Source of the DNA: Acidocella sp.
GTDB taxonomy: Bacteria > Pseudomonadota > Alphaproteobacteria > Acetobacterales > Acetobacteraceae
Direction of reading: 5' to 3'
DNA: 38,534 nucleotides
NCBI GenBank assembly: GCA_027308685.1
Contig: DAIDEE010000021.1
Coordinates: 1 to 38,534 of the forward strand
Shown: positions 1-38,534 of the stretch, one piece after another
How the letters are laid out: every line of letters starts with the position of its first letter
Position numbering within the stretch: the first letter of the stretch is position 1
Program-made: the position numbers and the translations under genes
Notes under the pieces: generated by a model
The model's input: the letters and a program-made list of their open reading frames with translations, nothing else
Database searches by the model: none
What the model was told of the DNA's origin: nothing

Positions 1-141
1 AAGACACGATAATCATTCAACCAGACCCAACCGATGACGCTCAGGTGGCCGACATCAAATCGGAATACCTGGCCGGCTTGAAATCGGAATCAGTGGCCGG
101 CTTCGAATTGGAATGCATGGCCGACTTCATCGGAATCCGCA
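1..141. mobile_element. End of an IS21-type insertion sequence (partial)
   Basis: The first 141 bases contain a 24-bp tandem array and finish in CCGCA, which reads TGCGG from the other side, matching the TG...CA ends usual for IS21-family elements. The junction at about 141 coincides with the place where the serine recombinase frame loses family similarity, so the element appears to have inserted into, or recombined within, that gene. No istA or istB frame is visible in the 45 bases left of the repeats, so most of the element lies outside the window. The family assignment is by terminal architecture only. Confidence 0.6.
46..140. repeat. Four tandem 24-bp repeats (IS21-type terminal repeats)
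   Basis: Units begin at 46, 70, 94 and 118, each starting TGGCCG and containing a core like ATCGGAAT; the last unit is 23 bp. Period and position are those of the transposase-binding repeats at IS21-family ends. The same 24-bp period, with unrelated sequence, is seen in the IS21 end at 34612-36436. Confidence 0.8.
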
Positions 142-620
142 TTCGACCTTGCGGCATCCAGCATCCGTGATCGCAGAACACCGAGTTCAAACTCGCTTAT
201 GCTGCCCTTCATGCCCAGGAGCAGGCGGTCATTCGGGCGACACGGGTTGTAGACACCATCGAGGTCAATGACACGGGCATCGACGAGACCGCACAGCTCG
301 AGCAAATGATGCCAGTCCCGGCCGTTACGGGCGAGACGGGAGGCGTCGAAGCAGAGCACGGCACCAACCTTGCCGGCGCAGAGCCCGGCGACGAGCTTGT
401 CGAAGCCCGGGCGCGCCACGGTTCCGCTGGCGGAACGGCCCAGGTCGTCGTCAATGACCTCGACATCCTGGAAACCCCGGCGGCGTGCTTCATCGACGAG
501 GTCGTACTGGCGGCGCTGACTTTCGAGATGGACCTGAACTTGCGTCTGGGTAGACTGACGCACATACACTACCGCCTTGCGGCTCAGCACTGTGGTAGGC
601 AAGTTATCAGCATTCATCAT
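90..620 (-). pseudogene. Serine recombinase (resolvase-type), C-terminally truncated
   Basis: The N-terminal catalytic domain of a serine recombinase is clear. The nucleophile-type motif VYVRQST lies near residue 20, a DDDLGRSASG segment near 60, the DASRLARNGRDWHHLLELC block near 95, and ISEFELGVLRSRM near 145. From residue about 153 the frame runs into the IS21 repeats and ends in non-homologous residues at 90, so the DNA-binding Recombinase and zinc-ribbon domains of the large-recombinase family are missing. Start choice is ATGATG at 620, preceded by GAGGAG. It overlaps the upstream short gene. It would be inactive as a recombinase unless the catalytic domain alone retains some function. 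Confidence 0.85.
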
Positions 621-792
621 TGCCGATCTCCTCGGGTTCCACGCCGGCGACCTCCATAAGAATGCGTGCTAGACGGCGGATCGCTATGTTGCGATCGGTG
701 CTCGTCATTCCGCTCAACACTGGTGGATCCAGGAGCATTGCGATCTGACGGGGCGGCTTGCTCAAGACTTTCTGATGCAACGGCGATCTCAT
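607..792 (-). CDS. Short conserved protein upstream of serine recombinase
   Basis: This is a 61-aa frame with a good ribosome-binding site (GGAGG six bases before ATG) that overlaps the recombinase start by 14 bases, implying translational coupling. Its C-terminal part (AIRRLARILMEVAGVEPEE) resembles the short acidic-helix proteins often encoded just before large serine recombinases in alphaproteobacterial mobile elements. No function is known to me. It is probably an accessory of the recombinase element and is now stranded beside a truncated recombinase. Confidence 0.5.
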   Translation of the reverse strand: MRSPLHQKVLSKPPRQIAMLLDPPVLSGMTSTDRNIAIRRLARILMEVAGVEPEEIGNDEC

Positions 793-1123
793 GATGAACC
801 TCCTCTATGGGAAGTGCATCAGAACATGCTCGCCGGAGTCCAAAACTCTTCAGGAGTTGATGAAGATTGGTCAGACCGAGAAGGTCGACGGCTGGAGTCC
901 CCAAAGTCATCGCTGAGCAAGCGACCGGGTCAAGCATCCAGACCGCGACAGCAATCGCCACGCCAGGCTCACTCTCGACTACGGCGACCTCTCGTCCAGA
1001 TCTTCGTTCAGTGTAAAGCTGACGGACCCCGCGACCATGCAGAGCGTGCCATCGGTAATAGATGACAACTTCCTGACTGATATGGGCAGAATGGCCCCTC
1101 AATTGCGCTCGGTCGCAAATCAT
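617..1123 (-). CDS. DUF5372-like accessory protein of the recombinase element, probably degraded
   Basis: Residues about 15-95 contain YYRWHALHGR, then WMLDPVACSAMTLGTP and LTNLHQLLKSFG. This pattern matches the DUF5372-like small proteins found beside serine recombinases. After about residue 105 the frame overlaps the 61-aa gene in another frame, and its composition looks like a shadow, so the true C-terminus is probably shifted or lost. The start lies inside the IS66 remnant junction (about 1087), which suggests the natural 5' end was replaced. I treat it as a remnant; family assignment is by resemblance. Confidence 0.4.
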   Translation of the reverse strand: MICDRAQLRGHSAHISQEVVIYYRWHALHGRGVRQLYTERRSGREVAVVESEPGVAIAVAVWMLDPVACSAMTLGTPAVDLLGLTNLHQLLKSFGLRRACSDALPIEEVHHEIAVASESLEQAAPSDRNAPGSTSVERNDEHRSQHSDPPSSTHSYGGRRRGTRGDRQ

Positions 1124-1326
1124 GGCTGTTCGCTGGGTCTGATCGGGGTGGCAGGCGGGCTGCGATGATGTACAGCCTGATCGTCACCGCCAAGATGAAC
1201 AACATCGATCCGCAGGCTTGGCTCGCCGATGTCCTGGCACGGATCGCCGAACATCCGGCACATCGGATTGATGAGTTGTTACCTTGGAAATGGACAAGAG
1301 CTGGAACCGATCAACTCGCTGCATAG
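1087..1326 (+). pseudogene. IS66-family transposase TnpC, C-terminal fragment
   Basis: Read in the frame of base 1087, this stretch encodes the end of an IS66 TnpC. It has LGRKSWLFAGSDRGG, then MMYSLIVTAKMNNIDPQAWL and RIAEHPAHRIDELLPWKW, before a TAG at 1324-1326. These are the conserved IS66 C-terminal element motifs. The rest of the roughly 500-aa transposase, including the DDE core, is absent, and the left junction falls near the start of the DUF5372-like frame. Too short to be active. Confidence 0.85.
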
Positions 1327-1354
1327 ACGACCGCGGTCCCCGCCGGATGGTTAC
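1327..1354 (+). mobile_element. Right end of the IS66 remnant
   Basis: Sequence after the TnpC stop ends CCGGATGGTTAC, the complement of GTAACCATCCGG. IS66-family terminal inverted repeats begin with GTAA, so 1354 is the likely outer boundary. The partner left end is not in the window. Confidence 0.6.
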
Positions 1355-1636
1355 GTTGCGACTGCCTGGGTGATGAACAGCAAAAGGAGGGTGGGCAGAA
1401 ACCGTGAAAATTGTTTGGCCGCGCTGCTACAAGGCTTTCTGAGACGGATCACGTTGGGCGATCAGGGAGGAATCAATCTGTCTGGCGAGTTGCGCCGCCT
1501 GTCTGTGGCGGCCTAGCCCCTCCCCTGCTCGCCGAGTCAATTATCAACGAAGCTCGACCGATGACGGACATCCGCCCCACACTTGCTGACGGTTATTTTG
1601 CTTTTCTTTTTCTTAAAAACACTCTCTCTTAACAGA
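1355..1636. other. Intergenic region with no recognised gene
   Basis: This lies between the IS66 end and the methyltransferase. A short open frame ending at 1516 (GELRRLSVAA) and a pyrimidine-rich stretch at about 1595-1630 are visible. I recognise no protein family, RNA or promoter with confidence. Confidence 0.4.
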
Positions 1637-2446
1637 ATGCTCAAACGCCGCAGCTTCCTCACCTCTACCTGCCTCCTGGCTTTCCCAGCCATCGCCTTAG
1701 CCGATAGCGCTCTTAACCAGGCTGTTGCGGGCACGTCTCGCTCGCCCTCTAATGTCGCGCGTGATCGCTACCGGCATCCTGTGGCGATACTGGAATTTTT
1801 TGGCCTCAACAATCACCTCTCCGTACTTGAGGTTGAACCCGGGGCTGGCTACTGGACCGAAATTCTAGCCCCTTATCTCAAAACCCACGGTGCGTACCGT
1901 GTAGCCATTCCCCCCGTACCAGCCACGGCAACGCGAGACCATGCAGTCATCGACGCCTATTTGCAAAGCCTAAATTCGCGCGCCGCTACCTATGGGGACG
2001 TGATCGTCGTGCCATTTACAGACTCAATCCCTCTGGCACCACCAAATTCCATTGATCTCGTGCTGTCCTTCCGTAATTTACATGACTGGATGGCTAATGG
2101 GACGGCCACGACTAAGTTGGACGCCATCTACGCCGCACTGAAACGCGGCGGTGTGTTCGGCATCGAGGATCATCGTGGCCTTCTATCCCAACCTCAAGAT
2201 CCTCACGTTAAATCAGGCTATGTACGCGAGGATTATGCCATCGCACTGATCCAGAAATCCGGCTTCAAACTCGCTGGCGTTTCACAGATCGGCGACAATC
2301 CACGTGATACAAAAAACTATCCGAAAGGCGTATGGACTTTGCCGCCCATCCTTGCCTTGGGCGAAGTTGATCGCGCTAAATACCTTGCCATAGGCGAAAG
2401 TGACCGTTGGACGCTCAAATTTATCAAGCCTTCGGGCGATTCTTAG
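1637..2446 (+). CDS. Exported class I SAM-dependent methyltransferase (COG4798-like)
   Basis: The protein has 269 residues and begins MLKRRSFLTS followed by a hydrophobic stretch ending AIALA before residue 23. This is a signal peptide with an RRxFL core reminiscent of twin-arginine export. The mature part carries the methyltransferase glycine motif LEVEPGAGYWTEIL near 72-85, then SFRNLHDW, GGVFGIEDHRG, GYVREDYAIALI, NPRDTKNYPKGVWTLPP and ESDRWTLKFIKP. These match the predicted extracytoplasmic methyltransferases of COG4798. The substrate is unknown, and how SAM would reach an exported enzyme is unresolved for the family. I chose the ATG at 1637 because it gives a clean signal peptide; an upstream in-frame TTG at 1583 would spoil it. 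No operon partner. Confidence 0.8.
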   Translation: MLKRRSFLTSTCLLAFPAIALADSALNQAVAGTSRSPSNVARDRYRHPVAILEFFGLNNHLSVLEVEPGAGYWTEILAPYLKTHGAYRVAIPPVPATATRDHAVIDAYLQSLNSRAATYGDVIVVPFTDSIPLAPPNSIDLVLSFRNLHDWMANGTATTKLDAIYAALKRGGVFGIEDHRGLLSQPQDPHVKSGYVREDYAIALIQKSGFKLAGVSQIGDNPRDTKNYPKGVWTLPPILALGEVDRAKYLAIGESDRWTLKFIKPSGDS

Positions 2447-2849
2447 GCTGGCCATATCTGCATTTGGGGAATTCGTCACGCGGGCTTAATGACCGAAAGG
2501 GGCGCTAAGCCGGCTGCCCGCTAACGACTGGACCGGGCCGATAGTGTTGAAAAAGTCGGCCCGTGGAAATTTTAAGCAAGATCATTACTGAAGACCTCAC
2601 AAGAAGAGCACTTCTTTTCTTCGTTCATTGTTGTTGTCAACCAATATTTCACCATTTCGGAAATTAGCGACTTTTTCAACAGTATCGACCGAGAGCCGAA
2701 AGTCCGCTCTGGAGTAAGCGATGGCAAATATCCGGCCTGATGGCACCATTGTACCCCCGTCGTACTCTCCAGCCTGGGGGCGGGCCGTCCCCGGATCAGG
2801 CCGACATCCGCGCGGCACTGTGGCACCCTGCACCATTGAGATAATATTT
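2447..2849. other. Gene-free stretch between methyltransferase and Rrf2 gene
   Basis: About 400 bases with no convincing gene; the only clear structure is the inverted-repeat element at 2539-2687. Frames on either strand here (for example 2597-2836 minus) show no family motif. Confidence 0.5.
2539..2687. mobile_element. 149-bp MITE-like element with 20-bp terminal inverted repeats
   Basis: The left arm at 2539-2558 reads CGATAGTGTTGAAAAAGTCG. The right arm at 2668-2687 is its reverse complement with one mismatch (G/C at the sixth position). The 109-bp interior has no coding capacity. The TGTTGAAAAAGTCG end resembles ends of DDE-type IS elements, so this is either a non-autonomous miniature element or an internally deleted IS. 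Direct flanking duplications were not convincing. Confidence 0.6.
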
Positions 2850-3251
2850 TTAAAAACAATCCGCCAGCGTGTGTTCGTCGAGGTTCCGGTAGAAATCTTC
2901 CCGAGCAGTATGGATAAAACCGCGCAGTCGGCATCCAGTCGTCAGCGTACAGCATCCACCATCGGCGCGGAAACATTCTACGACCGGCTGATCGCCCTCC
3001 AACTGCCGGATCAGCGCACCGACCCGGATCTCCTTCGGAGCGACGGCAAGCGTCACGCCGCCCCCAGCCCCTCGAACGGTACGAACTAAACCGAGCGAGG
3101 CCAGTTCCTGAACGATCTTATGCAAATGGTTGCGGGACAATCCACCCAGTTTCTGCGCCATCGCCTCGACGCTGAACGGCCGCTCCGGTGGCTCGTTGGC
3201 GAGTGCCATGAGTGTCCGCAGGGCAAAATCGGTTGATGCAAGCAATTTCAT
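2850..3251 (-). CDS. Rrf2-family transcriptional regulator (NsrR-like, candidate Fe-S NO sensor)
   Basis: The protein has 133 residues with the Rrf2 layout: an N-terminal winged helix (MKLLASTDFALRTLMALA; SRNHLHKIVQELASLGLV; RGAGGGVTLA) and a C-terminal cysteine cluster C93, C100, C101, C107. The CxxxxxC spacing of the last two matches NsrR, while the first cysteine is further away than in classical NsrR. It is divergent from ytfE, with two palindromes in between, so it probably represses itself and ytfE and is relieved by NO or Fe-S damage. The start at 3251 gives the normal Rrf2 N-terminus; the longer frame to 3287 would run through the operator. A second, more typical NsrR is at 17555-17989. 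Confidence 0.85.
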   Translation of the reverse strand: MKLLASTDFALRTLMALANEPPERPFSVEAMAQKLGGLSRNHLHKIVQELASLGLVRTVRGAGGGVTLAVAPKEIRVGALIRQLEGDQPVVECFRADGGCCTLTTGCRLRGFIHTAREDFYRNLDEHTLADCF

Positions 3252-3267
3252 ACCGCACAGCATATAC

Positions 3268-3284
3268 TGGTATTGACGATACCA
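3268..3284. promoter_or_regulatory. Candidate Rrf2 operator 1 (TGGTAT-N5-ATACCA)
   Basis: A perfect 6-5-6 palindrome, centred at 3276. It sits 17-33 bases upstream of the regulator ATG and covers the -35 hexamer of the predicted rightward promoter. Its geometry equals that of the ATATCG-type sites elsewhere in the window but the sequence differs. Confidence 0.65.
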
Positions 3285-3300
3285 CAATTGGGTGTATGTT
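3273..3300 (+). promoter_or_regulatory. Predicted sigma-70 promoter of ytfE
   Basis: TTGACG at 3273-3278, a 16-bp spacer and TATGTT at 3295-3300 predict a start near 3307. The two palindromes overlap the -35 and the start point, a layout expected for repression. Predicted from sequence only. Confidence 0.5.
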
Positions 3301-3304
3301 TAAC

Positions 3305-3321
3305 TGGTACCGTGAATACCA
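3305..3321. promoter_or_regulatory. Candidate Rrf2 operator 2 (TGGTAC-N5-ATACCA)
   Basis: This lies inside a longer perfect inverted repeat: TAACTGGTA at 3301-3309, seven bases, TACCAGTTA at 3317-3325. Its centre at 3313 is 37 bp from operator 1. It covers the predicted transcription start of ytfE. Confidence 0.65.
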
Positions 3322-3397
3322 GTTAAGTCACAATACCGTCTATGCTCGCGACGATCCGCGGGTGGCCACCCCGCTCAGGCGGGAGAGGAGAAATGCC

Positions 3398-4081
3398 GTG
3401 AACGCTTCGTCCCAACAGTCTTCCGAAAATTCCTTTGCCACCCGCAGCCTTGGCGCCATCGCAGCGTCCCTGCCTGGTTCCACGGCGCTCTTCCGGCGCT
3501 ACAAGCTAGATTTCTGCTGTGGGGGCAACGTCACCTTGTCGAAGGCCGCCGCCGTCAAGGGATTGTCTTGCGCGGCGTTGGAAGCCGAACTTGAAGCGAT
3601 TGCCGCCGCATCATTTGTCCGGCCGCAGCCGCAAGCAACCGATGACCTGATTGACTTGATCGAGACCCGTTATCACACCGTGCATCGGCATGAGCTGCCC
3701 GAATTGATCCGGCTCGCCCGGCGCGTTGAGGCGGTCCACAAGGATCACGCTGCCGCCCCCATCGGATTGGCAAATCTGCTCGAACAGATTTTGGCTGAAC
3801 TTGAATCTCATATGCAAAAAGAAGAGCTGATCCTCTTCCCGGCGATGCGTCAAGATGCGGGCCCGATGATTGCAGGTCCGGTTTCTGTCATGATCGCGGA
3901 ACATGACGGCCATGGCGCCTATTTGAGGGAACTGGAAGAACTCACCAGCGGCTTTGAGATACCGGAAGGCGCCTGCAACACTTGGCGGGCCTTATATGGT
4001 GGGGGACGGAAATTTGCTGATGACCTTGTTGAACATATTCACACCGAGAACAACATTCTATTCCCGCGCTTTTTGATCTGA
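3398..4081 (+). CDS. ytfE: Iron-sulfur cluster repair di-iron protein (YtfE/ScdA/Ric family)
   Basis: The product has 227 residues. The N-terminal ScdA_N-type domain holds SLGAIAASLPGSTALFRRY and the C40-C41-G-G pair. The hemerythrin-like domain supplies candidate di-iron ligands in YHTVHRHELPELI, HKDH, LESHMQKEELILFP, AEHDGHG and HIHTENNILFPRF. The family repairs Fe-S clusters and handles NO after nitrosative stress, in the cytoplasm. I chose the GTG at 3398 because GAGGAG lies 7-10 bases upstream and family similarity starts just after; the longer frame from 3212 crosses the operators. It is followed 29 bp later by a truncated haemoglobin, probably in one transcript. Confidence 0.93.
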   Translation: MNASSQQSSENSFATRSLGAIAASLPGSTALFRRYKLDFCCGGNVTLSKAAAVKGLSCAALEAELEAIAAASFVRPQPQATDDLIDLIETRYHTVHRHELPELIRLARRVEAVHKDHAAAPIGLANLLEQILAELESHMQKEELILFPAMRQDAGPMIAGPVSVMIAEHDGHGAYLRELEELTSGFEIPEGACNTWRALYGGGRKFADDLVEHIHTENNILFPRFLI

Positions 4082-4110
4082 GGCGCGGGCTTCTACCTAA
4101 GGACTGTATC

Positions 4111-4614
4111 ATGCCCTCTCCGCCTTCTCGTGCCACCGCCCTGGAAGCCAAAAGGCTCGTTTCCGAAGGCTCGGAGCGGCGCGCGGAACTGGCCAGGTCC
4201 ATCCGCGAAGAAACAGGACTTGACGAGGCTATTCTGGAGCGATTGGTACGGGAATTCTATTTCACCGCGCGGCATGACCAGATTCTCGGCCCAGTTTTTG
4301 AGCGGGTAAAGGATTGGGAGAGCCACATTAAAAAGATATGTGCCTTCTGGTCCTCGGTTGCGTTGATGACCGGCAGTTATCATGGTCAACCCATGGCTGC
4401 ACACCTTCCTCTAGGACTTGAGCGGCGGCATTTCGAGCGTTGGTTGGTGTTGTTTGAGAGTACGGCCCGCTCGATTTGCACACCGGCAGCCGTTAATCTC
4501 TTGATGGAGCGAGCCAACCGAATTGCGCAGAGTCTTGAACTCGGCGCTAGAGTAAATCATGGCATAATGCCGGCGATGAAATTAAATCGCCTGGGCTCGC
4601 CGCGAGCGACCTGA
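4111..4614 (+). CDS. Group III truncated haemoglobin (copy 1)
   Basis: The 167-aa protein has the trHb3 signature: a helix ending LVREFYFTARHDQILGPVF, then KKICAFWSSVALMTGSYHG, and the proximal haem-ligating histidine in RRHFERW (H107). The extra N-terminal 30 residues and C-terminal tail of about 20 residues make it slightly longer than the usual 130-150. It lies 29 bp after ytfE with an AAGGA site, so it is probably co-transcribed and controlled by the Rrf2 regulator. Likely role: binding or dioxygenating NO, or protecting against peroxynitrite. A paralogue lies at 15634-16071. Confidence 0.9.
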   Translation: MPSPPSRATALEAKRLVSEGSERRAELARSIREETGLDEAILERLVREFYFTARHDQILGPVFERVKDWESHIKKICAFWSSVALMTGSYHGQPMAAHLPLGLERRHFERWLVLFESTARSICTPAAVNLLMERANRIAQSLELGARVNHGIMPAMKLNRLGSPRAT

Positions 4615-4620
4615 TGTTGA

Positions 4621-4941
4621 ACACCCCATTACTTTTGGGCGCATTTCACAACAGAATCCTTACCTGAGATTTTTTTGAGTTTGGCTCGTTTTGAGGAACT
4701 CACCGGACAACCGGTCAAACCAAATGACTTTGCCGCAGTTGTAAATTCCGCGATCGCCGCTGGCGATATTTATAACCCGATGAAAATTGCGCCCGGCGCG
4801 ATACAATGCCAATGGCATTGTCAGATGGCACCAATCGATGCACAAAAAGTTAACGAACCCGTTCAAAAATATCCGACACCGTTCGATGAACTGACCTCTG
4901 GGATAACGACATCAGGCGAAATGGAAGATTCGGCACGTTAA
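4621..4941 (+). CDS. Unrecognised short ORF, possibly a remnant
   Basis: The frame is open from 4621 to the TAA at 4939-4941 and has no ATG in a sensible place; the first usable start is TTG at 4675 (88 aa). The product (for example RFEELTGQPVKPNDFAAVV, IYNPMKIAPGAIQCQWHC) matches no family I know. A hairpin follows the stop immediately. It could be a small gene or the 3' part of a broken gene. Confidence 0.25.
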   Translation, partial: TPHYFWAHFTTESLPEIFLSLARFEELTGQPVKPNDFAAVVNSAIAAGDIYNPMKIAPGAIQCQWHCQMAPIDAQKVNEPVQKYPTPFDELTSGITTSGEMEDSAR

Positions 4942-4942
4942 C

Positions 4943-4962
4943 CCGCCTCGACGACGAGGCGG
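4943..4962 (+). terminator. Hairpin after the short ORF, possible terminator
   Basis: CCGCCTCG, loop ACGA, CGAGGCGG: a perfect 8-bp GC-rich stem starting two bases after the stop at 4941. No T-run follows, so if it terminates transcription it is not a classical intrinsic terminator. Confidence 0.35.
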
Positions 4963-5364
4963 TCGGTATTCCGGCTGGCATTCGATAAAACGAGCGATGA
5001 ACTCGCATTTCGGATATCTTGGTATGCCCAGGATGAAAAAAACATGTCATCGTAAACCGGTCGCGAGGAAGCACCCGTTCAAGGCTCCCAAAGAGATTGA
5101 AGCCAGTAATCAGCCATCGGCGGCAAAGCGTTTGCTTATTTTCGTTACACGCCCCAGAGCGGCGTTCTGGATTGGGCCCGGTCCGCGCGCAGCCGGACCA
5201 GTGGTTTCCCGCCCATGGGCGCACCCGCGTCGCGAGAGGGGGGTGAGGTAGCAGGCTATCGTTGAGCCCGTTTTAGCTTGAGCAGTTTGGATCTGCCTTC
5301 GAGCATCGAAGAGTCGCCCTTCAGTTCAAGAGGGATCTACTTCAACTCCGATTTACAGTGCGGT
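4963..5364. other. Gene-free stretch between convergent modules
   Basis: About 400 bases where the rightward ytfE module meets the leftward nar operon. Overlapping frames exist (4997-5251 plus, 4850-5224 minus) but show no family motif. A GC-rich inverted repeat (GGTCCG...CGGACC, near 5180-5203) could help end transcription. No known RNA or IS is recognised. Confidence 0.4.
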
Positions 5365-5661
5365 TCATGTAGCATTGCAGTTGCAACTCCTAGAAGACAG
5401 AACGTGGCCAAGAATAACCGCGAGTGCCGCCGTGCCTGGTTCCGGCGTACCCGCCATCTTTCCTAGCAAATCCAACCAAATTTCTTCACTTGCTTGATTT
5501 AAAACACGGCTTACGGCACGAGATGTAAATTCTCCTACCGTGGTATTTTCACCCTCGGCCCGAGCCTTGATCTGGGCGAGTATTGTTTCATCGTTCAACG
5601 CTGCCAAAGCTGCCTCGGCTTGGGAAGGATCGGCAAGTTTGCTGAGGATCATACCAAGCAT
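5365..5661 (-). CDS. Conserved-looking 98-aa protein at the end of the nar operon
   Basis: A small, mostly helical, soluble protein without cysteine motifs apart from a C-terminal CNC. Segments such as LADPSQAEAALAALNDETI and VGEFTSRAVSRVLNQASEE, and W in IWLDLLGKM, look like proteins I associate with the 3' end of narGHJI-PPIase clusters in alpha- and betaproteobacteria. It starts 9 bp after the PPIase stop and is surely co-transcribed. Function unknown; it may assist nitrate reductase assembly. This is inference from context. Confidence 0.6.
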   Translation of the reverse strand: MLGMILSKLADPSQAEAALAALNDETILAQIKARAEGENTTVGEFTSRAVSRVLNQASEEIWLDLLGKMAGTPEPGTAALAVILGHVLSSRSCNCNAT

Positions 5662-5670
5662 TTTTGTCTC

Positions 5671-6462
5671 CTACTGCACAAGCGGCGATGAGCTACCCGG
5701 CAGATCAAAACCAACGATTTGCGCCTGCCCTGCGAGTAAGAAGATATATTGCGCAACCGCCCGGCGCCATGTGCGTACCTCGAGATAGCTGGCTATCCGA
5801 TCGCGCACAGCCTCGAACGGCAGCGTCACTCCAGAGATTTTTCTGTCAAGCCTCAGAATATGAACGCCATAGCGCGTTGGCACTGGCGTGGCTAAAATTT
5901 GATTTTCCTGCATGTTTACCAGCACCGCCTCAAACTCTGGTGAGGTTTCGCCAAGTACAATCTGCCCAAGGCGTCCACCTTCCGTCGCGGAGGGACAGAC
6001 CGAGAGGCTGCGGGCGAGCCTTTCAAAACGATCCGGATGCGCGGTCAATTCAACCAGCACGGCCTGCGCTTGCGCGATGGCCAAGGCAAAAGCCGCTTCA
6101 TCATCCTGACGTGCCTTGAACAGGATATGTGCTGGTTCGAACAAATCCGGTGTCAGAAAACGTGATGGATGGCTATCGTAGTACCGGCGGCAAGTGGCAT
6201 CATCGGCCTTTGGTGTATGCACTTCGCATTCCAGCACCGTGCGGATAAGGGCTTCTTCGCCTGTTTCGCGGGCTCCATCCTGCTCAATCGGTACGGCGAT
6301 CAGGCCAAGCTCATTTGCGCGTTGCAACAACAATTCTCGGATAACCAGCGCCCGCGTCGCCGCCGACCACGCCTCAGCGGGTGAAGCGGCTGCATGGTTC
6401 TGAACTTCGCGTATAAGAGTCGCACGCGCAATCGGCACATTATTAACTGTCACAATGTTCAT
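5671..6462 (-). CDS. Parvulin-type peptidyl-prolyl cis-trans isomerase of the nar operon
   Basis: The product has 263 residues. A SurA/NifM-like helical N-terminal region (about 1-120) is followed by a parvulin rotamase domain: FEPAHILFKA near 128, HPDRFERLARSLSVCPS with GGRLG, then TRYGVHILRLDRK near 220. No signal peptide is evident, so it probably acts in the cytoplasm, like NifM-type isomerases. The start is three bases after the narI stop, tightly coupled. PPIase genes often follow narI, where a role in folding or maturing the nitrate reductase is assumed; that role is inferred. Confidence 0.88.
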   Translation of the reverse strand: MNIVTVNNVPIARATLIREVQNHAAASPAEAWSAATRALVIRELLLQRANELGLIAVPIEQDGARETGEEALIRTVLECEVHTPKADDATCRRYYDSHPSRFLTPDLFEPAHILFKARQDDEAAFALAIAQAQAVLVELTAHPDRFERLARSLSVCPSATEGGRLGQIVLGETSPEFEAVLVNMQENQILATPVPTRYGVHILRLDRKISGVTLPFEAVRDRIASYLEVRTWRRAVAQYIFLLAGQAQIVGFDLPGSSSPLVQ

Positions 6463-6465
6463 GGC

Positions 6466-7245
6466 TCAATCTCCCACGCCGGATCTGTATGATTTGTCCG
6501 CCGCCGGCGCAGTGCTCAGATCGGTTACGTCAAGTGATTGATCACGTCGCGGGCGTACATAATTATTGCGCGTACGGACAATCTGGAAACCTGGGCGGCC
6601 AAGATACCACACAGGGGCGCTCCATACATGCACGAGGCGGGTGAATGGGGAGACCAAAAATATCGTGAAACCGAGAAAAATATGGACGCGGTAAATTAAT
6701 GGCGTGCCAATCAGTAATTGCGCCACATTATTTTGGAGTAATACAATCCCTTTTACGTAAGCGACCAAAATTTCAAATAACGGCGTCCCCATATACGCCG
6801 CCGAAACCGGTACGGTGAGTAAGCCAAGGGCCAGTTGCGCCCATAACATCAGGATGATCGCAATATCCCATTGATGGCTGGTGTTGCGAATACGCGGATC
6901 AATAAGCCGGCGATGAATCAATAGAGACAGTCCAATGATCGCGATAATACCAGCGAGCCCACCCACGACCATGGCGACAAGCTCATGCTGGGCAGGGCTC
7001 ATCAAAAATTTGACCAGCCAGTCGGGCATCAGGAAGCCTGCAAAATGGCCGCCGATGACAACAAGAACGCCCACATGAAACAGATTCGAACCCCAGCGGA
7101 ATTGGCGCTTCCGAAGCAATTGGCTTGACCCGCTGCGCCAGGTATATTGTGAGGTATCGAAGCGCACCAAGCTGCCAAGCAGAAACACGGAAAGACAAAT
7201 ATACGGATACCAGCCATATAGAATATTATTGACATCGAAGCTCAT
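6466..7245 (-). CDS. narI: Respiratory nitrate reductase gamma subunit (cytochrome b)
   Basis: The 259-aa membrane protein has five predicted transmembrane helices and all four haem-b histidines. H57 and H67 lie in NLFHVGVLVVIGGHFAG, and two more, 18 residues apart, in VHIFLGFTIFLVSPFTRLVH. It oxidises quinol at the periplasmic side and passes electrons to NarH, as in all NarGHI. Length is slightly above the E. coli protein, with a C-terminal extension of about 20 polar residues. It follows narJ by 12 bp and precedes the PPIase by three. Confidence 0.96.
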   Translation of the reverse strand: MSFDVNNILYGWYPYICLSVFLLGSLVRFDTSQYTWRSGSSQLLRKRQFRWGSNLFHVGVLVVIGGHFAGFLMPDWLVKFLMSPAQHELVAMVVGGLAGIIAIIGLSLLIHRRLIDPRIRNTSHQWDIAIILMLWAQLALGLLTVPVSAAYMGTPLFEILVAYVKGIVLLQNNVAQLLIGTPLIYRVHIFLGFTIFLVSPFTRLVHVWSAPVWYLGRPGFQIVRTRNNYVRPRRDQSLDVTDLSTAPAADKSYRSGVGD

Positions 7246-7257
7246 AGCGCCATCTCC

Positions 7258-7941
7258 TTAAACTATCGCAGCATCACGGGCGGCTGCACGAAGCCGTGTG
7301 CGAAGCCGCTCAGTGCCGCAACCATCGGTTTGCTCGCCAGGTCCAAAATGCACGGCGGCCTCCTCCCACATGGCGTCCAGCGCCGCGAGATCATCGGGAT
7401 CATCCTGCGAGGCTGAAGGGATTATGGCATCCGGTCGCGCGGCGATGGCGGCCAGTGTCTGGAATACAGCGCTATAGGCGCTCTCCCGGGTGAGCAGCCT
7501 GTCAGCCAGGGCTTGCAGAATACCAGCCGACTCCGCAATCAACGCATGTGCCTCATCGTCGGGCAGCAGTGAGATGAATTCGAGAAATAGCGGTAGAAAG
7601 TCCGGCAACTCGCCCGCCGTTGGCTCCAGACCATGTTCACGATAGAGAGCAATCAGATCGACCATAGCCTGGCCACGATCACGACTTTCACCATGCACAT
7701 GCTCGAATAAATGCAAGGAAAGGTTGCGGCTGCGGTCGAACAGGCCGAAATATCGCTCCTGCAAATCATAAATGTCACGCTCCGCCAATTCAGCCAGCAA
7801 ACGATCAAGCGATGCCAGATGCGCCGGCCCGATGAGACCTTCTTCCCGAAATACCATGGCTATTTCTGTAGTTGCGGCCTGTAGCGCTTCGGTGGGGTAG
7901 GAGATCAGCGCGGCAAGCCCCCGATATGTCCGTGCCATCAC
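7258..7941 (-). CDS. narJ: Nitrate reductase molybdenum cofactor assembly chaperone
   Basis: The 227-aa soluble protein of the TorD/NarJ superfamily has characteristic ALISYPTEALQAA near the N-terminus, YVGLFDRS-type segment YFGLFDRSRNLSLHLFEHVHGESRDRG near 63-90, and GELPDFLPLFLEFISLLP near 110. NarJ binds the NarG N-terminus and is needed for cofactor insertion and membrane attachment. Its ATG overlaps the narH stop by 4 bases (ATGA), implying translational coupling. Confidence 0.95.
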   Translation of the reverse strand: MMARTYRGLAALISYPTEALQAATTEIAMVFREEGLIGPAHLASLDRLLAELAERDIYDLQERYFGLFDRSRNLSLHLFEHVHGESRDRGQAMVDLIALYREHGLEPTAGELPDFLPLFLEFISLLPDDEAHALIAESAGILQALADRLLTRESAYSAVFQTLAAIAARPDAIIPSASQDDPDDLAALDAMWEEAAVHFGPGEQTDGCGTERLRTRLRAAARDAAIV

Positions 7942-9452
7942 TTCACCTCCATCGGTGTTTTGGGCTGCTTGGCATCGAACAAGCTGAAACCCGTTTTACC
8001 GGAGCAGCCTTGTCCGAATGAAAATCCGCAGGACCCACGCATGTCAAACGTATCCTCGCCGGTTTCCCGGTGTGCGGTTGGGATTACAAAGCGGTCCTCG
8101 TAATTGGCAATCGCCATCAACTGGTACATATCCTCGATGTCATGCCCCGACAGGCCCACAGCCTCGGGGATCGCATCAACGATGACGCCATCCACGGTCT
8201 TGGCACGCATATAGGCACGCATCGCCAGCATCCGCTGCAAGGCCAATGTTATGGGTTCAGTCTGGCCCGCGGTTAGCAGATTAGCCAGATAATCAACGGG
8301 AATGCGAAGCGATTTGACATCAGGCATGCTCCCAACCATGCCCAGATCGCCTTTAGCGGCGGCTGCTTGGATTGGCGAAAGCGGCGGCACGTACCATACC
8401 ATTGGCAAGGTGCGGTATTCAGGATGCAGCGGAAACGCGATCTTCCAGTCCATCGCCATCTTCCATACCGGAGATCTGCGAGCGGATTCCAGCCAGGCTT
8501 CCGAAATACCATCGAGCCTGGCCTGGGCTTGTACCTTTGGATCAAAGGGGTCGAGAAAGACTTTTAACTGCGCCTCATATAAATCGCCCTCGTCGGGCAT
8601 AGAAGCCGCCTCCAGGATGCGGTCCGCATCATAGAGAATAACGCCGAGATAACGGATGCGTCCGACGCAGGTTTCCGAACAGACAGTGGGTTGACCTGAT
8701 TCGATGCGCGGGTAACAAAAAATGCATTTTTCGGATTTTCCGGAAGACCAGTTATAATAAATCTTCTTATAAGGGCAGCCAGAGACGCACATCCGCCAGC
8801 CACGGCATTTATCCTGATCGATCAGAACGATACCATCTTCCTCACGCTTATATATGGCGCCGGATGGGCAAACCGCTGCGCAGGCCGGGTTGAGGCAATG
8901 CTCGCACAAGCGCGGCAAATACATCATGAAAGTGTTTTCAAACTCGCCGTAGATTTCCTTCTGAATGCCCTCGAAATTGCTATCCTTAGAGCGATGCGCA
9001 AATTCACCGCCCAGAATTTCCTCCCAGTTGGGCCCCCATTTTATCTTCTCCATCCGCTCGCCACTGATCAGTGAACGGGGCCGGGCCGTCGGCATCGTCG
9101 TGCCTTCAGGCGCGGTTTGGAGATGGCCATAATCGAACGTAAACGGCTCGTAGTAATCATCAATTTCGGGCAGGTCCGGGTTGGCAAAAATATTTGAAAG
9201 AATTCGCCATTTTCCGCCAATTCTCGGTTCGATCGCGCCGTTCTTCCGTCGCCGCCAACCGCCATTCCAATGCTTCTGGTTTTCCCAGTCTTTCGGGTAG
9301 CCAATCCCCGGCTTGGTCTCCACATTATTGAACCAGGCATATTCCATGCCCTCGCGGCTGGTCCATACATTCTTGCAGGTGACCGAACAGGTATGGCAAC
9401 CAATACATTTGTCGAGATTAAGCACCATCGCAATCTGCGCACGGATTTTCAT
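7938..9452 (-). CDS. narH: Respiratory nitrate reductase beta subunit
   Basis: The 504-aa iron-sulfur subunit is near the family norm (about 510). The first cluster motif has C16, C19, C22 and C26; further motifs are CEHCLNPACAAVCP, CRGWRMCVSGCP and CIFCYPRIESGQPTVCSETC. The tryptophan in CRGWRMC, replacing a cysteine, is the hallmark of the [3Fe-4S] centre. It transfers electrons from NarI to NarG in the cytoplasm. Its start overlaps the narG stop by 4 bases. Confidence 0.97.
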   Translation of the reverse strand: MKIRAQIAMVLNLDKCIGCHTCSVTCKNVWTSREGMEYAWFNNVETKPGIGYPKDWENQKHWNGGWRRRKNGAIEPRIGGKWRILSNIFANPDLPEIDDYYEPFTFDYGHLQTAPEGTTMPTARPRSLISGERMEKIKWGPNWEEILGGEFAHRSKDSNFEGIQKEIYGEFENTFMMYLPRLCEHCLNPACAAVCPSGAIYKREEDGIVLIDQDKCRGWRMCVSGCPYKKIYYNWSSGKSEKCIFCYPRIESGQPTVCSETCVGRIRYLGVILYDADRILEAASMPDEGDLYEAQLKVFLDPFDPKVQAQARLDGISEAWLESARRSPVWKMAMDWKIAFPLHPEYRTLPMVWYVPPLSPIQAAAAKGDLGMVGSMPDVKSLRIPVDYLANLLTAGQTEPITLALQRMLAMRAYMRAKTVDGVIVDAIPEAVGLSGHDIEDMYQLMAIANYEDRFVIPTAHRETGEDTFDMRGSCGFSFGQGCSGKTGFSLFDAKQPKTPMEVK

Positions 9453-12400
9453 GGCCGATCTCCCTCAAGCTGCATGGTGGGCTCCGATCCATCCAGCCAA
9501 TCAATTTTATTCAAACGCCGGATAATGATGAACTCATCCCGATTGGAGCCCACAGGCCCGTAGTAATTCAAACCGTAGCTTAGCTGCGCGTAGCCACCAA
9601 TCATATGCGTGGGCTTGAGGAGCACGCGAGTCACCGAGTTATGAATGCCACCGCGCAAGCCTGTCGTTTCACTGCCAGGAATATTCACGATTTTTTCCTG
9701 CGCGTGATACATCAGCGCCATTCCTGCATTGACGCGCTGCGATACAACCGCGCGCGCCACCAAGGCGCCATTCTTGTTATAGGCTTCGATCCAGTCATTA
9801 TCGATAACGCCAATTTTGGCGGCATCGGTCTCACTGATCCAGACGCAAGGGCCACCACGGCTCAACGTCAGCATTAGCAGGTTATCGGTGTAGGTACTGT
9901 GGATTCCCCATTTTTGATGGGGCGTGATGAAGTTCAATGTAATTTCCGGGTTGCCATTGTCGTGCTTGCCTTGCAACGACGCGGTACCTTTGGTGTCCAC
10001 CGGCGGGCGCCAGGTTACCAGCGCCTCGCCGAAGGCGCGCATCCATAAATGATCCTGATAAAGCTGTTGGCGGCCCGTCAATGTACGCCAAGGGATAAGC
10101 TCGTGGACATTGGTATAGCCCGCATTGTAGCACACGGTTTCACTCTCGATACCGGACCATGTTGGCGAGGAGATGATTTTGCGCGGTTGTGCGACAACAT
10201 CGCGGAAGCGAATTTTTTCGTCTTCCCTCGGCAGTGCCAGGTGAGCATGTTCACGGCCCGTGAATTTACTAAGCGCTTCCCATGCTTTTACCGCCACTTC
10301 GCCATTGGTCTCAGGCGCAAGGCTTAAAATAGTCTCGATGGCATGGATATCTGTTTCCAGCTTCGGCTGGCCCGCCGCGACACCTGTGCGGACGATGCCA
10401 TTCAAGGCACCCAGAAAATCCACCTCATGTTCAGTATTCCAGCCAATGCCCTTGCCGCCGTTACCAAATTTCTTCAGCAATGGCCCAAGCGATGTAAATT
10501 GTGCGTAAAGATTCGGATAATCACGCTCAACCACCGCCACTGAGGGCATGGTGCGGCCGGGAATCGGCTCGACATCATCACGCATCCAGTCCTGTACGCC
10601 GTAAGGCTGCGCCAGTTCGGCCGCTGTGTCATGCTGGATCGGGGTCAGCACCACATCAGTCTCATGCTCCAACACTTCTGGGCAAATTTCTGAGAATTTT
10701 TTGGCTAGCCCTTTGAATATATCCCAATCCGTTCGCGCCTCCCAGGCCGGATCCACAGCGGCTGTCAGAGGGTGAATGAACGGATGCATGTCAGACGTGT
10801 TAAGGTCGTTCTTCTCGTACCAGGTTGCTGTTGGCAATATGATGTCGGAATAGACGCAGGTGGTGGACATCCGAAAATCGATCGTTACGAGAAGGTCAAG
10901 TTTTCCTTCAGGCGCTTGGTCATGCCAAACCACCTCCTGTGGTTTTTCCTGGCCCTCCACACCTAAATCCTTGCCAAGCACACCATTGCTGGTGCCTAAG
11001 AGATGCTTCAGAAAATATTCATGGCCTTTGCCGGAAGACCCCAAAAGATTTGAGCGCCACACAAACATATTGCGCGGCCAGTTCTCGGGGGCATCCGGGT
11101 CATGACATGAAAGCTCCAATGCGCCTGAGCGCAGCGCCTGCACCACATAATCCTTGGGCGGCAAGCCGGCGGCCTCGGCACTGGCAGCAATGCCCAGCGG
11201 ATTTTGCTTAAGCTGTGGTGCGGAGGGCAGCCACCCCATACGTTCGGCGCGGGCGTTATAGTCAATAATCGACCCTCCCCAATCACCATCCGGCGCTGTG
11301 GGCGACAATATCTCGGAGATTTTTACCGTCTCATAACGCCATTGGTCGGTATGGGCATAAAAGAACGGCGTGCCAGCCATGTGCCGCGGCGGGCGGTTCC
11401 AGTCGAGCCCGAAGGTAACCGGCACCCAGCCTGTTTGTGGCCGTAGTTTCTCCTGGCCGACATAATGCGACCAACCACCGCCAGACTGCCCCACACAACC
11501 GCACAGCACCAGGAGATTGATGATCCCCCGATACGCCATATCCATATGATACCAGTGGTTTAACCCAGCCCCCAGAATAACCATCGAACGGCCGTTGGTC
11601 TTCTCGGCATTAGTGGCAAATTCACGCGCAACCTGAATGATCTGAGCTCTTGGCACACCGGTAACGCGCTCCGCCCAGGCGGGTGTGTATGGCTCATCCT
11701 GATCGTAATCCGAGGCGACGCCGGCTCCGCCCAAACCTCTGTCGAGGCCGTAATTGGCGCAAAGCAGATCGAACACAGTTGCAACGGCCACCTCGCCCTC
11801 TTTAAGTTGCAGCATGCGGGTGGGGACGTTCCGGGTAACGATGTCGGGATGCTCTGTCCGCGTAAAACCATTGGTTGCGGCTCCTCCGAAATACGGAAAT
11901 GCGACCTCATGCACCTTGCCTGTCTCGATCAGGCTAAGGGTGAGCGAGGTCTCCGCGCCATCGCTGCGTTTTTCCTCTAAATTCCATTTACCCTGTTCGC
12001 CCCAACGAAACCCAACCGAGCCCAACGGGACAACCGGAGCACCGGAGGCATCCAAAGCCACTGTCTTCCAGGCCGCATTATTGGTCTCGCTGAGACCATC
12101 GGCAAAATCATCAGCCCGGAGCAAACGATCCGGGATGTAACTGTCACCTTTGCGGACCAAGCGAACCAGCATAGGCAGATCGCTGAACTTGCGAATGTAA
12201 TCATTAAAATAGGAGACAGTCCGATCGAGATGAAATTCGCGCAGAATTACATGGCCCATCGCCATCGCAAGCGCCGCATCAGTCCCCTGCTTGGGGTGCA
12301 GCCAAATATCGCAAAACTTCGTTGCTTCGGCATAGTCAGGTGAAATGACAGCGCTTTTGGTGCCTTTATAGCGAACCTCGGTATAGAAATGTGCATCGGG

Positions 12401-13183
12401 CGTGCGGGTTTGCGGCACGTTAGAGCCCCAGATCAACAAGTATCCAGCATTGTACCAGTCAGCACTTTCTGGAACATCCGTCTGCTCGCCCCAGGTCATC
12501 GGGCTGGAGGGGGGCAAATCGCAATACCAATCATAGAACGACAAGCACACACCGCCGAGCAGCGACAAGTAGCGTGCGCCGGCTGCAAAAGACACCATGG
12601 ACATTGCAGGAATAGGTGAGAATCCGACAATGCGGTCAGGCCCATGCTGCTTGATTGTGTAGGCATTTGAGGCCGCGATGATCTCATTAACCTCTTCCCA
12701 ATCAGCCCGCACCAAACCGCCTAATCCACGGCGGGTGATATAGCTGGCACGTTTCTCCGGCGCCTCAACAATCGAGGCCCAGGCTGCAACGGGCGCAAGC
12801 GTGGCGCGAGCCTCCCGCCATAATTTGAGCAGGCGGCCACGGATCATCGGGTGTTTTACACGGTTTGCCGAATAGAGATACCAGGAATAACTGGCACCAC
12901 GGGCGCAACCGCGTGGTTCATGGTTTGGTAAATCCGGGCGCGTGCGCGGATAATCGGTTTGCTGTGTTTCCCAGGTAACAATACCGCCCTTAACGTAGAT
13001 TTTCCACGAACACGAACCGGTGCAATTTACTCCATGCGTAGAGCGCGCAATCTTGTCGTGCTGCCAGCGCTTGCGGTAACCATCCTCCCACTCACGCGGC
13101 TCGTTGGTAACCACACCATGACCGTTGGAAAACGTATCAACCTGCTTTCTGAAGAAGGTCAGCCGGTCTAGAAAATGACTCAT
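9449..13183 (-). CDS. narG: Respiratory nitrate reductase alpha subunit (Mo-bisMGD)
   Basis: The 1244-aa catalytic subunit is complete. The FS0 [4Fe-4S] motif has H50, C54, C58 and C93, as in membrane-bound NarG. The segment FYDWYCDLPP, expected to carry the molybdenum-ligating aspartate, and WGSNVPQTRTPDAHF are conserved. The N-terminus lacks a functional Tat signal, fitting a cytoplasm-facing enzyme. I prefer the ATG at 13183 over the GTG at 13186 because GGAG sits 8 bases upstream of it. The narK stop precedes the region by about 20 bp. The enzyme reduces nitrate to nitrite with quinol electrons. Confidence 0.97.
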   Translation of the reverse strand: MSHFLDRLTFFRKQVDTFSNGHGVVTNEPREWEDGYRKRWQHDKIARSTHGVNCTGSCSWKIYVKGGIVTWETQQTDYPRTRPDLPNHEPRGCARGASYSWYLYSANRVKHPMIRGRLLKLWREARATLAPVAAWASIVEAPEKRASYITRRGLGGLVRADWEEVNEIIAASNAYTIKQHGPDRIVGFSPIPAMSMVSFAAGARYLSLLGGVCLSFYDWYCDLPPSSPMTWGEQTDVPESADWYNAGYLLIWGSNVPQTRTPDAHFYTEVRYKGTKSAVISPDYAEATKFCDIWLHPKQGTDAALAMAMGHVILREFHLDRTVSYFNDYIRKFSDLPMLVRLVRKGDSYIPDRLLRADDFADGLSETNNAAWKTVALDASGAPVVPLGSVGFRWGEQGKWNLEEKRSDGAETSLTLSLIETGKVHEVAFPYFGGAATNGFTRTEHPDIVTRNVPTRMLQLKEGEVAVATVFDLLCANYGLDRGLGGAGVASDYDQDEPYTPAWAERVTGVPRAQIIQVAREFATNAEKTNGRSMVILGAGLNHWYHMDMAYRGIINLLVLCGCVGQSGGGWSHYVGQEKLRPQTGWVPVTFGLDWNRPPRHMAGTPFFYAHTDQWRYETVKISEILSPTAPDGDWGGSIIDYNARAERMGWLPSAPQLKQNPLGIAASAEAAGLPPKDYVVQALRSGALELSCHDPDAPENWPRNMFVWRSNLLGSSGKGHEYFLKHLLGTSNGVLGKDLGVEGQEKPQEVVWHDQAPEGKLDLLVTIDFRMSTTCVYSDIILPTATWYEKNDLNTSDMHPFIHPLTAAVDPAWEARTDWDIFKGLAKKFSEICPEVLEHETDVVLTPIQHDTAAELAQPYGVQDWMRDDVEPIPGRTMPSVAVVERDYPNLYAQFTSLGPLLKKFGNGGKGIGWNTEHEVDFLGALNGIVRTGVAAGQPKLETDIHAIETILSLAPETNGEVAVKAWEALSKFTGREHAHLALPREDEKIRFRDVVAQPRKIISSPTWSGIESETVCYNAGYTNVHELIPWRTLTGRQQLYQDHLWMRAFGEALVTWRPPVDTKGTASLQGKHDNGNPEITLNFITPHQKWGIHSTYTDNLLMLTLSRGGPCVWISETDAAKIGVIDNDWIEAYNKNGALVARAVVSQRVNAGMALMYHAQEKIVNIPGSETTGLRGGIHNSVTRVLLKPTHMIGGYAQLSYGLNYYGPVGSNRDEFIIIRRLNKIDWLDGSEPTMQLEGDRP

Positions 13184-13206
13184 CACTAAGGCTCCAGCAA
13201 CAGATT

Positions 13207-14538
13207 TTAAGTGGGGGAAAACGGGCGGCGCATGAATGCGATGGAGACTGCGATGGCGCCGATCGCCAGCACGACATAGACGAAAAATCCACCGGAATAG
13301 CCTTGCACACCCAACGCGCTGGCAAATAACCCAAGGATGGGAGGAATAATAAAACCACCCAACGCACCAAGCCCACCGACGAGACCCGAGGCACCACCAA
13401 CGGCATGGGGTACATAGCGTGGGACCAGCTTGAATACGGCCGCATTGGCAAGCCCCATCCCAACCGCAATCGATAACTCACCCGCCAGGTTAACACTGAA
13501 TAAAGTGACTGCGGTTAGCAATAAGGCGCCAACCAAGACAATGGCAAAACCACCGACTGCCAGCCGTTCACCGCCAAGTTTTTCTGAAAGCGCACCGCCA
13601 ACCACCCGTGAAACGGCTGCAACCAAGGAGAAGCCAACACCACCAAGAATGCCCGCCGTCTTTGCGTCAAAATGGTGCAGGTCAATCCAGTAGATTGGAA
13701 ACCACGCAGTCAGCGCGAGAAAGCCACCGAAGGAGACGAAGTAAAGAAATACCAACCCCCAGCAATGCGGCTCATCCGCAGCAGCCAGCAACGCGCCCCA
13801 GACGGAATTGCCGGGAAATAATTCTTCCCCATGGCGGGCCGCGATGCTGCGCGCCTGCTCGGCGGCGACACCACGCTTACGCAATTGGAAAAAATAGGCA
13901 TCACGCGCAAACATCGCATAAACGATGGTGCCTACGATCAAAAAGACGAGCCAGGAAATATAGGAACCAGCGAGCCCGAGCGCAGTGATCGCAAAGGGCA
14001 AAGCAAGGGTGAACAAACCAGGTGCGATATTTCCAACGCCGCCATAAATGCCAAGCGCCAGACCCTGCCGATTTTTTGGAAACCAGTATGAGACCTGAGG
14101 TACACCGACAGAGAAGGTCGCCACACCGCAACCGCTCATGAACCCGAACAAGAGGATCAATGGGTAAAGGGGCGCCGTAACCGGCGATACCGTAAGTAAA
14201 ATATACACCAGCCCCCACATGCCGACGATGGAAATTCCGAATAACGTGATCATCGGTAACCGGCCGCCGGATTTATCCACCCATGCCCCGAATGGGATCC
14301 GAAGGAGAGAGCCGGTCAATTGTGGTGCCGCGACCAGCAAACCTACTAGGAGCGGCGAAAGATGCATGGTTTTCTGGAATTCGTGCGCCGCCGGCCCATA
14401 AAGAGCCACGGCGGCAAAACCTATGAAAAACCCCCAGGTGCCCATGGTAAGCCCTAGCTTTGGAGTGCCTCGCAGCAAACGTTCGGCCTCGCTTGGGTCG
14501 GTTACATAGGCTCCGACGTTCTGCTGACTCTCATCCAT
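13207..14538 (-). CDS. narK: Nitrate/nitrite transporter of the major facilitator superfamily
   Basis: The 443-aa protein has 12 predicted transmembrane helices. It shows RIPFGAWVDKSGGR after helix 2 and the two glycine-rich nitrate signatures, GIYGGVGNIAPGLFT in helix 5 and ASGLVGGLGALGGFIIPPI in helix 11. The polar N-terminal 25 residues are longer than usual. It is the first gene of the nar operon, so it probably supplies nitrate to, and may remove nitrite from, the respiratory enzyme. FNR-type and ATATCG-type sites precede it. Whether it is the proton-symport or the antiport type cannot be fixed from sequence alone. Confidence 0.94.
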   Translation of the reverse strand: MDESQQNVGAYVTDPSEAERLLRGTPKLGLTMGTWGFFIGFAAVALYGPAAHEFQKTMHLSPLLVGLLVAAPQLTGSLLRIPFGAWVDKSGGRLPMITLFGISIVGMWGLVYILLTVSPVTAPLYPLILLFGFMSGCGVATFSVGVPQVSYWFPKNRQGLALGIYGGVGNIAPGLFTLALPFAITALGLAGSYISWLVFLIVGTIVYAMFARDAYFFQLRKRGVAAEQARSIAARHGEELFPGNSVWGALLAAADEPHCWGLVFLYFVSFGGFLALTAWFPIYWIDLHHFDAKTAGILGGVGFSLVAAVSRVVGGALSEKLGGERLAVGGFAIVLVGALLLTAVTLFSVNLAGELSIAVGMGLANAAVFKLVPRYVPHAVGGASGLVGGLGALGGFIIPPILGLFASALGVQGYSGGFFVYVVLAIGAIAVSIAFMRRPFSPT

Positions 14539-14583
14539 GACCTGTGGTCCTCAATCTAGATCTGAAGTAACAGGCCCTCTGAT

Positions 14584-14600
14584 ATATCGTATTCCGATAT
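14584..14600. promoter_or_regulatory. Candidate operator ATATCG-N5-CGATAT upstream of narK
   Basis: A perfect 6-5-6 palindrome. If the neighbouring FNR box is at -41.5, transcription starts near 14572 and this palindrome covers about -12 to -28, overlapping a TATATC -10 candidate. That is a repressor position. It matches the sites at 20939-20958 and 22333-22353. Confidence 0.7.
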
Positions 14601-14606
14601 TGTTGT

Positions 14607-14620
14607 TTGATTTAGATCAA
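14607..14620. promoter_or_regulatory. FNR/DNR box upstream of narK
   Basis: TTGAT-TTAG-ATCAA, a perfect match to the FNR/CRP-family anaerobic consensus TTGAT-N4-ATCAA, lies 75 bp from the narK ATG by centre. It should activate the nar operon under low oxygen or NO. No FNR or DNR gene is in the window. Confidence 0.8.
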
Positions 14621-14746
14621 TCTTCAGGTGGATAAATGGTTCAAACGAGCCGCCGATCTGCAATTTGCATCAGGCCAACAGTTAAAAATATTGCTCCAAA
14701 AGCTCTTCGGTTGAATTTTTATGTAAGTGTCAGTTATGATAAAGCC

Positions 14747-15169
14747 ATGACCAAACCTAGCCCTCAGAAACGATCGCTCAAAACCATAGACTATCAGACG
14801 CTCGCGACCTTTCGCTACGAGTTGCGATGTTTTTTGAATTTCAGCCAGAAAGCTGCCAAAAAAAATGGACTGACCCCTCAGCAGCATCAAGCGTTACTGG
14901 CGATACGCTCGGCGGCGGCAAATTCCATGACCATCGGGGAATTGGCGGACCGGCTTTTACTTCGCCCCCATAGTGCCAGTGAATTGACGGACCGGCTGGC
15001 ATTACTCGGCTTGGTCGAACGCACACCGAGCGAACTTGATCGCCGCATCACTTCACTTCACTTAACGCCAAAAGCTGAAGATATTTTGGCTTCGCTCTCC
15101 CTCGCACACCGCGACGAGCTTCGTAGAATTCGCCCCTTGTTAACTGAGTTGCTCGGAAATTTGGATTAA
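14747..15169 (+). CDS. MarR-family winged-helix regulator
   Basis: The product has 140 residues from the ATG at 14747. It starts LATFRYELRCFLNFSQKAAKKNGLTPQQHQALLAI, followed by a winged helix (MTIGELADRLLLRPHSASELTDRLALLGLVERTPS, then DRRITSLHLTPKAEDIL). It is divergent from narK across a 208-bp region holding the FNR box and ATATCG palindrome, and convergent with the HemJ-like gene 6 bp away. The frame remains open upstream to 14636, but similarity starts only after 14747. Ligand unknown; it is an alternative candidate reader of the palindrome. Confidence 0.85.
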   Translation: MTKPSPQKRSLKTIDYQTLATFRYELRCFLNFSQKAAKKNGLTPQQHQALLAIRSAAANSMTIGELADRLLLRPHSASELTDRLALLGLVERTPSELDRRITSLHLTPKAEDILASLSLAHRDELRRIRPLLTELLGNLD

Positions 15170-15175
15170 CTTAAC

Positions 15176-15625
15176 TCAAGGCTTTAAAATCACGAGCGTC
15201 ACAATCAATACAACAAACGCAACTGGCGCAAAAACCATCGAATTATAGAATTTTACGGTGTGATGACTGGTGCCGCTGGCAAGTTGCCGTCGCCAGATTG
15301 AGAGCAATCCATGGTACCCGGACAGCAAAAGAACTGCAAAAAATTTTATCCGCCACCACCAATCATGCCACGAAATAGCGCCGGGTGTCACAATCAATAG
15401 CACCCCGAATCCCCAGGCCGCATACATCGCCGGATTTACCAGGCGCTTGATGATTTTGCGCTCAAGATCGGCCAAGCCGCTTAGTATAGCTACGTTCGGT
15501 GATATCGCCCCATGTTGCGCATAGATCGCGGGCAAAATAATCATACCCGACATCCATAAAATTACCGCGCTGACATGGCCGGCCAGCAACAAAAAATAAA
15601 AAGGCTGTAAAGCAGGCACCGTCAT
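15176..15625 (-). CDS. HemJ-like (UPF0093/CopD-type) membrane protein
   Basis: The 149-aa protein has four predicted transmembrane helices. The pattern LLAGHVSAVILWMSGMIILPAIY, ERKIIKRLVNPAMYAAWGFG, WWRIKFFAVLLLSGYHG and a C-terminal helix ending LVILKP follows HemJ, the oxygen-independent-type protoporphyrinogen IX oxidase of many alphaproteobacteria. The helix-1 histidine and the lysine in RIKFF are in the HemJ positions. It is the last gene of the hcp operon, 8 bp after the truncated haemoglobin, so it could supply or handle haem for that globin. The match is distant; a housekeeping hemJ would normally lie elsewhere. Confidence 0.6.
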   Translation of the reverse strand: MTVPALQPFYFLLLAGHVSAVILWMSGMIILPAIYAQHGAISPNVAILSGLADLERKIIKRLVNPAMYAAWGFGVLLIVTPGAISWHDWWWRIKFFAVLLLSGYHGLLSIWRRQLASGTSHHTVKFYNSMVFAPVAFVVLIVTLVILKP

Positions 15626-15633
15626 GAAGGACG

Positions 15634-16071
15634 CTATCTAGCCATTGCCTGCGGCAACTCACCCTTTTGCACCGCAATCCCAAGCAATAGGCTTTCTGCA
15701 ATACGCTTTGATATCTCAATAAAATGCTGTGCCGCTACCGGCGGGCACATCGCTTCGGCCGTGCGTGCCCATAAGGCCAGCCAATTTTTGAAATGGACCA
15801 CGTCGAGTGGCAATGTTGCGTGCGCACGCATCGGCGAACCGTGGTAGTTGCCGGTCTTTAAAGCCACTGAAGACCAGAACGCGCACATACGGCCCAGATG
15901 CAAATCCCAGTTGGTAATGCGCGATGCAAAAACTGGCCCGAGCAGAGCGTCATCCCGCGCCGCATCGTAAAAAGCATAAACCAGCCGCTCGATCATCGCT
16001 TCATCGATCGCCGTTTCCGCGGTGATACGCGCCGTAACACCAGCCCGCCGGGCCTGAGGATCGTCCAACAT
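15634..16071 (-). CDS. Group III truncated haemoglobin (copy 2)
   Basis: The 145-aa trHb3 has LVYAFYDAARDDALLGPVF, MCAFWSSVALKTGNYHGSPM and the proximal histidine H93 in VVHFKNW. Its ATG overlaps the nitronate monooxygenase stop by one base (TAATG). It is shorter than copy 1 at 4111-4614, lacking the N-terminal extension. Its place in the hcp-nsrR operon points to NO detoxification. Sequence differences from copy 1 suggest ancient paralogues, not a recent duplication. Confidence 0.92.
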   Translation of the reverse strand: MLDDPQARRAGVTARITAETAIDEAMIERLVYAFYDAARDDALLGPVFASRITNWDLHLGRMCAFWSSVALKTGNYHGSPMRAHATLPLDVVHFKNWLALWARTAEAMCPPVAAQHFIEISKRIAESLLLGIAVQKGELPQAMAR

Positions 16072-17537
16072 TATAGTCCAACCTCCTGTTGTGCCGTTAC
16101 AATGGCGCGTTCATGCGCAACGAGCATCGCGGTTAGGCTCACATGCAAACTCTCGTTTCTGACATTTGGTAACAAGCCCTGTAATTTCCGCGTCACCCAT
16201 TTCTGACCAACGATGAGGAATGCCAAACGTTCCGGCAATGCCTCGATCGCCATGGCTTTTTCATAAAACATTCCGGTTCGCTTTGACGGCAATCCATGCA
16301 GCTGCAAAATCGCGTTGATCAGCATGCCGCACCAACGAGCCTCATCGCGGTGCAGCGTTTGCATCTGGGCTATAAGCCTCTCGTCCGTGCATTCGGCCAT
16401 GGTTCGCAGCGCCACGCGGGCACCGGCACGCTCGGCCTCCAGTAATTCATTTAAGGCCGCCAACAATTCATCTCGGCCATAAAAACCCATATAGGTTTCA
16501 TTCATCTCATGCGCAAAACATGCAGGCGAAGCAAAGGGAACTGGTTCATCGGGCCGCGCAACACCCGCCTCCAGCAAAGCCGTCGCTTCACGCACTATTT
16601 GATGCAATTTTTCACCGGCTCCCGTAATAGCGTCGATGCGTCTAACCCCGGTGCCGGCATAAAGCGCCATTGCCTCGAAATCGCCGGTCATTGAGCGCAG
16701 CGGCGAGTCCGTGCTGAATAAATAGAAGGGCCGGTCAGCCTCATGGCCAACCATCGTGCGGGCCGCGGTAAAGGGATCACCATGCTCACCTCTGGTGACA
16801 CTATTGGCAAGCACCCGCACCTTGGCGCCCATCGGCCAATTGATGTGAAATACGTCGGTCAGCAGCGTATCGCCGCATTTTGCCGCGACCAGGCGCTCCT
16901 TGTGATAATTATGGGCAAAGGATTCATGGGTGGCTATCATCGCAGTTCCCACAACGCCACCCTGCGCCCCCAGCGCCAACATCGTCGCCAGATCGGCGCC
17001 ACTGGCAATACCGCCTGCCGCCAGCGCAGGAATATCAACGGCGGCCACAATATCCGACAGCAGCACATCAATGGAGACATCGCCCCGCACATGGCCACCC
17101 GCTTCACAGCCTTGCGCGATCAACGCATTAGCCCCCGCCGCTTGCGCCGCCAACGCTTCCGTTACCGAGCCAACTTGGCACACAACGATCATGCCTGCTT
17201 CACGCAGCCTTTGCACCAAAGGCGCTGACAAATCCCAGAACAAGCCGATGACCGGAACTTTCAGCTCAATACAAGTGGCAATTTGCGCTTCCAGCAACGT
17301 GTCTTCGGTTGCGGCTGGAATCAGATTCACGCCAAATGGCAAGTTGGTATGTTGGCGCACCTGCTCCACTTCGGCGCGAATCAGTGCAACTGGCTCCCGC
17401 ACCATTCCCAAAAACCCAAAGCCTCCGGCCTCGGTAACGGCAATCACAAGTTCCGCCCGCGATACGCCCCCCATGCCAGCCAGCACCACGGGATAGGTGC
17501 AGCCCAGTAAATCGCAAATCGGGGTATGAAGAAGCAT
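16071..17537 (-). CDS. Nitronate monooxygenase fused to a ferritin-like (DUF6306-type) domain
   Basis: The protein has 488 residues. About 1-330 form a 2-nitropropane-dioxygenase TIM barrel with FMN motifs: PVVLAGMGGVSRAELV near 15, QGCEAGGHVRGD near 142 with the catalytic-type histidine, and ALAAGGIASGADLATMLALGA near 170. About 347-488 are helical, with acidic and histidine pairs (ELLEAERAGAR, LHRDEARWCGML, VAHERAI), resembling the ferritin-like DUF6306 domain. The family oxidises alkyl nitronates and releases nitrite. In this operon a role in removing nitro or nitronate products of NO stress is inferred. A fused form of these domains is notable. Confidence 0.85.
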   Translation of the reverse strand: MLLHTPICDLLGCTYPVVLAGMGGVSRAELVIAVTEAGGFGFLGMVREPVALIRAEVEQVRQHTNLPFGVNLIPAATEDTLLEAQIATCIELKVPVIGLFWDLSAPLVQRLREAGMIVVCQVGSVTEALAAQAAGANALIAQGCEAGGHVRGDVSIDVLLSDIVAAVDIPALAAGGIASGADLATMLALGAQGGVVGTAMIATHESFAHNYHKERLVAAKCGDTLLTDVFHINWPMGAKVRVLANSVTRGEHGDPFTAARTMVGHEADRPFYLFSTDSPLRSMTGDFEAMALYAGTGVRRIDAITGAGEKLHQIVREATALLEAGVARPDEPVPFASPACFAHEMNETYMGFYGRDELLAALNELLEAERAGARVALRTMAECTDERLIAQMQTLHRDEARWCGMLINAILQLHGLPSKRTGMFYEKAMAIEALPERLAFLIVGQKWVTRKLQGLLPNVRNESLHVSLTAMLVAHERAIVTAQQEVGL

Positions 17538-17554
17538 CGTCAGTATCCTTGAAT

Positions 17555-17989
17555 TTAAACGCCCACCCCTAGCCGGCGGCGCAGGGCGCGGCTATTCGGG
17601 CCGGCGATGTCGGACAGATTGTAGCGGTCCAGCACTGCCAACATCGCCTTCTGCACTTCATCCATAATTTTTTGCAGCCGGCAGATTCCCGAAATCGCGC
17701 AGGACTCGCCCTCCTGACATTCAACCAAGGCAAGCGTCGGTTCGGTGGCGCGGACCACCATGCCAAGGCCAATGGCCTCAGCAGGGCGTGCCAAACGCAT
17801 CCCGCCGTTACGGCCACGAATAGTTTCAATCAGCCCGGCCTGGCCCAGGTGATGCACCACTTTCACCATATGGTTTTCCGAGATTTGATAGGCACCGGCG
17901 ATCTCGGCAATCGAGGCCAGTTCATCGGGCCGCAATGCGAGGTAGATCAAGGTACGCAGGCCGTAATCGGTAAAGCGGGTCAGATGCAT
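17555..17989 (-). CDS. nsrR: NO-sensing Rrf2 regulator NsrR
   Basis: The 144-aa protein matches NsrR along its length: MHLTRFTDYGLRTLIYLA, SENHMVKVVHHLGQAGLI, IRGRNGGMRLARPAEAI. Cysteines C91, C97 and C103 lie in CQEGESC and the following GICRL. The C-x5-C-x5-C pattern is that of the NO-labile Fe-S ligand set. It lies between the Hcp-reductase-like gene (36 bp) and the nitronate monooxygenase (17 bp), so it is transcribed from the hcp promoter and probably regulates itself. It is the most likely reader of the ATATCG-type palindromes, although the known NsrR motif of gammaproteobacteria is different. Confidence 0.92.
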   Translation of the reverse strand: MHLTRFTDYGLRTLIYLALRPDELASIAEIAGAYQISENHMVKVVHHLGQAGLIETIRGRNGGMRLARPAEAIGLGMVVRATEPTLALVECQEGESCAISGICRLQKIMDEVQKAMLAVLDRYNLSDIAGPNSRALRRRLGVGV

Positions 17990-18025
17990 GAATGTTCATA
18001 ACCCTCTCTGCTGGTGCTCTCAACT

Positions 18026-19042
18026 TTACAGCACGCGCTCGGCGATGATGCGCTCGGGGGGGATGTTGCGCTCATGCGCCACCGCCAATACCGCCTCCAA
18101 CAACCTTGGCGGCCCGCAAACATAGACATCGGGGGTTTGCGTACTGGTTTCGAGATACTGAACAAACGCATCCGCCGCCGTGCCGGTAAAGCCGGTCCAC
18201 GCCGCCTCGGGTCGCCAGACGGCGAGGGTCACGCCCAACTGCGGCAGGGCAGAGCGCAGGGAGTCGATGTCACCGGCAGCGAATAACTCCTCCTCCCGGT
18301 TGGCGCCGAAGATCAAATGAGTGGGCTGGGTGTCTTGGAAATCAGCCAGATGCCGCAGCATCGAGAGCACCGGCGCGAAGCCGCAACCGCCGCCGATCAG
18401 GCAGCGCGGCCGCATGCTGGCGTCATCGAGCACAAATTGCCCCAGCGGCCCCCGTGTAATCAGCATATCGCCGATCTTTGCCTGCTCAGCCAGATAGGTT
18501 GAGAACGCGCCGTTCTTTTGCAGGCGGATCAGGAATTCAAAGCGGCCATCCCAGTTTGGCAAATTAGCCATGGAATAGGCCCGCCGGATATTGGTGCCGG
18601 GAATCGCCAGTTCCATATATTGCCCCGGCACAAAATCCGCCGCCTGTCCGAAGCTTTCATGCGGGGTATAGCGCAATGTGACGGCCATGGCCCCGGCTCC
18701 AGCGGGAGCCAGATTTTCAATCACGGCCTCGCGGCTGATAATTTCATGGCGTTGAATATCGGCTTGCGGATACGGCAATTGAACGGTCAGATCACTGCGC
18801 GGCTCGCACCGGCACAGCAGCACGCCCGCTTGGTCCGCATCGCTCAGCGCGTCCTTGCTAAAGCTGCCCATCTCGTACGCGCCTTCGGCAACATAGGCAT
18901 GGCAAAGGCCGCAACTGCCCTCACGGCACATGGACGGCAAAAATAGTCCGGCGGCGGCAGCGGCATCCAGAATATTTTCATCCTGGGCACAGGCAAATTC
19001 CAAATGGGCACCGTCGCGGGTCAGCAGCGTAATCTCAGGCAT
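18026..19042 (-). CDS. Ferredoxin-FAD-NAD(P)H oxidoreductase, probable Hcp reductase
   Basis: The 338-aa protein has an N-terminal plant-type [2Fe-2S] domain with C39, C44, C47 and C77 (CREGSCGLC, then LCRC). It continues with an FAD domain (PGQYMELAIPGTNIRRAYSMAN) and an NAD-binding domain (CLIGGGCGFAPVLSMLRH; DVYVCGPPRLLEAV). This order, ferredoxin first, is that of MmoC/BenC-type reductases; E. coli Hcr carries its ferredoxin at the C-terminus. Its position after hcp makes it the likely electron donor to Hcp. A GTG at 19048 is an alternative start. It follows hcp by about 70 bp containing a strong hairpin. Confidence 0.88.
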   Translation of the reverse strand: MPEITLLTRDGAHLEFACAQDENILDAAAAAGLFLPSMCREGSCGLCHAYVAEGAYEMGSFSKDALSDADQAGVLLCRCEPRSDLTVQLPYPQADIQRHEIISREAVIENLAPAGAGAMAVTLRYTPHESFGQAADFVPGQYMELAIPGTNIRRAYSMANLPNWDGRFEFLIRLQKNGAFSTYLAEQAKIGDMLITRGPLGQFVLDDASMRPRCLIGGGCGFAPVLSMLRHLADFQDTQPTHLIFGANREEELFAAGDIDSLRSALPQLGVTLAVWRPEAAWTGFTGTAADAFVQYLETSTQTPDVYVCGPPRLLEAVLAVAHERNIPPERIIAERVL

Positions 19043-19076
19043 GGGCACTAAACTCTCTCAAGGAATGACAATGGAA

Positions 19077-19106
19077 GCAGACCGGGGGATTTTGCCCCCG
19101 GTCTGC
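19077..19106 (-). terminator. Strong hairpin between hcp and its reductase gene
   Basis: GCAGACCGGGGG, a 6-base loop, CCCCCGGTCTGC: a perfect 12-bp stem starting 7 bases after the hcp stop. No T-run follows on the minus strand, so it may attenuate downstream expression or protect the hcp message 3' end and need not terminate fully. Confidence 0.5.
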
Positions 19107-19112
19107 GCCGGT

Positions 19113-20780
19113 TCAGGCGGCCTTGCGGTTCAATGCGGCGGTGATATCAGCCTCCGCCGTGGTGATAGGTTGGATGCCAAAGCGGCTAACCAGAATGTCG
19201 ATCAAAGTCGGGGTGAGGAACGCCGGCAAGGTCGGCCCCAGCCGGACATTGCGCACGCCCAAAGCCAGCAACGTGAGGAACACCGCCGCGGCTTTCTGCT
19301 CGAACCACGACACCACCAGCGACAGCGGCAGATCATTCACCCCGCAATCAAATGCCTTGGCCAGTGCCTGAGCCACGACCAGGGCCGAGTAGCTGTCGTT
19401 GCATTGGCCCATATCCAGCAAACGCGGGATGCCGCCGATGTCGCCGAAATCTTCCTTGTTGAAGCGGTATTTGCCGCAGCCAAGCGTCAGCAGCACCGTA
19501 TCCTTCGGGGCGGCCTCGGCGAACTCGGTATAGTAATTACGCCCTGGTGCCGCGCCATCGCACCCGCCGATCAGGAAGAAATGCTTGATAGCGCCGGATT
19601 TGACAGCATCGATCACGGTCCCCGCCACGCCCAGCACGGCATCGCGGCCAAAGCCCACCGTGATGGTTTTTTCAGGCTCGGTGACGCTGAAGCCCGGCTG
19701 CGCCAAGGCCGCCTGTACCACCTGACTGAAATCACCGTTGCCAATGTGACGAATCCCCGGCCAGCCCACCGGACCCGCCGTGAAAATGCGGTTGCGATAG
19801 AGCGCCTGCGGTTCCACCAGGCAGTTTGAGGTCATCACGATCGCGCCCGGGAAAGCCGCAAATTCCTGCTGCTGATTCTGCCAGGCGCCACCGTAATTTC
19901 CCACCAGATGCGCATAAGCCCGCAGCTTTGGGTAACTATGGGCGGGCAACACCTCACCATGCGTATAAACATTAATGCCGGTGCCTTTGGTCGCTTCCAG
20001 GACGCCTTCAAGGTCGCGCATGTCATGGCCGGAGACCAGAATAGCCTTGCCGGCTACCGGTGTAATCCGCACCGCCACCGGCGATGGTGTGCCATAGGTG
20101 CCGGTATTGGCGGCATCCAGAGCTTCCATGACGGTGAAATTCACCCGGCCAAGTGCTAAGGATTCTTCCAACAATTCTTCGAGATCAACCGGCTCGCTGG
20201 CGAGAAAATCGAGCGCATGGGCAATGCCAACCGCAATCGCCTCGCGGGTTTCGCCCAGTACTTCGGCATGGTGAGCATAGGCGGCCACACCTTTCAGCCC
20301 GTACAGCACCAGTGCCCGCAATCCAATGACATCGGCCCCCACAACATCCAGCCCGGCGCGCACGCTGGCGATATTGGCCTGGGCCAGCAGGCCGGTTGGG
20401 TCGGTGGCGGGAATGAAACTGGCCGGACCGTGCAGCACATCCGGCGTCTGACCGGCGGCCTTCGCGACGGCTTCATAGGCACCGCGCAGGCGGTCCCGGA
20501 TGCGGGCGGCCTCGGCGATCATCTCCACAAAGCGGGCGCGATTGAAATTCACATTGGTCAGGGTGGTGAACAGCGCATACAGAATGAAGCTGTCAGCCTG
20601 GGCGTCCGGCTGGCCCAAGGCGTGCAACCGGGCGGAATATTGGCCCAGCCCTTTGAGCTGATAGATCAGCACATCCTGCAAGTCAGCCGTCACCTCATCC
20701 TTACCGCAAACCCCTTTGGCAGTGGCGCACCCTGCGCCGGTATCTGTTTTTGTCGTTTGTTCACATTGAAAGCAAAACAT
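19113..20780 (-). CDS. hcp: Hybrid cluster protein (hydroxylamine/NO reductase)
   Basis: The 555-aa protein is complete. The N-terminal motif C3, C6, C18, C25 (C-x2-C-x11-C-x6-C) is the class II form found in facultative bacteria. The hybrid-cluster ligands are in [50 protein letters not shown] and [11 protein letters not shown]. Hcp reduces NO and hydroxylamine in the cytoplasm, and in E. coli acts as a high-affinity NO reductase. It is the first gene of the operon, with an FNR/DNR box and an ATATCT half-site upstream. Confidence 0.96.
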
Positions 20781-20856
20781 GAGCCACCTGTCTCCCGAAT
20801 ACGGTCTCTCCTCGCGCCGGGAAGATCATCAACCAGGCCATCAAAGGTGTATTTTC

Positions 20857-20870
20857 AATATATCTTATGT
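20857..20870 (-). promoter_or_regulatory. ATATCT half-site over the hcp -10 region
   Basis: ATATATCTTAT at 20858-20868 equals one arm of the ATATCG palindrome, but the other arm (TTTGAC) is degenerate. On the minus strand it overlaps a TATATT hexamer at 20862-20857, about 30 bp downstream of the FNR-box centre, the same relation as at narK. Confidence 0.5.
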
Positions 20871-20882
20871 TTTGACGCTGCT

Positions 20883-20896
20883 TTGATTTAAGTCAA
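20883..20896. promoter_or_regulatory. FNR/DNR box upstream of hcp
   Basis: TTGAT-TTAA-GTCAA differs from the perfect TTGAT-N4-ATCAA palindrome at one base. It is centred about 109 bp from the hcp ATG and about 30 bp upstream of the TATATT -10 candidate, consistent with a class II activator position. Confidence 0.75.
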
Positions 20897-20938
20897 ACGC
20901 CCGATTAGGCGGAACCTAGGGCCTGAGTTTGCAGAGAT

Positions 20939-20958
20939 ATATCTTATTGCGATATAGC
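20939..20958. promoter_or_regulatory. Candidate operator (ATATCT-N5-CGATAT) upstream of the HPP gene
   Basis: TATATCT at 20940-20946, spacer TATTG, CGATATA at 20952-20958: arms pair at 6 of 7 positions. It lies 30-48 bp upstream of the HPP ATG, a position compatible with blocking its promoter. Third member of the motif family. Confidence 0.65.
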
Positions 20959-20987
20959 CAGCGTCCCACTTTCCGGAAACGCGCCGT

Positions 20988-22160
20988 ATGAAAATCACCG
21001 TCAAATCACCCGCGGGGATCAGAGCCAGCCTGTTGCGAAAGCCTCGGTCCGTTTCAGCTAAACCCTCCCCTTTCCAGCCAAGCCCCTCTGGGCGCGTGAG
21101 ATTTTTTGCGCCTGTTTTATCGGGTGCGACATTGCTCGACCGGCTAATTGCATGTGGCGGGGCACTTATCGGTATCGGCCTGACGGGATATTTATGTTCC
21201 CTCATCGAATTTCATAATGCCGGTATCAATTTACCACTTCTGGTGGCACCAGTCGGGGCCTCTGCAGTACTTTTGTTTGCCGTGCCCGCCAGCCCCCTCG
21301 CGCAACCTTGGTCGATCATCGGCGGCAACATCATTTCCGCCCTTGTGGGTGTGTCGGTGGGCCGGATCATTCACGACCCAACAACCGCGGCAGCTCTCGC
21401 TGTCGCGCTCGCCATCGGCGCCATGTCGCTCGCGCGATGCCTGCATCCACCTGGGGGAGCCGCAGCCCTTACCGCAGTTTTGGGTGGGCCAGCCATCACG
21501 TCCGCCGGCTTCACATTTGCATTTGTTCCAATGGGGCTGAACTGCTTTGTGCTGGTTGGCCTGGGCTGGCTATTTCACAAACTATCTCGGCACTCCTACC
21601 CGCACAAACCAAGCGTCATCGCCGTCAATACCCATGGCACGCGCGATCGTCCTGCGCCGATCCGGGTCGGGTTTCAAGCTGAAGATATTTCAGGTGCATT
21701 AGCGGATTTTGGAGAAACCTACGATATTAATCCAGATGATCTCGACCACCTACTGCGACGCATTGAGATGCGGGCCTTCGAGCGGACCCATAACAATCTA
21801 ATATGCGCCGACATCATGTCGCGGGATGTCATCCATGTTGATAAAAATACAAAATCACAAACAGCGAGGTCGCTGCTACTGGATCACGATGTACGTACGT
21901 TGCCGGTCATCGATGATCACCGGAGGGTTATTGGTATTATTGGGTTGCGTGAATTATCGCGCCTGGGTGAAATGGTGTCTGATTTAATAGCGGATGCTGA
22001 AGTTACGCTACCGGATCAGCCCGCCTTCAATCTTGTGGCACCGCTTACGAATGGCCGGAACCACGCCGTTATCGTGGTGGACCAAAACCACCGCTTGCTG
22101 GGCATTGTCACTCAGACAGATCTTCTGGCTGCTCTGGCCATCTCACCTAGACCGAGATAA
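20988..22160 (+). CDS. HPP-family membrane protein with C-terminal CBS pair, candidate nitrite transporter
   Basis: The product has 390 residues. After a basic N-terminus of about 40, four to five hydrophobic helices (about 45-195) form the HPP domain, including the signature RCLHPPGGAAALTAVLGG. A linker (about 200-265) leads to two CBS motifs (ICADIMSRDVIHVD...LPVIDDHRRVIGIIG and NHAVIVVDQNHRLLGIVTQTDLLAAL). HPP proteins of cyanobacteria and Arabidopsis chloroplasts have reported nitrite transport activity, so a nitrite role fits this context. CBS pairs usually bind nucleotides and gate the membrane part. Divergent from hcp across 207 bp and preceded by an ATATCG-type site. Confidence 0.88.
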   Translation: MKITVKSPAGIRASLLRKPRSVSAKPSPFQPSPSGRVRFFAPVLSGATLLDRLIACGGALIGIGLTGYLCSLIEFHNAGINLPLLVAPVGASAVLLFAVPASPLAQPWSIIGGNIISALVGVSVGRIIHDPTTAAALAVALAIGAMSLARCLHPPGGAAALTAVLGGPAITSAGFTFAFVPMGLNCFVLVGLGWLFHKLSRHSYPHKPSVIAVNTHGTRDRPAPIRVGFQAEDISGALADFGETYDINPDDLDHLLRRIEMRAFERTHNNLICADIMSRDVIHVDKNTKSQTARSLLLDHDVRTLPVIDDHRRVIGIIGLRELSRLGEMVSDLIADAEVTLPDQPAFNLVAPLTNGRNHAVIVVDQNHRLLGIVTQTDLLAALAISPRPR

Positions 22161-22332
22161 TTCTCACAGCTTGATCTCTATTTTCATTCGGTTTTTTGGC
22201 TGGCCGCTTCAACTTTAGTCCCGTCGGCTAGGGCCATTGCTGAGCGATCGGCCTACAAACCCGACTAAAACTATCTCCTGACTATAGTGATTACCAAGAC
22301 CGTGGAACGCTTGCCGATATAGTTTGACTTGA

Positions 22333-22353
22333 ATATATCGTAATACGATATAT
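22333..22353. promoter_or_regulatory. Candidate operator ATATATCG-N5-CGATATAT upstream of ClC
   Basis: The best copy of the motif in the window has perfect 8-bp arms around TAATA. An extra CGATATA at 22315-22321 forms a further inverted repeat with the left arm. It sits between a TTGACT (22324-22329) and a TATAAT (22351-22356), about 40-60 bp upstream of the start codon. Confidence 0.75.
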
Positions 22354-22392
22354 AATAAACAAGAATTTATCAAGCAATACTTGGCGGCAAAA

Positions 22393-24249
22393 ATGGCAGA
22401 AACCGAAAAGCACGATAAAATTTCAGATAAACTGGGAGATTTTACGACCGACCATCGTGTCGCGATAATCTCGTTAATGGGGCTTGTCGCGGGTACCGGC
22501 GGGGTTGCGGCGGGCTGGGTTCTGCTCCGCCTCATCTCCATCGTAAACAATCTGGCCTATTACGGTGCCTGGTCCACGCAAATCCGGCCCGCAGGCGGAG
22601 CTGTCGAGCCAAATGGGCATCTGGCTTTATGGACGGTGTTTATTCCGATGCTGGGAGCCCTGATCATCGGTTTAATGGCACGTTATGGCACAGAGAAAAT
22701 TCGGGGGCATGGTATCCCTGAGGCGCTGGAAGCGATTATTCTGGGCAATTCCCGCCTCAATCTCAAAACTGCAATTCTAAAACCCATATCCTCGGCGATT
22801 TCAATTGGTACCGGCGGTCCCTTCGGCGCGGAAGGGCCGATCATCATGACCGGCGGCGCAATCGGCTCCCTTTTCGCGCAATTTTTCGAGCTGACCGACA
22901 TGGAGCGCAAAACGCTACTGGTCGCTGGAGCCTGCGCTGGTATGACCGCTGTGTTTGGCACGCCTGTGGCGGCGATCCTTCTAGCGGTTGAGCTTTTGCT
23001 GTTTGAACTCAAACCCCGCAGCTTCTTGCCGGTTGTCGTCGCCTGCATCACGGCGGCAGTTGAACGGCGATATTTGTTGTCACCCCAACCGTTGTTTCCT
23101 TACACGGGTGGCGTGATCATTGACCCCCTGCATGCCGTGGGCTGGGCCGGGCTTGGCTTAATTGCGGGCATCGGGTCTGCGCTGCTGACCCTGCTGGTTT
23201 ATGCCGCGGAGGACGGGTTCGCGAAACTGCGTATCCACTGGATGTGGTGGCCGGTATTGGGCGGTGCCGCCGTCGGTGTCGGTGGTTTGATCGACCCGCG
23301 TGCACTAGGCGTAGGTTATCCAAATATCGCACACATGCTGTCCGGCGGTCTCGCTGGCGCGTCAGCGATGCGGCTGATGATGGTGAAGGGGGTAATTTGG
23401 GCCGTTGCACTTGGTTCGGGAACGTCAGGAGGTGTTTTGGCCCCGCTGTTGATGATCGGTGGCGGACTGGGCGCCGTTCTGGCGCCATTTTTGCCTGCCG
23501 CTGACCCTGGCTTTTGGGCAGTTCTCGGAATGTCGGCCATGATGGGCGGCACTATGCGGGCACCATTAACTGCCGGCTTGTTCGCGGTTGAACTCACCGG
23601 GAACCACGTAATTCTGCTGCCAGTCATCACGGCTTGCGCGGCGAGTTACGCCATTACAGTGTTGTTCATGAAGCGCTCGATTCTAACAGAAAAGCTGGCA
23701 CGGCGAGGCCATCATCTAACGCGGGAATACAGTGTCGATTTAGCAGCGCTGGCGCGAGTACAGGATATTATGACCACGGAAGTGGAGACGTTGAACGCGG
23801 ATTTAACAATTGGTGACACCATAGATTTTTTTCTTATGCCAACTCACAGGCATCGCGCGTATCCCGTCATCGACGGCCAAGGGCAGTTTATCGGGCTGGT
23901 TTCACGCAGTGGTATCCTCGAATGGATTGGTACGAATTTGTCCCGTAAGGGATCTCTTCATGAAGCACTGAAAGATCGTGCGACAGTTATCGCCCGCCCA
24001 GGCGAGACGGTCTCAACGGTAGCTGTCCGGATGCTCGCCAGAGAATCTGCGCGAATACCTGTGGTCGATGCTGCGACCAAGAAATTACTTGGAATCATCT
24101 CGAGGGCGGATGTCATGAAGCTCCGATGGCGCGAATTCGAGGCTGAGACCATACGAACATCACATATTTTTCCTCGAAAAAACCGGCGGCCCACAGCCGC
24201 GGATTTACCGCCCACTTCGGTGTCGGCGGCTGAAAGCGCAAGGCCATGA
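22393..24249 (+). CDS. ClC-family anion channel/antiporter with C-terminal CBS domains
   Basis: The 618-aa protein has the ClC core with all three filter motifs: GHGIPEALEAI, GTGGPFGAEGP with the gating glutamate, and GTSGGVLAP. A CBS pair follows at about residues 455-575 (VQDIMTTEVETLN, then RIPVVDAATKKLLGIISRADVMKL). The residue that is serine in chloride-selective and proline in plant nitrate-selective ClCs is histidine here, a variant common in CBS-containing bacterial members, so the anion cannot be read off. Context suggests nitrate, nitrite or chloride exchange coupled to pH control. ATG at 22393 preferred over TTG at 22381. Stop overlaps the next gene. Confidence 0.92.
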   Translation: MAETEKHDKISDKLGDFTTDHRVAIISLMGLVAGTGGVAAGWVLLRLISIVNNLAYYGAWSTQIRPAGGAVEPNGHLALWTVFIPMLGALIIGLMARYGTEKIRGHGIPEALEAIILGNSRLNLKTAILKPISSAISIGTGGPFGAEGPIIMTGGAIGSLFAQFFELTDMERKTLLVAGACAGMTAVFGTPVAAILLAVELLLFELKPRSFLPVVVACITAAVERRYLLSPQPLFPYTGGVIIDPLHAVGWAGLGLIAGIGSALLTLLVYAAEDGFAKLRIHWMWWPVLGGAAVGVGGLIDPRALGVGYPNIAHMLSGGLAGASAMRLMMVKGVIWAVALGSGTSGGVLAPLLMIGGGLGAVLAPFLPAADPGFWAVLGMSAMMGGTMRAPLTAGLFAVELTGNHVILLPVITACAASYAITVLFMKRSILTEKLARRGHHLTREYSVDLAALARVQDIMTTEVETLNADLTIGDTIDFFLMPTHRHRAYPVIDGQGQFIGLVSRSGILEWIGTNLSRKGSLHEALKDRATVIARPGETVSTVAVRMLARESARIPVVDAATKKLLGIISRADVMKLRWREFEAETIRTSHIFPRKNRRPTAADLPPTSVSAAESARP

Positions 24250-24704
24250 AAAAACTATCGGGCACGATACCAGCTTTAAATCATCTGCGGTCACATCTGA
24301 CAAAAAATCGATGTCAGTTACTCAGCAGAAGCCTTAAGACGATGGAACTTTTCTGGGTAAAAATCAGCATGTATCTCGCCGCGATAACTTGCATGACGGT
24401 CATTTGCATCATCATCGTTTTCGTTGGCAACGTGGTGTACGCCACTGGCAATCACGCTCCCCCCGGCCTCTCAGGGTCGCTCTCGCATAAACGTCAATTC
24501 AACGGAAGCGCCGCTTTTGGTATGCTTCCCGAAGCTGATACTCATACGGCAGCCTGGTACGTGACTCATCCAGCAATTTTGAAGCAATACGAAAAGTTAT
24601 GCGCCAAAGCCGCCGCTACCATGTCGTATGCTCCATGCGAAGACGTTTACACTGCTGAACATGAGATCAACGCCACGGAGACGCAAAACTCTCTACAGCC
24701 TTAG
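24246..24704 (+). CDS. Small single-pass membrane protein coupled to ClC, function unknown
   Basis: The 152-aa frame has its ATG overlapping the ClC stop (ATGA). One transmembrane segment at about 38-65 (YLAAITCMTVICIIIVFVG) follows a basic N-terminus, so the C-terminal 85 residues are probably periplasmic. That tail carries WYVTHPAILKQYEKLCAKA, then APCEDVYTAEHE: a His-Pro then two cysteines about 15 apart, loosely recalling EexN-like small envelope proteins. An internal ATG before ELFWVKIS is a possible start. I do not recognise a firm family. Confidence 0.5.
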   Translation: MKKLSGTIPALNHLRSHLTKNRCQLLSRSLKTMELFWVKISMYLAAITCMTVICIIIVFVGNVVYATGNHAPPGLSGSLSHKRQFNGSAAFGMLPEADTHTAAWYVTHPAILKQYEKLCAKAAATMSYAPCEDVYTAEHEINATETQNSLQP

Positions 24705-25037
24705 TGATCAAGCACCCTAAGTAACTTGCGAACAGTATTAGGTCAAATAACCATTTGTTCCTATCCGATAAATTCGTCCAGATCGTTATGATATATCGTA
24801 AAAAGTGTCCTAATCGACGTCATCGGCGGATATTTATCTATAAGCCAAATACCATAACAGCTTTCAGGCTCATCGGGTTCTCCTGTAGCATTAGGGTAAA
24901 CCGAAAATCCTCCGTTATTCGACAACTTCAATATGTTTCGATGGCGCTTATGGGCAGATGGATTTCCCCAGCGGGCCGTTTCTCTAAAACTCTGGCCCGT
25001 TAATTGCTCGCTCCATCATCATGATGGCGGTACTAGC
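24705..25037. other. Intergenic region upstream of nasT with an isolated ATATATCG half-site
   Basis: A 333-bp AT-rich region without a recognised gene. At 24791-24800, ATATATCGTA is identical to one arm plus spacer of the operator at 22333-22353, but the second arm (AGTGTC) is not conserved. A nasTS promoter must lie here but no strong consensus stands out. Confidence 0.4.
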
Positions 25038-25631
25038 GTGAAAATACTCGTGGCGGACCGTGATGGGCGTCATACCAGAGAGCTTTCGGCCCAATTAAAG
25101 GCGCTGGATGATGCTTTTATGGTCATTTTGGCGGCTGACGGGGAAAACTTGCTTGATGCCGTGCAGCGTCTGGCGCCGGATGTGGTGATTGTGGATATGG
25201 CCCGGCCAGACCGCGACGGGCTGGATTCCGTGCGTGCCTTGAATGCCCAGCAAATGCTGCCGGTGGTAATGTTCGTCGATGTTGATGATCCGGCTTTCAT
25301 GGAGGAGGCGATCGCGGCGGGGGTAAGTTCATACCATGTTGGGGCGGTGGCGCTGCCCGCCATCAAGCCGATTCTGCGTACGGCGACAGCGGTATTTCAG
25401 CGTATGCGCGGCCTGCGGGACCGTCTATCCGAGGCCGAGGAGCAGATCGAGGCGCGGCAGGCGATCGAGGCTGCCAAACGGCTGTTAATGACGCAGGATA
25501 AAATGAGCGAGCCGGCGGCGCACCGGTTCCTGCAGCGCCGCGCCATGGACCAGCAGAAAAAGCTGGCGGAGGTGGCGGCGGGCCTGCTGCGCGACCGTCA
25601 TCGTGATCGCAAAATTGGAGACACATCATGA
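25038..25631 (+). CDS. nasT: ANTAR-domain response regulator NasT (RNA-binding antiterminator)
   Basis: The 197-aa protein has a receiver-like domain about 1-120 (VKILVADRDGRHTREL; VVIVDMARPDRDGLDSVRAL with the acceptor-type aspartate). An ANTAR domain follows at about 135-190 (ARQAIEAAKRLLMTQDKMSEPAAHRFLQRRAMDQQKKLAEVAAGLL). NasT binds paired hairpins in the leader of the nitrate-assimilation mRNA and is held by NasS without nitrate. GTG at 25038 is chosen because the receiver starts there; the frame extends upstream without similarity. Stop overlaps nasS ATG by 4 bases. Confidence 0.93.
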   Translation: MKILVADRDGRHTRELSAQLKALDDAFMVILAADGENLLDAVQRLAPDVVIVDMARPDRDGLDSVRALNAQQMLPVVMFVDVDDPAFMEEAIAAGVSSYHVGAVALPAIKPILRTATAVFQRMRGLRDRLSEAEEQIEARQAIEAAKRLLMTQDKMSEPAAHRFLQRRAMDQQKKLAEVAAGLLRDRHRDRKIGDTS

Positions 25632-26611
25632 GTATTATCCGGTTGGGGCTGCTGCGGCTATGCGATGCAGCGCCGGTAATTTTGGCTGATCATGAGGAAA
25701 TGTTCGCCTCCAGCGGCGTACGGGTAGGCCTTTCTTTCGAGCCTTCCTGGGCTAATATTGCCGACAAATTGAGTTATGGCCTCCTGGAAGGCGCGGTGAT
25801 GCTGCCCCCTTTGGCGATGGCCTGTGCGGCCGGTCTGCGGGGCCGCAAGACCGATCTGGTGGTGCCGATGAGCCTGAGTGCCAACGGTAATGCGGTGACG
25901 CTGACGGCGGCTCTGCAGCCGGAATTTATTGCCAAGGGTATTGCCGGCGTGGTAGCGCGGCGGCGGTTGCGGCTGGCGGTGGTGCATGGGTTTTCAACGC
26001 ATGATTTGCTGTTACGTTATTGGCTGGCAGCATGCGGTGTGGACCCGGTCTCGCAGGTGGAAATTACCGTGTTGCCGCCCGCCGAAATGGTCAGCAGCCT
26101 GGCGGCAAATGCCATCGACGGCTTCTGCGCAGGGGCGCCCTGGGGACAAGTAGCAAGCCATTCCAGGCTGGGGTTTATCGCTGTTCATTCCAGAGATATC
26201 TGGCGCGACCATCCGGAGAAATGCCTGACCCTGCGGGCGGACCTGACCGAGCGTGACCCGGCGGGGGTAACGGCTATTCTAAAGACCATGCGCCGGGCCG
26301 GCGCATTATGCGCAGCGGCAGATAAGCGCAGCGCCCTCGCGGCTTTGCTCGGGCAAACCGAGTATCTGGATTTGCCGGCCGATCTGATTGAACCAGCATT
26401 GGATCCTCTCGCCGGAGGGCCGGTATTCACGGCGCAATATCCTGATATTGAGCATGCCAAATGGTTCGCGGCTCAGATGGTACGCTGGCATCAAATGCCG
26501 CCAGGCAGCTTGGATAACGTGGCAGCACTCTACCGGCCCGATCTGTTCCTTGCGGCCGGTGGCGTTGCGCCGGAAGACCGGGATGAAGTGTTTTGTGATG
26601 CGATCGCCTGA
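25628..26611 (+). CDS. nasS: Cytoplasmic nitrate/nitrite sensor NasS (NrtA/CmpA-like)
   Basis: The 327-aa protein resembles periplasmic nitrate-binding proteins but has no signal peptide: RLGLLRLCDAAPVILADHEEMF, SYGLLEGAVMLPPLAMA, VVHGFSTHDLLLRYWLA, IDGFCAGAPWGQVA and EKCLTLRADLTERDPAGV. In characterised NasS-NasT systems it sequesters NasT until nitrate or nitrite binds. It is translationally coupled to nasT and lies just upstream of the operon it controls. Confidence 0.93.
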   Translation: MSIIRLGLLRLCDAAPVILADHEEMFASSGVRVGLSFEPSWANIADKLSYGLLEGAVMLPPLAMACAAGLRGRKTDLVVPMSLSANGNAVTLTAALQPEFIAKGIAGVVARRRLRLAVVHGFSTHDLLLRYWLAACGVDPVSQVEITVLPPAEMVSSLAANAIDGFCAGAPWGQVASHSRLGFIAVHSRDIWRDHPEKCLTLRADLTERDPAGVTAILKTMRRAGALCAAADKRSALAALLGQTEYLDLPADLIEPALDPLAGGPVFTAQYPDIEHAKWFAAQMVRWHQMPPGSLDNVAALYRPDLFLAAGGVAPEDRDEVFCDAIA

Positions 26612-26718
26612 CCTTATTTTGGCGCGATTTTGTATAAAATTTGCCCAATTCGATTAAATAAAGGGCAAAAAATAGGACGAGCAAAATAATTGCTGTTTTA
26701 ATCAGCCTGTTTTTTGCT

Positions 26719-26734
26719 TGGCATACAAATTGCT
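26719..26734 (+). promoter_or_regulatory. Sigma-54 promoter of the nitrate-assimilation operon
   Basis: TGGCAT-N5-TTGCT, with GG (26720-26721) and GC (26732-26733) separated by exactly 10 bases as required for a -24/-12 element. The predicted start is near 26745, directly at the first leader hairpin. This suggests nitrogen-limitation control by NtrC; no clear NtrC palindrome was found upstream. Confidence 0.75.
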
Positions 26735-26744
26735 GCACTGCATT

Positions 26745-26793
26745 CAGATGGTGGATGCCGTCTGCATGGCAGTCAAAGACGATTGCCGGTGCA
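26745..26793 (+). promoter_or_regulatory. ANTAR-type leader RNA hairpins (NasT target)
   Basis: The first stem is CAGATGG, loop TGGATG, CCGTCTG (26745-26764). The second is TGCAT-GGCAGTC, hexaloop AAAGAC, GATTGCC-g-GTGCA (26763-26793), 12 pairs with one bulged G. The second loop fits the AxxGxx hexaloop consensus of ANTAR targets; the first does not. They lie right after the sigma-54 promoter and about 90 bp before the transporter start. No terminator with a T-run was found after them. Confidence 0.6.
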
Positions 26794-26882
26794 AAAAGGG
26801 GATTTCCCTAACCTATATCTGCGCGGGCCAAGGGACGGTTCGCACATGGTGAAGCCAGAGGGCTCGCCGCGGAGTTATCGAC

Positions 26883-28112
26883 ATGTCCCTTTCGGGTGAA
26901 AAAAGCTTTTTAAAGTCCGGCCATCTGCCGACTTTGTTCGCCGCATTTTTGTATTTTGATGCCAGCTTCATGTGCTGGGTGCTATTGGGGCCGCTTGGGA
27001 TTCAAATCTCCAAGGCGCTGAACCTGGACCCCGCGCATAAGGGTCTGATGGTGGCAGTGCCGGTGCTGGCCGGTGCCGTTATTCGTATTTTGAACGGCGT
27101 TTTGGTGGATCATTTCGGCGCCAAGCGCACCGGTATCGGCGCACAGTTGGTAGTGATTTTGGGCATGGCCGCCGCATGGTTCTTCGGTGTTCCAGACTAT
27201 GATGCAGTGCTGCTGCTGGGCGTGGTGCTGGGTGTTGCAGGCGCCTCCTTCGCCATTGCATTGCCGATGGCGTCGCGCTGGTATCCGCCACAGCATCAGG
27301 GCAAGGCGCTTGGTCTGGCCGGCGCTGGCAATTCCGGCACCGTACTGGCTGCCTTGTTTGCCCCAGCACTTGGCCTTTATTTCGGCTGGGTCAATGTATT
27401 TGGCCTGACTGCCTTGGTAATGTGCGTGGTGCTCGCCGTGTTCATCGTGCTCTCGAAAGAAGCGCCGATCCAGCCACCTAAGCAATCCCTATCTGGCTAC
27501 CTGAAGGTTTTGGCAATCGCCGACACCTGGTGGTTCATGCTGTTTTATGCAGTCACGTTCGGCGGGTTTGTCGGACTGGCTTCCTCGCTCAGCATTTATT
27601 TCCATGCGCAATATGGTCTGGAGCCGGTACAGGCAGGTTATGCAACGGCGGCCTGTGTGTTCACCGGTTCGATGTTCCGGCCAATCGGTGGCTGGCTGGC
27701 CGATAAAATTGGCGGCATCAGCGCTCTCTCGGTGCTGTATGTTCTGGCGGCGGCCATGCTGGTGCTGGTCAGCGTTGGTTTGCCAAGCCTGTGGATGGCG
27801 CTTGTAGCTTTCGTTGTGGCCATGTTGGCGTTCGGTACCGGTAACGGTGCGGTATTCCAGTTGGTGCCGGTACGTTTTGGCCGTGAGATTGGTGTGATGA
27901 CCGGACTCGTTGGTTTTGCAGGCGGCATTGGCGGGTTCTACCTTGCCTCCTCGCTTGGATTTTCCAAGCAATGGACCGGCTCCTACCAGGCAGGCTTCCT
28001 GATTTTTGCAGGCCTCGCCTTGGTCGCCTTTGTCGGCATCAACATCGTCAAGAAGAACTGGCGCGCCAGCTTCTCCAAAGGTGTGACCGATATGGACAAG
28101 ATTCGCATTTAA
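26883..28112 (+). CDS. Assimilatory nitrate/nitrite MFS transporter (NarK/NasA-type)
   Basis: The 409-aa protein has 12 transmembrane helices. The motifs RILNGVLVDHFGAKRTG, ALGLAGAGNSGTVLAALFAP and MTGLVGFAGGIGGFYLASSLG carry the nitrate-signature glycines of the NNP family. It is shorter than NarK at 13207-14538 and only distantly similar, fitting an assimilation role. ATG at 26883 has GGAG 8 bases upstream. It is the first gene after the sigma-54 promoter and leader hairpins. Confidence 0.93.
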   Translation: MSLSGEKSFLKSGHLPTLFAAFLYFDASFMCWVLLGPLGIQISKALNLDPAHKGLMVAVPVLAGAVIRILNGVLVDHFGAKRTGIGAQLVVILGMAAAWFFGVPDYDAVLLLGVVLGVAGASFAIALPMASRWYPPQHQGKALGLAGAGNSGTVLAALFAPALGLYFGWVNVFGLTALVMCVVLAVFIVLSKEAPIQPPKQSLSGYLKVLAIADTWWFMLFYAVTFGGFVGLASSLSIYFHAQYGLEPVQAGYATAACVFTGSMFRPIGGWLADKIGGISALSVLYVLAAAMLVLVSVGLPSLWMALVAFVVAMLAFGTGNGAVFQLVPVRFGREIGVMTGLVGFAGGIGGFYLASSLGFSKQWTGSYQAGFLIFAGLALVAFVGINIVKKNWRASFSKGVTDMDKIRI

Positions 28113-28118
28113 CCGGCC

Positions 28119-28150
28119 CGGATGCAGGGGGGTCGTCTCCCCTGCATCCG
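28119..28150 (+). terminator. Perfect 12-bp hairpin between transporter and nirB
   Basis: CGGATGCAGGGG, 8-base loop, CCCCTGCATCCG, followed by TCTTGTGT with no T-run. The reductase genes downstream show no separate promoter, so this is more likely an intercistronic attenuator or 3' stabiliser setting the transporter to reductase ratio. Confidence 0.45.
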
Positions 28151-28181
28151 TCTTGTGTAATTATCCGAAGGAATGACACCG

Positions 28182-30635
28182 ATGAATATGATGAATAGCG
28201 TCCGCAAAAAATTGGTGGTCATCGGCAACGGTATGGCCGGCATGCGGACCGTAGAAGAAATTTTGCAGCGTACCCCGGGAATGTTTGAGATTACCGTATT
28301 CGGGGCGGAACCGCAGCCTAATTACGACCGTATCATGCTCTCGCCGCTTTTGGCTGGCGATAAGAGCTTTGCGCAGATCGTTCTCAACAGTCTCGAATGG
28401 TACGAGGCAAATAATATCAAGCTGATCGCCGGTGAAGCGGTGGTGACCATCGACCGTGAAGCCAAGCTGGTCATTGGTGAAGCGGGGACGACCCGGCCCT
28501 ATGATTTATTACTGCTGGCGACGGGGTCAAACCCATTTGTGCTGCCGCTGCCAGGAGTAAACCGCCCCGGCGTGATGACCTTCCGCTCGGTTGCGGATGT
28601 GGAGCAGATGTTGAGCATCGCGGCACCCGGCAAGAATGCGGTGGTGATCGGCGGTGGCCTGCTGGGGCTGGAAGCGGCACATGGCTTGAATTTGCGCGGC
28701 ATGAATGTGAGCGTGGTGCATTTAATGCCAATGCTGATGGAACGGCAATTAGATGCCGCATCAGCGCATTTGCTGGAACGCAAACTCACCTCACGCGGTA
28801 TGAATATTTACACCAGCGCCAACACAGAAGCCTTTGACGGCGATGGCGAAAACGGCCCCGTGCGTGCGGTGGTGTTAAAAGATGAACAGCGCATCGAAGC
28901 TGACTTGGTAGTGATGGCCGTTGGTATCCGCCCGAATGCAACGCTGGCAAAATCAGCCGGGTTGGCAACCGACCGTGGCGTGCTGGTAGATGATGCGATG
29001 CGCACATCCGACCCCGCGATTTTCGCCATCGGCGAGTGCGTCGAACACAACAAGCAATGCTACGGCTTGGTGGCGCCGATCTGGGACATGGCGAAAGTTG
29101 CCGCCGACCATATTTGCGGCGTGGCTGAACCAGTGTTCTCGCCGATAGCATCTGGTACACGGCTAAAAGTTTCCGGTATTGAGATGTTTTCCGCCGGCGC
29201 TTTCATGGGTGATAAATCGACCGAGGATGTGGTGCTGCGCGATGGGGCGCGTGGTATCTACAAACGGCTGGTATTGCGCGAGGACCGGCTGGTCGGCGTG
29301 GTATGCTTTGGCGATGCCCGTGATGCAGGCTGGTATTTTGAACTTCTGAAAAATGGCGAACCGCTCGGCGAGTTACGCGATACGATGATTTTCGGCCCGG
29401 TCGTGGCGTCCGACGATCCGGATGACGCGCTCGCGGCGATGGCGGATGGCGCTGAAATTTGCGGCTGCAATGGCGTGAAAAAATCTACTATTTGTAAGTC
29501 GATTGCCGAGCATGGTCTGACCAGCCTCGATGATGTGCGGGCGCGTACCAAGGCGTCTGCCTCATGCGGGTCCTGCACCGGGTTGGTGGAAGGATTGCTG
29601 AAATTATCGCTGGGTACGGGTTACGCGCCCGCTGCCGTGAAGCCGCTGTGCAAATGCACAAGCCATGGGCACGATGAAGTGCGGCGGCGGATAAAAGGCG
29701 GTGCGCTGAAAACCATCCCGGCGGTGATGCAGGCGCTCGAATGGACGACCCCGAATGGTTGTGGATCATGCCGGCCAGCATTGAATTTTTATCTTCTGGC
29801 AGCGTGGCCTGGTGAGTATGTCGATGACGCGCAGTCGCGCTTTGTGAATGAGCGTATGCACGCCAACATCCAGAAAGACGGCACATATTCAGTAGTTCCA
29901 CGTATGTGGGGCGGCACCACCAGCGCCAAGGAGCTGCGTGCGATTGCTGATGTGGTAGAGAAATTCGATATCCCCGCCGTGAAGGTCACCGGCGGACAGC
30001 GTATCGATATGCTGGGCGTCAAAAAAGAAGACCTACAAGCTGTCTGGAAGGATTTGAATGCGGCGGGTCTGGTTTCCGGCCATGCTTACGGCAAGGCGCT
30101 GCGGACTGTGAAAACCTGCGTCGGTTCCGAATGGTGCCGCTTTGGCGTGCAGGATTCCACCGCCATGGGCATCGCGCTTGAAAAGACCACCTGGGGCTCC
30201 TGGCATCCCCATAAGGTGAAGCTAGCAGTTTCCGGTTGCCCGCGTAATTGTGCTGAAGCCACCATAAAGGATTTCGGCGTGGTTGCCACCGAAGCGGGCT
30301 GGGATTTGCACGTAGGCGGCAATGGCGGCATCAAAGTCCGTGCCACGGAACTGCTGTGCAAGGTCACCACTGAGGAAGAGGTGATGGAATATGCCTGCGC
30401 TTTCCTGCAACTCTACCGCATGGAAGCGCATTATCTGGAGCGGACCGCACCATGGATAGAGCGGGTGGGCCTAAAATATGTACAGGAAAAAATTGTGGAG
30501 AATGCCGAGTTGCGTCTGTCTCTCTTCAAGGACTTCATGCACGCGCAAAAATTCGCGCGAACCGACCCCTGGGCCGAGCAGGCTGCCGACCAACAAGCAG
30601 GCAAAAAATTCAACGCAATGGCGGAGTTGGTATGA
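28182..30635 (+). CDS. nirB: NAD(P)H-dependent assimilatory nitrite reductase large subunit
   Basis: The product has 817 residues. A FAD/NADH oxidoreductase half (KLVVIGNGMAGMRTVEEI; VVIGGGLLGLEAAHGL; IFAIGECVEH) is followed by two BFD-like [2Fe-2S] segments (CGCNGVKKSTIC...CGSC near 425-465, and CKCTSHG...NGCGSC). The sirohaem/[4Fe-4S] domain has CVGSEWC near 644 and SGCPRNCAEA near 685. It reduces nitrite to ammonium with six electrons. I chose the ATG at 28182, 9 bases after GAAGGA; the ATG at 28173 abuts that site. The stop overlaps nirD. Confidence 0.95.
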   Translation: MNMMNSVRKKLVVIGNGMAGMRTVEEILQRTPGMFEITVFGAEPQPNYDRIMLSPLLAGDKSFAQIVLNSLEWYEANNIKLIAGEAVVTIDREAKLVIGEAGTTRPYDLLLLATGSNPFVLPLPGVNRPGVMTFRSVADVEQMLSIAAPGKNAVVIGGGLLGLEAAHGLNLRGMNVSVVHLMPMLMERQLDAASAHLLERKLTSRGMNIYTSANTEAFDGDGENGPVRAVVLKDEQRIEADLVVMAVGIRPNATLAKSAGLATDRGVLVDDAMRTSDPAIFAIGECVEHNKQCYGLVAPIWDMAKVAADHICGVAEPVFSPIASGTRLKVSGIEMFSAGAFMGDKSTEDVVLRDGARGIYKRLVLREDRLVGVVCFGDARDAGWYFELLKNGEPLGELRDTMIFGPVVASDDPDDALAAMADGAEICGCNGVKKSTICKSIAEHGLTSLDDVRARTKASASCGSCTGLVEGLLKLSLGTGYAPAAVKPLCKCTSHGHDEVRRRIKGGALKTIPAVMQALEWTTPNGCGSCRPALNFYLLAAWPGEYVDDAQSRFVNERMHANIQKDGTYSVVPRMWGGTTSAKELRAIADVVEKFDIPAVKVTGGQRIDMLGVKKEDLQAVWKDLNAAGLVSGHAYGKALRTVKTCVGSEWCRFGVQDSTAMGIALEKTTWGSWHPHKVKLAVSGCPRNCAEATIKDFGVVATEAGWDLHVGGNGGIKVRATELLCKVTTEEEVMEYACAFLQLYRMEAHYLERTAPWIERVGLKYVQEKIVENAELRLSLFKDFMHAQKFARTDPWAEQAADQQAGKKFNAMAELV

Positions 30636-30973
30636 TGGACGGAATGCGGGTTGTTCGAGATTTCGTTGATGTCGGTGCGTTGGAGGAAATTCCCAGCCTG
30701 GGTGCCCGCTGCGTGAAAACCGCCATGGGTGATATTGCCGTTTTTCGTACGGCGGATGATACGGTGTATGCGCTGCGCAACCAATGCCCCCATAAAGCCG
30801 GTCCGCTGAGCCAGGGAATTGTGCATGGAGATGCTGTTACCTGTCCGCTGCATGGCTGGGTGATTTCACTGCAATCCGGCAAGGCGATGGGGCTCGATAC
30901 CGGCTGCACACCACGATTTTCGGTGAAGGTGGAACATGGCCGTGTCCTACTATCGGTGGGTGTGACTGCGTGA
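30632..30973 (+). CDS. nirD: Nitrite reductase small subunit with Rieske-type centre
   Basis: The 113-aa protein has intact Rieske ligands C-P-H (NQCPHKAGPLSQG) and C-P-L-H (VTCPLHGWVI). E. coli NirD has lost these ligands, so this one should hold a [2Fe-2S] cluster. The start ATG overlaps the nirB TGA, and the stop overlaps the nasA GTG. It completes the NirBD complex. Confidence 0.93.
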   Translation: MMDGMRVVRDFVDVGALEEIPSLGARCVKTAMGDIAVFRTADDTVYALRNQCPHKAGPLSQGIVHGDAVTCPLHGWVISLQSGKAMGLDTGCTPRFSVKVEHGRVLLSVGVTA

Positions 30974-33582
30974 AAACCACTTGCCCTTATTGCGGTGTCG
31001 GCTGCGGTTTGGATGTGAATAACAACGTCATCTCCGGCGATGTTTCGCACCCCGCCAATGCCGGTCGGCTCTGCATCAAAGGCTCAACGCTGGCGGCGAC
31101 GCTGGATGACAGCAACCGGCTACTGGTGCCGATGCTGAGCGGCAAACCGGCTTCATGGGACCAGGCGCTCGACGTGATCGCTGAAAAATTTTCCTCTGTC
31201 ATTGCCGAACATGGCCCTGACGCCGTGGCAATTTACGGCTCAGGGCAGTTTTTGACGGAAGATTATTACGTCGCCAACAAGCTGATGAAAGGCTTTATCG
31301 GCTCAGCAAATATCGACACAAATTCACGGCTTTGCATGGCATCCACCGTCGCCGGCCATGTCCGCGCTTTTGGTGAAGATGTTGTGCCAGGCTGCTACGA
31401 AGATATTGATGAAGCCGATCTGTTAGTACTCGTCGGCTCCAACACCGCTTGGTGTCATCCAATATTATTTGAACGCGCCTTGGCGGCCCGAGCTGCACGG
31501 GGCACTAAAATTGTTGTCATTGACCCGCGGCGTACAGCAACGGCGGCGTTAGCGGATTTGCATCTGCCAATCCGGGCCGATGCCGATACTCCATTATTCT
31601 TGAAACTGCTCGCAACACTCGCCGAACGCGGTGCTTTGGATCAGCGTTATATTACAGAGTATACGCTTGGCTTTGGGCCCGTGATACAATCGGCGCGGGA
31701 TGCAAAAGTGACGGCCCAGGAGCTTGGACTTACAGAGGCAGACCTAGCACGCTTCATCGATTGGTTTTGCAATACGCCGCGCACCGTGACCCTATTCAGC
31801 CAAGGCGTTAACCAATCCGCCAACGGCACCGACAAAGTAAATGCCATTATCAATGTGCATCTGGCGACCGGCCGTATCGGCAAACCCGGCATGGGGCCAT
31901 TCTCGCTCACCGGTCAGCCCAACGCGATGGGCGGCCGGGAAGTAGGCGGATTAGCCAACCAGCTTGCCGCGCATTTGCGGTTTGATTACGCCGCCGACCG
32001 CGCCCTGCTGCGGACATTTTGGGCGTCTGACAATCTTGCAACCAAGCCAGGCTTGAAAGCCGTTGAAATGTTCGACGCGGTTTTGTCAGGCCGCATCAAA
32101 GCCATTTGGATTGCCGCGACCAACCCGGCGGAAAGCCTGCCGCGGTCAGCCCGCGTGCGGGCAGCACTCGAGGCGTGCCCATTCGTGGTGGTGGCGGACT
32201 GCTGGCCGACGGAAACCACCAGGCTCGCAAACATAGTGTTGCCGGCTGCAGGCTGGTCTGAAAAAGACGGCACGGTGACAAATTCCGAACGCCGTATTTC
32301 CCGGCAACGGGCTTTCCGTTCCGCACCCGGTGAGGCCAAACCGGACTGGTGGATGTTTGCCGAACTTGGCCGCTGCATGGGATTTGCCGGGCAGTTCCAC
32401 TATACCAAATCTGCTGAAATTTTTCGCGAACACGCAACACTGTCCGGCTATGGAAATCAGGGCAAGCGGCTGTTTGATATTTCGCAGTACCAGCATATCA
32501 CCGATGCTGAATATGATCAGTTGCAGCCATTCACATGGGGGCATCCACGGTTTTTTGCGAATGGCGGTTTCCCTACCGCGAGTGGCAAAGCCAACTTCGT
32601 GACGGTGGACCGCGCAAAGCCAAAGCTGCGTGATGCATCCTACCCGTTTATTCTAAATACGGGGCGGCTGCGCGATCAATGGCACACCATGACACGCACC
32701 GGCTTCGTGCCATCCTTGATGGAGAGTGCGCCCGACCCGAGTTTTTCAATTGCCGAGCATGACGCGCAGACATACGGCTTGGAACCGGGAGATTTGGTGC
32801 GCGTCACTACCCGGCATGGCAGCGCCGTGCTGCCCGCGTTGATTTCCAATATGCAGCGCCCCGGTGAGATTTTTGCCGCCATGCATTGGACCCAGACGCA
32901 TAATGCAACCGGCAATGTGAACCAGCTCATCGGTGCGGCGCGCGATGCGCATTCCGGTCAGCCCGCTTCAAAGTTTGAAAATGCCGCGATCGAAAAATTA
33001 CCCGCCGCATGGCACGGTATTTTACAGACGCGCAATTTGACCCACCCAAGCGGACAATTCTGCGCGGCGCGCGTGCCGCTCTCAGGTGGGATGCATCGCT
33101 TCACAATGGCGGGGTGGAAAAAATTAGTGTTCGACAATGCCCTGCCGGATTGGGCGGCGCGGCTTTGTGGTGCGGATGCGGATGCTGAACGTATTGAGCT
33201 GACCGATGCCGGACGTGGCACATACCGGCTGGGGATTTTGCAAGGCAACCGCTTGCTGGCTTGCCTGTTCCTGGCGCCGCGGAAGGATTTGCTGCCCGGC
33301 AATAACGCACTGGCCACTTTGTTCCAGGTGGCAAGCTGGCAAACCAGTCGAATTGGAATTCTGATGGCCATCGCCGCACCGCAGACGGAAGCCGGCCCTA
33401 TGGTATGCGTGTGTCACCGCGTGACGGAAGCGGCGATACGTACCGCCATCCGGGAATCGCGGCTTGAGGATGTAGCCGCGATCGGCAAGACCCTGAAGGC
33501 GGGCACCAATTGCGGGTCGTGCAAAGGCGAACTTGCCGTTATTTTACAATCAGAGATCTCAACGCAGGAGTTGGTGGTATGA
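30970..33582 (+). CDS. nasA: Assimilatory nitrate reductase catalytic subunit (Mo-bisMGD)
   Basis: The 870-aa cytoplasmic enzyme begins at a GTG overlapping the nirD stop. The N-terminal [4Fe-4S] motif is CPYCGVGC with LCIKG. Molybdopterin regions include GSNTAWCHPILFER, DPRRTATAALADLHL and GQPNAMGGREVGGLANQL. A C-terminal BFD-like [2Fe-2S] domain (VCVCHRVTEAAI, then GTNCGSC) is present, as in Klebsiella NasA, and probably accepts electrons. No separate NasB-type reductase subunit follows, so the electron donor is probably encoded elsewhere or shared with NirB. Confidence 0.95.
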   Translation: MKTTCPYCGVGCGLDVNNNVISGDVSHPANAGRLCIKGSTLAATLDDSNRLLVPMLSGKPASWDQALDVIAEKFSSVIAEHGPDAVAIYGSGQFLTEDYYVANKLMKGFIGSANIDTNSRLCMASTVAGHVRAFGEDVVPGCYEDIDEADLLVLVGSNTAWCHPILFERALAARAARGTKIVVIDPRRTATAALADLHLPIRADADTPLFLKLLATLAERGALDQRYITEYTLGFGPVIQSARDAKVTAQELGLTEADLARFIDWFCNTPRTVTLFSQGVNQSANGTDKVNAIINVHLATGRIGKPGMGPFSLTGQPNAMGGREVGGLANQLAAHLRFDYAADRALLRTFWASDNLATKPGLKAVEMFDAVLSGRIKAIWIAATNPAESLPRSARVRAALEACPFVVVADCWPTETTRLANIVLPAAGWSEKDGTVTNSERRISRQRAFRSAPGEAKPDWWMFAELGRCMGFAGQFHYTKSAEIFREHATLSGYGNQGKRLFDISQYQHITDAEYDQLQPFTWGHPRFFANGGFPTASGKANFVTVDRAKPKLRDASYPFILNTGRLRDQWHTMTRTGFVPSLMESAPDPSFSIAEHDAQTYGLEPGDLVRVTTRHGSAVLPALISNMQRPGEIFAAMHWTQTHNATGNVNQLIGAARDAHSGQPASKFENAAIEKLPAAWHGILQTRNLTHPSGQFCAARVPLSGGMHRFTMAGWKKLVFDNALPDWAARLCGADADAERIELTDAGRGTYRLGILQGNRLLACLFLAPRKDLLPGNNALATLFQVASWQTSRIGILMAIAAPQTEAGPMVCVCHRVTEAAIRTAIRESRLEDVAAIGKTLKAGTNCGSCKGELAVILQSEISTQELVV

Positions 33583-34376
33583 GCAACGTAAGTCTGGTTG
33601 GCGCCGGCCCCGGAGACCCTGAATTACTGACTTTAAAAGCACTCAAGCGGCTGCAGTCGGCTGGGGTCGTTTTATATGATAGCCTTGTCGATCTACGCAT
33701 TATTGCGATGGCTTCTCCCACGGCCAGACTCATTGATGTCGGTAAGCGCTGTGGACGACACTCTGCCTCTCAGCGAGAAATTTGTGCATTGCTGGTGGCC
33801 GAAGCGTTGGCTGGGCATAATGTGGTGCGCCTAAAAGGCGGCGACCCGATGGTGTTTGCCCGCGCCACGGAAGAAATGGACGCGTTACGCGCGCACGATA
33901 TCGCATTTGAAGTTGTGCCCGGTATTACGGCAGCCACGGCGGCAGCGGCGGCACTTGAATTATCGCTAACCCAGCGCGGCATTGCGCGGTCTTTGCATTT
34001 CATTACCGGCCACGGCGCTGAAGGTGGACTACCAGCGCATGATTGGGTGTCACTCACCAAATCCGGCGGCACGCTGGTGGTTTATATGGGCAGCCAAACG
34101 CTGGGCGGCACAGCGGCGCATCTTATAGAAGCTGGTATGGAGCCAGGGATGCCAGCGGTTGCAATTGAACATGTTAGCCTCGGAAACCAGAAAATCGTCC
34201 AAGGGACCATTGCGACATTGCCAAACATGCTGGATCAAGAACCATTTGTCGGACCAGTTCTAATCATGATTGGGGAAGCTATGAGCAACACCAACCAGCC
34301 GCTCAATCGACTTGATGATTCACGGGAAGTTTCAGAATTTCGCGCACAAATTATTGAGATTATGACAGAACGATAA
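33579..34376 (+). CDS. cobA: Uroporphyrinogen-III C-methyltransferase (SUMT)
   Basis: The 265-aa protein has the SUMT motifs VSLVGAGPGDPELLTLKALK, VVLYDSLVD, GKRCGRHSASQREI, VRLKGGDPMVFARATEE, VVPGITAATAAAA and TLVVYMG. It makes precorrin-2, the sirohaem precursor required by NirB. No CysG-type dehydrogenase/ferrochelatase domain is attached, so those steps come from elsewhere. The ATG overlaps the nasA stop by 4 bases, closing the operon. Confidence 0.95.
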   Translation: MSNVSLVGAGPGDPELLTLKALKRLQSAGVVLYDSLVDLRIIAMASPTARLIDVGKRCGRHSASQREICALLVAEALAGHNVVRLKGGDPMVFARATEEMDALRAHDIAFEVVPGITAATAAAAALELSLTQRGIARSLHFITGHGAEGGLPAHDWVSLTKSGGTLVVYMGSQTLGGTAAHLIEAGMEPGMPAVAIEHVSLGNQKIVQGTIATLPNMLDQEPFVGPVLIMIGEAMSNTNQPLNRLDDSREVSEFRAQIIEIMTER

Positions 34377-34611
34377 TTCTATTCGCATTTTATATATACA
34401 CCAATCATACTTACCAGCACAACCATTTATGCGCTAATAATGTGCAGAGCTTTTACCGACATCGGCTACTCAAATGACATTGATTTTGTGAGATAATTCT
34501 TACCTATTGACACCAGTAATCCAGGCTAAGAGCCTGACGAGCGCCTAGGGCCTGTGGTCAATTGGGCCCGAAGTAATGAAACGTCCAAATTTCCCATACG
34601 CCTTTATCAAC
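34377..34611. other. Intergenic region after cobA
   Basis: About 235 AT-rich bases between the assimilation operon and the IS21 end, with no recognised gene, RNA or strong terminator hairpin. A TAGGGCCTGTGGTCA-like sequence near 34546 may be older IS debris; not assignable. Confidence 0.4.
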
Positions 34612-34632
34612 TGTCAATCGGCACGTAAAAGG

Positions 34633-36303
34633 GGCTCTGACTCACATTTGGTGCAGTGTGGGTGTTGATGGATGAATGAGCCTGGCTTTCAGTAGATCGA
34701 GCTTGGCACGGCCATACATTTGACGTTTCATGAGTTTCAGCTTGGTGATCTGGCCTTCCGTCTGTCCATTTGACCAGGGTTCGACGATAGCAGCTGCGAC
34801 GGCTTCATGGTCGGCATTCAAACCGTTTACAAAGGATGCGAGTGTTGTTGGTCTGGCCTGTTCCAACCAGGCGGGAAGTTCCTCGCTCCGTCTGCGCTGA
34901 ATCATCTTGTGAAAGCGATCGACAAGATCCCGCACCACCGAGAGAGCCGGTACCGTTGCCTCTATCCTAGCAACGAGAATCGCATCTGATCTCGAGAGCT
35001 GATCCCGCGCCATTGTCATGAGGCGGGTAATCACACGCGCTGATGGACATTTGCTCGGGATACTGCCTGGCGCAGCGTCGTTCCGTCGCCGTCGTGTCGT
35101 CCATTCGGCAACAACACGTGAACTGCCCCTGAAGCCACGCACCTGAAGCCGTCGCCAAAGTTCGGCACCATTCCGACAACCGGCTTCCCATTCAGCATCG
35201 AGTGCAGCAAGCCAAGGGGTCAGCGAAGCCTCCCGGCTACGAAAAATATCGTTGCGGCCGTCACGCACAACCTGCCGTACAGTCTTTCTATTATACCCCG
35301 TTGCCCGCACAATGGCCTTGATCGGCATCTCCTTATCGGCAAGCGCACGGATTGCGGCGTCCGCCTCTTGCCGACGCAGAAAGCCTTCATATTGAAGGCG
35401 CTCCGCACAGGTGAGAAGTGCTGGATCAATTTCACCGGCACCCATCGCCTCCCGGATCGCGCGCATCGATTTGCGTACTGCATCAAAGAAGGCTTGGCTG
35501 GCATTTTCCATGAGGTGCCAGCGGTCGGCGACTTGACGTGCTCCTGGTAGAGCGCGGGCCGCCGCATGACCATATCCGCCGCCTCGGTCTCGGGAGATGA
35601 TCTTGATATCCGGATGGGCCTTGAGCCAGGCTTCAACACTGGCAGCCTCCCGGTCCGGCAGTATATCTATGATTTGCCGGCGCTCGAGGTCACAAATCAC
35701 CGTTCCGTATCGCTGCCCCCGCTTCCAAGCCCAGTCGTCGATACCGATGATGGTCGGTGTACTCGACACTCTCACCGCATGCCTGCGAACGGTCCTGAGC
35801 AATGTGTCCCGGCTGACCGGCATCAGAAGACGGCGAGCCAGCCCGGCAGCCGGTCGGCCACCCAATGCCAAACCCAGGTGATGCACGACCCTCTCAAAGC
35901 GGCCGGTTCGGCGGGCATAAGTGGGCGCCACATCTTCGGCAAAGCGTTCAACGAAAATCTGCCGGGCACAACTGGGTTCGCTACAGCGGAATCGCCGAGC
36001 CGACAGTTCAATCCTGACAAGGCGGCCAAGGGACGGCAAGTCGCCAAGCCGGCGCCGATATCTACTATGAATACGCCGGGACGGTTGCCGACAGTCTGGG
36101 CAGCACGAAAATTCAGCGCGGGAATGCCCAGTAATCAATAGCTCGCCATCCACAAGTTCAATCTTCTCGATCACCACCCCAGCCGCCGCAATTGCGGCCC
36201 GCAGCTCCTTGCGATGCATGACGACTCCTCACCTCAGGGGAAATCTCCAGCATCATAATACCCACGCTGCACCAAATTGCTGCACCAAATGTGAGTCAGA
36301 GCC
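34633..36303 (-). mobile_element. Complete ISL3-family insertion sequence
   Basis: Perfect 23-bp inverted repeats at 34633-34655 (GGCTCTGACTCACATT...) and 36281-36303 bound a full-length transposase. The flanks TAAAAGG(G) at 34626-34633 and 36304-36311 form a 7-8 bp target duplication; the eighth base is ambiguous because the element begins with G. ISL3 elements make 8-bp duplications. The insertion lies inside an IS21 terminal repeat. Its intact ends and gene suggest a recent, possibly active copy. Confidence 0.92.
34642..36219 (-). CDS. ISL3-family transposase
   Basis: The 525-aa protein is full length. It has an N-terminal zinc-finger pair (CCPDCRQPSRRIHSRYRR; FRCSEPSCARQIFVERF) and a DDE core with IIGIDDWAWKRGQRYGTVICD, VADRWHLMENA, and the terminal glutamate in SNGQTEGQITKLKLMKRQMYGRA. 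The ATG at 36219 has GAGGAG upstream. The stop codon lies inside the left inverted repeat, as is common for ISL3. Confidence 0.95.
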   Translation of the reverse strand: MHRKELRAAIAAAGVVIEKIELVDGELLITGHSRAEFSCCPDCRQPSRRIHSRYRRRLGDLPSLGRLVRIELSARRFRCSEPSCARQIFVERFAEDVAPTYARRTGRFERVVHHLGLALGGRPAAGLARRLLMPVSRDTLLRTVRRHAVRVSSTPTIIGIDDWAWKRGQRYGTVICDLERRQIIDILPDREAASVEAWLKAHPDIKIISRDRGGGYGHAAARALPGARQVADRWHLMENASQAFFDAVRKSMRAIREAMGAGEIDPALLTCAERLQYEGFLRRQEADAAIRALADKEMPIKAIVRATGYNRKTVRQVVRDGRNDIFRSREASLTPWLAALDAEWEAGCRNGAELWRRLQVRGFRGSSRVVAEWTTRRRRNDAAPGSIPSKCPSARVITRLMTMARDQLSRSDAILVARIEATVPALSVVRDLVDRFHKMIQRRRSEELPAWLEQARPTTLASFVNGLNADHEAVAAAIVEPWSNGQTEGQITKLKLMKRQMYGRAKLDLLKARLIHPSTPTLHQM

Positions 36304-36388
36304 TAAAAGGGACCCCCTATCGGCGTGCAAAAAGAACCCCTTTGGTACGGCAGTTTGGGCTTGTCCAGGTAGCGAACAGGAGGGTGTT

Positions 36389-36436
36389 GATTTTCACTGA
36401 GATCTGACCCGGGATTTTCATCGAGAATTGACCCGG
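36389..36436. repeat. Two tandem 24-bp IS21 terminal repeats
   Basis: Units at 36389-36412 and 36413-36436 share GATTTTCA, GAGA and TGACCCGG and agree at 20 of 24 positions. They are inboard of the repeat pair split by ISL3 and downstream of istB. Confidence 0.75.
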
Positions 36437-36469
36437 GTTGAAGATATGTCTCGCGTTGTGTGGGACGGG

Positions 36470-37252
36470 TCAAGTTGCTGTGGATTTATCCTTTCTGGTT
36501 TTTGGTCTGTTGGTGCTGTCCTTGAAGCGGAAGCTGTCATTACCGGTCTCGATGATGTGGCAATGATGGGTCAGGCGGTCGAGCAGCGCTGTGGTCATCT
36601 TGGCATCACCGAACACTCCGGCCCATTCGCTGAAACTGAGGTTGGTGGTGATGATGACGCTGGTGCGCTCATAGAGCTTGGAGAGCAGGTGGAAGAGCAG
36701 CGCGCCGCCTGACGGACTGAACGGCAGGTATCCGAGCTCATCGAGGACTACGAGGTCGAGGCGCAGTAGGCGTTCGGCCAGCTGGCCTGCTTTGTTCAAT
36801 GCCTTCTCTTGCTCAAGCGCATTGACCAGATCGACGGTGGCAAAGAACCGGACCTTCTTGCGGTGATGCTCGACCGCCTGCACGCCCAAGGCGGTGGCGA
36901 CGTGGCTTTTGCCGGTTCCGGGGCCACCGATCAGCACGATATTGTCGGCACCATCCATGAACTCGCCGCGGTGTAATTGCCGGATCAGAGCCTCATTGGC
37001 CTCGCTGGCGGCAAAGTCGAAGCCGGTCAGATCCTTGTAAGCAGGGAACCGGGCCGCCTTGATCTGGTAGGAGATGGACCTGACCTCGCGCTCGGCCATC
37101 TCCGCCTTGAGCAACTGCGAGAGGATCGGCACGGCCGCATCGAAGGCAGGCGCACCTTGTTCGATCAGGTCACCAACAGCCTGGGCCATGCCGAACATTT
37201 TAAGGCCGCGCAGCATCACCACCACGGCCGCACTGGCGGGATCATGACGCAT
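36470..37252 (-). CDS. istB: IS21-family ATPase helper IstB
   Basis: The 260-aa AAA+ protein has Walker [10 protein letters not shown], Walker [13 protein letters not shown] and sensor-type [16 protein letters not shown]. The start [19 protein letters not shown] is the usual IstB N-terminus and overlaps the istA stop by 11 bases; a longer frame to 37294 exists. IstB helps the transposase with target choice and strand transfer. Confidence 0.95.
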
Positions 37253-38534
37253 GGCGCTGTCCCCTGTCACGAAGGGTGTCATAGCGCTCAACATTGGCTA
37301 CCGGTTCTCGTGCCAGGCGCAGGGCCTGAGGGGCGTCGATCGGGGGCGCCGGCGGGGCCTTGCCGTCGGTCAGCCGGTGCAGAACGTTGATGATATGAGT
37401 CTTGGTCGCAACGCCGGCTTCAAGTGCAAGCTCGACGGCGCATAGAACGGCCTGCTCATCATGCTGGAGAACCAGGGCCAGGATCTCGACCATCTCCCGA
37501 TCACCACCAGATCGCTTGAGCAGCTGGCCCTGCAGCCGCCTGAAGGCTTCGGGCAACTCCACGAATGGGGCGCCATTGCGTAAAGCCCCAGGTTTGCGCT
37601 GGATGACGGCGAGATAATGTCGCCAATCGTAAACCGTTCGTCCCGGCAGGTAATGGGATCGCTCGATGATCCGGGCATGCTCGCACAACACCTGTCCCTC
37701 GGCGGCGATAACGATCCGTTCCGGGTAAATCCGCAGGCTCACCGGCCGGTTGGCAAAGGATGCCGGCACGCTGTAGCGATTGCGCTCAAAGTTCACGAGG
37801 CAGGTCGGCGACACACGCTTGGTGTGCTCGACAAAGCCATCGAAGGGACGCCCTAGTGGCATCAGATGGCCCCGTTCAGCTTCATGCGCATCGGCGATGG
37901 TGCCCGGCAAAACCCCATGCTGAATCTGCCCCCATTGCTCAATGCAGCGTGCCTCAAGCCAGGCGTTGAGCGCATTCAAATCAGCAAAACTGGGCAATGG
38001 TTGCCATAGCCGGCGCCGTGCATCCTGCACGTTCTTCTCAACCTGACCCTTCTCCCAGCCCGATGCCGGATTGCAAAAATCCGTCTCGAACAGATAGTGG
38101 CTGGCCATGGCGGCAAAGCGGGCATTGACCTGCCGGGCCTTGCCCGTGCCGATCCGGTCAACGGCGGTCTTCATATTATCGAAGATGCCACGCTGGGGAA
38201 CGCCTCCAAGAACCCGGAACGCCTCGGCCAGGGCATCGAACAGCATCTCGTGGGTCTGCAGCAGATAGGCCCGGACGATAAATACCCGGCTATGCGACAG
38301 CTTGGTATGCGCCACCTGCAGCTTGGTCCGCTCGCCAGCAATCACCGCCCAGTCCTCGCTCCAGTCAAACTGGAACGCCTCGCCGGCCGCAAAGGCCAGC
38401 GGCACGAAGGTTCCGCGGCCGCTGGTCTGTTGTTCAAGCAGCCGATCAGCCTTCCAGCCACGGGCAAAGGCCGCGACGCGCCCATAGGAACCGTCATAGC
38501 CCAGCGCCACAAGATCAGCGTGCAACTGCTTTGC
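37242..38534 (-). CDS. istA: IS21-family transposase IstA (5' end outside the window)
   Basis: The C-terminal 430 residues are visible and the frame stays open to the last base; roughly the first 70-90 residues (helix-turn-helix) are missing by truncation of the window, not mutation. The DDE catalytic residues lie in [27 protein letters not shown] and [16 protein letters not shown]. The C-terminal beta-barrel region [26 protein letters not shown] is typical of IstA. Confidence 0.94.

Follow-up and report, generated by a model that had tools for sequence, protein, structure and literature searches.

Operators of MarR-family regulators are palindromes of 16-20 bp according to the review PMC10458429, a word search of which returned no chloride, ClC, nitrate or nitrite. 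Among the described systems, PecS of Vibrio has a further binding site between nsrR and nod, and PecS carries an extra N-terminal helix with a conserved tryptophan (PMC6391409). In enterobacteria, an NsrR box lies beside an FNR box at hcp (PMC1274295). Among the open-access papers listed in our literature searches, none describes ClC, HPP or nar genes as being regulated by a MarR protein. Here, we describe a locus of Acidocella sp. (hereafter the window, i.e., the whole stretch of 38,534 nucleotides that was analysed) that recalls both systems. It shares with PecS a putative MarR-type repressor, a divergent transporter gene (pecM in that case) and palindromic intergenic operators, and, as in the NsrR regulon, it encodes an NsrR-type protein and its hcp promoter pairs an NsrR-type box with an FNR box. 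The features concerned are as follows.

6466-13186, minus strand: narG, narH, narJ and narI (respiratory nitrate reductase; Pfam), downstream of narK
13207-14538, minus strand: narK, for a NarK-type transporter of nitrate/nitrite, at the head of narKGHJI (NarK is the best NCBIfam match, with a score below its curated cut-off)
14584-14600: putative operator 1, perfect ATATCG-TATTC-CGATAT, between narK and marR, 45 bp ahead of narK
14607-14620: FNR-type box TTGATTTAGATCAA upstream of narK
14747-15169, plus strand: MarR-family regulator of 140 aa (Pfam MarR_2, 54.3 bits, above the curated cut-off of 27)
17555-17989, minus strand: NsrR-type Rrf2 regulator, presumed reader of the hcp box (best NCBIfam match NsrR, below the curated cut-off)
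19113-20780, minus strand: hcp (hybrid cluster protein/hydroxylamine reductase)
20844-20866, minus strand: NsrR-type box AAGATATATTGAAAATACACCTT in the promoter of hcp, outside the putative MarR regulon
20883-20896: FNR-type box TTGATTTAAGTCAA upstream of hcp
20939-20955: putative operator 2, ATATCT-TATTG-CGATAT, one arm mismatch, 32 bp ahead of the HPP start
20988-22160, plus strand: HPP-family membrane protein with CBS domains (Pfam TM_HPP, 164.2 bits)
22333-22353: putative operator 3, ATATATCG-TAATA-CGATATAT, perfect 8-bp arms, in the ClC promoter between -35-like and -10-like elements
22393-24249, plus strand: ClC-family transporter with CBS domains (Voltage_CLC domain)
24791-24800, plus strand: candidate half-site ATATATCGTA ahead of nasT

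The original prediction had placed one recurrent palindrome ahead of narK, the HPP gene (with one mismatch) and the ClC gene, and all three copies are found there and are rare genome-wide. The 2.86-Mb genome holds just two perfect copies of ATATCG-N5-CGATAT, both inside the window, against no perfect copy of the reversed pattern, a control that leaves dinucleotide content unpreserved; exact matches to TATCNTANTNCGATA are confined to the narK, HPP and ClC sites. The decamer ATATATCKTA has six copies in 2.86 Mb, all inside the window (reversed control: one per strand), although this count is weaker than it appears because the half-copy at hcp is explained by an NsrR-type box. With up to three mismatches allowed, the window by itself shows hardly any enrichment (21 palindromes, 13.3 expected). 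Ten inspected near-copies in the same genome, with one or two mismatches to either pattern, comprise six within an open frame, one at a frame end (L019) and three between open frames (L009, L021 and L023). L021 lies ahead of a gene for a TctC-type binding protein. The half-copy before nasT was likewise present as predicted, and a half-site ahead of nasT was not found in the same-genus relative L303.

We show that the palindrome accompanies marR and ClC across relatives. Among the best 80 of 453 relatives (the named loci, rich in Sphingomonadales), from which L231 and L243 were dropped for short upstream DNA, a copy with at most one mismatch lies at marR in 69 of 78 loci, vs 16 of 3951 control windows. 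A divergent ClC gene stands across the operator in 63 of these 69 site-bearing loci, and a ClC match is absent in 5. No copy with up to two mismatches was found at marR in 6 of the 78 loci, three of which (L164, L165 and L191) have the site ahead of ClC instead. In the family search, whose marR homologues share at least 42% identity in 28 of 30 cases, a site with up to two mismatches lies upstream of marR in 19 of 30 loci, the window included, and in one additional locus (L053) it separates marR from ClC. When 28 larger family neighbourhoods were considered (window excluded), every one with an adjacent ClC gene at 49% identity or more had the site (17/17); the remaining 11 comprise three clipped by contig ends that have the site and eight without it, of which six fall in two genera. 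G182 and G057 have a one-mismatch operator ahead of ClC and marR on another contig. Genome-wide, consensus sites number one or two in 26 of 28 genomes, whereas the reversed control gave none in any of the 28. The original expectation of conservation at orthologous genes thus holds for ClC and fails for hcp. L164/L303 and L165/L304 appear to be identical contigs, as their lengths and match positions agree, and the named and genus sets therefore overlap.

Conservation in the flanks of the 69 aligned operators is limited to TTGA-like and A/T promoter-like columns, a layout similar to that of the ClC promoter in the window, where the operator falls between -35-like and -10-like elements, as for a repressor. 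Taken together, how rare the site is, how consistently it accompanies marR and ClC, and where it stands in ClC promoters make it very probable that the palindrome is a real operator, positioned, as predicted, like a repressor site and common to the ClC and HPP genes. Its reader is most likely the MarR-family protein encoded at 14747-15169, which the original prediction had ranked as the alternative. The predicted structure of this protein (pLDDT 88.9) adopts a MarR fold and resembles operator-bound PecS and MftR in Foldseek; the matches listed are MarR-type proteins. Invariant residues include Q46, H47, Q48, R83, D98, R100 and H121, and suggest a possible anion pocket.

Binding, repression and control of narK by MarR are predictions from sequence, and the mechanism that we propose is as follows. 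A MarR dimer would bind ATATCG-YANTR-CGATAT. At ClC, where the operator fills the promoter spacer from the -35-like to the -10-like element, binding would exclude RNA polymerase; at HPP, the dimer would sit on the operator 32 bp ahead of the start codon; and the operator in the narK/marR gap would overlap the expected core promoter of FNR-activated narKGHJI. An effector would free the dimer from DNA, so that both the ClC and the HPP transporter, and in this genome perhaps also nitrate respiration, are switched on.

As for the effector, nitrate or nitrite is our guess. It is nearly an even call whether the MarR signal is instead acid, an aromatic compound or some other anion, with ClC and HPP serving general anion or pH homeostasis and no link to nitrogen oxides. 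Phenolics are common MarR ligands, and the structural matches listed include salicylate-, benzoate- and hydroxynicotinate-related structures. Nitrogen genes also lie near only a minority of the named loci (nasA 8, nsrR 4, HPP 4 and hmp 3 of the best 80 of 453). In the ClC filter, GPGIP denotes nitrate and GSGIP chloride, whereas the window ClC has neither: GHGIP replaces the usual GSGIP, so that the proline expected of a nitrate-selective ClC is missing, and GAEGP replaces the usual GREGP with its glutamate retained. Every one of the 70 aligned members of this ClC subclass, window included, has both motifs. Against a system devoid of any nitrogen-oxide link, HPP proteins are reported nitrite transporters or candidates, and marR stands beside a gene for flavohaemoglobin, which converts NO to nitrate, in four of five loci of the genus of the window. 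PF13675, the domain presumed in E. coli NarX-type sensors, was not detected in the Acidocella sp. genome. It is conceivable, but rather unlikely, that we see here the prototype of a family of nitrate/nitrite-sensing MarR repressors, present in several phyla, which would link anion traffic, by way of GHGIP/GAEGP ClC and HPP proteins, to the detoxification of NO and to nitrate metabolism, and which in this lineage would have captured all of narKGHJI.

Whether narKGHJI belongs to the MarR regulon depends on operator 1, which might instead serve marR autoregulation only; this is possible, though we lean against it. In most relatives, the site lies directly upstream of marR and is common to ClC, and five other genomes of the genus have marR, the site and ClC in a row. 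The narK site is known only from the Acidocella sp. genome and from G228, near-identical there and with an identical site, and no independent orthologue was found. Moreover, should marR start at an alternative in-frame upstream ATG (14636), the site would lie 35 bp ahead of it. However, the site stands 146 bp ahead of the likelier start at 14747, vs 45 bp from narK, and it adjoins the FNR box, over the expected FNR-activated narK promoter; the centres of palindrome and FNR box are 21.5 bp apart rather than the predicted distance of about 30 bp.

The original prediction preferred NsrR as the reader, with nar, hcp, HPP and ClC forming one NO regulon, which we now regard as highly improbable. It had drawn on nsrR lying in the same window as the palindromes and on an hcp promoter with both an FNR box and a half-copy (20857-20870). 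Some loci do have a homologue of nsrR in the vicinity of marR, namely 4 of the 80 named ones (best 80 of 453), 2 of the 28 in the family set and 1 of the 5 in the genus set, and L158 has a one-mismatch palindrome about 2.3 kb from hcp. Yet none of 29 other NsrR-homologue loci has a palindrome with at most one mismatch within 1.5 kb on each side of nsrR (two hold two-mismatch copies), and the palindrome is absent from the hcp promoters of all six near relatives. What these promoters have is an NsrR-type box, with 0-5 mismatches in five of six and, in a weak form, 7 in the sixth, to a consensus composed after the promoters had been viewed; L157 has a second, equally good match at another spacing. 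In the window, the hcp box differs from AAGATGYATNTNANATRCATCTT at three positions, is the sole match with up to six mismatches and lies downstream of the FNR box with centres 34.5 bp apart, while the five relatives with an FNR box at hcp show 33.5-34.5 bp. The half-copy, considered as a MarR half-operator, was rejected, being one arm of the NsrR-type box at 20844-20866, and NsrR was rejected as palindrome reader since the palindrome follows marR, not nsrR or hcp. As predicted, the palindrome is also unlike the NsrR motif gATGyAT-N5-ATrCATc quoted in PMC1274295. The tracking of marR and ClC by the palindrome, together with the NsrR-type box at hcp, suggests that two regulons abut: NsrR would separately control hcp through a classical box next to the FNR box, and MarR would control ClC, HPP and the narK/marR gap. 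Of the joint regulon, ClC, HPP and, in this genome, the narK/marR gap would remain, whereas hcp drops out on the present evidence.

It is scarcely credible that the palindromes reflect chance similarity or a repeat element, which the poor enrichment at three mismatches and perfect copies in genomes lacking this MarR might suggest, since it is contradicted by the counts over whole genomes, by the recurrence of the site in several phyla and by its place in promoters; at the marR/ClC site, the comparison with control windows weighs heavily against it. Perfect copies are nonetheless not confined to marR carriers: one is present in 38 of 200 family genomes, of which 26 have no marR match at 1e-10 and 5 of the other 12 have it elsewhere than at marR. 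In 14 genomes picked as exceptions, there are 11 two-mismatch consensus copies vs 5 in the reversed control. G036 has two perfect sites and no marR match, their neighbours being read as open frames only.

These results supply a candidate regulator, operator and gene set for two poorly understood kinds of bacterial transporter in several phyla, the HPP proteins and the ClC subclass marked by its unusual filter, and tell apart two regulons that resemble one in the window. The identity of the ligand should show which anion or stress the ClC and HPP transporters serve.

Compared with known systems, the window ClC shares Voltage_CLC and CBS domains and the GREGP glutamate with E. coli ClcA, Synechocystis Sll0855 and plant CLC-a, but its subclass is unlike all three in combining GHGIP with GAEGP. 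The NsrR regulon differs in that ATATCG-N5-CGATAT is not the NsrR motif and does not follow nsrR. PecS is the best structural match of the MarR model (22% identity over the structural alignment), yet a PecM-type (EamA) efflux pump is divergent there, whereas ClC (and HPP) are the likely targets here. The palindrome also differs from the PecS nsrR-nod site quoted in PMC6391409, and the window MarR lacks the PecS-type extra helix, with no tryptophan in 140 aa and a first modelled helix from residue 13. It does conform to the general MarR pattern of a palindrome at its own or a neighbouring gene, as the predicted binding sites of the named loci illustrate. MarR repressors beside transporter genes are already known.

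The three full palindromes (ATATCG-N5-CGATAT) that the original prediction had placed at narK, HPP and ClC are present in the sequence as described. At up to three mismatches, the window holds 21 matches against 13.3 expected, which is not striking in the window alone. Unlike this loose matching, the palindromes are striking at the scale of the whole 2.86-Mb genome, where the only two perfect copies both lie inside the window, exact TATCNTANTNCGATA occurs solely at the three reported places, and all 6 occurrences of the decamer ATATATCKTA fall inside the window. The features concerned are:

14584-14600, palindrome in the narK/marR gap
14747-15169, plus strand, marR, MarR-family regulator
15634-16071, 145-aa protein, no Pfam family above cut-off, which we take to resemble a truncated haemoglobin
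16071-17537, nitronate monooxygenase domain fused to DUF6306
17555-17989, nsrR, NsrR-type Rrf2 regulator
20844-20866, NsrR-type box at hcp
20939-20955, palindrome at HPP
22333-22353, palindrome at ClC
34642-36219, ISL3-type transposase gene
36470-37294, IS21-type IstB gene

With these last two genes at the window's right end, the nitrogen cluster gives way to mobile DNA there.

We searched 200 family genomes with MarR and with NsrR as queries (match threshold 1e-10) and found MarR matches in 36 and NsrR matches in 193, indicating that NsrR homologues have a much wider distribution than the palindrome does. The palindrome (at most 2 mismatches) lies upstream of marR in 19/30 fetched marR-homologue loci, window included; locus L053 has it between marR and ClC. 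Larger neighbourhoods account for this pattern, since they place the site between marR and a ClC gene. Among 28 neighbourhoods, window excluded, 17 have a ClC neighbour at 49% identity or more, and every one of these 17 carries a site (15 within one mismatch, two at 2 mismatches). The other 11 comprise three that have the site and end at a contig end near it, and eight without it. Two genomes among these eight (G182 and G057) carry ClC on a contig other than that of marR, with a 1-mismatch operator before it, an arrangement that points to action in trans. The three g63 genomes have marR and no ClC of that kind; allowing up to 2 mismatches, two of them lack any copy of the consensus ATATCG-YANTR-CGATAT, whereas G062 holds two copies, the same number as with the reversed control pattern. 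Genome G093 has marR without an adjoining site, and three 2-mismatch copies elsewhere. Of three genomes in the same genus that lack a marR orthologue, G068 gave no ClC hit, and G140 and G187 only a ClC of 32-34%; their 2-mismatch consensus copies (0, 1 and 1) show no excess over the control (0, 1 and 1). G068 also holds one perfect ATATCG-N5-CGATAT, its core differing from the consensus.

The association extends to a named-genome set of 80 loci (the best 80 of 453 relatives), mainly Sphingomonadales, with Rhizobium, Mesorhizobium, Nitrospirillum, Inquilinus, Bordetella, Pigmentiphaga, Pantoea and metagenome bins labelled Verrucomicrobiia and Armatimonadetes. In the stretch from 200 bp upstream of the estimated start of marR to 20 bp into the gene, the best site in the 78 loci with enough upstream DNA was perfect in 52, with one mismatch in 17, two in 3, and three or more in 6; among 3951 control windows drawn from these loci, 16 came within one mismatch, several of them coinciding with second sites listed there. 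The 69 loci with a site have an upstream divergent ClC in 63 cases, ClC elsewhere in one and no ClC hit in five, and three loci outside these 69 (L164, L165, L191) have the site before ClC instead. Whole-genome scans for ATATCGYANTRCGATAT at up to 1 mismatch gave one or two copies in 26/28 genomes and none with the reversed control, so the MarR regulon looks small. Most, not all, of these copies are marR sites: in genome G207 the copy and the marR site are different sequences, and G217 has one copy on a different contig.

The arms alone do not identify the site; the YANTR core and position do, since a perfect ATATCG-N5-CGATAT occurs in 38/200 family genomes (12 with a marR match, 26 without) and elsewhere than at marR in 5 of those 12. 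Locus L154 (G036:C74), from a genome without a marR match, carries two perfect palindromes 4.3 kb apart (7800-7816 and 12148-12164), perhaps read by another regulator with a similar site. When the 69 operators were aligned in the ClC direction, TTGA-like columns preceded the consensus and A/T columns followed it, completing a -10-like element, while the remaining flanks were barely conserved. At the window ClC promoter, TTGACTTGAAT is immediately 5' and ATAATAAAC immediately 3' of the 17-bp site, which is the position expected of a repressor. Several Sphingomonadales have a second site 3' of marR, ahead of a small open frame that resembles a membrane protein and has no Pfam match. In genus locus L306, a perfect operator (2532-2548) preceded by TTGACT stands ahead of an open frame whose universal stress protein (Usp) match is below threshold.

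The narK site adjoins an FNR box. It lies 45 bp upstream of narK, 146 bp upstream of the more likely start of marR and 35 bp upstream of an earlier ATG, and could serve narKGHJI, marR or both. G228, the only other genome with the site, is near-identical there, so it does not count as an independent case of conservation. A possible half-site also lies before nasT.

Close marR genes (at least 59%) occur in 7/38 genus genomes, window and G228 included, and five of the seven have marR, operator and ClC consecutively. Flavohaemoglobin lies beside marR in 4/5 genus loci (NF009805 above cut-off in both tested, L303 and L306) and HPP nearby in 2/5. Nitrogen genes recur near marR in a minority of the 80 named loci (nasA 8, DUF6306-like 7, nsrR 4, HPP 4, hmp 3); relatives of the 145-aa protein do so in 3. 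All 70 aligned ClC sequences of these loci carry GHGIP and GAEGP. In cyanobacteria and chloroplasts, nitrite transport has been reported for an HPP protein (PMC4137279, PMC7438415). We therefore guess, with low confidence, that the MarR effector is nitrate or nitrite. The PF13675 domain was not found in the genome; among 14 control genomes, E. coli alone was positive.

NsrR had been favoured as reader of the palindrome, a proposal that the data do not support: copies with at most one mismatch occur in 0/29 other NsrR-homologue loci (two hold 2-mismatch copies), and the hcp promoters of six relatives, whose hcp is 68-85% identical to the window's, lack the palindrome. Around these six hcp-nsrR operons there is one 1-mismatch copy (locus L158), with a G+C-rich core about 2.3 kb from hcp. 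The supposed hcp half-copy is rather one arm of the NsrR-type box at 20844-20866, which has 3 mismatches to an NsrR-type consensus (best hits across 40 shuffled windows, 4 to 7). Such boxes, with 0-5 mismatches, are found in 5/6 relatives' hcp promoters, with a weak 7-mismatch one in L156. Box and FNR-box centres are 34.5 bp apart in the window; five relatives, L156 among them, also possess an FNR box, and there the spacing is 33.5-34.5 bp. Ahead of the flavohaemoglobin-marR pair in L303 lies a 1-mismatch NsrR-type box (7306-7328), through which NsrR may control marR there; L306 has a 3-mismatch box ahead of its flavohaemoglobin gene.

MarR repressors encoded divergently from a transporter gene form a well-known class (PMC6391409). 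Among the matches listed from the open-access literature searched, none describes a MarR that regulates a ClC, HPP or nar gene. The window hcp, with its NsrR-type box downstream of an FNR-type box, resembles enterobacterial hcp, where the published NsrR motif gATGyAT-N5-ATrCATc is likewise found downstream of an FNR-like site (PMC1274295).
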